From contig NZ_JAUYTP010000085.1 of NCBI RefSeq assembly GCF_030695125.1, positions 1 to 64,000 of the forward strand: a stretch of DNA of 64,000 nucleotides, read 5' to 3'. Both the position numbers and the translations under genes were made by a program. The notes beneath the pieces were generated by a model. It made no database searches, had not been told where the DNA came from, and saw only the letters and a program-made list of their open reading frames with translations. This DNA is from Allobosea sp. GTDB lineage: Bacteria > Pseudomonadota > Alphaproteobacteria > Rhizobiales > Beijerinckiaceae. This document shows positions 1-64,000 of this stretch, in pieces (the first letter of the stretch is position 1; each line of letters begins with the position of its first letter).

Positions 1-823
1 CGAGCAGGCCTCGTCCACCGAGGAGGCCTCGTCCTCGATGGAGGAGATGGCGGCCAACGTGAAGCAGAACGCCGAGAATGCGGCGACCACCGAGAAGATG
101 GCCGGCCAGTCGGCCAAGGATGCGGAAGCCTCCGGCATCGCCGTCGGCAAGGCGGTCGATGCGATGCAGACCATCGCCCAGAAGATCAACATCGTGCAGG
201 AGATCGCTCGCCAGACCGACCTTCTGGCGCTGAACGCAGCGGTGGAAGCCGCCCGTGCGGGCGAGCACGGCAAGGGCTTCGCGGTGGTGGCCTCCGAGGT
301 GCGCAAGCTCGCCGAGCGCAGCCAGGCGGCCGCTGCCGAGATCGGCACGCTCTCGGTCGATACGGTGAAGGTCGCGCAGGAAGCCGGCGCGATGCTGGCC
401 AAGCTCGTGCCCGACATCAAGAAGACCGCCGAACTGGTCGAGGAGATCACCGCCGCCTGCCGCGAGCAGGATGTCGGCTCGAGCCAGATCAACCAGGCGA
501 TCCAGCAGCTCGACAAGGTGACGCAGCAGAACGCAGCGGCGTCCGAGGAGGTCTCCGCCACCTCCGAGGAACTCGCCGCCCAGGCCGAGCAGCTCCAGAC
601 CACCATCTCCTTCTTCAAGCTCGACGAGCGGGCTGCGGCGGTCGAGCCCGTCGCCGTCACCCGGGCGGTCAAGCAGCTGCGCGGCAAGGCCGCCAGCATG
701 GCCGCGGCTATCGCGCCCAAGAAGGCGCCCGCCCGTGCCGGCCGCAAGGTCGGCAATGGCGGGTTTGCCTTCGACATGGACGGGGGCGAGGACCAGGACG
801 ACGCCGCCTTCCACCGCGTTTGA
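1..823 (+). CDS. Methyl-accepting chemotaxis protein, C-terminal part (5' end outside window)
   Basis: The reading frame is already open at base 2 and ends at a TGA at 821-823, so only the cytoplasmic signalling half of a chemoreceptor is present. The conserved hairpin tip that contacts CheA and CheW is clear at about bases 200-330 ([20 protein letters not shown], then [18 protein letters not shown]), flanked by coiled coil rich in Ala, Glu and Gln. The last 60 residues are Ala/Lys-rich and then acidic (DGGEDQDD). I see no WxxF-type CheR-docking pentapeptide at the extreme C-terminus. It lies 66 bases before cheW in the same direction, so it is probably the lead receptor of this che operon. 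Ligand domain and membrane segments lie outside the window. The identification is secure; the ligand cannot be told. Confidence 0.95.
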
Positions 824-889
824 CCGGTGCGCGCGGCCCTGGCGCCAGCCGGGGCCGCCTTCTGACCGCTTTTCCCCCGCGAGGTCACC

Positions 890-1372
890 ATGGCTGATAC
901 CGCCCAATATCTGACGCTCGGCATCGACCAGGAGCTGTTCGGCATCGACATCCGCAATGTCCGGGAGATCCTCGACATGCGGCCGATCTCGAAGCTGCCG
1001 CATGCGCCGAACTTCCTGCTCGGCATGATCGATGTCCGCGGCGCCGGCTACCCGATCGTCGATCTGCGCACCAAGCTGGGCCTTCCCCGCGCCGAGCCCA
1101 CCGACGCCACCCGGATCATCATCCTCGACGTGCCGGTCAAGGGCCGCACCATGGGGGTCGGCTTCGTCGCCGACCGGGTCTTCGAGGTCACGGGGCTCGA
1201 TGCCGACCACACCGAGGCGGCGCCCGATGTCGGTGGCCGCTGGCAGTCGAACTACATCGCCGGCATCGGCCGCAAGGGCGAGGCCTTCATCGTCGTGTTC
1301 GATCTCGAACGGCTGATGGAATCCGACGATCTGCCGGGACTGGCTGCGATGGCGCCGGAAAAGGCGGCCTGA
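890..1372 (+). CDS. cheW: CheW chemotaxis coupling protein
   Basis: A 160-residue protein of normal CheW length. It is a scaffold that couples chemoreceptors to the histidine kinase CheA in the cytoplasm. The single CheW domain spans nearly the whole chain: an N-terminal strand with LGIDQELFGIDIRNVREI, the conserved LPHAPNFLLGMIDVRG stretch with a PIVDLR strand at about residues 40-60, and a C-terminal FIVVFDLERLM strand. The ATG at 890 follows a purine-rich stretch (GCGAGG, bases 879-884). It sits between the receptor and cheR, two bases before the cheR start, so the two are likely translated together. No CheA is in the window; its partner is presumably encoded upstream. Confidence 0.95.
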   Translation: MADTAQYLTLGIDQELFGIDIRNVREILDMRPISKLPHAPNFLLGMIDVRGAGYPIVDLRTKLGLPRAEPTDATRIIILDVPVKGRTMGVGFVADRVFEVTGLDADHTEAAPDVGGRWQSNYIAGIGRKGEAFIVVFDLERLMESDDLPGLAAMAPEKAA

Positions 1373-1373
1373 G

Positions 1374-2261
1374 GTGAGCATGCAGACCGCAACGGACGCC
1401 TACGATCACCTGTCCGACAAGCATTTCAAGGCCATCGCGGCGTTCATCGAGACGCGCGTCGGCATCAAGCTGCCGCAGACCAAGCGCACCATGGTCGAGG
1501 GTCGCTTGCGCAAGCGGGTCCGGGCGCTCGGCCTGCCCGGTCTTCAGGCCTATGGCGCGCATCTGTTCGAGCGCGGCGGGCTGGCTGACGAGACCATCCA
1601 CCTGATCGACTGCGTCACCACCAACAAGACCGACTTCTTCCGCGAGCCGAGCCATTTCGAGTTCCTGCGCGACGTTGCCGTGCCGCAGCTCACCCTGCGC
1701 CAGGGGGGGCGGCCGCCGCAGCTCAAGGTCTGGAGCGCCGCTTCCTCGACCGGCGCCGAGGCCTATACGGCGGCGATGGTGCTGCAGGATCTGGTCGCGG
1801 CGGGCAAGGTGGCCCGGTTCTCCATCCTCGGCACGGATGTCTCGACCGAGGTGCTGCGCGACGCGCGCGCCGCGATCTACCCGCGCGCCTTCGTGGCGCC
1901 GGTGCCGGCGCCGATGCAGCAGCGTTATCTGATGCGTTCGAAGAACCCGCGCGAGGATGTCGTCCGCGTCACGCCGGAACTGCGCCGCACGGTCCATTTC
2001 GAAAGGCTCAACCTGATGGACGAAGCCTACCCGTTCGACCGGGACGTCGACGTCATCTTCTGCCGCAACGTCCTGATCTATTTCGACAAGCCGACGCAGA
2101 ACGCGGTTCTGTCTCGGCTCGCCTCGCATCTGCGCCCGGGAGGTTATCTGATGCTCGGCCATTCGGAATCGATGGCCGGGAGCGGCGTCGACGCGCTTCG
2201 CTCGGTCGTGCCGACCGTCTACCAGACCGCGTCCGCGGCGGGCGCGAGGTCGGCGGCATGA
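1374..2261 (+). CDS. cheR: CheR chemoreceptor glutamate methyltransferase
   Basis: A 295-residue SAM-dependent O-methyltransferase that methylates receptor glutamates for adaptation. An N-terminal helical domain (about residues 10-75, with the TKRTMVEGRLRKRVR basic helix) is followed by the conserved NKTDFFREPSHFEFL segment, the SAM-binding loop near residues 119-133 (KVWSAASSTGAEAYT) and a DVIFCRNVLIYFD motif near residue 226. The frame opens with GTG at 1374, one base after the cheW stop; an ATG two codons later (1380) is an equally possible start. It overlaps cheB by four bases (ATGA), the usual arrangement for opposing adaptation enzymes. Confidence 0.95.
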   Translation: MSMQTATDAYDHLSDKHFKAIAAFIETRVGIKLPQTKRTMVEGRLRKRVRALGLPGLQAYGAHLFERGGLADETIHLIDCVTTNKTDFFREPSHFEFLRDVAVPQLTLRQGGRPPQLKVWSAASSTGAEAYTAAMVLQDLVAAGKVARFSILGTDVSTEVLRDARAAIYPRAFVAPVPAPMQQRYLMRSKNPREDVVRVTPELRRTVHFERLNLMDEAYPFDRDVDVIFCRNVLIYFDKPTQNAVLSRLASHLRPGGYLMLGHSESMAGSGVDALRSVVPTVYQTASAAGARSAA

Positions 2262-3343
2262 CCCGCAAGCCCATCCGCGTCCTCATCGTCGACGATTCGG
2301 CTTCCGTCCGCCAGGTGATGAGCTCGATCCTGACGGAGGATCCGGGCATCGAGGTGATGGGCACGGCGGCCGACGCCTTCGCCGCCGCCCGCCGCCTGCA
2401 GACCGAACTGCCCGATGTCATGATCCTCGACATCGAGATGCCCGGCATGGACGGGCTCACCTTCCTGCGCAAGATCATGGCGCAGCGGCCGATCCCCGTC
2501 ATCATCTGCTCGACGCTGACCGAAGCCGGCTCACGGGCCCTGTTCGATGCGCTGGAGGCCGGCGCCGTCGACGTGCTGCCCAAGCCGCGCGTCGACACGC
2601 GCACGGCGCTGCTGGAGACCGCCGACCGCCTGCGCCATGCCGTGCGCGCCGCCGCCCAGGCCAAGCTGCGCCCGCGCGAACCGCGGATGGCGATCGAGAA
2701 GAAGCTGACGGCGGACGCGATCCTGCCGCCGCCGGTGCCTGGCCGCGTCCGGCATGCGACCGACAGAATCGTCTGCATCGGCATCTCCACCGGCGGCACG
2801 GAAACCCTGCGCGAGGTCCTCGAGCAACTGCCGGCGAATTGCCCGGGAATCGCCATCGTCCAGCACATGCCCGAGAAATTCACGCTCGCCTTCGCCAGAC
2901 GGCTGAACGGCCTCTGCGCGATGGAGATCAAGGAGGCCGAGGATGGCGACGAGGTCTCCACCGGCCGCGTCCTGATCGCGCCGGGCAACCGCCACATGCT
3001 GCTCCAGCGCGTCGGCCAGCAATACCGCGTCGCCATCAAGGACGGGCCGCATGTCTCGCGCCACCGCCCCTCGGTCGACGTGCTCTTCCGCTCGGCCGCG
3101 CAATATGCCGGCGCCAATGCGCTCGGCATCATCATGACCGGCATGGGCGACGATGGCGCCCGCGGTCTGCTCGAAATGCGCAAGGCCGGTTGCCGTACCC
3201 TCGCGCAGGACGCCGAGAGCTGCGTCGTCTTCGGCATGCCCAAGGAGGCGATCGACCTCGGCGCGGCGGAACGGATCGTCAAGCTCTCTCGTGTACCACA
3301 GGAGATCATGGCCTGGCCGCAAGCTACGCCAGGACCGGGTTGA
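2258..3343 (+). CDS. cheB: CheB receptor methylesterase/deamidase with response-regulator domain
   Basis: A 361-residue two-domain adaptation enzyme. The receiver domain (about residues 1-125) has the acidic pair in LIVDDS and the phospho-acceptor Asp58 in MILDIEMPGMDG. After a linker, the methylesterase domain (about 165-350) carries the full catalytic triad: Ser177 in GISTGGTET, His203 in IVQHMPEKF and Asp299 in MTGMGDDGARG. It removes methyl groups from, or deamidates, chemoreceptors when phosphorylated by CheA. The start overlaps the cheR stop (ATGA), implying translational coupling. Nothing unusual in length or motifs. Confidence 0.96.
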   Translation: MTRKPIRVLIVDDSASVRQVMSSILTEDPGIEVMGTAADAFAAARRLQTELPDVMILDIEMPGMDGLTFLRKIMAQRPIPVIICSTLTEAGSRALFDALEAGAVDVLPKPRVDTRTALLETADRLRHAVRAAAQAKLRPREPRMAIEKKLTADAILPPPVPGRVRHATDRIVCIGISTGGTETLREVLEQLPANCPGIAIVQHMPEKFTLAFARRLNGLCAMEIKEAEDGDEVSTGRVLIAPGNRHMLLQRVGQQYRVAIKDGPHVSRHRPSVDVLFRSAAQYAGANALGIIMTGMGDDGARGLLEMRKAGCRTLAQDAESCVVFGMPKEAIDLGAAERIVKLSRVPQEIMAWPQATPGPG

Positions 3344-3392
3344 GGGTGTGCCGATGCGTGTGGCGTCTGACATGGGAGGAGGAGGAGGGGCC

Positions 3393-5150
3393 ATGGTGAC
3401 GTTGGCGGACGATCCGTCTCTGTCGCGGCTGATCCTGGCGCTCGAGGGCACGGCCCGCGAGATCGACGTCACCTTCGCTCGGGCCGGAAGCCAGCTCGGC
3501 GAAGGGCTGGGCCTGTTCGAGGGGCTCAAGGAACGCCTCTCGACCCTCTCGACCGAACTCTCGGGAGACGGGATCGCCCAGGCGGGCGCGACCCTGTCGG
3601 GGCTCGCCGGCGAACTGCGCGCCATCAAGGAGGGGCTGCAGTGCGAGACCGGGGTCCTGCAGGACCTCGCGGTCCACAGCAAGGACGCGTCGCAGGCGCT
3701 CGACCGTTTGCTCGAACACATGCGGCTGATCACGATCCTGGCCCGCAGCGCCCGCATCGAGGCGGTCTCGGTGCAGGCGGCGGGCCGCGATTTCGGCGAT
3801 TTCACCAGCGAGATCGTCACCCTGACGACGCAGGCGCAGCGCACCATCCAGAACTGCGCCCGCGATCATGACCATCTGAGCGCCTTGCTCGGTTCCGCGC
3901 TGGCGGCCCAGCGCGATTTCGAGGAGCGCTATGGCGAGGCCCTGACCGCGCTCGCCGACGATCTCGAACGGACGCTGGCCGAGGTCGCCCAGCGCCAGCA
4001 GCGCAGTGTCGCGCTGACCAGCGACGCCGCGCAGCACTCCGGCAAGATCGCCATGGCCGCCGGCGGCGCGATCATTTCCCTGCAATCGGGCGACAGCATC
4101 CGCCAGCAGCTCGAACATGCGATCAAGGCCCTGCGCCTGCTCGCGGCGATCTCCGCCGGGACCGGCGCGGGCGCCGATCTCGACGCCCGGGAGCGGACCG
4201 CCGCCAATCTCGTGCTGCGCCAGCTCGAGGCGGCCCAGCTCGACGAGAGCGCGCAGACCCTGTCGCAGGATGCGGAGTCCATCGAAGCGGCGCTGGCGCT
4301 GCTGGAGGGCGACACCGCCGGCCTGCTCGATCTGGTGCGCTCGCTCTACCAGGCCGATGGCGGCCATTCCGGCTCCTTCCTTGCCGACCTGGAGACGAAC
4401 CTGGCCGAGGCCGCCGACCTGCTGGCCAAATGCGACAGGGCTCGCGCCGGTGTCGACCGCGTCACGGCCACGCTCACCACCGTCCTGCAGACCTGCCAGG
4501 AAACGGTCGCGGCGCTGGCGGGCACCGTCTCCAGCATCGTGCTGATCGGCATGAATGCGGGCTTGCGGGCCGCCCGGATCGGCACCGAGGGCCGCAGCCT
4601 CGTGGTCATCGCCCAGGAGCTCAAATTCGCAGCCGACCAGGTCGCAGGCGATGCCGCGCTGCTGACCCCGACCTTTGCCAGCATGCAGCAGGCCTCGGCC
4701 GGGCTGACGAGCCCGGGTCGCCTCGACGCGACCCATTTCACGGCGCTGAACGAGGCCATGGGCGATTCGCTCTCGGCCATGCGCCAGACCGGGGACCGGC
4801 TCGGCGCGACGCTCGCCCAGCTGACGCGCGAAGGCGGCGGTTTCGGCGCCGTCGTGGCGGCCGCGCGGCTGTCTTTCTCCAATGCGGGCGCGATGAGCGA
4901 TCTGATCGCATCGAGCGCGGTCGAACTGGCCCGGTCGGGAGCGGAGGCGAGGATGCCGGAGGATGCCGGCGTCGCCGAGCGGGTGCGCGGGCTGATAGAG
5001 CAGCACGTCTGGCCGAGCTACACCATGGTCGGTGAACGCAAGATCCACCAATCCGTTATGGGCTTACTCTTGCCGGCGCAGACCGGCGGCGCAGAGCCTT
5101 CAATCGTCGTCGCCCAGGCCGAGGACAGCGTCGACGACTTCCTGTTCTGA
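3393..5150 (+). CDS. Coiled-coil chemotaxis-associated protein with two degenerate MCP-like hairpins
   Basis: A 585-residue soluble protein, no membrane segments seen, almost wholly helical and Ala/Leu/Gln-rich. I place the start at ATG 3393 because a very strong GGAGGAGGAGGAGG tract lies just upstream (3376-3389); the open frame extends further upstream but overlaps cheB. Two segments look like diverged chemoreceptor signalling tips: ARSARIEAVSVQAAGRDFG near residue 115 and LIGMNAGLRAARIGTEGRS near residue 385, each followed by coiled coil. Between them is a SGDSIRQQLEHAIKAL segment of the kind seen in chemotaxis-associated coiled-coil proteins. It directly follows cheB and so probably acts in the same array, as an adaptor or atypical receptor. 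The exact function is not known from sequence. Confidence 0.75.
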   Translation: MVTLADDPSLSRLILALEGTAREIDVTFARAGSQLGEGLGLFEGLKERLSTLSTELSGDGIAQAGATLSGLAGELRAIKEGLQCETGVLQDLAVHSKDASQALDRLLEHMRLITILARSARIEAVSVQAAGRDFGDFTSEIVTLTTQAQRTIQNCARDHDHLSALLGSALAAQRDFEERYGEALTALADDLERTLAEVAQRQQRSVALTSDAAQHSGKIAMAAGGAIISLQSGDSIRQQLEHAIKALRLLAAISAGTGAGADLDARERTAANLVLRQLEAAQLDESAQTLSQDAESIEAALALLEGDTAGLLDLVRSLYQADGGHSGSFLADLETNLAEAADLLAKCDRARAGVDRVTATLTTVLQTCQETVAALAGTVSSIVLIGMNAGLRAARIGTEGRSLVVIAQELKFAADQVAGDAALLTPTFASMQQASAGLTSPGRLDATHFTALNEAMGDSLSAMRQTGDRLGATLAQLTREGGGFGAVVAAARLSFSNAGAMSDLIASSAVELARSGAEARMPEDAGVAERVRGLIEQHVWPSYTMVGERKIHQSVMGLLLPAQTGGAEPSIVVAQAEDSVDDFLF

Positions 5151-5160
5151 GCGGAAAGAT

Positions 5161-5175
5161 GCACGCAGCGCGTGC
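5161..5175. terminator. GC-rich hairpin after the che operon
   Basis: A perfect 6-bp inverted repeat (GCACGC, 3-base loop, GCGTGC) begins 10 bases after the stop of the last chemotaxis gene. There is no T-run after it, so it would be a weak intrinsic terminator at most. Confidence 0.4.
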
Positions 5176-5209
5176 GAGATGCATTTGCAGACAACGTCAA
5201 AGGATCTCA

Positions 5210-5231
5210 GAAACCTTTCGAGACAGGTTTC
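5210..5231. promoter_or_regulatory. Inverted repeat upstream of mucR-type gene
   Basis: GAAACCT and AGGTTTC form perfect 7-bp arms around an 8-base centre, about 95 bases upstream of the mucR-type start. This AT-richer patch stands out from the GC-rich surroundings. It could be an operator, possibly autoregulatory since MucR family genes commonly repress themselves, or part of an RNA hairpin in the 5' leader. No experimental match is claimed. Confidence 0.35.
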
Positions 5232-5324
5232 GAGTGGCTATGGATAGACATTGCGCTGTCTTCGTCCTAATCCCAAGATAGTACTCACAGCAATGCTAAT
5301 CCTTCTCCCGATCGGACCCTCCCC

Positions 5325-5777
5325 ATGGCAGATAACAACGAAGAGCTTCTGGATCTGACGACGTCCATCGTCTCAGCTTATGTCGCCCGCAACAATGTGC
5401 CCCGTGCCGACCTCGCCGACCTGATCGCCAGCGTCCATGCGTCGCTCGCCAAGCTCGGCGGAGAGCCCGAGGCACCGGCCGCCGCGCCGCTGGTTCCCGC
5501 CGTCTCGATCCGCAAATCGGTGACGCCCGACGCCATCATCTGCCTCGAGGACGGCAAGTCGTTCAAGTCGCTGAAGCGCCATCTCAGCAGCAAATACGAC
5601 CTGACTCCCGAGCAATACCGCACGAAATGGGGTCTTCCGGCCGATTATCCGATGGTCGCCCCTGCCTACGCCGAGGCCCGCTCGGCGCTGGCCAAGTCGA
5701 TGGGCCTCGGCCGCAAGGCTGCCGCGCCGGCTGCTCCCGCCGCCAAGACCAAGCGGGTTGCCCGCGCCAAGGCCTGA
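5325..5777 (+). CDS. mucR: MucR/Ros-family zinc-finger transcriptional regulator
   Basis: A 150-residue DNA-binding regulator of the Ros/MucR family, which in rhizobia and relatives controls exopolysaccharide, motility and many AT-rich promoters. The N-terminal half (MADNNEELLDLTTSIVSAYV) is the usual oligomerising helix; the finger region is ICLEDGKSFKSLKRHLSSKY at residues 71-91, followed by the family signature LTPEQYRTKWGLPADYPMV. The C-terminus is a Lys/Ala-rich tail. Ligand candidates are Cys73, Asp76 and His86; the position where many family members have the second His is Lys90, so metal binding may be altered. A 174-base gap with inverted repeats precedes it. Placement next to che genes suggests a motility-related target but does not prove it. 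Confidence 0.9.
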   Translation: MADNNEELLDLTTSIVSAYVARNNVPRADLADLIASVHASLAKLGGEPEAPAAAPLVPAVSIRKSVTPDAIICLEDGKSFKSLKRHLSSKYDLTPEQYRTKWGLPADYPMVAPAYAEARSALAKSMGLGRKAAAPAAPAAKTKRVARAKA

Positions 5778-5881
5778 GTTTTGAGGGCCCGGCGCGCCGG
5801 CCCCAGGCGCGCCAGGAACCCGACGGACCGCGATGCGTCTTCAGGCGCGTCGCGCTCCAGATCTCTAGGCTGAATTATCAG

Positions 5882-5906
5882 GACACGCCCGTAACCCGGG
5901 CGTGTC
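5882..5906. terminator. Bidirectional terminator hairpin between mucR and acetamidase genes
   Basis: A perfect 10-bp stem (GACACGCCCG / CGGGCGTGTC) with a 5-base TAACC loop lies between two convergent genes. The flanks are only weakly T-rich (TCTCTACG on +), but the position and stem strength fit a shared terminator. Confidence 0.7.
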
Positions 5907-5926
5907 TCTACGTCAGGTCAAGCGAA

Positions 5927-6868
5927 TCAGCGTCGCTCCAGTAGGCTCTTCCTGAGCATGCAGTGGACGCCCTTGTGCTGGTTGACCGTCTGCGTGACCC
6001 GCAGATCCGCCGCCATCGAGCACAGCGCATAGGCCTGTTCGCGGGTGATGCCGGTGCGCTCGACGATCAGCACGATCATGTCGCGCAGTGCCTTTTCCGC
6101 GCAGCGGTCGAGATCGGGATCCATGCCGCAGGTGATGACATGGGTCGGCGTCTCGGCGCGCGGATAGACAAAGCTCAGATCCTTGCGCACCGTCAGGCGG
6201 AACGTGCCTGACAGCGCCGTCTCGATCGCGGTGACATTGACCTCGCCGTCGCCCTGCACGCCATGGCCGTCGCCGACCGAAAACAGCGCGCCGGGCACGA
6301 AGACCGGCAGATAGAGCGTCGTGCCGGCGACCAGTTCCTTGTTGTCGAGGTTGCCGCCGAAGGCGCGCGGGATGATCGAGGTGCAGCGCCCCCATTCCAG
6401 CGGCGGGGCGACGCCCATGACGCCGAAGAAGGGCGAAAGCGGCAGTTCGAGCCCCCAGGGCATCGTCCCGACCATCCGCGTCTTATCGAGCGGGATGTTC
6501 ATCATGTGGAAATGCGGGAAGTCGTCGGGCAGCGTGCCGGCGAGCGGCCGGTTGAGGTTGTAGCCCCAGTCCTGCCGCAGCGAGACGGACTCGATGTCGA
6601 TCTGCAGCACGTCGCCGGGCCAGGCCCCCTCGACCGCCACCGCACCCGTCAGGATATGCGGCCCGAACGGCAATCCCTGCTGCGCGGCATGGATCGCGTG
6701 CAGTTCGGGCGGGACATGGAAGCCGGCCGGCGGCAGCGTCTCGGCAGTCCCGCTGACGGATTCGATCGTCACCGTCTCGCCGCTGGCGATCGTCAGGGCC
6801 GGCGCGACGCGCGCATCGAAATAGCCCCAATGGCAGGTTTCGGGCGAGGCTTTGAGTGTGTGGAGCAT
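5927..6868 (-). CDS. Acetamidase/formamidase family protein
   Basis: A 313-residue protein of the FmdA/AmdA family, which hydrolyses small amides such as formamide or acetamide to the acid and ammonia. I start it at ATG 6868 (MLHTLKASPETCHWGYFDAR), where the family alignment normally begins; the open frame upstream is low-complexity Arg/Ala and has no family similarity. Recognisable features are the metal-site region GDVLQIDIESV, the FHMMNIPLDKTRMVG and PFFGVMGVAPP segments, and GDGHGVQGDGEVNVTAIET typical of the C-terminal part. It is divergent from an amidohydrolase gene 193 bases away; the two probably act in one nitrogen-scavenging route. The true substrate is not predictable. Confidence 0.85.
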   Translation of the reverse strand: MLHTLKASPETCHWGYFDARVAPALTIASGETVTIESVSGTAETLPPAGFHVPPELHAIHAAQQGLPFGPHILTGAVAVEGAWPGDVLQIDIESVSLRQDWGYNLNRPLAGTLPDDFPHFHMMNIPLDKTRMVGTMPWGLELPLSPFFGVMGVAPPLEWGRCTSIIPRAFGGNLDNKELVAGTTLYLPVFVPGALFSVGDGHGVQGDGEVNVTAIETALSGTFRLTVRKDLSFVYPRAETPTHVITCGMDPDLDRCAEKALRDMIVLIVERTGITREQAYALCSMAADLRVTQTVNQHKGVHCMLRKSLLERR

Positions 6869-7061
6869 GAGCGGTCCCTGGCCGGTGAGGCGGCCAGAAT
6901 GGGCTCCATCCGCGTTGCCTGTCGAGTGCCGGCGTGACAGACCGGCCCCCCGCTTTGGACAGTGTCGCCAAGCCGGCGCGCTTCTTGCTGTCGCGCTGCA
7001 GGCGCCGGGGCTATCGTTCCGGCACGCCCACGCCACGCCCGCCCGCTCGACGGAGACACCC

Positions 7062-8495
7062 TTGCGCCAGATCACCGCCGGACACGCCTTCGATGCCCGC
7101 CGCAGCCTGACGGACACCACCTTCACGCTCGACGGTGGCGACATCGCCGCGATCGCGCCGGCTTCGGCCTCCCCCGATGACGACATCGTCGTGCTGCCCG
7201 CGCTGGTCAACGCCCATGACCATGCCCGCCCGATCCGCACCAGCTCGGTCGGGGGCTTCGCCAAGCCGCTCGAGCTCTGGCTGCACCGGCTGGCGCTGTT
7301 TGCCCCCGTCGATCCCTATCTCGCAACGCTGGCGCCGCTCGGCCGCGCCGCGCTCGGCGGCCAGGGCGCGGTGATGATCCACCATGTCCGCCCGATGGGA
7401 CTGACCGACTTTGTCACCGAGGCGGCTGCCATGGCCCGCGCCGCGCGCGACATCGGCGTGCGCATTGCGTTTGGCGTCGGCATGCGCGACCAGAACCCGC
7501 TGGTCTATGGCGACCATGCGCCGGTGCTTGACGATCTCGATCCCGTCGCCCGTGCCGAGATCGAGGCGCGCTATCTGTCGCCGATGCTGCCGATCGCCGA
7601 GCAGATGGCCCGGGTCGACGCCGTCGCGGCGGCCATCGCCGGCCCGATGGTCGATGTCCAATATGCGCCCAACGGCCCGCAATGGGGCTCGGATGCGCTC
7701 TGGGAGGCGATCGCCGAGGCCTCCGCCCGCACCGGGCGGCGCGTCACCACCCATCTCTTCGAGACGAAGTACCAGCGCGACTGGGCCGACCGGACCTATC
7801 CGGGCGGGCTCGTGAAGCGCTGGAAGGACATCGGCCTGCTCTCGCCGCGGCTGACGCTCGCCCATTGCGTCTGGGCCCGCCCCGACGAACTGGAGATGAT
7901 CGCCGAAGCCGGCTGCGTCATCGCCACCAACACCTCGTCCAACCTGGCGCTGCGCTCCGGCCTGGCGCCTGTTGCCGAGATGGCGGCGCGCGGCTGCAAG
8001 GTCGCGCTCGGCGTCGACGGCCAGGCCTTCGACGAGGATGACGACGCGCTGCGCGAATTGCGCCTGCTCTGGTCGCTGCATGGCGGCTGGGGCTTCGACA
8101 CGGCCATCCGCCCGCGCGACGCGCTTGCCATGGCGCTGGAGACCGGCCGCATCGCGCTCGGCGCACCCGCAGGCGGCCAGCTCGCGGAAGGGCAGGCGGC
8201 CGACCTGCTGATCCTCGACCGTGCGGCGCTCGACGAGGATGCGTTGATGCCGGTCGATCCGCTCGACCTCATGTTCGCCCGCGCCAACCGCCGCCATATC
8301 CGCGAGCTGATCGTCGCCGGGCGCACGGTCGTCGCTCATGGGCGGGTGCAGGGCGTCGATCTCGATGCCGTGCATGACGAACTGCGCGGCATCTATCGGG
8401 CCGGCATCGCCGATCGCGCCGGCCTTGTCACGGCGTTGCCGGCGCTGGAGAGCGCGGTTACGCGGCATTATCTCTCGCGGCTGGGCTGCTGCTGA
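7062..8495 (+). CDS. Amidohydrolase (cytosine deaminase / ATZ-TRZ type)
   Basis: A 477-residue metal-dependent hydrolase of the amidohydrolase superfamily. I choose TTG at 7062 because a GGAG sequence sits about eight bases upstream and the product then begins with the family's N-terminal strand (RQITAGHAFDARRS). Metal and catalytic residues are visible: His52 and His54 in NAHDHARP, His231 in TTHLFE, His268 in LAHCVWARPDE and Asp319 in LGVDGQAFDED. NTSSNLALRSGLAPV is typical of chlorohydrolase and aminohydrolase members. It could deaminate or hydrolyse a heterocyclic or ureido compound. The divergent acetamidase suggests release of ammonia from the product. Confidence 0.85.
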   Translation: MRQITAGHAFDARRSLTDTTFTLDGGDIAAIAPASASPDDDIVVLPALVNAHDHARPIRTSSVGGFAKPLELWLHRLALFAPVDPYLATLAPLGRAALGGQGAVMIHHVRPMGLTDFVTEAAAMARAARDIGVRIAFGVGMRDQNPLVYGDHAPVLDDLDPVARAEIEARYLSPMLPIAEQMARVDAVAAAIAGPMVDVQYAPNGPQWGSDALWEAIAEASARTGRRVTTHLFETKYQRDWADRTYPGGLVKRWKDIGLLSPRLTLAHCVWARPDELEMIAEAGCVIATNTSSNLALRSGLAPVAEMAARGCKVALGVDGQAFDEDDDALRELRLLWSLHGGWGFDTAIRPRDALAMALETGRIALGAPAGGQLAEGQAADLLILDRAALDEDALMPVDPLDLMFARANRRHIRELIVAGRTVVAHGRVQGVDLDAVHDELRGIYRAGIADRAGLVTALPALESAVTRHYLSRLGCC

Positions 8496-8525
8496 GGCGA
8501 CGGCGCGGGGATGGCGCAGGCCCGG

Positions 8526-9185
8526 TCAGCGGGCCGCCGGCCGCTCCGCCAGCCCGTTGAGGAAAACGTCGATGCAGTGGCGCGCATGGGCGAAACGATC
8601 CTCGCGCGTTTGCAGCTCGTCCCCCGGAAAGCGCTTCACCAGCACGCCGAACACCATGTCCATCAGCATCCGCGCGGCGGTCCGGGGCGGGAACGGCCGC
8701 AAGACGTCGCGCTCCTGCTGGCGTGCCATCCAGCCGGTCAGCAGTCGAAGCGCCGGTTCTGCCCCCTCCTGCGTGATCGCCTCGGCGATTTCCGGGTAGC
8801 GGTCCGAATCGGCCATGGCGAGCCGGATGAAGGCCAGTCTTTCGTTGTTGTCGGCCTCCTCGACGTCGAGGCGGAAGATCGCGGCCAGCGCGTCTGCGGT
8901 CGGCAGGTCGTCGTCAGGGCGCGGCAGCGCCAGCATCGTGCGGCGGTTGTCGGCGACCATCGCGTTGAAGAGGTCGGTCTTGGCCGGAAACAGCCGGTAG
9001 AGCGTCTTCTTCGAGATGCCGCAGCGCGCCGCGACGCCATCCATCGTCGTGCCGCCATAGCCGACATCGAGAAACAGTTCGCAGGCGAGCGCGACGATCC
9101 GCTGCCGCTCTTCCGCGTCCGAACGCTGCTTGGGGCGCCCGCGCGGTCGTCCACCTTGCATCGCCTCTGCCGTAACGTCATTCAT
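8526..9185 (-). CDS. TetR/AcrR-family repressor, probable regulator of the adjacent RND efflux operon
   Basis: A 219-residue TetR-type regulator. The N-terminal helix-turn-helix is clear (MDGVAARCGISKKTLYRLFP), preceded by an Arg/Pro-rich arm (GGRPRGRPKQ). The C-terminal part is a ligand-binding helical domain without further clues. The open frame reaches 9230, but that start would lie inside the dyad at 9202-9261, so I prefer ATG 9185 (MNDVTAEAM), with an AAGGGGCG stretch just upstream. It is divergent from an RND pump, the classic AcrR/TtgR arrangement, and probably represses both. The inducer is unknown. Confidence 0.85.
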   Translation of the reverse strand: MNDVTAEAMQGGRPRGRPKQRSDAEERQRIVALACELFLDVGYGGTTMDGVAARCGISKKTLYRLFPAKTDLFNAMVADNRRTMLALPRPDDDLPTADALAAIFRLDVEEADNNERLAFIRLAMADSDRYPEIAEAITQEGAEPALRLLTGWMARQQERDVLRPFPPRTAARMLMDMVFGVLVKRFPGDELQTREDRFAHARHCIDVFLNGLAERPAAR

Positions 9186-9201
9186 TAACCGTCGCCCCTT
9201 C

Positions 9202-9261
9202 GGAAACATCTTTGGGTTTGACAGCCGCAAAAATCAAGCGTTAAGAAACCCAAGAGTTTCC
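9202..9261. promoter_or_regulatory. Dyad operator and promoter between TetR repressor and RND efflux operon
   Basis: Two arms face each other: GGAAAC (9202-9207) with TTGGGTTT (9212-9219), and AAACCCAA (9246-9253) with GTTTCC (9256-9261). Both halves are perfect complements apart from a 2-base difference in internal spacing. A TTGACA -35 element (9218-9223) lies between them with a weak TTAAGA 17 bases on. This is where a TetR dimer would be expected to block the divergent promoters. The efflux ATG follows at 9264, so the transcript start would be extremely close to the start codon if this is the promoter. Confidence 0.6.
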
Positions 9262-9263
9262 TA

Positions 9264-10511
9264 ATGGGGCATCCAATGCCGATCACCACCTCTCCGACTG
9301 CCCGGCGCCTCCTTCTGTCCGGGGCCGCCCTGCTCGGCCTGGGGCTTGCGGGCTGCAACAGCGAGAAGGCCGCCGCGCCACCGCCTCAACCGCAGGCCCA
9401 GGTCAGCGTCGTGGTGCTGCGGCCCAAGCCCGTGGCGATCAGCGCCGAACTGCCGGGCCGCGTCGCCGCCAGCCTGGTCGCCGAGGTCCGCCCCCAGGTC
9501 GGCGGGCTGATCAAGTCGCGCCTGTTCCGCGAGGGCAGCGAGGTCAAGGCCGGCGATCTGCTCTACGAGATCGATCCCGCGACCTATCAGGCGGCGCTCG
9601 ACAGCGCGGTCGCATCGCTCGCCCGGGCCGAGGCGTCCGTCCCCAACGCGCAGGCCAAGGTCGACCGCTATCGCGACCTCATCCGCCAGAACGCGATCAG
9701 CAAGCAGGATAATGACGACGCCAATGCCGCCCTGGCGCAGGCGCAGGCCGATGTCGCCTCGGCCAAGGCGAGTGTCGACACGGCGCGAATCAATCTCGCC
9801 TTCACCAGGGTCACGGCCCCGATCAGCGGCCGCGTCGACCGCTCGACCCTGACCCCGGGCGCACTGGTGACGGCCAACCAGACCACGGCCCTGACCACGA
9901 TCCGCCAGCTCCATCCGATCAATGTCGACGTCATCCAGTCCAGCACCAATCTGCTGAAGTTCCGCAGCGCCATCGCGGAGGGTCGGCTGAAGCTGAGCGG
10001 CCCCAATGTCGCGGTGAAGCTCAAGCTCGATACGGGCACGGAATACGCCCAGTCCGGCAAGCTCGAATTCGCCGAGGCGAATATCGACGAGACCACCGGC
10101 ACCTTCACGGTGCGCGCCGAATTCCCCAATCCCGACCGCCTCCTGCTGCCCGGCATGTTCGTTCGCGCCGTGATCCAGGAGGGCATCGCCGAAAACAGCT
10201 TCCTGGTGCCGCAGCGCGCGGTCGGCCGTAACACCAAGGGCGAGGCGACGGCCAAGTTCGTCGGTGCCGATGGCAAGGTCGAGGAGCGGGTGCTGGTGAC
10301 CGCGCGCAGCGTCGGCAACAACTGGCTGGTCGATCAGGGCGTGAAGGATGGCGAGCGCGTCATCGTCGAGGGCGCCCAGCTCGTGCGCGCCGGCCAGACC
10401 GTCACCGGCAACGAGGTGACGATCGACGAGGCCAGCGGCGAGCTCAAGGCCGCCAACCGTCAGGCCGCGCTGCCCGCGGGCCCGACCGCCGCTCCGACCG
10501 CGAAGAACTGA
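9264..10511 (+). CDS. RND efflux periplasmic adaptor (AcrA/MexA type lipoprotein)
   Basis: A 415-residue membrane-fusion protein linking an inner-membrane RND pump to an outer-membrane channel. The N-terminus is a lipoprotein signal with lipobox LAGC ([13 protein letters not shown]). Then come the biotinyl-lipoyl halves ([20 protein letters not shown] and [17 protein letters not shown]), an alpha-hairpin between them, and the beta-barrel and membrane-proximal regions. ATG 9276 is an alternative start. It is first in a three-gene operon (adaptor, pump, channel; 5 and 4 bases between genes) under the divergent TetR gene. Typical of multidrug or solvent efflux; the substrate is unknown. Confidence 0.93.
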
Positions 10512-10516
10512 TCCTC

Positions 10517-13500
10517 ATGTCCCGTTTTTTCATCGAACGCCCGATCTTTGCCTGGGTCGTGGCCATCGTCATCATGCTGGCGGGCCTGCTGGCCCTGCGC
10601 ACGCTGCCGGTTTCGCAATATCCGCAGATCGCCCCCACCACCGTCAGCATCAATGCGAGCTATCCCGGCGCCGATGCGCAGACGGTCGAGAACTCCGTGA
10701 CCAAGGTCATCGAGCAGGGCATGACCGGCGTCGACAACCTGCAATACATGTCCGCGACCTCGACGGCGTCGGGCAGCGCGACGATCACGCTGACCTTCAC
10801 CAGCGGCGCCGATCCCGACGTCGCGCAGATGCAGGTCCAGAACAAGCTGCAGCTCGTCACCGCGCAATTGCCGCAGACGGTGCAGAACACCGGCATCACC
10901 GTCGCCAAGGCCTCGAGCGGCTTCCTGATGGTCGCCGCCTTCGTCTCGCGCGACGGGCGGATGTCCACCACAGACCTCGCCGACTATGTCGACTCGACGC
11001 TCAACGACACGCTCAAGCGCGTCGCCGGCGTCGGCTCGACCCAGCTCTTCGGCGCGGGCTATGCGATGCGGATCTGGCTCGATCCCGACAAGCTGCAGAA
11101 ATACGCGCTGATGCCGGGGGACATCGTCACGGCGATCCAGGCGCAGAACGTCCAGGTCTCGGCCGGCCAACTCGGCGGCCTCCCTCAGACGCAAGGACAG
11201 CAGCTCAACGCCACCGTGACAGCGGTCAGCCGCCTCCAGACGGCCGGCCAGTTCGAGAACATCATCCTCAAGAGCGGCTCGTCGGGCTCGATCGTGCGCC
11301 TCAACGACGTCGCCCGCGTCGAGCTCGGCGCCAAGGACTACACCACCGCCACGCGCTACAACGGCGCGCCGGCGACGGGGCTCGCGGTCAATCTCGCCAC
11401 CGGCGCCAACGCACTGAACACGGCCGCCGCGGTGAAAGCGACGATCGACCGCCTCAAGCCGACGCTGCCCGAGGGCGTCGACGTGGTCTATCCCTTCGAC
11501 ACCACGCCCTTCGTGCAGGTCTCGATCGAGAAGGTCGTCCACACGCTGTTCGAGGCGATCATCCTCGTCTTCATCGTGATGTATGTCTTCCTGCAGAACC
11601 TGCGCGCCACCCTGATTCCGATGATCACGGTGCCGGTCGTGCTGCTGGGCACCTTCGGCGTGCTCGCGGTTGCCGGCTACTCCGTCAACACGCTGACCAT
11701 GTTCGCAATGGTGCTGGCCATCGGCCTGCTCGTCGACGATGCCATCGTCGTCGTCGAGAACGTCGAGCGCGTGATGCAGGAAGAGAAGCTCTCGCCCAAG
11801 GACGCGACGATCAAGTCGATGGGCGAGATCACCGGCGCGCTGGTCGGCATCGCCACGGTGCTCTCGGCCGTGTTCGTGCCGATGGCCTTTTTCGGCGGCT
11901 CGGTCGGCATCATCTATCGCCAGTTCTCGATCACGATCGTTACCGCCATGGCGCTGTCGGTGGTCACGGCCCTGATCCTGACCCCGGCGCTCTGCGCCAC
12001 GATGCTCAAGCCCGCCGGCGAGCACGCCGCGCGGACCGGGCCTTTCGGCTGGTTCAACCGCGTCTTCGACAAGACGATGAACGGCTATGCCGGCGGCGTC
12101 GCGGGCATGATCGCCCGGCCCCTGCGCTTCATGCTGGTCTTCCTGCTGATCGGCGGCGGCATGGTCTATCTCTTCGCACGGCTGCCGAGCTCGTTCCTGC
12201 CCGACGAGGACCAGGGCGTCCTCTTCACCATCGTGCAGCTGCCGGTCGGCGCGACGCAGGATCGCACGCTCAAGGTACTCGACCAGGTCCGGCAGCACTA
12301 TCAGGAGAACGAAAGGGACCTCATCGAGGGCGTTCTTACGGTCACGGGCTTCTCGTTCAGCGGCTCGGGCCAGAATGTCGGCATCGCCTTCGTGCGGCTC
12401 AAACCCTTCGAGGATCGCGTCGGCAAGCAGGCGACGGCCCAGGCGATTGCCGGCCGCGCCATGGGCGCCTTCCGCTCGATCAAGGACGGCATGGTGTTCG
12501 CGCTGGCGCCGCCCTCGATCCAGGGTTTCGGCAACAGTGCCGGCTTCGAGTTCTATCTGCAGGACGTCGCCGGCGCCGGGCACGCCAAGCTGATGGAGGT
12601 CCGCAACCAGCTGCTCGGGCTCGCCGCGCAGAGCCCGGTGCTGACCGGCACCCGACCCAACGGCCAGGAGGACACGCCGCAATACGCCGTCGAGATCGAC
12701 CAGGAGAAGGCGAGCGCGCTGACGCTCTCGCTGGGCGACGTCAACACGACGCTCTCCACCGCCTGGGGCTCGGCCTATGTCAACGACTTCATCGACCGCG
12801 GCCGCGTGAAATCGGTCTATGTCCAGGCCGATGCGGCGTTCCGGATGCAGCCGGAGGATATCGGCCGCTGGTATGTCCGCAACAGCGGCGGGTCGATGGT
12901 GCCGTTCTCGGCCTTCTCCTCGGGCCACTGGACCTATGGCTCGCCGCGGCTCGAGCGCTACAACGGCGCCTCGGCCGTCAACATCCAGGGCGCCGCGGCC
13001 GCCGGCGTCAGCTCCGGCGCGGCGATGGACCAGATCGATGTGCTGGCGCAGAAGCTTCCCGCCGGGTTCAACCACGAGTGGACCGGCTTGTCCTATCAGG
13101 AGCGGCTCTCGGGCAGCCAGGCGACGGCGCTCTATGCGCTGGCCATGCTGGTCGTCTTCCTCTGCCTCGCGGCGCTCTACGAGAGCTGGTCGGTGCCCTT
13201 CGCGGTGATGCTGTCGGTGCCCATCGGCATCTTCGGCGCGCTGCTGGCGGCGACCATCTTCGGCCAGACCAACGACGTCTATTTCAAGGTCGGCCTGCTC
13301 ACCACGATCGGGCTGGCGGCCAAGAACGCGATCCTCATCGTCGAATTCGCGATCGAGCAGGAGGCGGCCGGCAAGAGCCTCGTCCAGGCGACCGTGGACG
13401 CCGCGCGCCAGCGGCTGCGGCCGATCCTGATGACCTCCTTTGCCTTCATCCTCGGCGTGCTGCCGCTGGCGATCGCGACCGGCGCCGGCTCCGGCAGCCA

Positions 13501-13672
13501 GAACTCGATCGGCATCGGCGTGATGGGCGGCATGATCGCCGCGACCGTGCTCGGCGTGTTCTTCGTGCCGCTGCTTTACGTCCTCGTCGCCGGAACGGTC
13601 CGGCGCTGGCGCAAGGCTCCGGCCGACGCCGCCGCCGGGACTGCGGCCGAGACCCCGGCAGAGGCGCATTGA
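10517..13672 (+). CDS. RND multidrug efflux permease (AcrB/MexB, HAE1 family)
   Basis: A 1051-residue inner-membrane proton antiporter, the normal length for HAE1 pumps. It starts with the family's [20 protein letters not shown] segment (first membrane helix), and has the two large periplasmic loops and 12 predicted membrane helices in two repeats. The proton-relay helix contains [16 protein letters not shown] near residues 403-418, with the paired aspartates; the later repeat has [14 protein letters not shown]. It acts as a trimer with the adaptor and the outer-membrane channel encoded on either side. Probably expressed when the divergent TetR repressor releases DNA. Confidence 0.96.
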
Positions 13673-13676
13673 GGAC

Positions 13677-15212
13677 ATGACGCGGATGACGAAGACGGCT
13701 TTCGCCATGAACCTCTCGATCGGGACCATCCCGGCCCGCCTTGCCGGCCTGCCGCGCCTCGCCGGCGTCAGCCTCATGGTGGTCGCGCTGGCCGGCTGCG
13801 CCGTGGGGCCGGACTACGCCGCGCCGGGTCAGTTCCTGCCGACGAACTGGGGCAATGCGCCGAAGACGAACAAGCCGCTCGAGACGCGCCAGCTCGCGCA
13901 GTGGTGGAAGAAGCTCGGCGACCGGCGCCTGAACGAGATCGTCGATCGCGCGGTGGCGGGCAATCTCGACGTCGCCTCGGCCAAGGCCCGCATCCGGGAG
14001 GCCCGCGCGACGCGGCGGCAGGCGATCGGGGGACTGTTCCCCCAGGTCGATGGTTCCGGCGCGGCGACGCGCTCGCGCACGGCCGCCGCGACCTCGGCCA
14101 GTGGCGGAAACACCACCGGCAACCTGTTCCAGTCCGGCTTCGATGCGAGCTTCGAGCTCGACCTGTTCGGCGCGAATGCCCGCAATGTCGAGGCGACGAC
14201 CTATGGCGTCGATGCGGCCGACGAGGATCTCCGCGCCACGCTTTTGACCCTGATCGGCGATGTCGCGACCAACTATACGGAGGCGCGGGGCGCCCAGGCG
14301 CGCGCCGCGCTCGCCCGCCGCACGGCCGCCTCGCAGCGCGAGACCGAGCGGCTGACGCGCAACCGCTTTACGGCCGGCACGGCTTCGGCCCTCGACGTCG
14401 AGCGCGCGGCCGCCCAGGCCGCCACCACGGAAGCCGCCATCCCGACGCTGGAGGCGGCCTATGCGCAGAGCCTCCACCAGCTCGGCATCCTGACCGGCGA
14501 GGCGCCGACCGCGCTCGCCGGCATCCTCGGCTCCGGTGGACCGATCCCGGCGGCACGCGGCACGCCGCCGGCCGGCATTCCCGCCGACGTTCTGGTTAAC
14601 CGTCCCGATGTCCGCCGCGCCGAGCGCCAGCTCGCCCAGTCCACGGCCAAGATCGGCCAGGCGGAAGCGGCGCTCTATCCGAGCGTCAGCCTGACCGGGA
14701 ACATCCGCACAACCGCACTCAAGACGGGCGATCTCGCCAAGAACTCCTCGATCGGCTGGTCCTTCGGGCCGTCGCTGAGCGTGCCGATCTTCAACGGCGG
14801 CGAGCTGCGCGCCGCCGTCGAGGTCGCCGAGGCGCAGCGCGACCAATCCGACGCGGCGCTGCGGCTGGCCGTGCTGACCGCGCTGCAGGATGTCGAGAAC
14901 TCGCTGGTGAACCTCGCCAAGGAGCGGGTGCGGGCGGGCAAGCTCTCGGCTGCCGCCACCTCCTACCGCGAGGCGGCCCGGCTCTCGCGCACGCTTTACC
15001 AGTCCGGCGCTGCGAGCTTCCTCGACGTGCTCGACGCCGAGCGCTCGCTCTACAGCGCCGAGGACACGCTGCTGCAAAGCCGCGTCGCCGTGACCTCCAA
15101 CTTCGTCTCGCTCAACAAGGCGCTCGGCGGCGGCTGGGACAAGCCTGTCGACGTCTTGCTGCCGCGTCTCGTCGACACCCACACCGGTCCGCATCTGCGC
15201 GCGGCCTACTGA
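13677..15212 (+). CDS. RND efflux outer-membrane channel (OprM/NodT-type lipoprotein)
   Basis: A 511-residue TolC-superfamily outer-membrane factor. An N-terminal lipoprotein signal ends in the lipobox LAGC (VALAGCAVGPDYAAP), followed by the family's NWGNAPK and QWWKKLGDRRLNEIVDRA region. It has two repeats of the barrel and helical hairpins, including the diagnostic VLVNRPDVRRAERQLAQ segment and SVPIFNGGELRAAVEVAEAQ. The C-terminal half contains DVLDAERSLYSAED. It ends the operon four bases after the pump gene and faces selO across a small terminator. A slightly later ATG (13707) could also be the start. Confidence 0.93.
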   Translation: MTRMTKTAFAMNLSIGTIPARLAGLPRLAGVSLMVVALAGCAVGPDYAAPGQFLPTNWGNAPKTNKPLETRQLAQWWKKLGDRRLNEIVDRAVAGNLDVASAKARIREARATRRQAIGGLFPQVDGSGAATRSRTAAATSASGGNTTGNLFQSGFDASFELDLFGANARNVEATTYGVDAADEDLRATLLTLIGDVATNYTEARGAQARAALARRTAASQRETERLTRNRFTAGTASALDVERAAAQAATTEAAIPTLEAAYAQSLHQLGILTGEAPTALAGILGSGGPIPAARGTPPAGIPADVLVNRPDVRRAERQLAQSTAKIGQAEAALYPSVSLTGNIRTTALKTGDLAKNSSIGWSFGPSLSVPIFNGGELRAAVEVAEAQRDQSDAALRLAVLTALQDVENSLVNLAKERVRAGKLSAAATSYREAARLSRTLYQSGAASFLDVLDAERSLYSAEDTLLQSRVAVTSNFVSLNKALGGGWDKPVDVLLPRLVDTHTGPHLRAAY

Positions 15213-15228
15213 GGCGGCTGCGTCGCCT

Positions 15229-15246
15229 CCCGGCGGCTCAGCCGGG
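15229..15246. terminator. Hairpin between convergent efflux channel and selO genes
   Basis: CCCGGC and GCCGGG form a 6-bp GC stem around a GGCTCA loop, in the 36-base gap between two convergent stop codons. There is no T-tract. Position supports a shared terminator. Confidence 0.5.
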
Positions 15247-15248
15247 CC

Positions 15249-16703
15249 TCAGGTGCCGCAGAACGTCCGCCGCACGCGTTCATGCTGCTGCGGCGGGTTC
15301 TCATAGGCCGCGAACGCCTCGCGGTCCTCGAAGGGCCTGGCCAGCACGGTCATCAGCGTCTCGAACGGTGCGAAGTCGTCGCGCTCCTGCGCCGCCTCGA
15401 TCGCGGCGGCGATGCGGTGATTGCGCGGGATATAGGCCGGGTTGACCGAGAGAATCGCGCCGGATGCGGTCGCCTTGCTGCGCTGCCGCCAGCGTTCCAG
15501 CCAGCCCTCCAGCGCCGGGTCGTTGGCCAGCACCGCGCGCAGCGGCTCCTCGCCCGCAACCCCGGCCTTCAGCCGGCTGAGATGACGGAAGCTCAAGGTG
15601 AAATCGGCGCCATGCGCGCCGAGCAGGCCGAGGAATTCGGCGCCCAGCACGGTGTCGGCCTCGCTGTCGCCGGGCAGCCCGAGCTTGCGCGCGATGCCGG
15701 AGTCATAAGCCGCCTGGAAACGCGGCGCGAAGGCCTCCAGCGCCGTCTGGGCGAGCGCGACCGCCGCGTCGGTATCATCAGCCAGCAGCGGCAGCAGCGC
15801 CTCGGCTAGCCGCGTCAGGTTCCACAAGGCGATGCTCGGCTGGTTGCCATAGGCATAGCGGCCGCCGGTATCGATCGCGCTGAGCACGGTCTCCGGATCA
15901 TAGCTGTCGAGGAAGGCGCAGGGGCCGTAATCGATCGTCTCGCCGGCGATCGAGCAATTGTCGGTGTTCATCACGCCATGGATGAAGCCGACCAGGAGCC
16001 AGCGCGCGATCAGATCGGCCTGCGCCGCGATCACGGCGTCGAGCAGCGCCAACGCGGGATTGTCCGCCGCGGCCGCCTGCGGATAGTGCCGGGCGATGAC
16101 ATGCTCGGCGAGCAGCCGCAGCGCCTCGATATCCTTTCGCGCGGCGAAGAACTGAAACGTACCCACCCGGATATGGCTGGCGGCGACGCGCGTCAGGATC
16201 GCGCCCGGCAGAACCGCCTCGCGCATGACAGGCGCGCCGGTCAGGACGAAGGCGAGCGCCCGCGTCGTCGGAATGCCGAGCGCCGCCATCGCCTCGCTGA
16301 CGATGTATTCGCGCATCACCGGGCCCAGCGCCGCACGGCCGTCGCCGCTGCGCGAGAAGCGGGTGCGTCCGGCGCCCTTGAGCTGGATGTCGCGGCGCCT
16401 GCCGAGGCGGTCGACGACCTCGCCGAGCAGGATGGCGCGGCCGTCGCCGAGCTGCGGCGAGAACTGCCCGAACTGATGACCGGAATAGGCGGTCGCGATC
16501 GGCGTCGAGCCCGGCGCGACCGCATTGCCGGCGAGCATCGCGACGCCCTCGGCTCCCGCCAGCCAGGCCGCATCGAGCCCGAGTTCGTCGGCCAGGGCCG
16601 TGTTCAGTTGGACCAGACGCGGCGCGGGCACGGGCGTCGGCGGCGTCAGCGCAAAAAAGCGCTCCGGCAATTCCGCATAGCTGTTGTCGAAGGCGATGGG
16701 CAT
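15249..16703 (-). CDS. selO: SelO protein adenylyltransferase (YdiU/UPF0061 family)
   Basis: A 484-residue pseudokinase-fold enzyme that transfers AMP to proteins; in the family it is linked to redox stress. I use ATG 16703 (MPIAFDNSYAELPERFFAL), the standard family N-terminus. Clear motifs are QLGDGRAILLGEV, QLKGAGRTRFSRSGDGRAAL, GIPTTRALAFVLTG, HGVMNTDNCSIAGETIDYGP and CAFLDSYDPETVLSAIDTGG, and the chain ends with the conserved Cys-containing FCGT tail. Length and ends match full-length SelO. It is divergent from the acyl-CoA synthetase/GNAT gene with 126 bases between start codons. Confidence 0.95.
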   Translation of the reverse strand: MPIAFDNSYAELPERFFALTPPTPVPAPRLVQLNTALADELGLDAAWLAGAEGVAMLAGNAVAPGSTPIATAYSGHQFGQFSPQLGDGRAILLGEVVDRLGRRRDIQLKGAGRTRFSRSGDGRAALGPVMREYIVSEAMAALGIPTTRALAFVLTGAPVMREAVLPGAILTRVAASHIRVGTFQFFAARKDIEALRLLAEHVIARHYPQAAAADNPALALLDAVIAAQADLIARWLLVGFIHGVMNTDNCSIAGETIDYGPCAFLDSYDPETVLSAIDTGGRYAYGNQPSIALWNLTRLAEALLPLLADDTDAAVALAQTALEAFAPRFQAAYDSGIARKLGLPGDSEADTVLGAEFLGLLGAHGADFTLSFRHLSRLKAGVAGEEPLRAVLANDPALEGWLERWRQRSKATASGAILSVNPAYIPRNHRIAAAIEAAQERDDFAPFETLMTVLARPFEDREAFAAYENPPQQHERVRRTFCGT

Positions 16704-16829
16704 GGCGCGTCCTGCAGGCGGGGCGGTGATGGGCTGTCGTCGAAAGCCGGGCCGGGAGCCGATGTTCCCGCTGCGGCGGATCGACCGGCCGTCACATATT
16801 CCCGGCGTGCTTTCTGATAGAGTGCAAAC

Positions 16830-19445
16830 ATGGCGACCATCAGATTGAAACGCATGCTCGAGCCGGCGTCCATCGCCGTGGTGGCGCCGCCGGGAGCCGC
16901 GACCATTCCGCTTTTGGAGGGCATTCGCCGCGGCGGCTATGCCGGCGCGGCCTTCGTCCTCGGCGGAACGCAAGCCGAAGGCTTCCAGCCTGTGGCCGGC
17001 CTCGACGATCTGCCCGAGGCGGTCGATCTGGTGATCGCACCGGCGCAGGCTGCTCTCGCAACCATCGCCGCCGCAGGCCGGCGCGGCTGCGCCGGGGTCC
17101 TTGTTGTCGATGGCGACCGCGCCGACGCCGCCAGCCTGGGCGAGGCCGCGAGGCGGGCCGGGGTCCGGTTGATCGGACCGGATTCGCTCGGGATCGTCGC
17201 GCCGCGCCTGCATCTGAATGCGAGCTTCGCGCCATTCGTGCCCGAGGCCGGCAGCATCGGCCTGCTCGCGCAATCCAGTTCGATCGCGGCCGGCATCCTC
17301 GCCTGGGCGGCACGACGCAAGGTCGGATTTTCCGGTGCCGTGACGCTCGGCGCTGCGGTCGATGTCGATATCGACGATGGTCTGGATTATTTCGGCCGGG
17401 ACGGGCGGACCCGCGCGATCCTGCTGGCGCTGGACGAGGTCGAGGATGCGGCGCGCTTCCTGTCCTCGGCGCGGGCTGCGGCGCGGCTCAAACCCGTGCT
17501 GGTGCTGAAACCCTGGCGCGCGACAATCGCCTCAACGTCGCAGACTCATGCCGGCCTGATCGTCACCGGCGACCGCGCCCATGACGCCGCCTTCCACCGC
17601 GCCGGGCTCTTGCGCGTCAACGATCTCGACGAGCTCTTCGCCGCCGCCGAAACGCTCGGGAGGACGCGGCCGCTCGCCGGTGGACGGCTGGCGATCGTCA
17701 GCAATGGCGCAGGGCTCGCGGCCCTGGCCGCAGGGCGCCTGCGGCAGCTTGGCGGTCGGCTCGCGACGCGCCTGACCGAAGGCGCCGCCGGGGTCGACGA
17801 CGCGGTCATCGAGGTCGCCACGCCGGCGCAGTATGGCGCGGCCGTCACGGCCCTGCTCAACGATGACGGCGTCGATGCGGTGTTGGCGGTCCAGGCGCCG
17901 CATCTCGGCGCGGAAGCGGAGGCCTGTGCCGAGGCCGTGGTCGCTGCGTCCCGGGAAGCGCGCAGCACCAAGCCGGTCCTGGCCGCCTGGATCGGCGCCG
18001 ACGAGACCATCACGGCCCGGTTCGCCGCGGCCGGCCTGCCTTCCTTCGCCACCGGCGCCGAAGCCGTGATGGGGTTCCAGCATCTGCTGCGTCATGCACG
18101 CCTGCAGGCCGAGCTGATGGCGACGCCGCCCTCGGCCGAGGATGTGCCGCCGCCCGATCTGGCGCAGGCGCGCGCCATCGTCGCCAAGGCCCTGGCGCAG
18201 CAGCGCGACTGGCTGGATCCCGACGAGGTGTCGGCGCTGCTGGCGATCTACCAGATCCCGGAGCTACGCCCGGTGGTGGCGGTGGATATCGAGGCGGCGG
18301 TCGCCGCCGCGCGGCCCTTGCTGGCGCGGGGCCGGCCGGTCGCGCTCAAGATCGTCTCGCCCGACATTCCCCATAAATCGGATGTCGGCGGCGTCGCGCT
18401 GGATCTCGCGACGGAAGCCGCGCTGCGCGAGGCGGCGCAGACCATGCTGGCGCGGGTTCGCGCCGACCGGCCTGAGGCGCGGATCACGGGGCTCGCGGTG
18501 CAGCCGATGGCGCTGCGCGCTAAATCGCGCGAACTGATCGTTGGCTTCGCGACCGACCCCTGCTTCGGACCTGTCGTGGTCTTCGGCCGCGGCGGCACCG
18601 CCGCCGAACTGATCGACGACAGCCACGCCGCCCTGCCGCCGCTCGATCTCGGCCTCGCCGGCCGGCTGATCGCCCGCACCCGCGTCTCGCGGGTTCTAGC
18701 GGGCTATCGCGACGTGCCGGCGGCGCGGGTCGATGCGGTGGCCGCGGTCCTGGTCGCCGTCGGGCAGATGGCGGTGGACCTGCCCGAGATCCGGGAGCTG
18801 GATCTCAACCCGCTGCTGGCCGACGAAACCGGCGTGGTGACCGTCGATGCGCGCATCATGCTGCAGCGCGAGCCGGACAAGCGGCGGCGCCCGGCGATCC
18901 GGCCCTATCCGGCGAGCTGGCGCCGGCAGCTCACCCTGCGCGGCGGCCGCAGCTTCGATGTCCGGCCGATTCGGCCCGAGGACGAGGGCGCCATCGCCGA
19001 GATGCTGCTGAAGGTGACGCGGGAGGATCTGCGCCTGCGCTTCTTCGCGCCGGTGAAGAGCTTCAGCCACGCCTTTCTCGCGCATCTGACCCAGCTCGAC
19101 TATGCCCGCGCGATGGCCTTCGTCGCCTTCGAGGAGGCGACGGGCCAAGTCGCCGGCGTGGTGCGCCTCCACACCGATCCGGGCCTGGAGGAGGCCGAAT
19201 ACGCGATCCTGCTGCGGTCCGATCTGAAGGGCGTCGGGCTGGGCTGGGCGCTGATGACGCTGATCATCGAATGGGCCAGGGCCGAAGGGCTCAAGACGAT
19301 CCGCAGCCAGGTTCTGGCGGAGAACACGCGCATGCTGACCTTGTGCCGCGAGCTCGGTTTCGAGATCGGCAACGACCCCGAGGATTCCGCGCTGCGCGTC
19401 GTCACCTTGTCGGTGGAGACGGCCGTGGCGCGCCTGCGGCGCTGA
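16830..19445 (+). CDS. ADP-forming acyl-CoA synthetase fused to GNAT acetyltransferase (Pat/PatZ type)
   Basis: An 871-residue fusion. Residues about 1-460 form the CoA-binding and ligase-like domains of NDP-forming acyl-CoA synthetases (MLEPASIAVVAPPGAATIPL, GVRLIGPDSLGIVAP). Residues about 460-690 form an ATP-grasp domain (ALKIVSPDIPHKSDVGGVAL, VVFGRGGTAAELIDD). The last about 170 residues are a GNAT domain (FDVRPIRPEDEGAIAEML, then LLRSDLKGVGLGWALMTLII for acetyl-CoA). Proteins of this architecture acetylate lysines of acetyl-CoA synthetase and other enzymes. In the ligase half the usual SQSGAL-type loop reads LAQSSSIAAGIL, so synthetase activity may be lost and the domain regulatory. It is a single gene, not clearly in an operon. 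Confidence 0.88.
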   Translation: MATIRLKRMLEPASIAVVAPPGAATIPLLEGIRRGGYAGAAFVLGGTQAEGFQPVAGLDDLPEAVDLVIAPAQAALATIAAAGRRGCAGVLVVDGDRADAASLGEAARRAGVRLIGPDSLGIVAPRLHLNASFAPFVPEAGSIGLLAQSSSIAAGILAWAARRKVGFSGAVTLGAAVDVDIDDGLDYFGRDGRTRAILLALDEVEDAARFLSSARAAARLKPVLVLKPWRATIASTSQTHAGLIVTGDRAHDAAFHRAGLLRVNDLDELFAAAETLGRTRPLAGGRLAIVSNGAGLAALAAGRLRQLGGRLATRLTEGAAGVDDAVIEVATPAQYGAAVTALLNDDGVDAVLAVQAPHLGAEAEACAEAVVAASREARSTKPVLAAWIGADETITARFAAAGLPSFATGAEAVMGFQHLLRHARLQAELMATPPSAEDVPPPDLAQARAIVAKALAQQRDWLDPDEVSALLAIYQIPELRPVVAVDIEAAVAAARPLLARGRPVALKIVSPDIPHKSDVGGVALDLATEAALREAAQTMLARVRADRPEARITGLAVQPMALRAKSRELIVGFATDPCFGPVVVFGRGGTAAELIDDSHAALPPLDLGLAGRLIARTRVSRVLAGYRDVPAARVDAVAAVLVAVGQMAVDLPEIRELDLNPLLADETGVVTVDARIMLQREPDKRRRPAIRPYPASWRRQLTLRGGRSFDVRPIRPEDEGAIAEMLLKVTREDLRLRFFAPVKSFSHAFLAHLTQLDYARAMAFVAFEEATGQVAGVVRLHTDPGLEEAEYAILLRSDLKGVGLGWALMTLIIEWARAEGLKTIRSQVLAENTRMLTLCRELGFEIGNDPEDSALRVVTLSVETAVARLRR

Positions 19446-19455
19446 CGGCCGCGCC

Positions 19456-19473
19456 CATCACGTTGCCGTGATG
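19456..19473. terminator. Hairpin after the acyl-CoA synthetase/GNAT gene
   Basis: CATCACG and CGTGATG form a perfect 7-bp stem with a TTGC loop, starting 11 bases after the stop codon. No T-run follows, so termination is plausible but not certain. Confidence 0.45.
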
Positions 19474-19578
19474 CTGCACGCCGCCTGGATGAGCGGGGAG
19501 GGCTGCGAACCGGCTGTTTCGGTTTATCCGACGGACAAAATTGCGGTTTCCGGATGCGAAAGACCGGGCTTTCCGGCT

Positions 19579-19595
19579 GATCACGTCGCGTGATC
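19579..19595. promoter_or_regulatory. Perfect 17-base palindrome upstream of iorA
   Basis: GATCACG-TCG-CGTGATC is a perfect dyad about 150 bases upstream of the iorA start. Its shape (7-bp arms, 3-base centre) suits a dimeric regulator such as a GntR or MarR protein. No such regulator is adjacent, so the owner is unknown. Confidence 0.4.
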
Positions 19596-19747
19596 GCCCC
19601 AGGCTCAGCCGTTGGCTTGCGGCCGCAACTGAGCTTCACTCTGTTCCAATTCAAGTCTGGCTGGCGCGCCGTGGGGCGTGCCGGCTTTGCGGCGGGGCGC
19701 GATGGCTCTCCCGCCGTCCTTCTTGACCAAAAACCGGGAGGTCTGCG

Positions 19748-20215
19748 GTGGCGAAGCTCAACGTGAACGGCAAGATGCTGGATGTCGAAGCAGCCGGCGA
19801 TACGCCGCTGCTCTGGGTGATCCGCGAGCAGATCGGCCTGACCGGCACGAAGTATGGCTGCGGCGTCGCGCAGTGCGGCGCCTGCACGGTGCACATCGAT
19901 GGTGTCGCGACGCGAGCCTGCGCGCTGCCGCTGAGCGCCGTCACCGCCGAGCAGAAGATCGTCACGATCGAGGGCCTCTCCCCCGACGGCAAGCATCCGA
20001 TCCAGCAGGCCTGGATCAAGCACGAGGTGCCGCAATGCGGCTTCTGCCAGAGCGGTATGATCATGGCGACCGCCGCCCTGCTGCAGGCCAATCCGAAGGC
20101 GACCGAGGCCGACATCGCCGCCGAGATCACCAATATCTGCCGCTGCGGCACCTATGCCCGGGTCAAGACCGCGATCCTCGATGTCGTCGCGGGCGGGACG
20201 CTCGGCCGCGGCTGA
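19748..20215 (+). CDS. iorA: Small 2Fe-2S subunit of an isoquinoline 1-oxidoreductase-like molybdo-hydroxylase
   Basis: A 155-residue xanthine-oxidase-family iron-sulfur subunit. The N-terminal plant-type 2Fe-2S site uses Cys38, Cys43, Cys46 and Cys58 (CGVAQCGAC); the second helical-domain cluster uses Cys97, Cys100, Cys131 and Cys133 ([14 protein letters not shown]). It passes electrons from the molybdenum centre to the outside acceptor. GTG 19748 is chosen because GGGAGG lies upstream with good spacing. No Tat signal is on this subunit; it would hitchhike with the large subunit, whose gene follows. There is no FAD subunit in this operon, which is the Ior pattern. Confidence 0.92.
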
Positions 20216-20314
20216 GTTCTCGCCTGGACTTGTTTCCCCATGCGCGGGGTCGAGCGCGGCCGGATCTGGACAAGACCGCCGCTTCCCTCGCGACCAACCG
20301 ATCCGGAGGACGAC

Positions 20315-22522
20315 ATGACATCCGCCTCGACCACCCCTGAGACCACCGCTTCCGCCCGCAAAGGCCTGTCCCGCCGCGGGATGCTCGCCGGCTCTGCGGC
20401 AGCAGCAGGCGCCTTCAGCTTGGGCTTCGCCATCCCCTTCGGCGAGGCTCAGGCGCAGGGCGCCGTGCCCGAGATCAACGCCTGGGTCGTGATCCATCCC
20501 GACGACAAGGTGGTGATCCGCATCGCCCGCTCCGAAATGGGGCAGGGCACGCTGACCGGCCTCGCCCAGCTCGTCGCCGAGGAGCTGAACTGCGACTGGT
20601 CGAAGGTCACGACCGAATATCCGACGCCGGGCCAGAACGTCGCCCGCAACCGCATCTGGGGCAATTTCTCGACCGGCGGCAGCCGCGGCATCCGCGAATC
20701 GCATGAATATGTCCGCAAGGGCGGCGCTTCGGCCCGCACCATGCTGATCCAGGCGGCGGCCAGCGAGTGGAACGTTCCGGCCGCCGAATGCACCGCCGAG
20801 AAGAGCGTCATCACGCACAAGGCCTCCGGGCGCTCGCTGCGCTACGGGCAGGTCGCCGCCGCGGCCGCAAAGATCGAAGCGCCCAAGGACGTCGCGCTGA
20901 AGGACCCCAAGGACTGGATCATCGCCGGCAAGCCGCTGGCCCGGCTCGACACCGCCGACAAGACCACCGGCGCCAAGATCTACGGCATGGACTTCAAGCT
21001 GCCGGGCATGCTCAACGCCGCGATCAAGGACTGCCCCGTCTTCGGCGGCAAGGTGAAGAGCTTCGACGCCGCCAAAATCAAGGCGATGCCCGGGGTGAAG
21101 CATGTGCTTCCCGTCGGCGACAGCGCCGTGACGGTGGTGGCCGACACCTGGTGGCAGGCCAAGACCGCGCTCGACGCGCTGCCGATCGTCTGGGACGAGG
21201 GCCCGCACGCCAAGGTCTCCAGCGCGAGCCTGGCCGAGTGGCTGAAGGAGGGGCTCGATGCCCCCGGCGCCGTCATCGGCAACCAGAACGGCGACGTGAA
21301 GGCCGCGATCGCCGGCGCCGCCCGCACCATCGAGGCGGTTTATTCCTACCCGTTCCAGAACCATGCCTGCATGGAGACGATGAACGCGACGGCGCTCTAC
21401 ACGCCCGAGAAATGCGAGGTCTGGACGCCGACGCAGAATGGCGAGGCGGCGCTCGCTGCGACCGCCGAAGCCTCGGGCCTGCCGATCGCCAAATGCGAGG
21501 CCTACAAGATCGATCTTGGCGGCGGCTTCGGCCGGCGCGGCGCGGTGCATGACTGGGTCCGCCAGGTCGTCGCCATCGCCAAGCAGATCCCCGGCACGCC
21601 GGTGAAGCTGATCTGGTCGCGCGAGGAGGACATGCTGCATGGCCGCTTCCACCCGCTGACCCAGTGCAAGATGACCGGCGCGCTCGACAAGGACGGCAAT
21701 CTGACCGGCCTTCACATGCGCATCTCCGGCCAGTCCATCGTCGCCGGCATCTTCCCGCAGAACATCCAGAACGGCCGCGATCCGGTCGTCTTCCAGGGGT
21801 TGAACGCCTCGGGGCCGGAGGCCTCGATCGGCTATTCGATCCCCAACCTCCTGATCGACCACGCCATGCGCAACCCGCATGTGCCGCCGGGCTTCTGGCG
21901 TGGCGTCAACCTGAACCAGAACGCGATCTATCTCGAATCTTTCATCGACGAGCTGGCCAATGCCGCCGGCAAGGACCCGCTCGAGTTCCGCCGAGCCCTG
22001 ATGAAGAACCACCCCAAGCATCTCGCCGTGCTGAATGCCGCGGCCGAGAAGGCGGGCTGGGGCAAGCCGCTGCCGGCGGGCGTCTTCCGCGGCATCTGCC
22101 AGACCATGGGCTTCGGTGCCTATGTCGCCGCGGTGGCCGAGGTCTCGGTCAGCCCCGAGGGCAAGCTCAAGATCCACCGCATCGTCGCGGCGACCGATCC
22201 GGGCCATGTCGTCAATCCCGCGCAGGTCGAGCGCCAGATCGAGGGCTCCTTCGTCTACGGCCTCTCGGCGGCGCTCTACGGCGAGATCACCATCAAGGAC
22301 GGCCGCGTCGAGCAGGAGAACTTCGACACCTATGAGGTGATGCGGCTGGAGGCGATGCCGGCGGTCGAGACCGTGCTGGTGCCGTCCGGCGGATTCTGGG
22401 GCGGCGTCGGCGAGCCGACGATCGCGGTCGCGGCGCCTGCCGTGCTGAACGCGATCTTCGCCGCCACCGGCAAGCGCATCCGCAACCTGCCGCTCAAGAA
22501 CGCCGACCTGAAGAAGGCGTGA
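20315..22522 (+). CDS. iorB: Large molybdopterin-binding subunit, isoquinoline 1-oxidoreductase-like (IorB)
   Basis: A 735-residue molybdenum-cofactor subunit of an aldehyde or N-heterocycle oxidoreductase. ATG 20315 has GGAGGA four bases upstream; the open frame runs further up but without family sequence. The N-terminus is a Tat signal ([20 protein letters not shown]), so the enzyme is exported to the periplasm. Motifs include EMGQGTLTGLAQLVAEEL, GGSRGIRES, DLGGGFGRRGAVHDW and the C-terminal GGVGEPTIAVAAPAVLNAIF holding the catalytic Glu. The soxX start overlaps its stop (GTGA), so a c-type cytochrome is translated with it and may be its electron acceptor. The substrate is unknown. Confidence 0.92.
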   Translation: MTSASTTPETTASARKGLSRRGMLAGSAAAAGAFSLGFAIPFGEAQAQGAVPEINAWVVIHPDDKVVIRIARSEMGQGTLTGLAQLVAEELNCDWSKVTTEYPTPGQNVARNRIWGNFSTGGSRGIRESHEYVRKGGASARTMLIQAAASEWNVPAAECTAEKSVITHKASGRSLRYGQVAAAAAKIEAPKDVALKDPKDWIIAGKPLARLDTADKTTGAKIYGMDFKLPGMLNAAIKDCPVFGGKVKSFDAAKIKAMPGVKHVLPVGDSAVTVVADTWWQAKTALDALPIVWDEGPHAKVSSASLAEWLKEGLDAPGAVIGNQNGDVKAAIAGAARTIEAVYSYPFQNHACMETMNATALYTPEKCEVWTPTQNGEAALAATAEASGLPIAKCEAYKIDLGGGFGRRGAVHDWVRQVVAIAKQIPGTPVKLIWSREEDMLHGRFHPLTQCKMTGALDKDGNLTGLHMRISGQSIVAGIFPQNIQNGRDPVVFQGLNASGPEASIGYSIPNLLIDHAMRNPHVPPGFWRGVNLNQNAIYLESFIDELANAAGKDPLEFRRALMKNHPKHLAVLNAAAEKAGWGKPLPAGVFRGICQTMGFGAYVAAVAEVSVSPEGKLKIHRIVAATDPGHVVNPAQVERQIEGSFVYGLSAALYGEITIKDGRVEQENFDTYEVMRLEAMPAVETVLVPSGGFWGGVGEPTIAVAAPAVLNAIFAATGKRIRNLPLKNADLKKA

Positions 22523-22971
22523 GCAGGGCCGGCATGCGGGCGCGGATCGGGTTGGGCGCAGCCCTGCTGGCTGTCTCACCCGCCGCCGCGCTCGAACCCT
22601 TCGCGGTCGTTGGTGACGCGATCCCCGCGCCGCTCGGCGGCCTCGCCGGCGACGGCCAGCGCGGCGCGGCCCTGGTCCGGGACCGCGAGCGCGGCAACTG
22701 CCTGATCTGCCACCAGGGCGCGGACCCGTCCGAGCCCTTTCAGGGCTCGATCGGGCCGCCGCTCGCGGGCGTCGGTGCGCGGCTCGACGCCGGCCAGATC
22801 CGGCTGCGGCTGGTGGATGCCTCGCTTTTGAACCCGCAAACCGTGATGCCGCCCTATTTCAGGACGGAAAACCTGCAGGATGTCGCCCCGGCCTTCCGGG
22901 GAAAGCCCGCCCTCTCGGCCCAGGAGATCGAGGATGTCGTCAGCTATCTCGCCACGCTCCGTGCGGACTGA
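22519..22971 (+). CDS. soxX: SoxX-like monohaem c-type cytochrome
   Basis: A 150-residue secreted cytochrome. An N-terminal signal peptide (MRARIGLGAALLAVSPAAAL after a short extension) is followed by the haem site Cys61-Leu-Ile-Cys64-His65 (GNCLICHQG) and a likely Met ligand in the VMPPYF stretch, then the QEIEDVVSYLATL helix typical of SoxX and related cytochromes. SoxX pairs with SoxA to attach thiosulfate to SoxY. GTG 22519 overlaps the iorB stop; ATG 22534 is an alternative start. Being coupled to a molybdo-hydroxylase gene is odd for SoxX, so it might instead, or also, serve that enzyme. Confidence 0.85.
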   Translation: MSRAGMRARIGLGAALLAVSPAAALEPFAVVGDAIPAPLGGLAGDGQRGAALVRDRERGNCLICHQGADPSEPFQGSIGPPLAGVGARLDAGQIRLRLVDASLLNPQTVMPPYFRTENLQDVAPAFRGKPALSAQEIEDVVSYLATLRAD

Positions 22972-23428
22972 AGCGGCAGTCGACCGCCGCAGCCTCATGG
23001 CGGGCGCGGCGGCCGGCCTGCTGGCCGCCGGGCTTCCGGCCGAGGCTGCCGCCGACACGCCGCCGGAGCTCGCACAGCTCATTGCCCGCGTCACCGAGGG
23101 CGCTGTGCCAGAGCGCGCGCGCATCAGGCTCGAGATCCCGGCGCTCGCCGAGAATGGCAACTCCGTCGACACCCGGATCGTCGTCGACAGTCCGATGACG
23201 CCGGCCGACCATGTCCGCTGGATTCATCTCATCGCCGAGAAGAACCCGTTTCCGGACATGGCGCGCTTCCATCTCGGCCCACGCGCCGGGCGCGCCGATG
23301 TCGCGACCACGCTGCGGATCGCGCAATCCCAGAAGGTCGTGGCGCTGGCGTCGCTCAGCGACGGGCGCTTCGTCATGACGGATGCCGACATCGTCGTGAC
23401 GCTGAGCGCCTGCATCGACGGCGGCTGA
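22934..23428 (+). CDS. soxY: SoxY sulfur carrier protein
   Basis: A 164-residue periplasmic carrier that holds sulfur intermediates on a C-terminal cysteine, in complex with SoxZ. ATG 22934 is preferred because AGGAG lies seven bases upstream; it overlaps soxX by 38 bases. A Tat signal follows (VDRRSLMAGAAAGLLAAGLP). The body has the family's IPALAENGNSVDTRIVVDSP segment. The carrier tail reads Ser-Ala-Cys160-Ile-Asp-Gly-Gly, whereas the classical tail is Gly-Gly-Cys-Gly-Gly, so the swinging arm is two residues longer after the cysteine. Otherwise the length is normal. Confidence 0.88.
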   Translation: MSSAISPRSVRTEAAVDRRSLMAGAAAGLLAAGLPAEAAADTPPELAQLIARVTEGAVPERARIRLEIPALAENGNSVDTRIVVDSPMTPADHVRWIHLIAEKNPFPDMARFHLGPRAGRADVATTLRIAQSQKVVALASLSDGRFVMTDADIVVTLSACIDGG

Positions 23429-23439
23429 GGAGATATCCG

Positions 23440-23763
23440 ATGAGCTTCAATGCCCGCATCACCCTGCCCGCCCAGGCGAAGGCCGGCGAGATCGTCGAGA
23501 TCCGGGTGCTGACCCGCCACCCGATGGACCGCGGCGGCCAGTCCGACGGCAAGGGCGGCACCGTGCCACGCAAGATCCTGAACCGGCTGACCGCTACCTA
23601 TGCCGGCGAGCCGATCTTCCGCTTCGACATGCACACCGGCGTCTCGGCCAACCCCTTCGTCTCGTTCACGACGCGGGCGATCGAGACCGGCGACATCGTC
23701 TTCGAATGGCGCGAGGACGGCGGCGCGACCTACACCCGCACGGCCCGGCTGACCGTGACGTGA
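23440..23763 (+). CDS. soxZ: SoxZ, partner of SoxY
   Basis: A 107-residue protein without signal peptide that forms the SoxYZ heterodimer and is exported with SoxY by the Tat route. The conserved ARITLPAQAKAGEIVEIRVL start, RHPMDRGGQSDGKGGTVPRK loop and C-terminal VFEWREDGGATYTRTARLTV are all present. GGAG lies just before the ATG. It is 11 bases after soxY, and a palindromic repeat then separates it from soxA. Confidence 0.93.
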   Translation: MSFNARITLPAQAKAGEIVEIRVLTRHPMDRGGQSDGKGGTVPRKILNRLTATYAGEPIFRFDMHTGVSANPFVSFTTRAIETGDIVFEWREDGGATYTRTARLTVT

Positions 23764-23791
23764 GGGGGAGAGCGGTTCCGATCGTGCCTCA

Positions 23792-23907
23792 CCGCGGGTC
23801 ATCCCGGACGCAGCGCAGCGGAGATCCGGGATCCATTCCGGAGGCAATCCGAGCAGGCGCTCCGGAATGGATCCCGGGTCTCCCTTCGGTCGCCCGGGAT
23901 GACCCGT
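23792..23907. repeat. Palindromic intergenic repeat (family A) between soxZ and soxA
   Basis: Long imperfect inverted repeat. The left arm (about 23794-23842) begins GGGTCATCCCGGACG and ends in GGGATCCATTCCGGA. The right arm (about 23861-23905) is its near reverse complement, TCCGGAATGGATCCCGGG through CCCGGGATGACCCG. The centre is about 18 bases. Elements of this look are scattered through intergenic regions of Hyphomicrobiales genomes. It sits inside the sox operon and would form a strong RNA hairpin, which could lower soxA expression relative to soxXYZ. Confidence 0.85.
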
Positions 23908-23930
23908 GTGGTTTGGGAGCGATCGGTTTC

Positions 23931-24677
23931 GTGGTCGCGGTCATCTGTCTCATTCTCCAGACATCCGCCGCCCTCGCCGAAATCCGCTCCGGCACCGACT
24001 TCCTCTCCCCCGAACTGCGCCGGCAGCAGGCCGATGAGACGCGCAATCCCGGCTTCTTCTGGGTCGAGCAGGGGCGTGAGCTGTTCACCCGCAAGCCGGC
24101 CGGCGACGGGCAGGCCTGCATCGCCTGCCATGTCGAGCCGCAGCAGAGCCTGCGCGGCGCCGCCACGCGCTACCCGCAGGTCGATGCCGCCACCGGTCGG
24201 TTGATGAACCTCGAGGGCCGCATCGAGCAGTGCCGGGTCGAGCGGCAGTCGCAGCCCGCCTTCGGCTACGAGACGCCGGACCTGCTCTCGCTGACCGCCT
24301 ATCTCGCTTCGCTCTCGCGCGGCCTGCCGATGCAGGTCACGACCGACGGGCCTGCGCAGCCCTACTACGAGGCGGGCCGGGCCTTCTTCGCGCGCAGGCA
24401 GGGCCAGCTCAACCTGTCCTGCCAGCAATGCCATGACGGGCTCGTCGGCCAGAAGCTGCGGGGCGACACGATCAGCCATGGCGCCGGCACCGGCTATCCC
24501 GCCTACCGGCTCGAATGGAACGAGGTCGGCTCGCTGCACCGGCGCCTGCGGGCCTGCTCGCTCGGCGTGCGCGCCACCCAATTCGAGGCCGGCGGGCCGG
24601 AATATCTGGCGCTCGAGCTCTACCTGGCCGGGCGGGCGCGCGGGCTGCCGGTCGAGACGCCGGCGATGCGGCGCTGA
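23931..24677 (+). CDS. soxA: SoxA dihaem c-type cytochrome (L-cysteine S-thiosulfotransferase subunit)
   Basis: A 248-residue periplasmic cytochrome that, with SoxX, joins thiosulfate to the SoxY cysteine. A short signal peptide (VAVICLILQTSAALA) precedes two haem sites: Cys63-Ile-Ala-Cys66-His67 and Cys164-Gln-Gln-Cys167-His168. The catalytic cysteine that ligates the second haem is Cys209 in ACSLGVRA. I use GTG 23931, with GGGAG about 11 bases upstream; TTG 23913 is possible and would give a slightly longer signal. It is separated from soxZ by repeat A. SoxB and SoxCD are not in the window. Confidence 0.88.
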   Translation: MVAVICLILQTSAALAEIRSGTDFLSPELRRQQADETRNPGFFWVEQGRELFTRKPAGDGQACIACHVEPQQSLRGAATRYPQVDAATGRLMNLEGRIEQCRVERQSQPAFGYETPDLLSLTAYLASLSRGLPMQVTTDGPAQPYYEAGRAFFARRQGQLNLSCQQCHDGLVGQKLRGDTISHGAGTGYPAYRLEWNEVGSLHRRLRACSLGVRATQFEAGGPEYLALELYLAGRARGLPVETPAMRR

Positions 24678-24845
24678 GGCGGGGCGTGCCGCCGGAGTTC
24701 GGGGGGGGCGGACCACGAAATGGGACGCCGGGGCCGGTTTTGGGATGCCTGGCACTCCCCCGTGCGGGTCCGGGCGGACATAAACGACGTTCAAGGCCCC
24801 GGCCGGTGACGCAGGCCGGGGGCTGTCTGGACGGGACGAGACGAC

Positions 24846-26330
24846 ATGCGGGTTTTTCTGCGCAAGGCCTTGAAGCGCACGGCGCTTGCCGTGGTGATCG
24901 CCTCGCTCACGCTGCTGGGGCTGCGCATCTACGACAGCCAGCGCGGCGCGCCGCTCGAACCCTGGCACACCCATATCCCCAAGGAGCTGTCGATCGCCGA
25001 GCTCGATCGCGGCGGCTGGCAGGATTACCTGAAAGCCGAGGAGCAGGCCTTTGCCGGTGTCCGCGCGCAGGTGACGCAGAAGCTCGGCCCTGACGAGCGC
25101 GTGCCGGTGAACCGCTATTTCGACGGCAGCCCGATCCATCCGGCGGGGTTCAAGCAGGACTGGAACCGCTCCTATGTGCTCCGGCCCGACGGTCCGCCAC
25201 AGGGCGCCGCCGTCTTCCTGCACGGGCTGACGGATTCGCCCTACAGCCTGCGCCATGTCGCCAGCCAGTATCGCGAGCGCGGTTTCGTGGCGGTGGCGCC
25301 CCGCCTGCCGGGCCATGGCACCGTGCCGGCTGGGCTCACCGAAGTCGATTGGGAGGACTGGCTGGCTGCGACGCGGCTGGCCGTGCGAGAGGCAAGGCGC
25401 CTCGCCGGGCCGTCCGCGCCGGTGCACCTGGTCGGCTTCTCCAATGGTGGGGCGCTCGCCCTCATGCATGCGCTGGAGGCGCTGGATGATGCGAAGCTGC
25501 CGCGGGCCGATCGCCTGGTGCTGATCTCGCCGATGGTCGGGATCACCGCCTTCGCTCGCTTCGCGGGCTTGGCCGCCCTGCCGGCGGTCCTGCCGGCCTT
25601 CGCCAAGGCGGCCTGGCTCAGCGTCCTGCCCGAGTTCAACCCGTTCAAATACAATTCCTTTCCGGTCAACGGCGCACGGCAGTCGCATCTGCTGACGGCG
25701 GCATTGCAGCAGAAGATCCTCAGACAAGCGCGCGAGGGGCGGCTCAAGGACCTGCCGCCGCTCCTGACCTTCCAGTCGGTGATGGATTTCACCGTCTCGA
25801 CCCGCGCGATCATCACCTCGCTCTATGTGCATCTGCCCGCCAATGGCAGCGAGCTCGTGTTGTTCGACCTCAACCGCAGCGCCAAGTTCGGCCCCTTGCT
25901 GAACACCTCCGCCGACACGCTGCTCGGCCGCATGCTGCCCCCGGTGCCCCGGAATTTCCGGCTTGCGGTGATCACCAATGCGAGCCCCGATTCGAGCGAG
26001 GTGATCGAGCGGGTGACCGAGGCCGGCGCCAGCGCGGAAACGGACCGGGCGCTCGGCCTGTCCTATCCGCGCGACGTGTTCTCGCTCTCGCATGTCGCGC
26101 TGCCGTTTCCGCTGACGGACGGGCTCTACGGCATGACGCCCGACCCGGCCGATGATTTCGGCATCCAGCTGGGCTCGGTTGCGGCGCGTGGCGAGCGCGG
26201 CACGCTGATCGTCAATCTGGACGCGCTGCTGCGCATGTCCTCGAACCCGTTCTATCCCTATCTGCTCGGCCGGATCGACGAGCGGCTGGGGGCGCCTGGG
26301 CAGGCGGCCGCGGAGAGGCCGGCGGAGTAG
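24846..26330 (+). CDS. Membrane-anchored or exported alpha/beta hydrolase
   Basis: A 494-residue hydrolase. One N-terminal hydrophobic segment (ALAVVIASLTLLGLRIYDS) anchors or exports it. The fold is recognisable from the oxyanion strand AAVFLHGLTDSPYSLR, the lid region RLPGHGTVPAGLTEVDWEDW and the nucleophile elbow VGFSNGGALALMHAL (Ser). Acid and base residues cannot be assigned with certainty; a His in SLSHVALPFPLTDG is a candidate. The chain is long for a simple esterase. It stands alone, 168 bases after soxA. I would not name a substrate. Confidence 0.8.
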   Translation: MRVFLRKALKRTALAVVIASLTLLGLRIYDSQRGAPLEPWHTHIPKELSIAELDRGGWQDYLKAEEQAFAGVRAQVTQKLGPDERVPVNRYFDGSPIHPAGFKQDWNRSYVLRPDGPPQGAAVFLHGLTDSPYSLRHVASQYRERGFVAVAPRLPGHGTVPAGLTEVDWEDWLAATRLAVREARRLAGPSAPVHLVGFSNGGALALMHALEALDDAKLPRADRLVLISPMVGITAFARFAGLAALPAVLPAFAKAAWLSVLPEFNPFKYNSFPVNGARQSHLLTAALQQKILRQAREGRLKDLPPLLTFQSVMDFTVSTRAIITSLYVHLPANGSELVLFDLNRSAKFGPLLNTSADTLLGRMLPPVPRNFRLAVITNASPDSSEVIERVTEAGASAETDRALGLSYPRDVFSLSHVALPFPLTDGLYGMTPDPADDFGIQLGSVAARGERGTLIVNLDALLRMSSNPFYPYLLGRIDERLGAPGQAAAERPAE

Positions 26331-26612
26331 GGGACTGTCGACCTCGCCGCCCTTTCGCATGAGCCACCCGAGCGCAGCCGCTCCCGATTCCGCCCCGAGC
26401 CGGCTCGTGCCACCAATCGCTCCGGCGATGGCCTGCAGGTCTTCCGCCCTGCCGAATCCGGGCCACGTCGCCGCCGCCCGGGCCGTCTCGACCGCGACAC
26501 GGACGGCCCGGTGCGGATCCGCGATTCGGCTGGATTGCGGAGACCGTCGCGCTATGGTTTTCCTGCTCGGCCCTGCGCGTTCGGACAGGCAGCCTCCGGA
26601 GTGCCGAGATCC

Positions 26613-27491
26613 GTGAACAGCCGTCAGATCGAGACCTTCGTCGCCGTCATGAAGGCCGGCACGATTTCGCGGGCGGCCGAGTTGCTGGGCGTCACCCAGC
26701 CCGGCGTCAGCCGCACCATCGCCGATCTGGAAACCTCGATCGGCTTCCTGCTGTTCGACCGGGTTCGCAACCGCATCGTGCCGACGCCGGAAGGCCGCCT
26801 GCTTTATGAAGAGGTCGCGGCGTCGTTTCGCGGAATGGACAAGATCCGCTCCGCCGCCGCGCGCATCCGCGACCATGGCGCCGGCCAGATCCGTGTCGCC
26901 TCGCTCTCGGCGCTCGGTTTCTCCCTCGTGCCGAAGGCCGTCCGGCGCTTTCGCGACAGGCGCCCCGACACCGCGGTGACTCTGATGGTGCTGCCGTCGC
27001 GTGATGTCCGCGACGGCGTGGCGGCGGGTGAGTTCGACCTCGGTCTGGCCGCCGACGAGGTCGATGTCAGCGGGCTCGTCCACCAGCCCTTCGTCTCGCC
27101 GCGGGCCTTTTGCGCGATGCCTGCTGGCCATACCTTGGCGGAGCGCAGCGTGATCACGCCGCACGACCTCGCCGGCCTCGATTTCGTAGCCTATGTCCCC
27201 GAGGATCGCGCGCGCCAGCGCCTCGACCTGATCATCGCCGAGGCAGGGGCGGCCCCGCCGCGGATCGTCGTCGAAACGATCTACGCCGCCACCGTCTTCG
27301 CGCTCGTCTCGGAAGGTGTCGGCATCGGCCTGGTCAGCCCCTATGCGATCGCGGGCTTCGATCAGTCGCGGGTCGTGCTGCGGCCCTTCGAGCCTGCGGT
27401 ACACAGCAAGAGCGTTCTGCTCCTGCCCTCGGACCGACCCAAATCGCAGCTGGTCCGCGACTTCATCGACTGTCTGATGGCCGAACGCTGA
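26613..27491 (+). CDS. LysR-type transcriptional regulator
   Basis: A 292-residue LysR regulator. GTG 26613 gives the usual N-terminus (NSRQIETFVAVMKAG); GTG 26601 is possible. The winged helix-turn-helix is RAAELLGVTQPGVSRTIADL at about residues 18-38, followed by a linker helix and a periplasmic-binding-protein-like effector domain (IRVASLSALGFSLVPKAV, FDLGLAADEVDVSGL). It lies upstream of, and in the same direction as, a PLP enzyme and an amino-acid binding protein, with a T-N11-A box in the 109-base gap, so it probably controls them. It resembles the second LysR at 56755 in its N-terminal sequence. The 282 bases upstream hold nothing I can support. Confidence 0.9.
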   Translation: MNSRQIETFVAVMKAGTISRAAELLGVTQPGVSRTIADLETSIGFLLFDRVRNRIVPTPEGRLLYEEVAASFRGMDKIRSAAARIRDHGAGQIRVASLSALGFSLVPKAVRRFRDRRPDTAVTLMVLPSRDVRDGVAAGEFDLGLAADEVDVSGLVHQPFVSPRAFCAMPAGHTLAERSVITPHDLAGLDFVAYVPEDRARQRLDLIIAEAGAAPPRIVVETIYAATVFALVSEGVGIGLVSPYAIAGFDQSRVVLRPFEPAVHSKSVLLLPSDRPKSQLVRDFIDCLMAER

Positions 27492-27511
27492 GCCGACTGA
27501 TCGACCGACGC

Positions 27512-27527
27512 CATAACATCAGAGCAT
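27512..27527. promoter_or_regulatory. Candidate LysR box upstream of the PLP-enzyme gene
   Basis: CATAACAT-N6-AT, containing a T-N11-A core (T27514, A27526), lies about 75 bases before the start codon at 27601. The same pattern with identical spacing occurs upstream of the other LysR-linked operon at 57712-57727. Confidence 0.5.
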
Positions 27528-27600
27528 CGGCTTATGCCTTTCGCCTGATTGCGGCATTCCGGCGATCGCTTACGCATGGTCCCACGAAGGGATTCCCACC

Positions 27601-28785
27601 ATGCATGACTCCACCCGTTGCGTTCACCACCCGGCCGTCAACGAGGAAGGCTACGCCTCGCTGGCCGTGCCGACGCATCGCGCCTCGACCATCGTCTACA
27701 AGGACGCGGCGAGCTTCGCGGCGCGCAAATACCGCGGCTTCGACGGCTACACCTACGGGCTGCACGGCACGCCGACGACCCGCACGCTGGAGGCGCAGCT
27801 CACCGCCCTGCATGACGGCGTGCGCACCGTGCTGGTGCCGTCGGGCCAGGCGGCGGTGACGATGGTGATGCTCGCCGTTCTGATGCCGGGCGACAAGGTG
27901 CTGATCCCCGACCATGTCTATCCGCCGGTGCGCAGCTTCTGCGAGGATTACCTGAAGCCGCGCGGCATCGCCTATGGCGTCTATGACCCGCTGGTCGGGG
28001 CCGGCATCGCCGATCTCATCGACGCGGCGACGAAGCTTGTCTGGGTCGAGTCGCCGGGTTCGGGCACGATGGAGGTGCAGGACGTGCCCGCCATCGTGAA
28101 GGCCGCCAAAGCCAAGGGCTGTCTCGTCGGCTGCGACAACACCTGGGCGACGCCGCTCCTCTTCAAGCCGCTGGCCCATGGCGCCGATTTCGCCTGCGAG
28201 GCCCTGACCAAATATGTCGGTGGCCATTCCGACCTGCTGCTCGGCTCGATCACCGTGTCCGACATGGCGCTTCGCCAGAAGCTGAAGGAGCTCCTGCGCG
28301 GCTATGGCGTCGGCGTCTCGCCCGACGAATGCCAGCTCGCCTTGCGCGGCATCGAGACGATGGCGCTGCGCGTCGCGCATATGGGCCGGGTCTCGGAGGA
28401 TTTCGCCCGGCGCCTGACGCATTCGCCGGCGGTCGAGACCGTGCTGCACCCGGCGCTGCCCTCCTGCCCCGGCCATGAATTCTGGGCGCGCGATATGGGC
28501 CGCTCCTCGGGCGTGTTCAGCCTCGTGCTGAAGCCGGTGCCGGAGGAGGCGCTGGAGGCCGCGCTGACGGCGCTGAAGGTCTTTGCCATTGGCGCCTCCT
28601 GGGGCGGCACGCGCAGCCTGATCGCGCCGATGGCGGTGAAGGGCGACCGCAGCGTCGTGCCCTGGACGCCCGAGGGCACAGTGCTGCGCATCAGCATCGG
28701 TCTGGAGGACGAGGACGACCTCTGGGCCGATCTCGACGCGCTGCTGGTCGCGCTCGAACCCAAGCCGGCCGTCAAGGTCGCCTGA
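27601..28785 (+). CDS. Trans-sulfuration PLP enzyme, cystathionine beta-lyase-like
   Basis: A 394-residue Cys/Met-metabolism PLP-dependent enzyme. Family landmarks: RKYRGFDGYTYGLHGTPTTR near residue 45, the cofactor phosphate loop VPSGQAAVTMVML, the aspartate that pairs with PLP in CDNTWATPLL, and the Schiff-base lysine in ALTKYVGGHSDLLLG. The C-terminal IGASWGGTRSLIAP is typical of cystathionine beta-lyases (MetC type), which cleave cystathionine or other cysteine conjugates to a thiol, pyruvate and ammonia. It is followed by an amino-acid binding protein and preceded by a LysR gene, suggesting use of an imported sulfur amino acid rather than housekeeping methionine synthesis. Confidence 0.88.
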   Translation: MHDSTRCVHHPAVNEEGYASLAVPTHRASTIVYKDAASFAARKYRGFDGYTYGLHGTPTTRTLEAQLTALHDGVRTVLVPSGQAAVTMVMLAVLMPGDKVLIPDHVYPPVRSFCEDYLKPRGIAYGVYDPLVGAGIADLIDAATKLVWVESPGSGTMEVQDVPAIVKAAKAKGCLVGCDNTWATPLLFKPLAHGADFACEALTKYVGGHSDLLLGSITVSDMALRQKLKELLRGYGVGVSPDECQLALRGIETMALRVAHMGRVSEDFARRLTHSPAVETVLHPALPSCPGHEFWARDMGRSSGVFSLVLKPVPEEALEAALTALKVFAIGASWGGTRSLIAPMAVKGDRSVVPWTPEGTVLRISIGLEDEDDLWADLDALLVALEPKPAVKVA

Positions 28786-28800
28786 GACAAGACAAGACAA
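28786..28800. repeat. Short tandem repeat (GACAA)x3
   Basis: Three exact copies of GACAA directly follow the stop codon of the PLP-enzyme gene. It may vary by slippage but has no obvious role. Confidence 0.6.
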
Positions 28801-28888
28801 GCCGGGATGAGACCGACGCGGCGGGCATGCGCCCGCTGCGCGAGGAGAGCTGTGCCTGACGACGACTGCCATAAAACAGGGGAACACC

Positions 28889-29905
28889 ATGAAACACGCG
28901 CTTATCGGGCTGACTGTGATCGCGGCGCTGGCCACACCGGCCGCCGCCCAGACCAGCGGCACGCTCGCCAAGATCAAGGAGCGCGGCCACGTCATCTGCG
29001 GCACGAGCCCCGGCGTCGCCGGCTTCTCGATCCAGGACGCGGCCGGTCGCTGGAACGGCTTCGACATTGACATCTGCCGCGCGCTCGCGGTCGCGATCTT
29101 CAACGACCAGGACAAGGCGAAGTTCGTGCCCCTGACGTCCAAGGACCGGCTGATCGCCCTGCAGGGCGGCGAGATCGACGTCCTCCCGCGCACCACGACC
29201 TGGACGCTGTCGCGCAATCTCGGCCAGGGCGTCACCTTCACCGCCGTCAACTACTATGACGGGCAGGGCTTCATGGTGGCAAAGAAGCTGGGTGTCACGA
29301 GCGCGTCCCAGCTCGACGGCGCCTCCATCTGCGTCGCGCAGGGCACGACCAGCGAACTCAACCTCGCCGACTACTTCCGCAAGCTCGGCATGAAATACGA
29401 GCCCGCCGCCTTCGCGACCTCGGAGGAGGCGCTGAAGGCCTATGAGGCCGGACGCTGCGACGCCTATACGACGGATGTTTCGGCGCTCGCCGCGGTCAAG
29501 CTGAAGCTGCAGAACCCTGAGGCCTACGAGGTTCTGCCCGAGGTCATCTCCAAGGAGCCGCTGGGGCCATGGGTCCGCACCGGCGACGAGGGCTGGTTCA
29601 ACCTCGTGCGCTGGACTGTGGCCGCTCTGGTCAACGCCGAGGAACTGGGCGTGACGCAGGCCAATATCCGCGAGATGAGCCAGTCCACCAATCCCGAGAT
29701 CCGGCGCTTTCTCGGGCAGGACGGCAAGTTCGGCGAAGCGATGGGGGTGACCAACGACTGGGTCGTGCGGATCATCGCCACCGTCGGCAATTATGGCGAA
29801 TCCTTCGATCGCTATCTGGGCGAGCAGTCGCGCCTGAAACTGAAGCGTGGTCCCAACGCGCTGTGGACCAAGGGCGGCCTCCAGTACAGCCCGCCGTTCC
29901 GCTGA
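28889..29905 (+). CDS. Amino-acid ABC transporter substrate-binding protein (AapJ-like)
   Basis: A 338-residue periplasmic binding protein with a clean signal peptide (LIGLTVIAALATPAAAQ). The family 3 pattern is clear: LAKIKERGHVICGTSPGVAG, GFDIDICRALAVAIF, the ligand-pocket stretch LTSKDRLIALQGGEIDVLPR and AYEAGRCDAYTTD. Its length and C-terminal GLQYSPPFR match the general L-amino-acid binding proteins of rhizobia. No permease or ATPase gene accompanies it here, so it must share membrane components encoded elsewhere. Neighbouring PLP lyase suggests a sulfur-containing amino acid as ligand; this is inference. Confidence 0.9.
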   Translation: MKHALIGLTVIAALATPAAAQTSGTLAKIKERGHVICGTSPGVAGFSIQDAAGRWNGFDIDICRALAVAIFNDQDKAKFVPLTSKDRLIALQGGEIDVLPRTTTWTLSRNLGQGVTFTAVNYYDGQGFMVAKKLGVTSASQLDGASICVAQGTTSELNLADYFRKLGMKYEPAAFATSEEALKAYEAGRCDAYTTDVSALAAVKLKLQNPEAYEVLPEVISKEPLGPWVRTGDEGWFNLVRWTVAALVNAEELGVTQANIREMSQSTNPEIRRFLGQDGKFGEAMGVTNDWVVRIIATVGNYGESFDRYLGEQSRLKLKRGPNALWTKGGLQYSPPFR

Positions 29906-30379
29906 GACAGACCGGACCTGCGGCGGCCGCGCGCCCGCAGATCGGCCGGCGCCGATCAACGCGATCCTGACCATCCCGCCCGCTGGCCGACGAGGCCCGT
30001 GGGCGGATGCATGGACGAGGGCGACACATCAAGGCCGAGCGCCAGGGCCCGGTGACGCCGTCACGATCTTCGAACGGCGCGGGCCCGTCGCCTCGTTTTC
30101 GGATCGATGCGCCCGCCCGCAGGGAAGCCTCTGTGCGCGATCGTTGGCATGGTTCTGCCTGGCGAAAGACGGCTTCGCGCGCGATGCGATCGCTTGCGCG
30201 CAGGTGCCGCGATCGTGAGCGAGCGTCATCACGGCAATCGCGCATCGGGCTGGAACGTTTCCAAACTCTGAGTGGTTGAGGGGCCAGTCATCCGCGCAGC
30301 GCGGCATGTGGCGACAGCGTCCTCAAGCGGCGCGGGTCGTCGCGCCGTCGCAGCGAGCGCCCCCATCCTCGGAGAACTC
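29906..30379. other. Gene-free stretch before the pao operon
   Basis: 474 bases with only short, unsupported open frames. A hairpin at 29940-29957 probably ends the upstream transcript. The right part (about 30240-30300) is somewhat less GC-rich and is where the promoter of the pao operon should lie. I could not pick out a convincing operator or small RNA. Confidence 0.55.
29940..29957. terminator. Hairpin after the amino-acid binding protein gene
   Basis: GATCGGC and GCCGATC form a perfect 7-bp stem with a CGGC loop, 35 bases past the stop codon. No T-tract follows. Confidence 0.45.
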
Positions 30380-31030
30380 ATGCAATTTCCCAGCGACATG
30401 GCGGCGACACGCCGCGACATGCTGATCGGCACAGCCGCCGCGATGGCCACCACATCGTCGGGCTCGCGGCTGGCGGCCCAGACACCCGGCACGCCGGCGT
30501 CCAACGATCTGGCCCCCGTGATCTCGCGCGTTTCCTTCGAGGTCAACGGCGCCAGGCGCGAACTCAGCCTCGACGCGCGCACGACATTGCTCGACGCCTT
30601 GCGCGAGCACCTGCATCTGACGGGAACCAAGAAGGGCTGCGATCATGGCCAGTGCGGCGCCTGCACGGTCATCGTCGATGGCCGGCGCGTCAATTCCTGC
30701 CTGACGCTCGCCGTCATGCATGAGGGCAACACGGTCACCACCATCGAGGGTCTGGGCACCCCCGACAATCTGCACCCGATGCAGGCGGCCTTCGTCAAGC
30801 ATGACGGCTACCAGTGCGGCTATTGCACGCCGGGCCAGATCTGTTCGGCGGTCGTCGTGCTGGACGAGATCAAGGCCGGCGTCCCCAGCCATGTCAGCGC
30901 CGATCTCAACGCGGCGCCGGAGGGCACCGAGGCCGAGATCCGGGAGCGCATGAGCGGGAACATCTGCCGCTGCGGCGCCTACCCCAACATCGTCGACGCC
31001 ATCACCGAAGTCTCAGGGAGGAAGGCATGA
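30380..31030 (+). CDS. paoA: PaoA-type 2Fe-2S subunit of periplasmic aldehyde oxidoreductase
   Basis: A 216-residue iron-sulfur subunit of the xanthine-oxidase family. ATG 30380 follows GGAG with good spacing. It begins with a Tat signal ([20 protein letters not shown]), so the enzyme is exported folded. First cluster ligands are Cys87, Cys92, Cys95 and Cys107 (CDHGQCGAC); the second cluster uses Cys146, Cys149, Cys196 and Cys198. The 216-residue length and the [20 protein letters not shown] stretch match PaoA rather than the shorter Ior type. It is first in a three-gene operon and overlaps the next gene by four bases. Confidence 0.93.
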
Positions 31031-31977
31031 AATCCTTCACCTACGAACGCGCCACCACGCCGACCGAAGCCGCTGCGGGCGCCGCCCGCAACCCGGGCGC
31101 GCGCTTCATCGCCGGCGGCACCAATCTGCTCGACCTGATGAAGCTCGAGATCGAGACGCCGCGCCATCTGATCGACGTCAACGACCTGTCCCTCGACACC
31201 ATCGCGCCGACGCCGGAGGGCGGGCTGCGCATCGGGGCGCTGGTCCGCAACACCGATCTCGCGGCCGATGCCCGTGTCCGGCGCGATTACGGCGTGCTGT
31301 CGCGGGCGCTGCTCGCCGGCGCCTCGGGTCAGCTGCGCAACAAGGCGACGACTGCGGGCAATCTGCTGCAGCGCACCCGCTGCCCCTATTTCTACGACAC
31401 CAACCAGCCCTGCAACAAGCGCCGGCCCGGCAGCGGCTGTGCTGCGCTCGACGGCTACAGCCGCTCGCTGGCTGTCGTCGGCGCCAGCGAGGCCTGCATC
31501 GCGACCTATCCCGGCGACATGGCCGTGGCGATGCGCGTGCTCGATGCGAAGGTCGAGACCGTGAAGCCCGATGGCGCGACGCGCGCCATCCCGATCGCCG
31601 AATTCTACCGCGCCCCCGGCGACACGCCGCATCTCGAGACGACGCTAACGACCGGCGAGTTGATCACGGCCGTGACGCTGCCCCAGCCCGTTGGCGGCAA
31701 GCAGATCTACCGCAAGGTACGTGACCGCGCCTCCTATGCCTTCGCGCTGGTCTCCGTCGCCGCGATCGTCCAGCCCGATGGGTCGGGTCGCGTCACGGTC
31801 GGCGGCGTCGCCCACAAGCCCTGGCGCATCGAATCCGCCGAGGCGCGCCTGCGCGACGGTGCCAAGCCCGTGACCGACGCTCTGCTGGCGAACGCCCGCA
31901 CCACCAAAGACAACGCATTCAAGCTCCCGCTGGTCGAGCGCACGCTCGCCGCCGTGCTTGCCGAAGCGAGGGCCTGA
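31027..31977 (+). CDS. paoB: PaoB-type FAD subunit of aldehyde oxidoreductase
   Basis: A 316-residue FAD-binding subunit. The FAD site is seen in [17 protein letters not shown] (residues 25-41) and [20 protein letters not shown] (99-118). As in PaoB of E. coli, it has an inserted cysteine set, Cys119, Cys129, Cys138 and Cys157 ([20 protein letters not shown] region), which in that family holds a 4Fe-4S cluster. It relays electrons from the iron-sulfur subunit to an acceptor. The start ATG overlaps the paoA stop. Confidence 0.93.
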
Positions 31978-31981
31978 CGCC

Positions 31982-34189
31982 ATGAAGTTCGACACACCCG
32001 CCACCACGAACCCGATCGATCGGCTGAAGGTCGTCGGCCAGCCGCTGGACCGGATCGACGGGCCGCTCAAGGTCACCGGCACGGCGCGCTACGCCTATGA
32101 GCAACACGACGTCGCGCCCAACCAGGCCTATGGCCATGTCGTCGGCGCCGCCATCGCCAAGGGCCGCATCGTCGCGATGGACCTCGCGGCCGCCCGCCAG
32201 GCACCCGGGGTTCTGACGATCGTCACCGCCGAGACCGCGGGCAAGCTCGACAAGGGCGACTACAACACCGCGAAGCTGCTGGGCGGGCCGGAGATCGAGC
32301 ATTATCACCAGGCCGTGGCGCTGGTCGTCGCGGAGACTTTCGAGCAGGCCCGCGCGGCGGCACAACTGGTCGTGGTGCGCTATGCCGAGACCAAGGGCGC
32401 CTTCGATCTCGGAGCCGCCAAGGACGGGGCGCCCGACGCGCCGTCCGAGGACGAAAGCCCGACGCAGACCGCGGTCGGCGATTTCGACAAGGCGCTGGCC
32501 GCAGCGGCGGTGACGCTCGACCAGAGCTATTCGACGCCCGACCAATCCCACGCGATGATGGAGCCGCACGCCTCGGTCGCCCATTGGGAGAGCGACAAGC
32601 TGACGCTGTGGACGTCCAACCAGATGATCGCCTGGACCGTCGGCGATCTCGCCAAGACGCTGCGCATCCCCAAGGAGAACGTCCGGCTGGTCTCGCCGTT
32701 CATCGGCGGCGGCTTCGGCGGCAAGTTGTTTCTCCGCAGCGATGCGGTGCTGGCGGCGCTCGGCGCCCGCGCGGCGCGGCGGCCGGTGAAGGTCGCCTTG
32801 CAGCGGCCGCTGATCTTCAACAACACCACCCATCGCCCCGCCACGATCCAGCGCATCCGCATCGGCGCCACGGCCGACGGTAAGATCACCGCCATCGGCC
32901 ATGAGAGCTGGTCGGGCGACCTGAAAGAGGGCCAGCCGGAACTCGCGACCCAGCAGACGAAGCTGCTCTATGCCGGCGCCAACCGGATGACCTCGCTGAA
33001 GCTCGCGGTGCTCGATCTGCCGGAAGGCAATGCGATGCGCGCGCCCGGTGAAGCGCCGGGCCTGATGGCGTTGGAAATCGCCATGGACGAGATGGCCGAG
33101 AAGCTGAAGCTCGATCCCGTCGCGTTCCGTATCCTCAACGACACGCAGGTCGATCCCGAGAAGCCCAAGGTGGCGTTTTCGCAGCGGCATCTCGTCGAAT
33201 GTCTGCGTCAGGGCGCCGAGCGCTTTGGCTGGGACAAGCGCTCGGTCAAGCCTGGAACCACGCGCGACGGCAAATGGCTCGTCGGCATGGGCGTGGCTGC
33301 CGCGTTCCGTGGCAATCTGGTGATGAAATCGGGTGCCCGCGTCACGCTCGGGACGGACGGCGTCGTCACCGTCTTCTCGGACATGACCGATATCGGCACC
33401 GGCAGCTACACCATCATGGCGCAGACCGCCGCCGAGATGATGGGGCTGCCCATCGACAAGGTGAAGGTCGAGCTGGGCGATTCGACATTCCCCGCCTCGG
33501 CCGGGTCGGGCGGGCAATGGGGCGCCAATTCGGCGACGTCGGGCGTCTACGCGGCCTGCGTCAAGCTGCGCGAGGCGGTGGTGCAGAAGCTCGGCTTCAA
33601 CTCTGCCGACGCGGTGTTCGAGGATGGGGCGGTCAAGGCCGGCAACCGCGCCGTCCCGCTGACCCAGGCCGTCGGCGACGGCGCGATCACGGTCGAGGAC
33701 ACCATCGAGTTCGGCGATCTCGACAAGACGTACTCGCAGGCAACCTTCGGCGGGCATTTCGTCGAAGTCGGCGTCGATGCCGCCACGGGCGAGGTCCGCC
33801 TGCGGCGCATGCTGGCGGTCTGCTCGGCGGGCCGCATCCTCAATCCGAAATCGGCCCGCAGCCAGGTCATCGGCGCGATGACGATGGGCGCCGGCGCGGC
33901 CCTGATGGAGCATCTCGTCGTCGACAAGCGACGCGGCTTCTTCGTCAACCACGATCTCGCCGGCTACGAGGTGCCGGTTCATGCCGACATCCCCCATCAG
34001 GAGGTCGTCTTCCTCGACGAAACCGATCCGATGTCCTCGCCGATGAAGGCCAAGGGCGTCGGCGAGCTCGGCATTTGCGGCGTGGGTGCTGCCATCGCCA
34101 ACGCGATCTACAACGCGACGGGCATCCGCATGCGCGACTACCCGATCACGCTCGACAAGCTGATCGACAGGCTGCCCGCGGTGGCCTGA
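31982..34189 (+). CDS. paoC: PaoC-type molybdopterin-binding subunit of aldehyde oxidoreductase
   Basis: A 735-residue catalytic subunit carrying the molybdenum cofactor. It opens with the family's VVGQPLDRIDGPLKVTGTAR segment, has IGGGFGGKLFLRSDAV, AMRAPGEAPGLMALEIAMDE and GANSATSGVYAACVKLR, and ends with KGVGELGICGVGAAIANAIY, where the Glu is the catalytic base. With PaoA and PaoB it would oxidise aromatic or aliphatic aldehydes in the periplasm as a detoxification step. No PaoD-like cofactor-insertion chaperone gene follows, so maturation must use one encoded elsewhere. It ends facing an ABC operon across a terminator. Confidence 0.94.
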   Translation: MKFDTPATTNPIDRLKVVGQPLDRIDGPLKVTGTARYAYEQHDVAPNQAYGHVVGAAIAKGRIVAMDLAAARQAPGVLTIVTAETAGKLDKGDYNTAKLLGGPEIEHYHQAVALVVAETFEQARAAAQLVVVRYAETKGAFDLGAAKDGAPDAPSEDESPTQTAVGDFDKALAAAAVTLDQSYSTPDQSHAMMEPHASVAHWESDKLTLWTSNQMIAWTVGDLAKTLRIPKENVRLVSPFIGGGFGGKLFLRSDAVLAALGARAARRPVKVALQRPLIFNNTTHRPATIQRIRIGATADGKITAIGHESWSGDLKEGQPELATQQTKLLYAGANRMTSLKLAVLDLPEGNAMRAPGEAPGLMALEIAMDEMAEKLKLDPVAFRILNDTQVDPEKPKVAFSQRHLVECLRQGAERFGWDKRSVKPGTTRDGKWLVGMGVAAAFRGNLVMKSGARVTLGTDGVVTVFSDMTDIGTGSYTIMAQTAAEMMGLPIDKVKVELGDSTFPASAGSGGQWGANSATSGVYAACVKLREAVVQKLGFNSADAVFEDGAVKAGNRAVPLTQAVGDGAITVEDTIEFGDLDKTYSQATFGGHFVEVGVDAATGEVRLRRMLAVCSAGRILNPKSARSQVIGAMTMGAGAALMEHLVVDKRRGFFVNHDLAGYEVPVHADIPHQEVVFLDETDPMSSPMKAKGVGELGICGVGAAIANAIYNATGIRMRDYPITLDKLIDRLPAVA

Positions 34190-34194
34190 AGGCT

Positions 34195-34220
34195 GACGCT
34201 CCGGCCGTCGTCGGAGCGTC
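34195..34220. terminator. Bidirectional terminator between paoC and the ABC operon
   Basis: GACGCTCCG and CGGAGCGTC make a perfect 9-bp stem around an 8-base loop in the 85-base gap between two convergent genes. Flanks are short on T, but stem and position are convincing. Confidence 0.65.
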
Positions 34221-34274
34221 CGTTCCTGCGGTGATGGCGGGAGGCGAGGGCGGTCGCGATGCGCCCTCGCCCTG

Positions 34275-35021
34275 TCACAACGCCCGCAGCGGCGTCACGA
34301 TCAGGCGCCCGTCGGGCGCCGAGGACAGCGCCGCCTCGACCCCGAAGACGGCCGCAACCATGCGCTCGTCGATGACGGCACCCGGTTGGCCGCAGCACAC
34401 GACACGGCCCTGGCGCATCACCATGACCGCGTCGGCAAAGCGCGCCGCGATGTTGAGGTCGTGCAGGATGACGAGCGTGGTCAGCGACCGTGCCCGGGTC
34501 ATGCGCAGGACGATCGCCAGCACGTCGAGTTGGTGGCGGATGTCGAGCGCGCTGATCGGCTCGTCGAGCAGGAGCAGCGCAGGCTCCGACGCCAGCGCCT
34601 GTGCCAGGAAGACGAGCTGGCGCTGGCCGCCGCTGAGCTCGCCGAGATAGCGCGAGGCCAGCGGCATCAGGTCGAGTTCGCCCAGCACCGCCTCGACCGC
34701 GGCGAGATCCTCCGGGCGCACCCGCAGGCCCAGCCGCCCGAGACGCCCAAGCAGCACCGCTTCGAGCACGGTCAGCGCGGCGCGCGCGCCGATGTCCTGC
34801 GGCATGTAGCCGATCCGCTCCGGCCGCATGGGCGAGCCGTCGAAGCTGACCACGCCCTCATGCTTCACCAGCCCGGCGATGGCCTTGACCAGCGAGGACT
34901 TGCCCGAACCGTTGGGGCCGATCACGGCGAGAACCTCGCCGGGATGGGCGGTGAGGTCCACTGCCTCGATCGCCTGCGTGGCGCCGTAGCGGACGCTCAA
35001 TCCTTCGACGGTCAGCTTCAC
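34275..35021 (-). CDS. ABC transporter ATPase, FecE/BtuD type (iron-complex, cobalamin or metal-chelate uptake)
   Basis: A 248-residue nucleotide-binding subunit. Walker A is GPNGSGKSS (35-43), the Q-loop is IGYMPQDIG, the signature is LSGGQRQLVFLAQAL and Walker B is LLLLDEPISALD; the H-loop is ILHDLN. The start is GTG 35021, overlapping the permease stop by four bases. It powers the FecCD-type permease encoded just upstream in the same operon. Sequence alone does not tell iron siderophore, haem, cobalamin or another metal chelate apart. Confidence 0.93.
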   Translation of the reverse strand: MKLTVEGLSVRYGATQAIEAVDLTAHPGEVLAVIGPNGSGKSSLVKAIAGLVKHEGVVSFDGSPMRPERIGYMPQDIGARAALTVLEAVLLGRLGRLGLRVRPEDLAAVEAVLGELDLMPLASRYLGELSGGQRQLVFLAQALASEPALLLLDEPISALDIRHQLDVLAIVLRMTRARSLTTLVILHDLNIAARFADAVMVMRQGRVVCCGQPGAVIDERMVAAVFGVEAALSSAPDGRLIVTPLRAL

Positions 35022-36058
35022 CAGAAGGCCCTCCGGTTGCGCAGGATCAGCCAGACGAAGAAGGGCACGCCGATCAGCGAGGTGACGATGCCGATCGGCA
35101 CGATGGCGCCGGGCAGGACGGTCTTGCTGGCGATCGAGGCGAGCGAGAGCAGCAGCGCGCCATAGAGCGCCGAGGCCGGCAGGAAGCTGCGCTGATCCTC
35201 GCCAACCAGCATCCGCGCGATATGCGGCGCCACCAGCCCGACAAACCCGATCGTCCCGACGAAGGCGACTGCCACCCCTGTCAGCGCCGAGATCAGCACG
35301 AAGGAGCGCAGCCGCAGCTGCCGGACATCGACGCCCAGGCCCCGCGCCCGCTCGTCGCCGAGCTTCAGCGCGGTGAGCCGCCAGACATCGGCGACGAGAA
35401 CGGGGATGCAGGCGACGAGCACCGCCGTGATGATCCAGAGCTTGCTCCAACTCGCCTTCTGCAGCGAGCCGAACAGCCAGAACACGATCTGCTGCAGCGC
35501 CTCGGGCGAGGCGACGAACTGCAAGAGCGCCAGCAGCGCCTGGAACAGGAAGAGCAGCGCGATCCCGGCCAGCACCAGCATCTCGGGCGAGGATTCCCGC
35601 GCCTGGCCGATGCCGTAGACACCCGCGCAGGCGATTGCTGCGAAGAGGAACGCCATCAGCGGGATGCCCCAGGCCTCGGGCACCGGCATGGCGACGCCGA
35701 GCACGATGACGAGCGCCGCCCCGAAGCCGGCCCCGGCCGAGACGCCGAGCGTATAGCTCGACGCCAGCGGGTTGTTCAGGATCGTTTGCATGATGGCGCC
35801 GGACAATCCCAGCGCCGCCCCGACGACGAGCGCCACGAAGGCGATCGGCAGCCGGATCGACCAGACGATGGCATCGACCGTGCGGTCCTGCGCCAGCCCG
35901 AACACCGATTTCGCCACCGCCGCGACCGGCAGGAAGGCCGGCCCCGTCGCGACGTCGAGCACGAGGCTGACGAGGATGGCGACGGAGCCGATGGCGAGCA
36001 CCGCGACGCGGCGCGCGCCCATCGCGGCATAGGTCGCGGTGAGGGAGATCGCGCTCAT
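35018..36058 (-). CDS. ABC transporter permease, FecCD/BtuC family
   Basis: A 346-residue inner-membrane permease with about ten hydrophobic helices. Diagnostic stretches are IRLPIAFVALVVGAALGLSG, the IMQTILNNPLASSYTLGVSA segment near residue 90, and VGFVGLVAPHIARMLVG-like sequence (IGFVGLVAPHIARMLVGED) at the ATPase-coupling helix. The start ATG 36058 overlaps the binding-protein stop (ATGA). A homodimer of this protein would form the channel, as in BtuCD. One permease gene only, so no CD heterodimer. Confidence 0.93.
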   Translation of the reverse strand: MSAISLTATYAAMGARRVAVLAIGSVAILVSLVLDVATGPAFLPVAAVAKSVFGLAQDRTVDAIVWSIRLPIAFVALVVGAALGLSGAIMQTILNNPLASSYTLGVSAGAGFGAALVIVLGVAMPVPEAWGIPLMAFLFAAIACAGVYGIGQARESSPEMLVLAGIALLFLFQALLALLQFVASPEALQQIVFWLFGSLQKASWSKLWIITAVLVACIPVLVADVWRLTALKLGDERARGLGVDVRQLRLRSFVLISALTGVAVAFVGTIGFVGLVAPHIARMLVGEDQRSFLPASALYGALLLSLASIASKTVLPGAIVPIGIVTSLIGVPFFVWLILRNRRAFW

Positions 36059-37170
36059 GGCTTGAGCGGCAGCATCCAGGTGCCGCTGAAGGCGATCGGC
36101 AGGAAGGCCTTGTGATAGGCCCGGAACGATGCGACCGGGTCGACATCCGCGAAGGCCTCCGGATAGAGCCGCTTGGCGATGTATTGCATCGCCACGAAGT
36201 CGTAGAGCGTGCGGGCGAGCCCATGCTCGATGGCGTTGATGTCGCCGGCCTTGATCGCCTTCAGCTCGGCCCAGCCGGCGCGCTGCGCATAGGGCATCAG
36301 GCTGGCGCGGGTCTCCGTTTCCGGGATGTCGTAGCCGGTGCGCACCGCCTTGGGCCGGTTCACCCAGGAGGACGACGCCATCAGGATCAGGTCCGGGTTC
36401 TCGGCGATGACGGCCTCCGCATTGAGCGGTCCCCAGGGCCCGGGGATCTTGCCGGTGGCGATGTTCTCCGCCCCGAGCGTGGTGATGATCTTGCCCCACA
36501 TCGTGTTGTTGTAGGTGTTGCCGATCGTCTCCGCCCCGGCCTGGCCGAGTTCGACATAGACTTTCTTCGTCGGGGCGCCGGCCGCCTTGGCCTTCGCGAC
36601 GCGGGCGAGCACGTCGTTGTACTCGCGCTCGTAGAGGCTCGCGAGACCTTCGGCCCGGGCTTCCGTCCCCATCACCTTGCCGAGTGCGCGCGTCGAGGCG
36701 AGATGGCGCTCGAGCAACTGGGCGTTGTAGTCGATGATGACGACGGGGATGCCGGCGCCCTCGATCTGCTGCATCTGCGTGGCCAGGGACTTGTAGCCCC
36801 ATTCCGACATCAGCAGCACGTCGGGCTTCAGCCCGATGACCTTCTCGGCGCTGAAGGTGTTGTCGTCGCTATGGCCGATATCGGGCATGGCGGCGAGGTT
36901 GGGGATCACCGCCTTGTAGCGGTTGAAGATCACCGGCCGCCAGCCTTCCCAGGGCGCGCGCGAGATGCCGACGACTTTCTGCCAACCTTCGACGCCGGCG
37001 ACCGCGGTGAACTCCTCGAAATTGAAGTTCACCGCGACACGCTTCACCGGCAGATCGACCGTGACCTTGCGGCCGAGCGCGTCGGTGATCTCGGTGGGCG
37101 CGGCGAGCGCCGCAAGCGAGGAGGCCAGCAGCGCCGCGCCGGCCAGGAGGGATTTGAATGAGAAATGCAT
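36055..37170 (-). CDS. Periplasmic metal-chelate binding protein (FecB/BtuF-like)
   Basis: A 371-residue binding protein with a signal peptide (LLAGAALLASSLAALA). It has the helical-backbone fold marks: TDALGRKVTVDLPVKRVAV, the long FNFEEFTAVAGVEGWQKVVG first lobe, LKPDVLLMSEWG and AGIPVVIIDYNAQ. The second lobe has GQAGAETIGNTYNNTMWGKI. It delivers a metal complex to the permease encoded next. No TonB-dependent receptor gene is present in the island, which leaves the ligand open; a PCu(A)C copper chaperone gene lies directly upstream in the same orientation. Confidence 0.88.
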   Translation of the reverse strand: MHFSFKSLLAGAALLASSLAALAAPTEITDALGRKVTVDLPVKRVAVNFNFEEFTAVAGVEGWQKVVGISRAPWEGWRPVIFNRYKAVIPNLAAMPDIGHSDDNTFSAEKVIGLKPDVLLMSEWGYKSLATQMQQIEGAGIPVVIIDYNAQLLERHLASTRALGKVMGTEARAEGLASLYEREYNDVLARVAKAKAAGAPTKKVYVELGQAGAETIGNTYNNTMWGKIITTLGAENIATGKIPGPWGPLNAEAVIAENPDLILMASSSWVNRPKAVRTGYDIPETETRASLMPYAQRAGWAELKAIKAGDINAIEHGLARTLYDFVAMQYIAKRLYPEAFADVDPVASFRAYHKAFLPIAFSGTWMLPLKP

Positions 37171-37216
37171 CTTGGGGTTCCGTTGGATTGAAGGGGTCGT
37201 CGTTGCGGGCGAGGGC

Positions 37217-37690
37217 TCAGTGCTTGTGGGCGGGCTCGCGCGCGCCGACGCCCTGGACGGCGAATTCGACCGCGACCGTGCCGGCCTTCTCGAATTGCAG
37301 CGTCCCCTTGACCGCCTCGCCCTCCTTGAGGGGGCGCTTCAAATCCATGAACATGATGTGATAGCCGCCGGGCTTCAGCTCGGCCTTGGCGCCCGGCTTG
37401 ATCTCGAGCCCGGTATCCAGCGGGCGCATCGTCATGATGCCGTCCTTCACCGCCATCTCGTGGATCTCGATGCGGCCGGCGATGTCGGAGGCGCCGCCGA
37501 TCAGCCGGTCGGGCGCGCTGCCGCTGTTCTGGATCGTCAGATAGCCGCCGGCGACCTTGGCGCCGGCCGGCGTCGCGCGCGTCCAGGGATGGTCGATCTT
37601 GAGCGAGCCGAGCGTGTAGTCATGCGCGAGCGCCACCACGCTGGTGAGCGTCAGCATCGCGGCGGCGAGATAGTGCAGGGGCTTGTTCAT
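37217..37690 (-). CDS. PCu(A)C periplasmic copper chaperone
   Basis: A 157-residue secreted protein with a signal peptide (YLAAAMLTLTSVVALA). The copper site of the PCu(A)C family is present as a His/Met set: IHEMAVKDGIMTM, then about 20 residues later YHIMFM. The chain ends HKH, a further possible metal ligand. These proteins carry Cu(I) to cytochrome oxidase. It is 46 bases upstream of the FecB-like gene in the same direction, so the two probably share a transcript and the ABC system may belong to copper handling. Confidence 0.9.
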   Translation of the reverse strand: MNKPLHYLAAAMLTLTSVVALAHDYTLGSLKIDHPWTRATPAGAKVAGGYLTIQNSGSAPDRLIGGASDIAGRIEIHEMAVKDGIMTMRPLDTGLEIKPGAKAELKPGGYHIMFMDLKRPLKEGEAVKGTLQFEKAGTVAVEFAVQGVGAREPAHKH

Positions 37691-37952
37691 GGCAGGATCC
37701 TCGAGGGGTTGACGACGTCGGGTGGAATCGTGAGCCGGGCGGCCGTCGCGGTCGGATTGCGCGCGGCGACGGACAGAACGGGCTCAGGGCGTGCGGCAGA
37801 GGGATCGCGAGGCGATCAAGGACGAGCGGGCAGACGGAGCGGTCTCGTCAGCAGGGACGCCGGCAAGGTCTTTGCCGGGATCGCAGAGCGAAAGACCCGT
37901 CGCGAGCCTGTCGCCATCGTCGCAAGGAGCGTTGGCGCAGCCCGGCTCTGGT

Positions 37953-38351
37953 TTAGACGAGAGCGGGGGGCGCGCGCGGATTGGCCGGCGAACGGCCGGC
38001 GACATAGCCCTGCGGCGCGTCGAGATGGCGCGCGAAGGCGATGAGATCGACGGGGCGGTGAACGACGGGCACGAAGCTCGCGGCGGGTGTGGCCAGGCCA
38101 CCGCCCGACAGGGCGCAGCCGATCACGCAGCAGCTCGTCCGGTCATGCTGGGCCGTGCCCTGGTCGGACGCCGAGGGCGCCGGCATCTCGCCCGGCGCGC
38201 AGAGTGCCAGGGCCAGCGACCGGTCGAGGCTCATGCTCGCGGCATGGGCCCCCGAGGACAGCCCCGTGAAGACCGCCTGCAGCACGAGCAGATAGGCCGC
38301 GATGATCGCGACCCAACGGCGAGATGCTGCGTTTTTGCGGAATGCGGACAA
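37953..38351 (-). CDS. DUF2946-like small secreted protein
   Basis: A 132-residue hypothetical protein. I choose TTG 38351 because GGGAGA lies upstream with suitable spacing and the product then reads MSAFRKNAASRRWVAIIAAY, a signal peptide ending in SSGAHA. The mature part has a TSCCVIGCALSGG cysteine patch and ends NPRAPPALV, the Arg-Ala-Pro-Pro ending typical of DUF2946 proteins, which are often found with copper genes. The 262 bases between this gene and the PCu(A)C gene hold no gene I can support. It is divergent from the COG0523 GTPase. Function unknown; a metal role is inference. Confidence 0.65.
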   Translation of the reverse strand: MSAFRKNAASRRWVAIIAAYLLVLQAVFTGLSSGAHAASMSLDRSLALALCAPGEMPAPSASDQGTAQHDRTSCCVIGCALSGGGLATPAASFVPVVHRPVDLIAFARHLDAPQGYVAGRSPANPRAPPALV

Positions 38352-38435
38352 GGACGTGTCTCCCGGCTCGCTTCCTAGCACCGGGACGAGGCCTGTCAAA
38401 GGGGGGCGCTGCGGCGGCTTGTCCACCGGGCCCTG

Positions 38436-38465
38436 TTGACAACCAAGTAATGTTATACTGTAACA
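38436..38465 (+). promoter_or_regulatory. Promoter with Zur-like box for the COG0523 gene
   Basis: TTGACA (38436-38441), 17 bases, then TGTAAC (38459-38464) make a good sigma-70 promoter. Over the -10 lies a near-palindrome, TGTTA-TACTG-TAACA (38451-38465), with AAGTAA before it, closely matching the GTTATA/TATAAC-type operators bound by Zur. This would shut the gene off when zinc is plentiful, as is usual for zinc-related COG0523 genes. The patch is strikingly AT-rich against the local background. Confidence 0.75.
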
Positions 38466-38496
38466 AAATGGACTCTCTCCCCTGGGACTGCCCGCC

Positions 38497-39723
38497 ATGA
38501 CCGACGCCCTCTTCATCGACCGCCGCCTGCCCGTGACCGTGCTGTCCGGCTTTCTCGGTGCCGGCAAGACGACGCTGCTGAACCACATCCTCAACAACCG
38601 CGAGGGCAAGCGCGTCGCGGTGATCGTCAACGACATGAGCGAGGTCAACATCGACGCCGACCTCGTGCGCGAGGGTGGGGCGGGCCTGTCGCAGACGCAG
38701 GAGAAGCTCGTCGAGATGAGCAATGGCTGCATCTGCTGCACGCTGCGCGACGATCTGCTCACCGAGGTGCGCCGGCTCGCCGCCGAGAAGCGCTTCGACT
38801 ACCTGCTGATCGAGGGCACCGGCATCGCCGAGCCGCTGCCGATCGCCGCGACCTTCTCCTTCCGCGACGAGAACGACCAGTCGCTCGACGATGTCGCGCG
38901 GCTCGACACCATGGTCACGGTCGTCGATGCGCTCAACCTGCTCGCCGATTACGACAGCCGCGACTTCCTGGCCGATCGCGGCGAGACGGCGGGCGAGGGC
39001 GATGGCCGCACGCTGGTCGATCTCCTGGTCGAGCAGATCGAGTTCGCCGATGTCGTCGTCATCAACAAGATCGGCGAGGCGACGCCCGAACAGCGCGAGA
39101 AGGTGCGCCAGGTCGTGCGCGGATTGAACGGCGATGCGCGCATCGTCGAGGCCGAATTCGGCCGTGTGCCGCTGTCTGCGGTGCTCGACACGAAGCTCTA
39201 CAGCGAGGAGCGCTCGCAGGAACATCCGCTCTGGCACAAGGAGCTTTTCGGCTTCAAGGACCATGTCCCCGAGACCGAGGAATACGGCATCCGCTCCTTC
39301 GTCTACCGGGCGCGCCGCCCTTTCCACCCGCGCAAGCTCTACGATCTGCTGGAGCAGCGCCTGCCCGGCGTGATCCGCGCCAAGGGCCATTTCTGGCTGG
39401 CGACCCGGCCGCGCTGGGTCGGCGAGTACTCGCTGGCCGGTCGCATCACCCGCACCGAGGGCATGGGCAGCTGGTGGGCCGCGGTGCCCAAGGAACGCTG
39501 GCCGCGCTCGGAGGAGTTCGCCTCGCTGATGCGCAAGCACTGGTCGCAGACCTGGGGCGACCGGCGCCAGGAACTGGTCTTCATCGGCACGCAGGCGATG
39601 GACGAGGCGGTCATTCGCGCCCTGCTCGATTCCTGCCTCACCGGCAGCCCGGCGACCGGCATGACGCAGGGCCTGCTCACGCTCGAGGATCCCTTCCCCG
39701 CCTGGGACCGGCAGGCGGCCTGA
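38497..39723 (+). CDS. COG0523 (CobW-like) GTPase, probable zinc metallochaperone
   Basis: A 408-residue G3E-family GTPase. Walker A is GFLGAGKTT (residues 18-26); the metal-binding motif is Cys78-Ile-Cys80-Cys81 ([13 protein letters not shown]); the switch region has [16 protein letters not shown]. The guanine-recognition motif reads Asn190-Lys-Ile-Gly rather than NKxD. The C-terminal CobW domain includes [15 protein letters not shown]. Zur-regulated members pass zinc to client enzymes during starvation, and the box upstream points that way. A role in cobalt insertion (CobW) is less likely, although a cobalamin riboswitch follows downstream; that switch belongs to the next operon. Confidence 0.9.
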
Positions 39724-39819
39724 GACATGCGCGATCTCGGAAAGGCCGGGCGCCGCGCCGCGCCCGCGATGGCCTGCGACATTCTGTCTTGCGGCGCAGC
39801 ATCCGGCATGCTCTTTTCG

Positions 39820-39990
39820 CCGCGTCGGTTCCCGAGAGGGATCAAAAGGGAATCCGGTGCGGGCCCGTCAGGGCGCAAATCCGGAGCTGCCCCCGCAACT
39901 GTCAGCGGCGAGCGACGTTCGATCATGCCACTGGGCTCGCCCGGGAAGGCCGAACGAAGCATCGACCCGCGAGCCAGGAGACCTGCCGAC
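39820..39990 (+). ncRNA. Cobalamin (B12) riboswitch
   Basis: All core blocks of the cobalamin class are readable in order: AAAAGGGAATCCGGTGCGGG (39844-39863), CCCGCAACTGT near 39892, GCCACTGGG (39927-39935), CCGGGAAGG (39941-39949), and the B12 box GAGCCAGGAGACCTGCC (39971-39987). The region fills most of the 408-base gap after the COG0523 gene. Off-state signals lie just downstream: a GC-rich hairpin-forming stretch (about 40009-40025) and a strong AAGGAG ribosome site at 40026-40031. It should reduce expression of the downstream methyltransferase-ABC operon when adenosylcobalamin or a related corrinoid is present. End coordinates are approximate. Confidence 0.96.
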
Positions 39991-40036
39991 GTCGTGAAGC
40001 CAATCAACCGGGCGGGGTGCCCCGGAAGGAGCTCTG

Positions 40037-40153
40037 ATGACGGTCGCTCTCCCGCGCGGGCTTTTCGCGCGTCCGGAACGCAACGGCGCCACAGCACCGA
40101 CCGCTCCCCGCTCGCGGGAGCCCGGTGACGGATGCTGCAGGAAACAACCCTAG
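40037..40153 (+). CDS. Possible 38-residue leader peptide ORF after the riboswitch
   Basis: ATG 40037 has an ideal AAGGAG five bases upstream, better than that of the next gene. The frame runs 38 codons to TAG 40151-40153 and reads MTVALPRGLFARPERNG..., ending GDGCCRKQP. It overlaps the methyltransferase start (40132) in a different frame. This ribosome site sits just where a riboswitch would control access, so translation of the leader could open the methyltransferase start by coupling. It may be only a spurious frame; composition is not informative at this length. Confidence 0.4.
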   Translation: MTVALPRGLFARPERNGATAPTAPRSREPGDGCCRKQP

Positions 40154-40977
40154 ACGCCGGGCAGGACGCGGCCCATTCGAGCTCGAATTTCGGCCTGAAG
40201 GACGAGATCCGGACCTATTGGTCCAAGCGCGCCGAGACCTTCGATCTCTCCTACGGCCACAGGATCCGCTCCACCGGCGAGTTCGACGCCTGGTCGAGAC
40301 TGATCGCGCACCATGCCCCGATCGGCCCCGGCGACCGTGTGCTCGAGCTTGCCTCCGGCACGGGCGAGGTCACGCGCCTGTTGTTAGGCTTCGGCTGCAG
40401 CGTCGATGCCATCGATCTCTGCGAGCCGATGATCGAGCGCGCGAAGACGAAACATCGTGGCTCCGCCGTGCGCTTTCATCTCGGCGATGCCGAGAACACG
40501 ATGATGCCCGACGCCCTCTACGATCTGGTGATCTGCCGCAACCTCGTCTGGACGCTGGTCGATCCGCAGGCCGCCCTGGCGGACTGGCTGCGCGTGCTGA
40601 AGCCCGGCGGCGCGCTGGTCGTCGTCGATGGCGACTGGGTCAACCGCTCGCGGCGGGCGAGGCTGCTGCAACGCCTGTCGGGATGGGTCGACCGGCTGAC
40701 GGCCGCGCCGCATCTCTGGGACGAGGCGGCGCATCGGCGCATCATGCGCGGCGTCTTCTTCCGCAACGGGCTCAAGGCGCCCGCCCTCGCCACCATGGCG
40801 TCGGCTGCCGGCTTCGTCGCCATCCGCACCGGCCCCTTGACCGGAATCAGGCGCCGCCAATTCGCCTCCGCCTCCTGGAGCGAGCGGCTGCGGCTGCTGG
40901 CGACCTATGACGACACCTTCATCCTCTCGGCCCGCAAGCCGACGCTCGCCGCCAACACCCCCGGAGCCTCCCCATGA
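40132..40977 (+). CDS. Class I SAM-dependent methyltransferase, riboswitch-controlled
   Basis: A 281-residue methyltransferase. The SAM-binding loop is VLELASGTGEV (residues 70-80), followed by DLCEPMIERA (acidic loop) and DLVICRNLVWTLVDPQAAL with LKPGGALVVVDG. The N-terminal DEIRTYWSKRAETFDLSYGH stretch resembles small-molecule methyltransferases. ATG 40132 is the first in-frame start after a stop at 40126-40128. The stop overlaps the next gene (ATGA), so it is the first full-length gene of a five-gene operon under the cobalamin riboswitch. Its substrate is unknown; it might modify a metal-binding small molecule handled by the transporter. Confidence 0.88.
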   Translation: MLQETTLDAGQDAAHSSSNFGLKDEIRTYWSKRAETFDLSYGHRIRSTGEFDAWSRLIAHHAPIGPGDRVLELASGTGEVTRLLLGFGCSVDAIDLCEPMIERAKTKHRGSAVRFHLGDAENTMMPDALYDLVICRNLVWTLVDPQAALADWLRVLKPGGALVVVDGDWVNRSRRARLLQRLSGWVDRLTAAPHLWDEAAHRRIMRGVFFRNGLKAPALATMASAAGFVAIRTGPLTGIRRRQFASASWSERLRLLATYDDTFILSARKPTLAANTPGASP

Positions 40978-42527
40978 TGTCCACGCCCCTCGACCGTCGC
41001 GCCCTCCTGTCGGGGGCGCTCGCCGGCGCGGCCGCGCTCGCCGCGCGCCCGACCCTCGCCCAGGCTGCGGGTCCGGCCGAGCTGCGCATCGCCCAGCCCT
41101 GGGAGGTCAAGACCCTCCAGCTCGGCGAATCCGGCTTCACCTTCACCCGCGCCGGCATCACGGAAACACTCGTCGCCTCGCTGCCGGACGGGCGCATCGC
41201 GCCGGGCCTGGCCCAGTCCTGGAGCGTCAGCGACGACGGGCTGCAATGGCGCTTCCGGCTGCGCGACGCCGTGTTCCATGACGGCACGCGGCTCGATGCC
41301 GCGACAGCCAAGGCGTCCTTCGACCGGCTGCTGCCGCAATCGCTCTATCTGAAGCGTGCCGGCATCGCCGCCGTCCATGCAGATGGTCAGGACCTCGTGC
41401 TGAAGCTCGAGAAGCCGTTCGGCCCGCTCCTGTCCTATCTCGTCGACAACTCGGCCGCGCTGCTGGCGCCCGGCGCCTTCGACGGCGAGGGCCGCGTGCG
41501 GGCCATCATCGGCACGGGACCGTTCAAGATCGGCGCGGCCGAGCTGCCCCGCAGCCTGGCGCTGGTCCGGCACGAAGCCTATTGGGGCGAGAAGGCGCGC
41601 GTCGCCGCCGTTCGCTACGACGCGGTCGGCAATGGCGACACCCGCACCAACATCGCCGTCGCCAAGGATGCCGACATCGTCTTCAACCTGGCGGCGCAGG
41701 GCGTCGGCCGCGCGGGATCGGCCGGCATGACGATCGAGCGCGTGATCATTCCCCGCACCCACATCCTGATGCTGAACTGCGCCAAGCCGCAATTCGCGGA
41801 AGCTCCGGTGCGCCGGGCGCTCAGCATGGCACTCGATCGCGAGGGCATCGCGGCGGGCATTATGCGCAACAAGGCGCTGGCGGCGACGCAGTACCTGCCG
41901 CCGACGCTGGCCGAGTGGCACTTCGCCGACCTCGCCCCGCTCCGCCAGGATGTCACGGCCGCCAACGCCCTGCTCGACGCTGCCGGCTGGCCGCGCGGCG
42001 CCGACGGCATCCGCGCCAAGGGTGGCGTGCGCTTTGCCGGCACCGTCCGCACCTTCGCCAACCGGCCTGAGCTGCCGGTGATCGCCACCGCGATGCAGGC
42101 GCAGCTGCGCGCGATCGGCTTCGATCTCGCCATCAGCGTCGGCGAGGCGCAGGCGATCTTTGAGGCGCAGAAGGACGGCTCGCTCGAACTGGGTCTCAGC
42201 TCGCGCAATCTCGTCATCGTGCCCGACCCGATCGGTACCATCGCGCTGGACTATGCCGCCGACAGCATCGCGCCCGGCTCGACGGGCACCACCGGCTGGC
42301 GCCATGATGGGTTGAGGCAGGAGGTGGCGCGCTATCTCGCCGAGGCGGACGACAGGCGCCGCGCCACGGCAAGGCGCGCCATCGCCGGCATCATCCATGA
42401 GGAGCTGCCGATCATCCCCGTGACCTGGTACGACCAGATCGTCGCCGTTCATCCGCGGGTTTCCGGCTTCGTCACGGACCCGCTCGAGCAGCGCTACTTC
42501 CTCGACAGGGTCACGATCGCGTCGTGA
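40974..42527 (+). CDS. ABC substrate-binding protein, peptide/nickel family (SBP_bac_5)
   Basis: A 517-residue periplasmic binding protein of the DppA/OppA/NikA class. A Tat-like signal (PLDRRALLSGALAGAAALAA) starts the chain. The family pattern is clear: ITETLVASLPDGRIAPGLAQ, WRFRLRDAVFHDGTRLDAATAKASFDR split over about residues 84-112, IIGTGPFKIG and RRALSMALDREGIA. NikA-type members bind nickel or cobalt as small chelates, others bind peptides. Given a B12 riboswitch upstream, a cobalt or nickel chelate is a reasonable guess, not shown by sequence. Start and stop both overlap neighbouring genes. Confidence 0.9.
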   Translation: MMSTPLDRRALLSGALAGAAALAARPTLAQAAGPAELRIAQPWEVKTLQLGESGFTFTRAGITETLVASLPDGRIAPGLAQSWSVSDDGLQWRFRLRDAVFHDGTRLDAATAKASFDRLLPQSLYLKRAGIAAVHADGQDLVLKLEKPFGPLLSYLVDNSAALLAPGAFDGEGRVRAIIGTGPFKIGAAELPRSLALVRHEAYWGEKARVAAVRYDAVGNGDTRTNIAVAKDADIVFNLAAQGVGRAGSAGMTIERVIIPRTHILMLNCAKPQFAEAPVRRALSMALDREGIAAGIMRNKALAATQYLPPTLAEWHFADLAPLRQDVTAANALLDAAGWPRGADGIRAKGGVRFAGTVRTFANRPELPVIATAMQAQLRAIGFDLAISVGEAQAIFEAQKDGSLELGLSSRNLVIVPDPIGTIALDYAADSIAPGSTGTTGWRHDGLRQEVARYLAEADDRRRATARRAIAGIIHEELPIIPVTWYDQIVAVHPRVSGFVTDPLEQRYFLDRVTIAS

Positions 42528-43516
42528 GTGCAGCCCGGTCTTCGTTCTGGCCCGGCGGTGCGGCGGGCACCGTCCTGCGCATCGTCGCCTCACGTCTGGT
42601 GCAGGCGGTGCTGACGGCGCTCGTCCTCGCCAGCCTCTGCTTCGCCTTCGTCCAGGCGCTGCCGGGGGATGCGGCCCTGCGCATCGCCGCCGCCCGCAGC
42701 GGCGACGACCGGGTCACGGCGGAGTCTGTCGCGCGAGTGCGCGAGCAGGAGGGCTTGGATCGGCCTGTCCTGGCGCAATATGCGAGCTGGATCGGCCGGC
42801 TCGCCCAGGGCGATCTCGGTCACTCGCTGGTGTCGCGCCAGCCCGTCTGGCAGGAACTGGCCGAGCATGGCCGCTTCACGCTCGGTCTCGGCGCGCTGGG
42901 CTGGCTGCTCTCCTATGCCATCGCCCTGCCGCTCGGCATCGCCTGCGGTTTCAGGCCCGGCGGCTGGCTCGACCGTGGCACCAATGCGCTGGCGGTGGCG
43001 CTCGCCTCGATGCCGAGCTTCCTCGTCGGCATCGGCCTGATCTCGCTCTTCGCGCTCACCCTGCGCTGGCTGCCGCCGGCGGGGTTCCGCACCGGCGCGC
43101 ATATGGTGCTGCCGGCGCTGACGCTGGCGCTGGGGCTGGCCGCCTTCTCGGTGCGGATCATCCGCAATGCGGTGGTCGAGGTCCGCGGCGCCTTCTACAT
43201 GACGTTTGCGCGCATCCGCGGCCGCAGCGCCGGCTCCGCCTTCCTGCATCATGGCGTGCGCAATGCGGCGATCCCCGTGGCGACCTTCGCCGCCCTGCAG
43301 TTCGCCTATGTCGTCGACGGCTTCGTCGTGGTCGAGACGCTGTTCAACTATCCGGGCCTCGGCGATCTGCTCGTCAAGTCGCTGCTGGCGCGCGACGTGC
43401 CGATGATCATGGGGGCGGGCATGGTCGTCGGGCTGATGTATGCGGCGGTCAATCTCCTCGCCGATCTCGCCTGCATCGGGCTCGATCCGCGCCGTCTCGC
43501 GGGGCGCGGCGCATGA
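42524..43516 (+). CDS. ABC permease 1, DppB/NikB type
   Basis: A 330-residue inner-membrane permease with about six helices. It has the DppB/NikB marks: an N-terminal helix (RLVQAVLTALVLASLCFAFV), the LPGDAALRIAA stretch, LDRPVLAQYASWIGRLAQGD, GHSLVSRQPV, and the coupling segment of the binding-protein-dependent family (IRNAVVEVRGAFYMTFARIR). GTG 42524 overlaps the stop of the binding-protein gene. It pairs with the next gene product as a heterodimer. Confidence 0.92.
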   Translation: MSAARSSFWPGGAAGTVLRIVASRLVQAVLTALVLASLCFAFVQALPGDAALRIAAARSGDDRVTAESVARVREQEGLDRPVLAQYASWIGRLAQGDLGHSLVSRQPVWQELAEHGRFTLGLGALGWLLSYAIALPLGIACGFRPGGWLDRGTNALAVALASMPSFLVGIGLISLFALTLRWLPPAGFRTGAHMVLPALTLALGLAAFSVRIIRNAVVEVRGAFYMTFARIRGRSAGSAFLHHGVRNAAIPVATFAALQFAYVVDGFVVVETLFNYPGLGDLLVKSLLARDVPMIMGAGMVVGLMYAAVNLLADLACIGLDPRRLAGRGA

Positions 43517-44349
43517 CGCTCGCCCTGACGCATCCGCCCGCCCGCATCCGCCGACCGCTCGTCGCCCCTCTGCTGCTGCTCGGCGGCCTCGCGGCGCTGG
43601 TCGTGATCGGCCCGCTCGTCATCCCGCATGACCCGGCCGCGCAGGACCTCGTCCGCACGCTGGAGGGGCCGAGCGCGCAGCACTGGTTGGGCACCGACCA
43701 TCTCGGCCGCGACATTGCCGCCCGCCTCGTCCATGGCGGCGTGCGCTCGCTCGGCATCGCCGTCTCCTGCGTCGGCTTCGCCACCGGGGTCGGAGTCGCG
43801 CTCGGGCTCGTGGCGGCCTATGCCGGCCGCGTCGCCGACATTGCAATCATGCGCCTGGCCGACCTGATGCTCGCCTTCCCCGGCCTCCTGCTGGCGCTGC
43901 TGATCTCCGGCTTCCTCGGCGGCGGCGTCCTGCCCATGCTGATCGGCATCAAGCTCGCGCTCTGGCCGCAATTCGCGCGGATGGCCCGCGCCATCGCCAT
44001 CGGCGAGCTGGCGCAGCCCCATGTCGAGGCGGCGCGCCTCGCCGGCTTCCCCGCGCTGACCATCCTGCGCCGCCATGTCCTGCCGCCGGTGCTCCGCCAG
44101 ACGGTGACGCTGGCGACGCTGGGGCTCGGCGCGGCGATCATGTCGATCTCTTCGCTCGGCTTCCTCGGGCTGGGCCTGCAGCCGCCGACACCCGAATGGG
44201 GCGCGATGATCAGCGAACTCCTGCCCTATCTGGCGGAGGCTCCCGTCCAGATGGCGGCGCCCTGCCTGGCGATCTTCCTCGCCGTGCTCGGGGCCACGCT
44301 GCTCGGCCAGGCCCTCGCCGAGCCACCCGCTCTGCCGGAGGAGATGTGA
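43513..44349 (+). CDS. ABC permease 2, DppC/NikC type
   Basis: A 278-residue permease partner. Typical features: the N-terminal helix (VAPLLLLGGLAALVVIGPLV), the signature GTDHLGRDIAARLVHGGVRS near residue 58, and the coupling loop EAARLAGFPALTILRRHVLP. Its hydrophobic profile suggests about six membrane helices. The ATG overlaps the stop of permease 1, and its stop shares one base with the ATPase start (TGATG), so all subunits are made together. Confidence 0.93.
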   Translation: MTLALTHPPARIRRPLVAPLLLLGGLAALVVIGPLVIPHDPAAQDLVRTLEGPSAQHWLGTDHLGRDIAARLVHGGVRSLGIAVSCVGFATGVGVALGLVAAYAGRVADIAIMRLADLMLAFPGLLLALLISGFLGGGVLPMLIGIKLALWPQFARMARAIAIGELAQPHVEAARLAGFPALTILRRHVLPPVLRQTVTLATLGLGAAIMSISSLGFLGLGLQPPTPEWGAMISELLPYLAEAPVQMAAPCLAIFLAVLGATLLGQALAEPPALPEEM

Positions 44350-45860
44350 TGACCGCGCCCGCACTGGCCCTTTCGGGACTGACGATCCGGGACCGGAGCG
44401 GCACCGCTCTGGTCTGCGATGTCGACCTGACGCTCGAGGCCGGCTCCGTGCTGCTCCTGATCGGCGAGACCGGCAGCGGCAAGAGCCTGATCGCCCAGGC
44501 CGTGATGGGCCTCCTGCCGGCCGGCTTCTCCGCCAGCGGCAGCATCGCCATCAACGGGCATGCACCGGTCGAGGCCAGCCAGGCCGGGCTGCTGCGGCTG
44601 CTCTGGTCGCGCGAGACGCTGCTGTTGCCGCAGGAGCCCCGCGCCGCCCTCGACCCGACGATGCGGATTGCGCCGCAGCTCTGGGATGCCGGGGCGCGCG
44701 ACGGCACGGCGTGGCACGGCGAGGCCGGCCACGGGCTGACGACGCAGGAGGCGCTGGCCGCAGTCGATCTGCCGCCGCGCGTCTCGCGCGCCTTTCCGGC
44801 CGAGCTCTCCGGTGGCATGGCCCAGCGTGTCCTCGTCGCCTCCGCGCTGGTCGGCCGCGCGCCGCTGGTCGTCGCCGACGAGCCGACCAAGGGGCTCGAT
44901 GCCGCGCGCGTCGCCCAATCCGCCGCGCTGCTGGCCTCGCTCGGCGGCGCCGGGCGCGCGCTGCTCGTGATCACGCATGACGTGGCGCTGGCGCGCGCGC
45001 TCGGCGGTCAGCTGGCGGTGCTCCGCGACGGGCGCATCGTCGAGCAGGGCCCGGCGGACACCGTCTTCGCGGCCCCCGACCATCCCTATACGCGCGCCTG
45101 GCTCGCCGCCGACCCCTCGACCTGGCGGCCCTGCCTGCGTTGCTGCGACCTCGAGGCGCCGGTGCTCTCCGCGCATGGGCTGTCCTTCGGCTTCAGCCGC
45201 GCGGAGCCGCTGTTTTCCGGTGTCGACGTCCATATCCCGCCCGGCGGCATTCTCGGCCTCACCGGGCGCAGCGGCTGCGGCAAGACCACGCTCGGCAACA
45301 TCCTGCTCGGCCTGCAGCCCCCGTCGGCCGGAGCCGTGAATTGGCAGGGCGTCGACCCCTATCGCGATCGCGCCGGCGCGCGCCGCCTGCGTCAGCGCTA
45401 CCAGAAGCTTCACCAGGATCCGGCGAGCGTCTTCCTGCCGGGACGCAGCTTCGCGCGCCAGTTTGCCGATCTCGCCGAGGTCGTACCGGGTCTCGTACTC
45501 GATGACGCGCTGCCGCCGCTGCTGGAGCGGCTGAGGCTCGACCGCAAGCTGCTCGCGCGGCGCCCCGGCGAGGTCTCGGGCGGAGAGGCCCAGCGCCTGG
45601 CGCTGGCGCGCATCCTGCTGCTGAAGCCGGCGCTGATCGTCGCCGACGAGCCGACCTCGCGCCTCGACCCGCTGGTCCAGCGCGAAGCCATCGCGCTGCT
45701 GGCGGAGATCGTCGCCAGCGAGAGCCTCGGCCTCGTCCTGATCAGCCATGACCGGGCGCTGCTGGCGGCGACCGCCGACGAGGTGCTCGACATCGGCGCG
45801 GGCGAGGGCGCCACGATCTTGCCCGGCTATGCGCGCGGCCTTCAGGAGGCCTCGTCGTAG
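44349..45860 (+). CDS. Fused two-domain ABC ATPase (DppD-DppF / NikD-NikE in one chain)
   Basis: A 503-residue protein with two full ATPase domains. Domain 1: Walker A GETGSGKS (39-46), signature LSGGMAQRVLVASALV, Walker B LVVADEPTKGLDAARV. A linker with a cysteine-rich WRPCLRCCDLE follows near residue 260. Domain 2: Walker A GRSGCGKTT at about 306-314, signature VSGGEAQRLALARIL, Walker B IVADEPTSRLDPLV. In most Dpp/Nik systems these are separate proteins. Fusion fixes the 1:1 pairing. ATG 44349 is preferred over longer upstream frames because it overlaps the permease stop. The C-terminus overlaps the convergent small gene by 19 bases. Confidence 0.92.
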   Translation: MTAPALALSGLTIRDRSGTALVCDVDLTLEAGSVLLLIGETGSGKSLIAQAVMGLLPAGFSASGSIAINGHAPVEASQAGLLRLLWSRETLLLPQEPRAALDPTMRIAPQLWDAGARDGTAWHGEAGHGLTTQEALAAVDLPPRVSRAFPAELSGGMAQRVLVASALVGRAPLVVADEPTKGLDAARVAQSAALLASLGGAGRALLVITHDVALARALGGQLAVLRDGRIVEQGPADTVFAAPDHPYTRAWLAADPSTWRPCLRCCDLEAPVLSAHGLSFGFSRAEPLFSGVDVHIPPGGILGLTGRSGCGKTTLGNILLGLQPPSAGAVNWQGVDPYRDRAGARRLRQRYQKLHQDPASVFLPGRSFARQFADLAEVVPGLVLDDALPPLLERLRLDRKLLARRPGEVSGGEAQRLALARILLLKPALIVADEPTSRLDPLVQREAIALLAEIVASESLGLVLISHDRALLAATADEVLDIGAGEGATILPGYARGLQEASS

Positions 45861-46063
45861 CCGAGATAGGCGCCGAGCTTCATCATCGCCTTGTAGAGCG
45901 CCCGCCCGGTCGCATCGTCGACGATCAGCGCCTGGTCGTCGACGATGAGATAGATCAGGTTCTCGTCCTGCCAGTCGCTCGACCGGCCGAACTCGAGGTT
46001 GAGCGGCGCGGTGGTGTCGGTGACATCGACGAGCGCGCCGTCGAAATAGGGTGTGGACGTCAT
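45842..46063 (-). CDS. Small conserved-looking protein, function unknown
   Basis: A 73-residue acidic protein (TSTPYFDGALVDVTDTTAPL at the start, ending YLGYDEAS). It has no membrane segment, signal or metal motif that I can see, and reads like a small alpha/beta domain (NLIYLIVDDQALIVDDATGR). I do not recognise it. It lies 28 bases after the MFS gene on the same strand, so the two are probably one transcript. The non-random, low-Arg composition argues for a real gene. Confidence 0.6.
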   Translation of the reverse strand: MTSTPYFDGALVDVTDTTAPLNLEFGRSSDWQDENLIYLIVDDQALIVDDATGRALYKAMMKLGAYLGYDEAS

Positions 46064-46091
46064 GGGGCGGCTCCTGGGCTTCCGGCGCCGG

Positions 46092-47366
46092 CTAGCGCTT
46101 GGTGATCTCGAAGTCGGGGATGCTGGGCCCGGTCGAGGCTCGCTCGCCGTCGCGCAGGATCGGCGAGGGCTTCTGCGATATCCGCAAGGTGATGTAGATT
46201 GCGACCAGCAGCGACAGCCCCATCAGATAGACGAGCATGCCGGGCGGGCCGATGAGTTGCATCAGGGCGGTGGCAGCCACCGGCCCCAGCGCCGATCCCA
46301 CGCCCCAGAGAAACAGCAGTTGCGCGGAGAGGCCGACCGCCTCCTCCCGCCCGATCCGCAGATAGGCATGCGTCACCGCGACCGTGTAGAGCGGGATGGC
46401 GCAGCCGCCGATCAGCGCAAACAGGCCAAACAGCCAGAGGCTCCCCTGGGCTGCGCCGCCTGGCGGCACCAGCAGCAGCACGGCGGCGGTGACGGCGACG
46501 AGGCTGACCGCGCCGAGCATGATCGGGCGGCTGGCGACCCGGTCGGCGAGCAGGCTCATCGGCCACTGCATCAGCAGCGCCCCCATCTGGATGCCCGCCG
46601 TGAGCAGGATGGTCGTCCGCTGGTCGAGCCCCGACAGGATGCCATAGGCCGGCACGACATTGGTCAGCGGCCCGCTGACCAGCCCGACATAGAGGCAGCC
46701 GACCACGGCGGCCGGCGCCTGGCGCCAGAGCGTGCGCAGCCCCACCGCGACGACATCGCTCGATTCGGGGCCGCGCGCCCGGGTCAGCGCGACGGGGATC
46801 AGCGCCAGCGAAAACACCATGCTGGCGAACAGGAAGACGTCGTGGGACTGGATCGCGAGATAGCCGACGCCGAGCTGCGAGCCGATCATCGCGACGCGGT
46901 TGAGAATCTGGTAGGCGCCGAAGATGCGGCCGCGCCGCGCGCCGCTGGCCTGGCCGCTGATCCAGCTCTCGATGCAGATGCCGTGGCCGGCCGCCGCCAG
47001 CCCCATCAGCAGGCGCGAGGCGCTCCACCAGGGTTCGGGGATCAGGGGGAAGCTCAGCGTCGCGGTTGCCTGCAACGCCGCGAAAACCGCAAAGCCGCGG
47101 ATATGGCCGATCCGGCGCACGAGCGACGGAATCGTGAAGCAGCCGATCAGGAAGCCGAGCGAATAGGCGGAGGCGACGAGGCCGATCAGCAGCGGCGGCT
47201 GACCGGCGATCGCCATGCGCAGCGGCACGACCGTGTTCACGATCGTGCCGGCGACCTGCAGCAGCAAGGCGCCCGTCACGATCGCACCGAGCGCCGCGAC
47301 CGATCCCGTTGCGGCCGGGGCAGGCGCCCCCGACGGGGCGGAGCCGCTCATCGCAGGCGGCCGCAT
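46092..47366 (-). CDS. MFS transporter (sugar-phosphate/YcaD-like antiporter type)
   Basis: A 424-residue major facilitator protein with about twelve hydrophobic helices in two halves. GLVASAYSLGFLIGCFTIPS and RRIGHIRGFAVFAALQA form the loop 2-3 signature; later AGHGICIESWISGQASGARR, a stretch seen in YcaD-like MFS proteins, is followed by GRIFGAYQILNRVAMI. ATG 47351 (MSGSAPSG) is an alternative start. The substrate is not predictable. It is followed closely by the 73-residue gene. Confidence 0.85.
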   Translation of the reverse strand: MRPPAMSGSAPSGAPAPAATGSVAALGAIVTGALLLQVAGTIVNTVVPLRMAIAGQPPLLIGLVASAYSLGFLIGCFTIPSLVRRIGHIRGFAVFAALQATATLSFPLIPEPWWSASRLLMGLAAAGHGICIESWISGQASGARRGRIFGAYQILNRVAMIGSQLGVGYLAIQSHDVFLFASMVFSLALIPVALTRARGPESSDVVAVGLRTLWRQAPAAVVGCLYVGLVSGPLTNVVPAYGILSGLDQRTTILLTAGIQMGALLMQWPMSLLADRVASRPIMLGAVSLVAVTAAVLLLVPPGGAAQGSLWLFGLFALIGGCAIPLYTVAVTHAYLRIGREEAVGLSAQLLFLWGVGSALGPVAATALMQLIGPPGMLVYLMGLSLLVAIYITLRISQKPSPILRDGERASTGPSIPDFEITKR

Positions 47367-47480
47367 GCAGCCGAGCGCAGGAGCCGGCCGATCGGGGATC
47401 GCGGCTGCGCCTTCGCCGCCAAGCCTTGCGCCGGCGGCACGAGGTCATATCTGCCGGGGCCACCGAACGAGGCCTGGCCT

Positions 47481-47720
47481 ATGCAGACGACCGATTTCCG
47501 CTTTCCCGGAGTGCTGAACTCCAAGGAACTCCTGATTGCCGAGGCGGTGCAGGCGCGCGCCTGGGCGAAGCTCGCTGGCGAGGGGCGCCTGCCCGATGAT
47601 GACACCGCCGCCAAGGCCAAGCTCGGCGGCATCGTGGTGCGGCTGATGGCGGATGGATCGCAGACGGTCGGCGATCTGGCGGCCGCCGCCATCGCGACCT
47701 TCGAAAACGAGGGCCGCTGA
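47481..47720 (+). CDS. Small hypothetical protein
   Basis: A 79-residue protein beginning MQTTDFRFPGVLNSKELLIA and ending FENEGR, with an amphipathic AVQARAWAKLAGEG helix. The frame is open far upstream, but that part is an Arg/Gln-rich antisense shadow of the MFS gene, so ATG 47481 is the sensible start. No recognised domain. Divergent from the MFS gene. Likely real from composition, but unproven. Confidence 0.5.
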   Translation: MQTTDFRFPGVLNSKELLIAEAVQARAWAKLAGEGRLPDDDTAAKAKLGGIVVRLMADGSQTVGDLAAAAIATFENEGR

Positions 47721-47766
47721 GGGCATCGGGGCGGTCGCGTTGATATCATCCCTAGTCTCTTTCAAG

Positions 47767-47784
47767 CCTCGAGGGCCTCGAGGG
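47767..47784. repeat. Tandem CCTCGAGGG x2
   Basis: Two adjacent exact copies of CCTCGAGGG, each itself a near palindrome around an XhoI-like CTCGAG core. Too short to assign a role. Confidence 0.6.
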
Positions 47785-47801
47785 TCTCGCTGCCAGCGCG
47801 G

Positions 47802-47818
47802 CTCGCCCGGAGGGCGAG
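47802..47818. terminator. Terminator-like hairpin after the small hypothetical gene
   Basis: CTCGCCC and GGGCGAG form a perfect 7-bp GC stem with a GGA loop, about 80 bases after the preceding stop. No clear T-run. Confidence 0.45.
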
Positions 47819-48072
47819 TCAGACCGGCTCCTTGTGCGTCGCGGCCATATCAGCACGGCTGACGCCCGCTTGCCATCGCGACGGGCGGACGGATCACAGC
47901 GGCTTCGCCGCGAGGGCCGCGCCAAGCGCGATCGCGCGCAGCTTCAGGCGCTCTGCGATGTGCAAGCTCGGCCCGAACAGGCCACGCAAACGTGTCCATC
48001 ATCGATGCCGGGCCGGGAACAGGCGGTGACTCCAGCCGTTGGGGCAGCACGCCCACCAAGGATTCCCATTCC

Positions 48073-49158
48073 ATGCTTTCCACCACATTGAAGACTGTGT
48101 CGCTTGCCGCCCTGCTCGCGACGAGCGCCATGATCCCTGTCTTGGCCGAGACCCCGCCGCCGGCTGCCGTCCCGGCGACGATGACGGCGGCCAAGCCCGA
48201 TGCCGACATGGCGGAGGTGCTAGCAGTTCTGGCGGGCCTGGGTGGCAAGCCGATCGAAACTCTCGAGCCGGGCGAGGCCCGCAAGCAGCCGACGCCGACC
48301 GACGCCGTGATGAAGATCATCAAGGACAGGAAGCTCGACGTGAAGCCGCATGAGGGCCTCAAGGTCTCCAACAGCCGCTTCGCCGATATGGGCAATCTGA
48401 AGCTGCGCTGGTACGTGCCGGAAAGCGCGACCAAGGACTCCAACCTGCCGATCATCATGTTCTTCCGCGGCGGCGGCTGGGTGATCGCCGATCTCGACGT
48501 CTACGACGCCACGCCCGCGGCGCTGGCCCGGAAGACCGGAGCGGCCGTAGTGTCGGTCGACTATCCGATGGGCCCGGAGAACAAGTTCCCGGCCGCCCAT
48601 GACGAGGCGATCGAGGCCTACAAATACGTGCTGAAGAACGCGCAGGGCTGGGGCTACGACGCCAACCGGATCGCCCTGGTCGGCGAGAGTGCCGGCGGCA
48701 ACCTGGCGATCAACACAGCCATCGCCGCACGCGATCAGAACCTGACCAAGCCGGTGGCCATCGTCTCCATCTATCCGGTCGCGACGACAAGCCTCGATAC
48801 GCCCTCCAAGAAGGAGCAGGCCGCCGCCAAGCCGCTGAACACCCCGATGATGGCCTGGTTCGTGAAGCACGCCACCAAGTCCGAGGCCGACGCGCAGGAT
48901 CCGCGGCTCAATCTCGTGGCTGCGGATCTCAAGGGCCTGCCGCCGACGACGGTGATCAATGCCGAGATCGACCCGCTCAAGTCGGATGGCGACGTGCTCG
49001 TCGCCAAGCTGAAGGAGGCCGGCGTCGACACCACGCATCAGCTCTACACCGGCGTGACGCATGAGTTCTTCGGCATGGATGCCGTGGTCGCCAAGGCGGC
49101 CGAGGCCCAGAACTTCGCCGTCACCCGGATCAAGCAGGGCTTCGACGCGCGCAAGTGA
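48073..49158 (+). CDS. Secreted alpha/beta hydrolase of the hormone-sensitive lipase family
   Basis: A 361-residue esterase or lipase with a signal peptide (LKTVSLAALLATSAMIPVLA). The oxyanion motif is FFRGGGWV in place of HGGG. The catalytic set is complete: Ser in GESAGGNLAI, Asp in NAEIDPLKSDGD and His in VTHEFFGMD. ATG 48073 follows AAGGA with suitable spacing. Likely acts in the periplasm or outside on short-chain esters. The next gene is another small hydrolase in the same direction, 124 bases downstream. Confidence 0.88.
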   Translation: MLSTTLKTVSLAALLATSAMIPVLAETPPPAAVPATMTAAKPDADMAEVLAVLAGLGGKPIETLEPGEARKQPTPTDAVMKIIKDRKLDVKPHEGLKVSNSRFADMGNLKLRWYVPESATKDSNLPIIMFFRGGGWVIADLDVYDATPAALARKTGAAVVSVDYPMGPENKFPAAHDEAIEAYKYVLKNAQGWGYDANRIALVGESAGGNLAINTAIAARDQNLTKPVAIVSIYPVATTSLDTPSKKEQAAAKPLNTPMMAWFVKHATKSEADAQDPRLNLVAADLKGLPPTTVINAEIDPLKSDGDVLVAKLKEAGVDTTHQLYTGVTHEFFGMDAVVAKAAEAQNFAVTRIKQGFDARK

Positions 49159-49282
49159 TGCGGTCGCGACCTCGGTCGAATTGACAGAGCGGATCGGCCA
49201 TCTGGTCGATCCGCTCCCGCGTGAACCACCGGCCCGGCCCATGCGCCGCGTTGCCATCCGGCCAATCTGCTCAGGAGCCATG

Positions 49283-49978
49283 ATGTTTGATCGCCGTACC
49301 GCCCTGCTGGGAATGACCGGAGCCATGCTCGCCGCGAACCCGCCCGCCGCCGACGCCCGCTCGGCCGTCACGATCGATCGTGTCCAGGGCGCGGGCACCG
49401 GACGGCGGCCCCTCGTCGTGCTTCTGCACGGCGCCGACGGCGTGACCCGGCGCGCCCAGTACCAGTTCGCCGCGCAGATTCTGGCGGCCCAGGGCTACAC
49501 CGTGCTGTTCCCGCATTACTTCGAGGTGACGGGGGATCGTCGCGCCTCCTACAGCGAGATCGGCAGCAATTATCCGGTCTGGCGCGGCGGCATCGGCACG
49601 GTGATCGACCAGGTTTTGGAGGACCCGACGATCGATGCCTCGCGGCTGGCGCTGGTCGGCATCTCACTGGGCGGCGCGCTCGCTCTGTCGCTGGCCGCGC
49701 GCGACCGGCGCATCAAGGCCGTGATCAGCTATTTCGGCTTTCGCCCGGGCGATCTCGACGAAGGCCGGCCGCAGGCGCCGACGTTGATCCTTCACGGCGA
49801 CGCCGACCGCGTCGTGCCCGTCAGAAACGCCGCGCAGATTGAAACCCTGCTCCGAGCGCGCGGCGTACCCGTCGAGACGCAGATCTATCCCGGCGAGGGC
49901 CATGGCTTCAGCCACGCCACGCAGGTGGACGCTGCGACGCGCAGCGTCGCCTTCCTGCGCCGCCATCTCGGGGCGTGA
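49283..49978 (+). CDS. Dienelactone-hydrolase-family protein, exported
   Basis: A 231-residue alpha/beta hydrolase. ATG 49283 is preferred over the adjacent ATG 49280 because AGGAG lies five bases upstream. The N-terminus looks like a Tat-type signal (MFDRRTALLGMTGAMLAANP). The nucleophile is Ser in VGISLGGALALSLA, where classical dienelactone hydrolases have Cys; the acid is Asp in HGDADRVVP and the base is His in GEGHGFS. A peptidase or carboxylesterase role is equally possible. It ends facing the quinone oxidoreductase gene. Confidence 0.85.
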   Translation: MFDRRTALLGMTGAMLAANPPAADARSAVTIDRVQGAGTGRRPLVVLLHGADGVTRRAQYQFAAQILAAQGYTVLFPHYFEVTGDRRASYSEIGSNYPVWRGGIGTVIDQVLEDPTIDASRLALVGISLGGALALSLAARDRRIKAVISYFGFRPGDLDEGRPQAPTLILHGDADRVVPVRNAAQIETLLRARGVPVETQIYPGEGHGFSHATQVDAATRSVAFLRRHLGA

Positions 49979-49980
49979 AA

Positions 49981-50006
49981 GGGCCGCGATCCTGCGATCG
50001 GGGCCC
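49981..50006. terminator. Bidirectional terminator hairpin
   Basis: GGGCCGCGATC and GATCGGGGCCC pair over 11 positions with one mismatch around a CTGC loop. It occupies most of the 41-base gap between two convergent stop codons. Confidence 0.65.
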
Positions 50007-50019
50007 GATTGATCGACGA

Positions 50020-51018
50020 TCAGGCGAGATCGAGCATGATCTTGCCGAGATGGGCGCTCGATTCCATCAGCTCATGCGCCTGTCGGGCCTGCTCCAGCGG
50101 GAAGGTCGCGTGGATGATCGGCCGCACGGTCCCGGCCTCCAGCAGCGGCCAGACATCGCGGCGCAGATGCGTGGCGATCTCGGCCTTGAGCGCGACCGAG
50201 CGCGGCCGCAGCGTCGAGCCGGTGAGGGTCAGCCTTCGGATCATCACCGGCGTCAGGTCGAGTTCGGCCTTGCTGCCCTGCAGGAAGGCAATCTGCACCA
50301 GCCGCCCCTCCACCGCCAAGGCGGCAATGTTGCGCTGGATGTAGGGTCCGCCGACCATGTCGAGGATGACGTCGACGCCCCGGCCCTCGGTCAGGCGCTT
50401 GACCTCGGCGCCGAAATCCTGGGCGCGGTAGTCGATCGCCTCGTCGGCGCCGAGCGCGCGGCAGAACTCGCATTTCTCCGCCGAGCCCGCCGTCGCATAG
50501 ACGGTCGCGCCGGCGTTCTTTGCGAGCTGGATCGCGGTCGAGCCGATGCCGCTCGACCCGCCATGGATCAGGATCGTCTCGCCCTTCTTGAGGCGCCCGC
50601 GCGTGAAGACGTTGTCGTAGACGGTGAAATAGGTCTCGGGCAGGCCGCCGGCCTCCAGCAGCGAGAGCGGCTTGGGCACGGGCAGGCAGAGTGCCTCCTC
50701 GGCGACCGCGTATTGCGCATAGCCGCCGCTGATCAGCAGTGCGCAGACCGCCTCGCCGATGCGGGCTTCCGCGACGCCGTCGCCCACGGCGACGATCAAG
50801 CCCGACACCTCGAGCCCCGGCACCTTGGTCGCGCCGGGCGGCGGCGGATAGCCGCCGGCGCGCTGCAGGCAGTCGGGCCGGTTGATCCCGGCCGCCGCCA
50901 CCGCGATCAGAACCTGCCCCGGGCCAGGCTGCGGCACTGGCGCGGTCTCGATCTCGATCACCTCCGGGCCACCGGGGCCTGAAAAGCGCACCTGCTTCAT
51001 CATCTGCGGCAAGGCCAT
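50020..51018 (-). CDS. NAD(P)H-quinone oxidoreductase (zinc-independent QOR/PIG3 type)
   Basis: A 332-residue medium-chain dehydrogenase/reductase. It has the PIG3/QOR pattern: GINRPDCLQRAGGYPPPPGA near residue 45, LPETYFTVYDNVFTRGRLKK, the nucleotide-binding loop ILIHGGSSGIGSTAIQLAKN and DVILDMVGGPYIQRNIAAL. The zinc-binding cysteines of true alcohol dehydrogenases are absent. It reduces quinones or conjugated carbonyls with NADPH. It stands alone; the 192 bases upstream, between it and the next gene, contain nothing I can support. Confidence 0.92.
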   Translation of the reverse strand: MALPQMMKQVRFSGPGGPEVIEIETAPVPQPGPGQVLIAVAAAGINRPDCLQRAGGYPPPPGATKVPGLEVSGLIVAVGDGVAEARIGEAVCALLISGGYAQYAVAEEALCLPVPKPLSLLEAGGLPETYFTVYDNVFTRGRLKKGETILIHGGSSGIGSTAIQLAKNAGATVYATAGSAEKCEFCRALGADEAIDYRAQDFGAEVKRLTEGRGVDVILDMVGGPYIQRNIAALAVEGRLVQIAFLQGSKAELDLTPVMIRRLTLTGSTLRPRSVALKAEIATHLRRDVWPLLEAGTVRPIIHATFPLEQARQAHELMESSAHLGKIMLDLA

Positions 51019-51210
51019 GTCGGTCGTTTCTCCCTCAACGGGCGTTGTGTCAGCGGGCTTGATCCGCTGTTGTGGCGCTCGCCCCGCCTGCGTTCAAGAG
51101 CGGTGAGCATGCGCCTGGTCCAGGACAGGCCATCGTCCGGAGCAGCACGCGCCTTCGACATCATCGCCGGCAGATCGGCGACCTGATTCGGCCTCGGCCT
51201 TCGACAGGGC

Positions 51211-51450
51211 CTATTCGCCGGTCGGGGCGAGCCGGCAGGTCGAGCGGGTGAAGACCTCGATCTGGGACAGGGCGGCGTCGAGCGTCGCGAAGGGCCCCTG
51301 CTTCATCGAGCGCATGCTGTCTGCGACGCGTTCGCCGGGGATGATCCGGTAATCGTCGGGGGCCGAGAGTTCCACGACGCCGATGGTGCGTCCGAGCAGG
51401 TCGACCAGGGTCCAGGAGGTCGGACCGCTCGGCGTGACGATGATATCCAT
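51211..51450 (-). CDS. Small hypothetical protein
   Basis: A 79-residue protein. ATG 51450 (MDIIVTPSGPTSWTLVDLLG) is favoured by a GGAG sequence a few bases upstream; the frame extends 15 codons further with Arg-rich sequence. It has a beta-rich start and an amphipathic LDAALSQIEVFTRSTCRLAP helix. Small proteins of this type are common in Hyphomicrobiales but I know no function. Divergent from minC. Confidence 0.6.
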   Translation of the reverse strand: MDIIVTPSGPTSWTLVDLLGRTIGVVELSAPDDYRIIPGERVADSMRSMKQGPFATLDAALSQIEVFTRSTCRLAPTGE

Positions 51451-51610
51451 GGTGCAGGCTCCATGAGGCGCTCTGCCTCGACGCAACGATCGCACATTTC
51501 CGGCTTCGATGCCGTGTCAATCGACTGGCGGTGACGGCGAGCGGCGGGTCGCTGGCGTCGGGCTGCCGGGGCCGCGAAGCCGCCGAGGCGATGGCCTTAT
51601 TTACCCGCCG

Positions 51611-51618
51611 TTAACCAT
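51611..51618. promoter_or_regulatory. Candidate CtrA half-site upstream of minC
   Basis: TTAACCAT, the half-site form recognised by the cell-cycle regulator CtrA in several alphaproteobacteria, lies 38 bases before the minC ATG in an AT-rich patch. A second TTAACCA occurs at 51667, inside the minC coding start. Matches of eight bases can arise by chance. Confidence 0.35.
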
Positions 51619-51655
51619 TGTCTCGATACACCGAAGACACCGAAAATTTACCAAG

Positions 51656-52405
51656 ATGACCGCCGTGTTAACCAAACCCAGGCCCATCCGCCTCAAGGGG
51701 CGATCCTATCTTGCGCTGACGCTGACGCCGGAACTCCCCGTCGAGGACTGGCTGGTGCGGCTCGACGAACTGGCGGCCTTGTCCGCTGGCTTCTTCCTGC
51801 GGCGGCCCGTGGTGCTCGACATCGAGGGGCTCGATCTCGACCGTTCGGAGCTGCGCGATCTCGTCGACAAGCTCTGCGCCCGCGGTGTCCGGATCATGGG
51901 CATCGAAGGCGCCCGCGCCTCGATGCTGGGGGCCGATCTGCCGCCGGCGATGTCGGGCGGGCGCTCGGCCGCCGATGTCGAGGCCCCCGTCGCCGACCCG
52001 GCGCCGGAGCCGGTGTCGGCCATGGCGATCGCCGCGGAAAGCATCGTGCGCTCCGATCCCGGGCCGGCCAAGCCGACACCCTCGATCATCGTCACCCAGC
52101 CGGTGCGCTCGGGCCAGTCGCTCTTCTTCCCCGAGGGCGACGTCACCATCGTCGGCTCGGTGGCCTCGGGCGCCGAGATCGTCGCGGGCGGCTCGATCCA
52201 TGTCTACGGCACGCTGCGCGGTCGCGCGCTCGCTGGCACCATGGGCAATGCCTCCGCCCGCATCTTCTGTAGCCGGCTCGAGGCCGAGCTGCTGGCGATC
52301 GACGGCTTCTACAAGACCGCCGAGGACATGGAGCCGGAGCTGCGCGGCAAGGCCGTGCAGATCTGGCTCGAAGGCGAAACATTCAAGGTCGGGTCGATCG
52401 CCTGA
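51656..52405 (+). CDS. minC: MinC septum-site inhibitor
   Basis: A 249-residue inhibitor of FtsZ assembly at the cell poles. ATG 51656 begins MTAVLTKPRPIRLKGRSYLA, the usual N-terminal domain start. A Pro/Ala linker (about residues 105-140) joins to the C-terminal beta-helix: VRSGQSLFFPEGDVTIVGSV, GAEIVAGGSIHVYGTLRGRA, GNASARIFCSRLEAELLAI. The C-domain binds MinD, encoded 32 bases downstream. Normal length for the family. Confidence 0.95.
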   Translation: MTAVLTKPRPIRLKGRSYLALTLTPELPVEDWLVRLDELAALSAGFFLRRPVVLDIEGLDLDRSELRDLVDKLCARGVRIMGIEGARASMLGADLPPAMSGGRSAADVEAPVADPAPEPVSAMAIAAESIVRSDPGPAKPTPSIIVTQPVRSGQSLFFPEGDVTIVGSVASGAEIVAGGSIHVYGTLRGRALAGTMGNASARIFCSRLEAELLAIDGFYKTAEDMEPELRGKAVQIWLEGETFKVGSIA

Positions 52406-52437
52406 CCACGCGACATCGGGACAATCGGGAGACGTTT

Positions 52438-53253
52438 ATGGGCAAGGTCATCGTGGTCACCTCGGGCAAGGGCGGCGTCGGCAAGACGACGTCGTCCGCC
52501 GCGCTGGGGGCAGCGCTCGCGAAGGGCGGCGACAAGGTGGTGGTGGTGGATTTCGACGTCGGGCTGCGCAATCTCGACCTGGTGATGGGCGCCGAGCGAC
52601 GGGTGGTCTACGACCTCGTCAACGTCATCCAGGGCGAAGCCAAGCTGACCCAGGCGCTGATCCGCGACAAACGCGTCGAGACGCTCTACCTGCTGCCCGC
52701 CTCGCAGACCCGCGACAAGGACAACCTCACCTCCGAGGGCGTCGAGAAGGTCATCGCCGCGCTTAAGAGCGTGTTCGACTGGGTCATCTGCGACAGCCCC
52801 GCCGGCATCGAGCGCGGCGCGACGCTGGCCATGCGCCATGCCGACATCGCCATCGTGGTGACCAACCCGGAGGTCTCCTCGGTGCGCGATTCCGACCGCA
52901 TCATCGGCCTGCTCGATTCCAAGACGCTCAGGGCCGAGAACGGCGAGCACATGGAGAAGCATCTTCTCCTGACGCGCTACGACCCTGTCCGCGCCGAACG
53001 CGGCGACATGCTCAAGGTCGACGATGTGCTCGAGATCCTGTCGATCCCGCTGCTCGGCATCATCCCCGAGAGCATGGACGTTCTGCGCGCCTCCAATCTG
53101 GGTTGCCCGGTGACGCTGGCTGACGACCGCAGCGCGCCCTCGATCGCCTATTGCGACGCCGCCCGCCGTCTCAAGGGCGAAAACCTGCCGATCATGATCC
53201 CGGGCGAGAAGCGCGGCTTCTTCGGCAAGATCTTCGGAAGGAAAGCGGCATGA
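52438..53253 (+). CDS. minD: MinD septum-site ATPase
   Basis: A 271-residue membrane-associated ATPase that recruits MinC and is displaced by MinE. The deviant Walker A is SGKGGVGKTT near residue 10, followed by VVVVDFDVGLRNLDLVMG and WVICDSPAGIE. The C-terminal amphipathic membrane-targeting helix is EKRGFFGKIFGRKAA. It overlaps minE by four bases (ATGA), so the two are made together in the ratio needed for oscillation. Confidence 0.97.
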   Translation: MGKVIVVTSGKGGVGKTTSSAALGAALAKGGDKVVVVDFDVGLRNLDLVMGAERRVVYDLVNVIQGEAKLTQALIRDKRVETLYLLPASQTRDKDNLTSEGVEKVIAALKSVFDWVICDSPAGIERGATLAMRHADIAIVVTNPEVSSVRDSDRIIGLLDSKTLRAENGEHMEKHLLLTRYDPVRAERGDMLKVDDVLEILSIPLLGIIPESMDVLRASNLGCPVTLADDRSAPSIAYCDAARRLKGENLPIMIPGEKRGFFGKIFGRKAA

Positions 53254-53513
53254 ACTTCCGTCGTTTCTTTTCGCGCGCCCAATCGGCCCCCGCCGCCCGC
53301 GAGCGCCTCAAGGTCCTGCTGGCGCATGAGCGCGCTGCCGTCGGCGATTCCGACCTGGTAACGAAGCTGCGCGACGAGATCCTGCGTGCGATCTCGAAGC
53401 ACATGCAGATCGATTCCGACAAGGTCAGCGTCAAGATGGAGCGCGGCGCCCAGGTCTCGACGCTGGCCGTCGATATCGAGATCCCCTTCGAACTCACCCG
53501 GAAGGCCGCCTGA
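53250..53513 (+). CDS. minE: MinE topological specificity factor
   Basis: An 87-residue protein. The N-terminal membrane and MinD-contact segment is MNFRRFFSRAQSAPAARERL, followed by the conserved KVLLAHERA stretch and the C-terminal dimer domain (LRDEILRAISKHMQIDSDKV). It stimulates MinD ATPase and confines MinCD to the poles. Complete and normal in length; it ends the min operon, with a terminator downstream. Confidence 0.96.
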   Translation: MNFRRFFSRAQSAPAARERLKVLLAHERAAVGDSDLVTKLRDEILRAISKHMQIDSDKVSVKMERGAQVSTLAVDIEIPFELTRKAA

Positions 53514-53555
53514 GGCGGCGGTCCGGCCAGGCATCCCCGCCCGATCCCTGCGCTT

Positions 53556-53582
53556 CGCCCCGGTCAGCGTTCGACCGGGGCG
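53556..53582. terminator. Bidirectional terminator between minE and the MFS gene
   Basis: CGCCCCGGTC and GACCGGGGCG form a perfect 10-bp stem with a 7-base loop. It overlaps the last codons of the convergent MFS gene. Confidence 0.75.
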
Positions 53583-54811
53583 GGCGTCATCGCGACGGGG
53601 TAGCGTGACAGCACAAACAGCGCGGCAGCCGCCGCGCCCGAGAGCAGGATTAGCAGGATCGTGCTCGGCATGAGCCCGGCCCGCTCGACCATGACCGCGA
53701 AGGCCACCGGCGCGGCCGCGCGGATGGCCAGTCCTGGTGCCGAGAGCTTGCCCAGCATCGCGCCATAGCCGGCCGGGCCGAAGAGCCGCAGCGGCACCGT
53801 GCCTCGCACGATCGAGCTCAGCCCCATGCTGACGCCATAGGCGATGGCGAAGAGCCCGGCGAGAGTCGCCGTCGTGCCGCTGACCAGCAGCAGCGCAAAG
53901 CCGATCGGCATCAGCGTCGCCGAAACCCAGGCCGTCGTCGTCGGCTCCAGATTGGTGCCAAACAGCATTTCGACCAGCCGTCCGGCCACCTGCGAGGGGC
54001 CCACCATCGCGCCGATGCCGACGGCGAGCGCCCCGCTGAGGCCCAGTCCCTGCAGCATCGTCAGCATATGCACCGACATCGCCGACATGACGAAACCCTG
54101 CAGGGAGAACGCCAGGGCCAGCAGCAGGAAGGCGCGGGTTCGCGCCGAGCCGACAAGATAGGCTTCCGGCGCGTCGTTTGGCCTGTCGGCATGCGCTGTG
54201 ACAGCCTTCGGGCCGCCCCGCGCGGGCAGCAGCACGAGATGCAGGGGAAGGCACAGGGCGAGATAGCCGAGCGCGTAAATCTGGTAGATGGCCCGCCAAT
54301 CGTAGACGGAGAGCAGCGCCGTGGTCAGCGGCCAGAACAGGGTCGAGGCGAAGCCGCCGATCAGGGTGAGCTTGCTGATCGCACGCCGCGCGCCCGCGCC
54401 CTCGGCTTGCGTCAGCGCGGTGAAGGCGGCGTCATAGAGCACCAGCGTCGAGACGGTCTCGAGCACGATCATGGCCCCGTAGAAGCTCACAGGCTCGCGC
54501 GCCTGAGACAGGGCGTAGAGCGATCCGGCGGCGAGAACCGCACCCAGGCTCATCATCGCCCGCGTGCCGTAACGGTCGATCAGCTTGCCGGAAAAGGGAG
54601 CCGCCAGACCGCCGGCCAGCAAGCCGGCCGCGAAGGCGCCATAGGTCCATTCCGGGGCCCAGCCGAAGCTCTTGGTCATCTCGGGGGCGAGCACGGCGAA
54701 GGCATAGTACAGCGCGCCATAGCCGGCGACCTGGGTGACGCCGAGCGCGAGGATCAGACCCAGACCGCCGCGCGCGGCGGGCTGGGGGAGCGATGTGGGC
54801 AGGGTCGTCAT
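53564..54811 (-). CDS. MFS efflux transporter, third gene of an ArsR-led operon
   Basis: A 415-residue major facilitator with about twelve hydrophobic helices. The start has LILALGVTQVAGYGALYYAF and FGWAPEWTYGAFAAGLLAGG; the loop 2-3 motif is GKLIDRYGTRAMMSLGAVLA. The N-terminal pattern resembles MFS transporters found with arsenic and metalloid resistance genes (ArsK-like or related), though this is not decisive. It starts where the flavoprotein gene ends (one base shared) and so belongs to the arsR-flavoprotein-MFS operon. Probably exports the modified toxicant. Confidence 0.85.
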   Translation of the reverse strand: MTTLPTSLPQPAARGGLGLILALGVTQVAGYGALYYAFAVLAPEMTKSFGWAPEWTYGAFAAGLLAGGLAAPFSGKLIDRYGTRAMMSLGAVLAAGSLYALSQAREPVSFYGAMIVLETVSTLVLYDAAFTALTQAEGAGARRAISKLTLIGGFASTLFWPLTTALLSVYDWRAIYQIYALGYLALCLPLHLVLLPARGGPKAVTAHADRPNDAPEAYLVGSARTRAFLLLALAFSLQGFVMSAMSVHMLTMLQGLGLSGALAVGIGAMVGPSQVAGRLVEMLFGTNLEPTTTAWVSATLMPIGFALLLVSGTTATLAGLFAIAYGVSMGLSSIVRGTVPLRLFGPAGYGAMLGKLSAPGLAIRAAAPVAFAVMVERAGLMPSTILLILLSGAAAAALFVLSRYPVAMTPAPVER

Positions 54812-56214
54812 CAGGCCGTCGTCAGCTCCGCTTCGCGTACGGCCGTGCCGCAGCCGCAGCCGGTCTGGCCGGCTTCCTTCGCCTGCGAGTCGTCGGCGCA
54901 GCAGGCGGCGCTGGCGGCCGGAGCCGGCCCGCCGCAGCAGCCCGCCGCAGCCGTCTTGCCGCCGCCCGCCTTGCCGCCGCCCGGCGTGGCGCTGCAGACG
55001 CCCGTCTCCGGCAGCACGAGCTCGACCCGCCGCGCCGCCTCGTGGTCGCCTGCGAGCGCCGCGACGATGGAGCGGACCTGCTCATGGCCCGTCGCAAGCA
55101 GGAAGGTCGGGGCCCTGCCATAGGACTTCATTCCGGCGATGTAGAAGCCGGGCTCGGGATGAGCGAGCTCGGCTGCGCCATGCGGGCGTACCGTGCCGCA
55201 GGAGTGTTCGTTGGGGTCGATCAGCGGCGCCAGGACCGGCGGGCATTCCAGCGCCGGGTCGAGCGCGACCCGCAATTCCCTGAGCGGGCCGAGGTCTGGC
55301 CGAAAGCCGGTGGCGACGATCAGTTCGTCGACCGGGACAGTGCGGCCGTCATCGGCGATCAGCCGCAGGCCGGCTGCGAGGCGCTCGATGCGGTCGAGCC
55401 GGTATCCGGTTTCGACGATCAGGCGGCCGCTCTCGACGAGCCGCGCGATGCGCAGACCGAGTTCGCCGCGCGCCGACAGCTGGTCGGCGGCCCCCCCGCC
55501 ATAAGCCTTGGCGACATCGGCTCCGCGATAGAGCCAGGTGATGGCCGTCGCCGTGGGGGCGTCGGGAAGGGCGGCGAGTGCGGTCAGCGTGCCCACAGCC
55601 GAATGGCCGCCGCCGAGCACGGCGACCCTGCGGCCTGCATAGCGCGCGCGATCGACGCCGAGCACATCCGGCATGCCGTAGCGGATGAGGTCCGCATTCG
55701 GCATCTCGCCGATCGCGGGTAGCCCGCCCGAACCGGCGGGATTGGGCGAGAACCAGGTGCCGGAGGCGTCGATGACGGCGTCCGCGAAGAGCGTCGTCTC
55801 CTCGCTGCCGGCGCGGCAGCGCAGCGCGAAGGGCGCGGTCTCGCGCCCGGCGGTGCGGACCTTGTCGAAGCCGCGGCGCGAGACGGCGAGGACTTCGGTT
55901 CCGAGGCGGATGCGGTCGCGCAATGCGGGCACGGCGGCCAGCGGGGCGAGGTAGCGCGCCACGAGGTCGCCGCCGGTCGGATAGGCGGCGCCGTCCGGGC
56001 GCGTCCAGCCGACCGTCTTCAGCAGCCGCTCGGCTGCCGCATCGACATTGAAGGCCCAGGGGGAGAACATCGGCACATGCGCCCAGTGTCGGACGGCATG
56101 GCCGACCGCAGTCCCCTTCTCCAGCACGACCGGATCGAGCCCGCGCTCGAGCGCATGCGCGGCGGCCGCAAGGCCCACCGGTCCCGCCCCGATGATGGCG
56201 ATGGTCTGGCTCAT
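54811..56214 (-). CDS. FAD/NAD(P)-dependent flavoprotein with cysteine-rich tail, in ArsR-led operon
   Basis: A 467-residue flavin-containing monooxygenase-like enzyme. The FAD loop is IIGAGPVGLAAAAHALERG at the N-terminus; the NADPH loop is RRVAVLGGGHSAVGTLTALA near residue 195; the VDELIVATGFRPDLGPL motif ends the core. From about residue 405 the chain has a Gly/Ala-rich tail with seven cysteines (GVCSA, GCCGG, ACCAD, GCGCG), good for binding a soft metal or arsenic. Flavoproteins with MFS partners behind arsR are known in arsenic islands (ArsO-type). The reaction here is not established. The start ATG 56214 lies 33 bases after the arsR-like stop. Confidence 0.85.
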   Translation of the reverse strand: MSQTIAIIGAGPVGLAAAAHALERGLDPVVLEKGTAVGHAVRHWAHVPMFSPWAFNVDAAAERLLKTVGWTRPDGAAYPTGGDLVARYLAPLAAVPALRDRIRLGTEVLAVSRRGFDKVRTAGRETAPFALRCRAGSEETTLFADAVIDASGTWFSPNPAGSGGLPAIGEMPNADLIRYGMPDVLGVDRARYAGRRVAVLGGGHSAVGTLTALAALPDAPTATAITWLYRGADVAKAYGGGAADQLSARGELGLRIARLVESGRLIVETGYRLDRIERLAAGLRLIADDGRTVPVDELIVATGFRPDLGPLRELRVALDPALECPPVLAPLIDPNEHSCGTVRPHGAAELAHPEPGFYIAGMKSYGRAPTFLLATGHEQVRSIVAALAGDHEAARRVELVLPETGVCSATPGGGKAGGGKTAAAGCCGGPAPAASAACCADDSQAKEAGQTGCGCGTAVREAELTTA

Positions 56215-56247
56215 GTCGTTCCTCCTCTCCAGTGAACGCCGGCGCCG

Positions 56248-56565
56248 TCAGGCGGCGCTGGCGTCGGATGTCTCGCAGCACTCGTCGCGGCAGCATTCCG
56301 CCACGAGGAAAGCGACGAGGCCGTTCATCACGTCGAAATTCGCGCGGCAGACGAGGGTGCGGCCCTGCCGCTCCTGCGTCACCAGTCCGGCCACGATCAG
56401 CGCCTTCAGATGAAAGGAGAGCGTCGACTGGGCGATGCCCAGCCTGCTCTGGCAATCCCCGACCGAGAGACCGCCATGGCCGGCGCGGACGAGGGCGCGG
56501 TAGAGCGAAAGCCGGGTCAGGTTGCCCAGTGCCTCCAGTCGCGATGCGGCGATGATCGTTTCCAT
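56248..56565 (-). CDS. ArsR-family repressor with C-terminal cysteine pairs
   Basis: A 105-residue winged-helix repressor. The recognition helix region is GIAQSTLSFHLKALIVAGLV, followed by the wing TQERQGRTLVCRANF. The C-terminus carries two vicinal cysteine pairs (ECCRDECCET), and further cysteines lie in GDCQ and VCRA, so an As(III) or other soft-metal site is plausible. It is first in the operon and an ATATCGAT direct repeat lies upstream. The classic ELCVCDL site of plasmid ArsR is absent, so metal sensing uses another site, as in several ArsR subtypes. Confidence 0.9.
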   Translation of the reverse strand: METIIAASRLEALGNLTRLSLYRALVRAGHGGLSVGDCQSRLGIAQSTLSFHLKALIVAGLVTQERQGRTLVCRANFDVMNGLVAFLVAECCRDECCETSDASAA

Positions 56566-56599
56566 GCCGCGAGCATGTCCGACGACGCAGCGGTCGTCA

Positions 56600-56625
56600 A
56601 TCGATATTTCCGGTTTTATCGATAT
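56600..56625. promoter_or_regulatory. Candidate ArsR operator: repeated ATCGATAT
   Basis: Two exact copies of ATCGATAT (56600-56607 and 56618-56625), 18 bases apart, lie about 35-60 bases upstream of the arsR-like start on an AT-rich patch. The ATCGAT core is palindromic, so each copy could be a half or full site. Near-two-turn spacing suits dimeric repressor binding to one face. Confidence 0.55.
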
Positions 56626-56754
56626 AAAGAGTCGCGGCTGGCGCCCCGTCAGAACCGGTAGAATCGCCGCGCATTGCCGTGGAGCAGTCGGGCGCGCGCC
56701 GGCTCGTACATCGCCGCCCTATCCGTCCTGTCCTCCCGGTGGCTGATGCCGTGG

Positions 56755-57687
56755 TCAGGGAGACAGGACTGGACCGGGATGGTGCGCGTCTTCGCTGTCG
56801 GCCAGATGCTGCATGGCGCCGACCACGGACTCGACGAAGCCCAGCGCCAAGGGCGAGCGGAATCGTCCGGCCGGCCAGACGACGCCGACATCGTACAGCA
56901 CCTTCGGATGGAAGGGCCGCACGACGATGCCCCGACCGCCATATTCGGCCGCGGTGTAGGGATCGACGATGCCGATTCCGGCGCCCGAGGCGACCAGCGA
57001 GCAGGCGATCATCGAGAGCGGCGTCTCGACGCGGATCTGTCGCGTCACCCGGGCGGCTGAAAACAGCGCGTCGGTGCGGTAGCGCCACTGCGTCGAACCC
57101 GCCAGCGAGACGAAGGGCTCGCCGACGAAGTCGAGCGGCTCGATCACCGCCTTCTCCGCCAGTCGGTGGCCTTCCGGCACCACCGCCACGGCCGCCACGG
57201 AGGGCAGTTGCTCGGCATCGATATGGGGAAAGTCGAGCGGGTATTGCGCGAAGCCGATATCGCAGAAGCCGGTCGCGACCCAGTCGACGACCTGCGACGA
57301 GATGCTGCCATAGATCGCGATGTCGAGGCCCGGCTTGTCCTTCATATAGGCCGCGACGAGACGCGGCAGGAAGCCGACATTGAAGGTCGGCAGGGCGGCG
57401 ATGCGCAGGCTGCCCGACAGCCCATCGCGGAGGTTGCGGGCGGCATTGTGAATCTGCTCCAGCCCGACGAACTGGCGCTCGACCTCGCGGTATAACGAAA
57501 GCGCCTCGTTGGTGGGCACCAGCCTTGTTCCGCGCCGCTCGAACAGCGTCAGCCCCAGCACATATTGCAGATCATGGATCAATCGCGTCACGGCCGGCTG
57601 GCTGATATTCAGCGCCTTTGCCGCCGAGGTAACCCCTCCGGTGACGATGACGGTTCGAAAGGCTTCGATCTGACGGGGATTCAGCAT
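56755..57687 (-). CDS. LysR-type regulator divergent from an amine/opine-type operon
   Basis: A 310-residue LysR regulator. ATG 57687 (MLNPRQIEAFRTVIVTGGVT) is preferred; an in-frame ATG nine codons upstream (57714) is possible. The helix-turn-helix is SAAKALNISQPAVTRLIHDL; the effector domain starts at SLRIAALPTFNVGFLPRLVA. Its N-terminus resembles the LysR at 26613. It is divergent from an ABC-transporter and oxidoreductase operon, and a T-N11-A box lies between, so it is the likely activator of that operon. Confidence 0.9.
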   Translation of the reverse strand: MLNPRQIEAFRTVIVTGGVTSAAKALNISQPAVTRLIHDLQYVLGLTLFERRGTRLVPTNEALSLYREVERQFVGLEQIHNAARNLRDGLSGSLRIAALPTFNVGFLPRLVAAYMKDKPGLDIAIYGSISSQVVDWVATGFCDIGFAQYPLDFPHIDAEQLPSVAAVAVVPEGHRLAEKAVIEPLDFVGEPFVSLAGSTQWRYRTDALFSAARVTRQIRVETPLSMIACSLVASGAGIGIVDPYTAAEYGGRGIVVRPFHPKVLYDVGVVWPAGRFRSPLALGFVESVVGAMQHLADSEDAHHPGPVLSP

Positions 57688-57711
57688 GGTTTCCGACGGG
57701 CAAAACCGAGA

Positions 57712-57727
57712 CATAACATTTCGGTAT
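57712..57727. promoter_or_regulatory. LysR box between the LysR gene and the ABC operon
   Basis: CATAACAT-N6-AT with a T-N11-A core (T57714, A57726), and the symmetric form ATA-N9-TAT (57713-57727). A TACAAT -10-like element follows at 57758-57763 with no good -35, fitting an activator-dependent promoter for the operon starting at 57811. Confidence 0.6.
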
Positions 57728-57810
57728 GGATTGCGCGATTCATTCGATTTGACCCGTTACAATCTGTCGCAGAACCTTCACGGATCACTCGCAAAAATGA
57801 GGAGGGGTTC

Positions 57811-58848
57811 ATGAAGTTCTCTTGGGTTGGACTGCTGCTGACGACCACCGCGCTGGCGACGTCCGGCGCCGCCATGGCGCAGCAGAAGACGATGTTCGTG
57901 GCCGGCTATGGCGGGTCCTACGAGCAGACCATGCGCAAGGAGGTCATTCCGGTCTTCGAGAAGCAGGCCAACGTCAAGATCGAGTACGTCGCCGGCAACT
58001 CGACCGACACCCTCGCCAAGCTCCAGGCCCAGAAGGGCAACCAGCAGATCGACGTCGCCATCGTCGATGACGGCCCGGCCTATCAGGCGGTCGCGCTCGG
58101 CTTCTGCGGCACGCTGACCGACGGCCCCGTCTACAAGGACGTCGCCCCGGTGATGAAGTTCAAGTCGAACAAGGGCGTCGGCCTCGGCCTCGTCGCGACC
58201 GGCCTGTTCTACAACACCAAGGTCTTCGCCGAGAACAAATGGCCGGCCCCGACCTCCTGGAACGATCTCAAGTCCAAGACCTACGGCAAGAAGATCGTCA
58301 CCCCGCCGATCAACAACACCTATGGCCTGCATGCCCTGATCGCGATGGCGCAGATCGGCGGCGGCGGCGAATCCAATATCGAGCCGGGCTTCAAGACCTT
58401 CAAGGACGAGATCAACCCGAACGTCATCGCCTATGAGCCGTCCCCGGCGAAGATGACCGAGCTGTTCCAGAACGGCCAGGCCGTGCTCGGCGTCTGGGGC
58501 TCGGGCCGCGTCAAGGCCTTTGCCGACACCGGCTTCCCGGTCGCCTTCGTCTATCCGAAGGAAGGCAGCTTCGCGCTCGGCGTGGCCGCCTGCCCGGTCG
58601 AGGGCGCCAAGAACCCAGCCGAGGCCAACGCCTTCATCCAGTTCATGCTCTCGCCCGCGATCCAGAAGATCATGGCCATCGGCGCCGGCTTCGGCCCCGC
58701 CAACACGACCGTGACCCTGACCAAGGACGAGCAGAAGGGCCTGCCCTATGGCGACGAGGTCAAGGCGCTGAAGGCGGTCGACTGGGACATCGCCAACGCC
58801 AAGCGCGAGGAATGGACCAAGCGCTGGAACCGCGAGATCGAGCGGTAA
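57811..58848 (+). CDS. ABC substrate-binding protein, polyamine/opine type (PotD-like)
   Basis: A 345-residue periplasmic binding protein. ATG 57811 has GAGGAGGGG just upstream. The signal peptide is LLLTTTALATSGAAMAQ. The fold is the spermidine/putrescine-type (VAGYGGSYEQTMRKEVIPVF, QIDVAIVDDGPAYQAVALGF, YEPSPAKMTELFQNGQAVLG). It feeds the two permeases and ATPase encoded downstream. The ligand may be a polyamine, an opine or another small amine; the oxidoreductase genes at the end of the operon favour a compound with an oxidisable C-N bond. Confidence 0.9.
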   Translation: MKFSWVGLLLTTTALATSGAAMAQQKTMFVAGYGGSYEQTMRKEVIPVFEKQANVKIEYVAGNSTDTLAKLQAQKGNQQIDVAIVDDGPAYQAVALGFCGTLTDGPVYKDVAPVMKFKSNKGVGLGLVATGLFYNTKVFAENKWPAPTSWNDLKSKTYGKKIVTPPINNTYGLHALIAMAQIGGGGESNIEPGFKTFKDEINPNVIAYEPSPAKMTELFQNGQAVLGVWGSGRVKAFADTGFPVAFVYPKEGSFALGVAACPVEGAKNPAEANAFIQFMLSPAIQKIMAIGAGFGPANTTVTLTKDEQKGLPYGDEVKALKAVDWDIANAKREEWTKRWNREIER

Positions 58849-58861
58849 GGCTCCGTCCGTC

Positions 58862-58895
58862 ATTCTCGGGCGCCGCGACGCGGCGACCCGAGAAT
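58862..58895. terminator. Strong hairpin after the binding-protein gene
   Basis: ATTCTCGGG plus CGCCGCG pairs with CGCGGCG plus CCCGAGAAT, giving 16 base pairs with one bulged A and a one-base centre. It lies 14 bases after the binding-protein stop, and so could stop most transcripts or protect the mRNA end, giving more binding protein than permease, as is common in ABC operons. It belongs to the same repeat cluster as the element at 58919. Confidence 0.65.
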
Positions 58896-58918
58896 CTCGT
58901 GACGAGCACATCGCCACC

Positions 58919-58990
58919 GTCATGCTCGGGCTTGACCCGGGCATCTCGTCCCAGGCGTTCAGAGATGGTCGGGTCAAGCCCGACCATGAC
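58919..58990. repeat. Palindromic intergenic repeat (family B)
   Basis: The left arm GTCATGCTCGGGCTTGACCC (58919-58938) extends to CATCT at 58946; the right arm (58963-58990) is its near reverse complement, GGGTCAAGCCCGACCATGAC. They match over about 27 positions with three differences and an 16-base centre. It sits between the binding-protein gene and the ATPase gene. Repeats of this look are widespread in Hyphomicrobiales intergenic DNA. Confidence 0.85.
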
Positions 58991-59024
58991 GCCCGATCTT
59001 TGAGCTGAAACCTTCGAAAGTCCC

Positions 59025-60068
59025 ATGTCCCATCTCGTCCTCGACGGCCTGACCAAGCGCTTCGGCGGCTTCACTGCCGTCGACGCCATGAACCTCTCCG
59101 TCGAACGCGGCGAATTCATTTCCCTGCTCGGCCCTTCCGGCTGCGGCAAGACCACGACGCTCCAGATGATCGCTGGCTTCGTCGAGGTCGACGACGGCGG
59201 CATCCGGCTCGATGGGGCCGATCTGGTGTCGGTGGCGCCCAACAAGCGCGGTCTCGGCATCGTCTTCCAGAGCTATGCGCTGTTCCCGCATATGACGGTG
59301 GCGGAGAACATCGCCTTCGGGCTCGAGATGCGCGACGTGCCCAGGGCCGATCGCGATCAGCGCACCCGGGAGGCGATGGAACTCGTCGGCCTCAAGGGCT
59401 TCGCCGACCGCTATCCGCGCCGCATGTCGGGCGGCCAGCAGCAGCGCGTCGCGCTGGCCCGCGCGCTGGTGATCAAGCCGGCTTTGCTCCTGCTTGACGA
59501 GCCGCTCTCCAATCTCGACGCCAAGCTGCGCGAGGAGATGCAGGGCGAGTTGCGCCAGATCCAGCGCTCGATCGGCACCACCACGATCCTCGTCACCCAC
59601 GACCAGCACGAGGCGATGGCGCTCTCGGACCGGATCGTGCTGATGAACCATGGCCGCATCGAGCAGATCGGCGCGCCGCACGAGGTCTATGACCGGCCGG
59701 CCAGCGCCTTTGTCGCGAGCTTCCTCGGCAAGACCAATGTGCTCGCCGCCACCGGCGACGGGCAGGGCGCGGTCACTATCGGCGGGCTCGCCCTCGCCCT
59801 GCCGGGCGCCGGCAAGGGGCCGCTGCAACTGGCCGTTCGGCCCGAGCGCCTGACCTTCGCGCAAGCCGGCGAGCCCGGCCTCGAGGCCCGCATCACCGGC
59901 CGCATCTTCCAGGGCGCGCACTGGCAGTTCAGCGCCGACAGCGCCGCCGGGGTGCTCTGCCTGATGCGCGGCAACAATGGCGAGGCGGTTCCCGCCGAGG
60001 GCGAGACGGTGCGGCTGCGCTTCTCGGCCGCCGACGCGGCCATCCTGCCCGCCGGAGCGGCGGCATGA
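59025..60068 (+). CDS. ABC ATPase, PotA-like (polyamine/opine uptake)
   Basis: A 347-residue ATPase. Walker A is GPSGCGKTT (36-44), the Q-loop is IVFQSYALFPHMTV, the signature is MSGGQQQRVALARALV, Walker B is LLLLDEPLSNLD and the H-loop is VTHDQHEAMAL. A C-terminal TOBE-type domain follows (about residues 240-347), typical of the PotA/FbpC/UgpC class. It overlaps the next gene by four bases. It energises the two permeases encoded downstream. Confidence 0.94.
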   Translation: MSHLVLDGLTKRFGGFTAVDAMNLSVERGEFISLLGPSGCGKTTTLQMIAGFVEVDDGGIRLDGADLVSVAPNKRGLGIVFQSYALFPHMTVAENIAFGLEMRDVPRADRDQRTREAMELVGLKGFADRYPRRMSGGQQQRVALARALVIKPALLLLDEPLSNLDAKLREEMQGELRQIQRSIGTTTILVTHDQHEAMALSDRIVLMNHGRIEQIGAPHEVYDRPASAFVASFLGKTNVLAATGDGQGAVTIGGLALALPGAGKGPLQLAVRPERLTFAQAGEPGLEARITGRIFQGAHWQFSADSAAGVLCLMRGNNGEAVPAEGETVRLRFSAADAAILPAGAAA

Positions 60069-60931
60069 GCGGCGTCGTCACGCAGCGCAACGCGCCCTTC
60101 CTTTTGACCGGGCCGGCGCTGCTGGTCTTCCTCGGGCTGGTGATCATCCCGCTGGGCATGACCGTGCTGCTCTCCTTCTACGACTGGGGGCAGTACAAGG
60201 GCATCGTTCCCGACTTCACGCTGAAGAACTGGATCGAGGTCTTCACCGATTCCTACTTCTTCGAAATCTTCATGCGGACCTTCCGCATCGCCTTCCTGGT
60301 GACGCTGGCGGCGATCGTCATCGGCGTGCCCGAGGCCTATATCCTCAACCGGATGTCGCCGGCCTGGCGCAGCGCCTTCCTGCTCGTGATCATCGGCCCG
60401 CTGCTGGTCTCGGTCGTGGCGCGCACGCTTGGCTGGGCGCTGCTCCTGGGCTCGACCGGCCTCGTCAACCAGGGCCTGATCGCGCTCGGCCTGATCAAGA
60501 CGCCGCTCGAATTCATGTTCACCGAGACCGGCGTCGTCATCGCGCTGATCCATGTGCTGATCCCCTTCATGATCCTCGCGGTCTGGGCCTCGCTGCAGCG
60601 GCTCGACCCGCAGATCGAGAATGCCGCGCTCTCGCTCGGCGCCGGCCGCATCACGATCTGGCGGCGCGTGATCCTGCCGCAGATCGTGCCGGGCATCCTC
60701 TCGGGCTCGATCATCGTCTTCGCACTCGCCGCCAGCGCCTTCGCCTCGCCGGCGATCATCGGCGGGCGCCGTCTCAAGGTCGCCTCGACGCTGGCCTATG
60801 ACGAGTTCCTGAACACGCTGAACTGGCCGCTGGGCGCCGCGGTGGCGACGCTGCTGCTCGTCGCGCTCGTGCTGATCACCGTCGGCTCCAACCGCCTGAT
60901 CGAGCGCCGCTACGCACAGGTGTTCGAATGA
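60065..60931 (+). CDS. ABC permease 1, PotB-like
   Basis: A 288-residue inner-membrane permease with about six helices (first: FLLTGPALLVFLGLVIIPLG). The coupling segment is ENAALSLGAGRITIWRRVIL, with the conserved Ala, Gly and following basic residues. Its ATG overlaps the ATPase stop. It pairs with the PotC-like subunit encoded after repeat C. Confidence 0.93.
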   Translation: MSGVVTQRNAPFLLTGPALLVFLGLVIIPLGMTVLLSFYDWGQYKGIVPDFTLKNWIEVFTDSYFFEIFMRTFRIAFLVTLAAIVIGVPEAYILNRMSPAWRSAFLLVIIGPLLVSVVARTLGWALLLGSTGLVNQGLIALGLIKTPLEFMFTETGVVIALIHVLIPFMILAVWASLQRLDPQIENAALSLGAGRITIWRRVILPQIVPGILSGSIIVFALAASAFASPAIIGGRRLKVASTLAYDEFLNTLNWPLGAAVATLLLVALVLITVGSNRLIERRYAQVFE

Positions 60932-60952
60932 GGGACCAGACCAACACACCAG

Positions 60953-61063
60953 CCCTCATCCTGAGGAGCCGCGAAGCGGCGTCTCGAAGGATGCTTCAGG
61001 AGGCTCCGGAGATCACTGGACCATCCTTCGAGACGCGCCTGTCGGCGCTCCTCAGGATGAGGG
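60953..61063. repeat. Palindromic intergenic repeat (family C)
   Basis: The left arm CCCTCATCCTGAGGAGC (from 60953) through GGCGTCTCGAAGGATG (to 60993) is matched by CATCCTTCGAGACGC (from 61022) through GCTCCTCAGGATGAGGG (to 61063). Arms of about 41 bases pair with a few mismatches in the middle, around a 28-base centre. It lies between two permease genes of one operon. Confidence 0.88.
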
Positions 61064-61094
61064 CTTTGGAAAGCCTCATCGAAGGAACCCTTCC

Positions 61095-61895
61095 ATGAGA
61101 CGCAACGGCATCCCCGCGCTGATTTTCCACGGGCTCTTCGTCGTCTTCATGCTGGCGCCGCTGCTGATCGTCTGCGTCGTCGCCTTCACGCCCGAGGGCT
61201 ATCTCTCGCTACCGACGCGCGGCCCGAGCCTGCGCTGGTTCCGGGCGATCTTCGACTATCCCGAGTTCATCCGGGCCTTCCGCGATTCGCTCTGGCTGGC
61301 GGCTTTGTCCTCGACCATCGCGATCGGGCTTGCGGTGCCGGCGGCGCTCGCCATCGCGCGCTACCGCTTCCCCGGACGCGAGGCGATCACGGCGCTGTTC
61401 ATGTCGCCGCTGATGGTGCCGCATGTCGTGCTCGGCATCGCCTTCCTGCGCTTCTTCACGCAGATCGGCATCTCCGGCACCTTCGTCGGCCTGGTGCTGA
61501 GCCATATCATCGTGGTCATCCCCTTTGCGCTGCGGCTCGTGCTGGCGGCCTCCTACGGCATCGACCGGCGCATCGAGCATGCTGCGATCTCGCTCGGCGC
61601 CGGCACGGCTACGGTCTTCCGCCGGGTGACGCTGCCGCTGATCCTGCCGGGCGTCGTCTCCGGCTGGCTCTTGGCGGCGATCAACTCCTTCGACGAGGTC
61701 ACGATGACCGTGTTCATCGCCTCGCCGGCGACCGTGACGCTGCCGGTGCGCATGTTCCTCTACATCCAGGACAACATCGACCCGCTGATCGCGGCCGTCT
61801 CCGCCTGCCTGATCGCGATGACCGCGATCCTGCTCTTCGCGCTCGACCGGCTGTTCGGGCTCGACCGCCTCTTCGTCGGATCCGGAAAGGGCTGA
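61095..61895 (+). CDS. ABC permease 2, PotC-like
   Basis: A 266-residue permease with about six helices (first: LIFHGLFVVFMLAPLLIVCV). The coupling loop is EHAAISLGAGTATVFRRVTL. VAFTPEGYLSLPTRGPSLRW is the usual PotC-type periplasmic stretch. It is separated from permease 1 by 163 bases containing repeat C, but the order matches PotDABC operons. Followed five bases later by the FAD oxidase gene. Confidence 0.93.
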   Translation: MRRNGIPALIFHGLFVVFMLAPLLIVCVVAFTPEGYLSLPTRGPSLRWFRAIFDYPEFIRAFRDSLWLAALSSTIAIGLAVPAALAIARYRFPGREAITALFMSPLMVPHVVLGIAFLRFFTQIGISGTFVGLVLSHIIVVIPFALRLVLAASYGIDRRIEHAAISLGAGTATVFRRVTLPLILPGVVSGWLLAAINSFDEVTMTVFIASPATVTLPVRMFLYIQDNIDPLIAAVSACLIAMTAILLFALDRLFGLDRLFVGSGKG

Positions 61896-61900
61896 CAGAC

Positions 61901-63034
61901 GTGACGAACTCAGCATTGTCATCGGAAGCCGACATCGTCGTCGTCGGCGGTGGCGTCGTCGGCGGCGCCATGGCGCTCGGCCTGGCGCGCGGCGGCGCCC
62001 GCGTCACCGTGCTCGACGAGGGCGATGTCGCCTTCCGCGCGTCGCGTGGGAATTTCGCGCTGGTCTGGGTCCAGTCCAAGGGGCTGGGCATGCCCGACTA
62101 TGCGATGTGGTCGCGCCGTTCGGCCGAGCAATGGCACGAACTCGCGGACGTGCTGCACGAGGACACCGGCATCGACGTCGCCCACAGCCAGCCCGGCGGC
62201 TTCATGCTCTGCCTCTCGGAAACGGAGCTGGAGCAGCGCCGCCAGACCATGCAGCGGCTGCACAACCAGATGTCGCTGAGTGATTTCCCCTATGAGATCC
62301 TCGATCATGACGAGACCAAGCGCCGTCTGCCCGACATCGGGAAGGATGTGGTCGGCTCGGTCTACAGCCCGCTCGACGGCCATGTTAATTCGCTCAAGCT
62401 GTTCCGGGCGCTGCGCGACGCCAGCGCACGCCGCGGTGTCGACTATCGCCCCAACTGCACGGTCGACAGCATCACCTCGGACGCGGGCGGCTTCCGGCTG
62501 AAGGGCGCCTTCGGCGAGATCGCGGCGGGCAAGGTCGTGCTTGCGGCGGGGCTCGGCAATGCGCGGCTCGCGCCCATGGTCGGGCTCGACGCGCCGGTGA
62601 AGCCGAGCAAGGGCCAGATCATCGTCACCGAGAAGACGGACGCCTTCCTGCACAACCCGATGGTGACGATCCGCCAGACCGACGAGGGCGGCATCATGAT
62701 CGGCGACAGCCAGGAGGATCGCGGCTTCGACACCGTGGTCGGCCAGCCGATCCTCTCGGTCATGGCCGAGCGCGCGGTTCGGATGTTCCCGCGGCTGGCG
62801 GGGCTGAACGTGGTGCGCTCCTGGTCGGCGCTGCGGGTGATGAGCCCCGACGGCTTCCCGATCTACGACCAGTCGCTCAGCCATCCCGGTGCCTTCGTCG
62901 TCACCTGCCATTCCGGCGTGACGCTCGCCGCCAACCACGTCCTGACGCTCGCCCCCGCCATCCTGTCGGGCGGGTTGCCGGACACGCTCGATGCCTTTTC
63001 CGCACGGAGGTTCCATGTTCCGGCCCATGCATGA
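61901..63034 (+). CDS. FAD-dependent amine oxidoreductase, DadA/glycine-oxidase-like subunit
   Basis: A 377-residue flavoenzyme of the DAO superfamily. GTG 61901 starts MTNSALSSEADIVVVGGGVV, the FAD loop being VVGGGVVGGAMALGLARGG. Later features: VLDEGDVAFRASRGNFALVW, GHVNSLKLFRALRDASARRG and the C-terminal SHPGAFVVTCHSGVTLAANH. It matches the catalytic beta-type subunit of heteromeric opine, hydroxyproline or sarcosine-type oxidases, and HcnC. It overlaps the next gene by 20 bases. With the next two genes it would make a three-part amine dehydrogenase for the imported compound. Confidence 0.88.
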   Translation: MTNSALSSEADIVVVGGGVVGGAMALGLARGGARVTVLDEGDVAFRASRGNFALVWVQSKGLGMPDYAMWSRRSAEQWHELADVLHEDTGIDVAHSQPGGFMLCLSETELEQRRQTMQRLHNQMSLSDFPYEILDHDETKRRLPDIGKDVVGSVYSPLDGHVNSLKLFRALRDASARRGVDYRPNCTVDSITSDAGGFRLKGAFGEIAAGKVVLAAGLGNARLAPMVGLDAPVKPSKGQIIVTEKTDAFLHNPMVTIRQTDEGGIMIGDSQEDRGFDTVVGQPILSVMAERAVRMFPRLAGLNVVRSWSALRVMSPDGFPIYDQSLSHPGAFVVTCHSGVTLAANHVLTLAPAILSGGLPDTLDAFSARRFHVPAHA

Positions 63035-63323
63035 GGCGAAGCCGGCCGAGGCGCTCGGCTTCACCTTCGATGGTCGCGCGCTGACGGCGCGCGCCGGCGA
63101 CACGGTCGCGGCCGCGCTGCTGGCCAACGGAATCCAGGCCTGCCGCCAGACGCCGGTCTCGGGCGCGGATCGCGGACCCTATTGCATGATGGGCGTCTGC
63201 TTCGACTGCCTCGTCGTCATCGACGGCGTCGGCAACCGCCAGGGCTGCCTCGTGCCGCTGCGCGAGGGCATGCGGATCGAAACCCAGGCCGGGCGCCGCC
63301 ATCCCGACGGGGCCCAATCATGA
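63015..63323 (+). CDS. 2Fe-2S subunit of amine/opine oxidoreductase (HcnA-like)
   Basis: A 102-residue ferredoxin-like protein. ATG 63015 has GGAGG upstream with correct spacing. Cluster ligands are Cys57, Cys62, Cys65 and Cys78 (CMMGVCFDC, then GC), the pattern of the small subunit of opine oxidases and sarcosine-oxidase-like complexes. It carries electrons between the two flavoprotein subunits. Both ends overlap neighbouring genes (20 and 4 bases). Confidence 0.9.
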   Translation: MFRPMHEAKPAEALGFTFDGRALTARAGDTVAAALLANGIQACRQTPVSGADRGPYCMMGVCFDCLVVIDGVGNRQGCLVPLREGMRIETQAGRRHPDGAQS

Positions 63324-64000
63324 TCACGATCGAAACAATCGGCGAGGTCGCCGAGCATTACGACATCGCTGTCGTCGGCGCAGGCCCCGCCGGGCTCGCC
63401 GCAGCGGCGCGCGCGGCCGAACTCGGCCTCTCCGTGCTGCTGGCCGACGAGAACCCCGCGCCGGGCGGCCAGATCTACCGCGCCATCACCACGACGCCGG
63501 TCACGCCGCGCGCCGTTCTCGGCGAGGATTACTGGAAGGGCGGGGCGCTGGTCGACCGGCTCAAGCCGACGGCAACCGCCTATGCGCCGGGCTGCACGGT
63601 CTGGTCGGTCGCGCCTGACGAGGCGGGCGGTGTCGAACTCGGCCTTTCGCTCGGCGGCCAGGCCCGGCTCATCTCCGCCGGTCAGGTCATCCTGGCGACG
63701 GGCGCGCAGGAGCGGCCCTTCCCGATTCCGGGCTGGACCCTGCCGGGCGTGATGACCGCGGGCGCCGCCCAGATCGCGCTGAAGGCCTCGGGCCTGGTGC
63801 CGAGCGGCCGCACGGTCATCGCCGGCTGCGGTCCCTTGCTCTATCTGCTCGCCGGCCAGCTCGCGGCGGCCGGCGCCACCATCGTCGCGGTGCTCGACAC
63901 CACGCCGCGCCGCAACTGGCTCGCCGCCATCGCCGCGTTTCCCGATTTCCTGCGCTCGCCCTATCTCGCCAAGGGCCTGAAGCTCATGGCCACGGCGCGG
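63320..64000 (+). CDS. FAD/NAD(P)-binding subunit of amine/opine oxidoreductase (HcnB/OoxA-like), 3' end outside window
   Basis: The frame opens at ATG 63320, overlapping the stop of the 2Fe-2S gene, and is still open at the end of the window (227 codons seen). The FAD loop is YDIAVVGAGPAGLAAAARAA; further on are NPAPGGQIYRAITT, ILATGAQERPFPIPGWTLPG and GVMTAGAAQIALKASG, all typical of the alpha subunit of octopine/nopaline oxidase and hydrogen-cyanide synthase types. A second nucleotide loop, TVIAGCGPLLYLLAGQLAA, follows. A C-terminal BFD-like domain would be expected beyond the window. Confidence 0.9.
   Translation, partial: MITIETIGEVAEHYDIAVVGAGPAGLAAAARAAELGLSVLLADENPAPGGQIYRAITTTPVTPRAVLGEDYWKGGALVDRLKPTATAYAPGCTVWSVAPDEAGGVELGLSLGGQARLISAGQVILATGAQERPFPIPGWTLPGVMTAGAAQIALKASGLVPSGRTVIAGCGPLLYLLAGQLAAAGATIVAVLDTTPRRNWLAAIAAFPDFLRSPYLAKGLKLMATAR

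Follow-up and report, generated by a model that had tools for sequence, protein, structure and literature searches.

On balance, the operon described here probably encodes an ABC importer that is repressed by adenosylcobalamin and carries a small chelate of a divalent metal, most likely Co(II), with a methyltransferase made from the same message. It lies 3' of a cobalamin riboswitch within a stretch of 64,000 nt from Allobosea sp. (NZ_JAUYTP010000085.1, positions 1-64,000, forward strand), referred to throughout as the window. The order of switch, methyltransferase and solute-binding protein recurs in other genomes and therefore exceeds chance.

Riboswitch and leader region

The riboswitch aptamer (39809..40004, + strand) matches RF00174 along the full length of the model (positions 1-189), scoring 141.1 bits (gathering score 31.5; E 1.4e-35), which places it in that family, and is the sole Rfam match at gathering within the window. 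A preliminary description of this DNA had claimed a riboswitch core with its B12 box at 39971, and the box, GAGCCAGGAGACCTGCC, is indeed found at 39971-39987. The riboswitch is predicted to control the genes downstream. Its probable expression platform (40008..40031, + strand) consists of a hairpin, CCGGGCGGGGTGCCCCGG, at 40008-40025, leading into an AAGGAG Shine-Dalgarno sequence at 40026-40031; the hairpin loop is presumably the L13 partner of aptamer loop L5. The hairpin core, CGGGCGGGGTG, is present 3' of the B12 box in 13 of the 14 switch loci listed, L106 being the exception and L124 and L145 standing outside this count. The Shine-Dalgarno sequence serves a 38-codon leader ORF (40037..40153, + strand) that overlaps the start of the methyltransferase gene, an overlap that suggests translational coupling. 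Start codon and Shine-Dalgarno sequence are common to eight loci of the window's genus. No codon-position bias was found in the leader ORF among six pairs drawn from four representatives, the differences being spread evenly over the three positions (46/48/49), so the leader peptide itself is not supported as functional.

Genes of the operon

The five genes, all on the + strand, each overlap the next by 1-4 bases. They encode a class I SAM-dependent methyltransferase of 281 aa (40132..40977; Methyltransf_11, 73.7 bits), a solute-binding protein of 517 aa (40974..42527) assigned to SBP_bac_5 by Pfam and nearest in NCBIfam to NikA models, two permeases with BPD_transp_1 domains, namely permease B (NikB/Opp-type, 330 aa, 42524..43516) and permease C (NikC/Opp-type, 278 aa, 43513..44349), and a fused double ABC ATPase of 503 aa (44349..45860), in which ABC_tran occurs twice, in a NikD-like and a NikE-like half. 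Coordinates and Pfam domains agree with the five overlapping genes, including a 503-residue double ATPase, of the preliminary description. The permeases and ATPase halves are nearest to Nik/Opp2 models, none of which reaches its cut-off among the NCBIfam matches listed. An MFS gene is convergent with the operon.

Both the Methyltransf_11/25 domain and the fold identify the first product as a class I SAM methyltransferase. Its AlphaFold2 model (pLDDT 88.4) has a generic small-molecule class I methyltransferase fold, and against the NCBIfam methyltransferase equivalogs it reaches at best 59.6 bits, under every cut-off among the best 25 of 31 families. The AlphaFold2 model of the binding protein (pLDDT 89.5) matches the fold of a family that binds nickel, peptides, glutathione and opines. 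The NikA equivalogs are missed by a wide margin (NF045468, 215.8 bits with a cut-off of 600; TIGR02294, 178.3 bits with a cut-off of 393). In a pairwise phmmer alignment read by eye, at about 25% identity, Arg97, Trp100 and Arg137, which we take to be further NikA residues of note, are replaced by Q122, Y125 and N159, and H416 by I432. Histidine 416 of NikA is essential for nickel uptake (title of 3qim). By both the equivalog cut-offs and the replaced residues, the protein does not qualify as NikA proper.

Recurrence of the switch and methyltransferase

Among 67 genomes of the genus, including the source genome, RF00174 was found in 65, the methyltransferase (E 1e-30) in 55 and the binding protein (E 1e-60) in 18. 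Across the order the importer is rare: of 397 genomes, 5 have permease B (E 1e-75), and G298 (46%) among these falls outside the importer family as defined here. Relatives at 58% or above in named records are Alphaproteobacteria where stated, Bosea among them. For comparison, 27 loci with readable upstream DNA were kept, window included, from the genus, the family (G087), one plasmid and a scan of genome contigs that itself returned 27 loci, 21 of them at 58% or above. Loci were dropped where the importer lay at a contig edge with upstream DNA missing (L126, L138, L144), as duplicates judged by the length and content of their contigs (L128, L129, L130, L133, L139, L153 and L154, of L105, L111, L112, L115, L106, L131 and L136, respectively), as more distant or too short (L147-L152, L125), as members of a sister family whose permease B stands at 44-47% (nine loci: L110, L113, L114, L117-L122) or as a third, NikR-linked type (L109).

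RF00174 above cut-off precedes the importer in 16 of the 27 loci, and a methyltransferase gene lies between switch and importer in every one of the 16. It is full length in 13 (window, L103-L108, L027, L124, L141, L142, L145, L146) and truncated in three (L111, L112, L143), so the methyltransferase would be dispensable. The co-occurrence in relatives on which the preliminary description had staked its reading beforehand is therefore present, a methyltransferase or its remnant accompanying all 16 switches. No switch was found by cmscan of the locus before the importer in the other 11, and tblastn (1e-8 or 1e-15) found no methyltransferase in ten of these; the remaining one, L026, carries the gene behind a zigA remnant. 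One of the switchless loci, L116, has an RF00174 match 3' of the operon, ahead of genes for DUF1636 and CobU.

The association of switch and methyltransferase gives a Fisher p of 1.3e-6, uncorrected for kinship. On a permease tree of 33 rows, six of them outside the importer family, 5 changes account for the switch label (4-5 in bootstraps, 11.3 with shuffled labels), of which the starred, well-supported branches force only 1; an independent-pairs test yields 1 pair on starred branches and 5 on the whole tree, not enough to reach significance. Repeated gain or loss of the switch within the importer family is likely from these patterns. The importers that carry the switch are divergent and come from at least four families of Alphaproteobacteria, and the methyltransferase of Sinorhizobium medicae (L124), only 27% identical to that of the window, may be a separate recruitment.

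An EamA exporter gene is present in ten of the 27 loci, in both classes (L026, L105, L108, L116, L124, L127, L131, L132, L135, L141; Pfam-checked for L108 and L124), and in pieces in L140. The window operon is without one, and a 41% relative is found elsewhere in the source genome. A DUF1636 gene is present in L124, L145 and several zinc-class loci.

The methyltransferase family

Of 22 methyltransferase matches, three belong to Nik-type loci (window, L005, L006), and the analysis extended and examined 16 of the remaining 19 (all but L021-L023). These paralogs, at 41-53% identity, adjoin a FecBCD-type importer in 16 of 16 extended loci (clustering at 38% identity), an assignment for which family models were run on two loci, L034 and L037. 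The former has a ferrichrome/ferrioxamine-type binding protein below cut-off and a BtuC-like permease, the latter an EitA-like binding protein. L037 is also the only locus of the 16 in which a B12 switch was found before the FecBCD-type importer, by full cmscan of six loci and by a B12-box expression only in the others. On pSymB of S. meliloti 1021 (L123), a methyltransferase of the same family (46.6%) is divergent from a FecBCD importer; in L109 (G193) one that is 59% identical to the window's stands last in a NikR-SBP-permease-permease series with no switch. Judged by its neighbours, the methyltransferase looks like a companion of metal-chelate importers of several kinds, and it would not be cobalt-specific, because its relatives also adjoin FecBCD and NikR-linked importers.

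Zinc context and alternative substrates

5' of the riboswitch lies the gene for a ZigA-type COG0523 zinc metallochaperone GTPase (38497..39723, + strand), with CobW Pfam domains and a score of 597.2 bits against NF038288, slightly below the cut-off of 600. About 30 bases 5' of zigA stands a Zur-like palindrome, TGTTATACTGTAACA (38451..38465, unstranded), with 0 mismatches to the scanned pattern against a mean of 0.05 matches in shuffles; we take it to be of the Zur box type. It also faces a DUF2946-PCuAC-FecBCD gene set on the opposite strand. The zigA gene and the operon are possibly on one transcript; no terminator was found between them, by a scan of limited value that found no promoter anywhere in 38300-40200 either.

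Six switch loci have zigA 5' of the switch, namely the window, L103, L107, L108, L111 and L112, with a TonB receptor gene between the two in L107, L108 and L112. The same gene heads six switchless loci (L116, L127, L131, L132, L134, L135), in addition to the remnant in L026. Of the 16 loci with a switch, 9 have Zur-like boxes at no more than 2 mismatches, as do 8 of the 11 without one. The 27 loci together hold 18 such sites, whereas 20 Markov controls gave 0, and all 11 switchless loci have zigA (or its remnant), a Zur-like box or both. The switchless sister importers appear, by this gene context, to form a class placed in zinc-starvation settings. In L104, L105 and L141 the box is found about 110-175 bases 5' of the aptamer with no recognisable gene between, and divergent ORFs are possible box targets there: a DUF2946 gene just under cut-off (L104), a family-less ORF (L105) and a sigma-54 activator (L141). 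In addition, the binding protein is of the zinc-class type in five switch loci from the genus of the window (L105, L107, L108, L111, L112).

With Zur-like boxes in 9 of 16 switch loci and zinc-class binding proteins in five, zinc would fit as the metal too. Zinc as the metal was not considered in the preliminary description. MetE binds zinc, and an importer for a zinc chelate could be induced in B12 shortage if B12-independent enzymes such as MetE raised the demand for zinc, with Zur acting on transcription and the switch on translation. This explanation, the chief competitor of cobalt-chelate uptake, which we regard as possible but unlikely, draws on the sister operons behind zigA and/or Zur-like boxes, on zigA 5' of the six switches and on S. 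medicae pSU277_4, where the operon switch is back to back with another that faces acyl-CoA thioesterase, LysR, DUF1852 and methionine synthase genes. The expected enzyme is nevertheless scarce, with strong MetE-type matches (>500 bits, PF01717) in only two of 11 carrier genomes (G087, G191) and best matches of 52-127 bits in the others; the source genome scores 111 bits at best, on contig C83, and its three switches all lie on other contigs. Moreover, no Zur-like box at up to 2 mismatches was found in seven switch loci (L027, L106, L124, L142, L143, L145, L146), and a zinc importer leaves the methyltransferase unexplained.

That the operon imports peptides or opines without any metal role, and came under the switch by accident, is very doubtful: the fold family of the binding protein does also bind peptides, glutathione and opines, but divergent members from no fewer than four alphaproteobacterial families carry the switch, and the other members are in zinc context.

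The source genome (5.1 Mb, 87 contigs) has three RF00174 matches. The second fronts genes for a HupE_UreJ protein, CobW and CobN, and the third, which has a further zigA gene 5' of it, is followed by genes for a 258-aa protein with no match in a Pfam search, a TonB receptor and a Peripla_BP_2 protein. We know of no SBP_bac_5 protein that imports corrinoids. Import of a corrinoid or corrinoid precursor, with the methyltransferase methylating the corrinoid, is the least probable explanation and highly improbable, for although the operon has a B12 riboswitch and corrinoid uptake is under many such switches (PMC3766115), its Opp-type binding protein is nearest to the NikA class, its sister operons are in zinc contexts, and another switch in the genome controls a TonB receptor and a Peripla_BP_2 protein, the usual type for corrinoids. 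Where Nik-type uptake of cobalt, nickel or a corrinoid had been proposed, the recurrence of a B12 switch with a Nik/Opp importer and methyltransferase is thus most simply read as cobalt-chelate uptake; nickel is weakened by the lack of conservation at H416 and by NikA scores far below cut-off, and a corrinoid precursor by the zinc-linked sister operons.

Comparison with known systems

A B12 riboswitch has been predicted before members of the NikABCDE family in Clostridium tetani and Desulfitobacterium hafniense (PMC2667541), so the earlier statement that a Nik-type importer led by a methyltransferase is not a standard member of the list of B12-controlled genes was too strong. These Firmicutes systems likewise place a peptide/nickel-family ABC importer behind the switch, but have two separate ATPases, with no methyltransferase mentioned in the relevant part of that report, whereas the window system is alphaproteobacterial and has a fused ATPase, a methyltransferase, optional EamA and DUF1636 genes and a zinc-linked sister class. 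CbtJKL of S. meliloti, an ABC cobalt importer under an adenosylcobalamin riboswitch (PMC7689651), resembles it as a B12-switched ABC importer in Alphaproteobacteria; CbtJ, as described there, resembles BtuF (Peripla_BP_2), in contrast to the SBP_bac_5/Opp type of the window, and the lack of a BtuF-like binding protein speaks against identity with CbtJKL.

Opine metallophore clusters (staphylopine, pseudopaline) combine an Opp- or FecCD-type importer with an EamA or MFS exporter and sometimes an extra class I methyltransferase (PMC7438024); of these features the present loci have the Opp-type importer and, in ten of 27 but not in the window operon, an EamA gene. The nicotianamine-synthase-like chelator enzyme CntL (PF03059) was found in 0 of 13 genomes (one of 14 control genomes, Methanosarcina acetivorans, matches), which speaks against an opine metallophore (Cnt) system and also counts against the cobalt-chelate reading. 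In L123 a methyltransferase of the same family likewise adjoins a chelate-type importer, there of FecBCD type; from its split binding protein, this locus is probably SMb21429-32, described as iron uptake (PMC2848241, PMC2912261). The new element is apparently the pairing of methyltransferase and switch on an importer of Alphaproteobacteria that has a zinc-linked form as well.

Proposed mechanism and implications

For the favoured cobalt-chelate importer, scarcity of adenosylcobalamin would cause the hairpin at 40008-40025 to release the aptamer loop. The Shine-Dalgarno sequence at 40026 would thereby be freed and the leader ORF translated, with methyltransferase and importer following by coupling. 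The importer would then bring in chelated cobalt for CobN-dependent cobalamin synthesis; PF02514 (CobN, although the model also covers magnesium chelatase) was found in 11 of 11 importer-bearing genomes searched. The chelator may be the substrate of the methyltransferase, which would modify it ahead of export where an EamA gene is present, or else once it has been imported, so as to free the metal; the preliminary description had proposed modification of the carrier or ligand. Zinc status may exert a further control at the level of transcription, since nine switch loci, that of the window among them, have a Zur-like box further 5'. A distinctly unlikely extension would be a secreted cobaltophore system, in which a mobile module for zinc chelates, made up of binding protein, permeases, fused ATPase and EamA exporter, gained a riboswitch-methyltransferase cassette and became a cobalt module, the methyltransferase altering the exported or imported chelator and the window's genus requiring both Zur-controlled transcription and translation in B12 shortage.

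If the cobalt-chelate importer is confirmed, a chelate route to cobalt would be added for B12-making soil bacteria, whose cobalt uptake is only partly mapped. It would also provide a first handle on why a family of methyltransferases accompanies metal-chelate importers. The zinc and B12 versions form a natural pair for asking how an importer family switches metal.

Gene neighbourhoods of the importer operons

In the window, a minus-strand gene set (34275-38378) encodes a FecBCD-type importer, made up of a Peripla_BP_2 protein (371 aa), a permease ORF and an ATPase, together with a DUF2946 protein and PCuAC, a copper chaperone. A Zur-like box separates this set from the zinc chaperone gene zigA, and the two sides are divergent. 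Beyond the operon, a gene for an MFS transporter (46092-47366, minus strand) is convergent with it, and a counterpart is also present in L103, L104 and L126.

The S. medicae plasmid pSU277_4 (L124) has two cobalamin riboswitches back to back (3574-4185), one facing the importer operon and the other facing thioesterase, LysR, DUF1852 and methionine synthase genes. In L106, ribonucleotide reductase genes (11366-16268) lie directly 5' of the switch-methyltransferase-importer operon and have their own B12 box (the box was seen in L139); similar genes are found near zigA in L110. The third cobalamin riboswitch of the window's genome (L043) is directly followed by a gene for a 258-aa protein (8117-8890) without a Pfam match, ahead of a TonB receptor, and a Zur-like palindrome (8908-8922) lies between riboswitch and gene. 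The zinc-class locus L127 encodes three tandem SBP_bac_5-type binding proteins (2301-7072), which differ in type and all precede one EamA-permease-ATPase set.

The methyltransferase with other importer types

In L109, NikR, a binding protein, two permeases and a methyltransferase with 59% identity to that of the window form a single run (9039-13715). This run has no B12 switch, and a tblastn search of the locus found no ATPase gene. In L037, a B12 riboswitch precedes genes for an EitA-like binding protein, a BtuC-like permease and a methyltransferase paralog (5921-9973), and this is a second importer type having both the switch and the methyltransferase.
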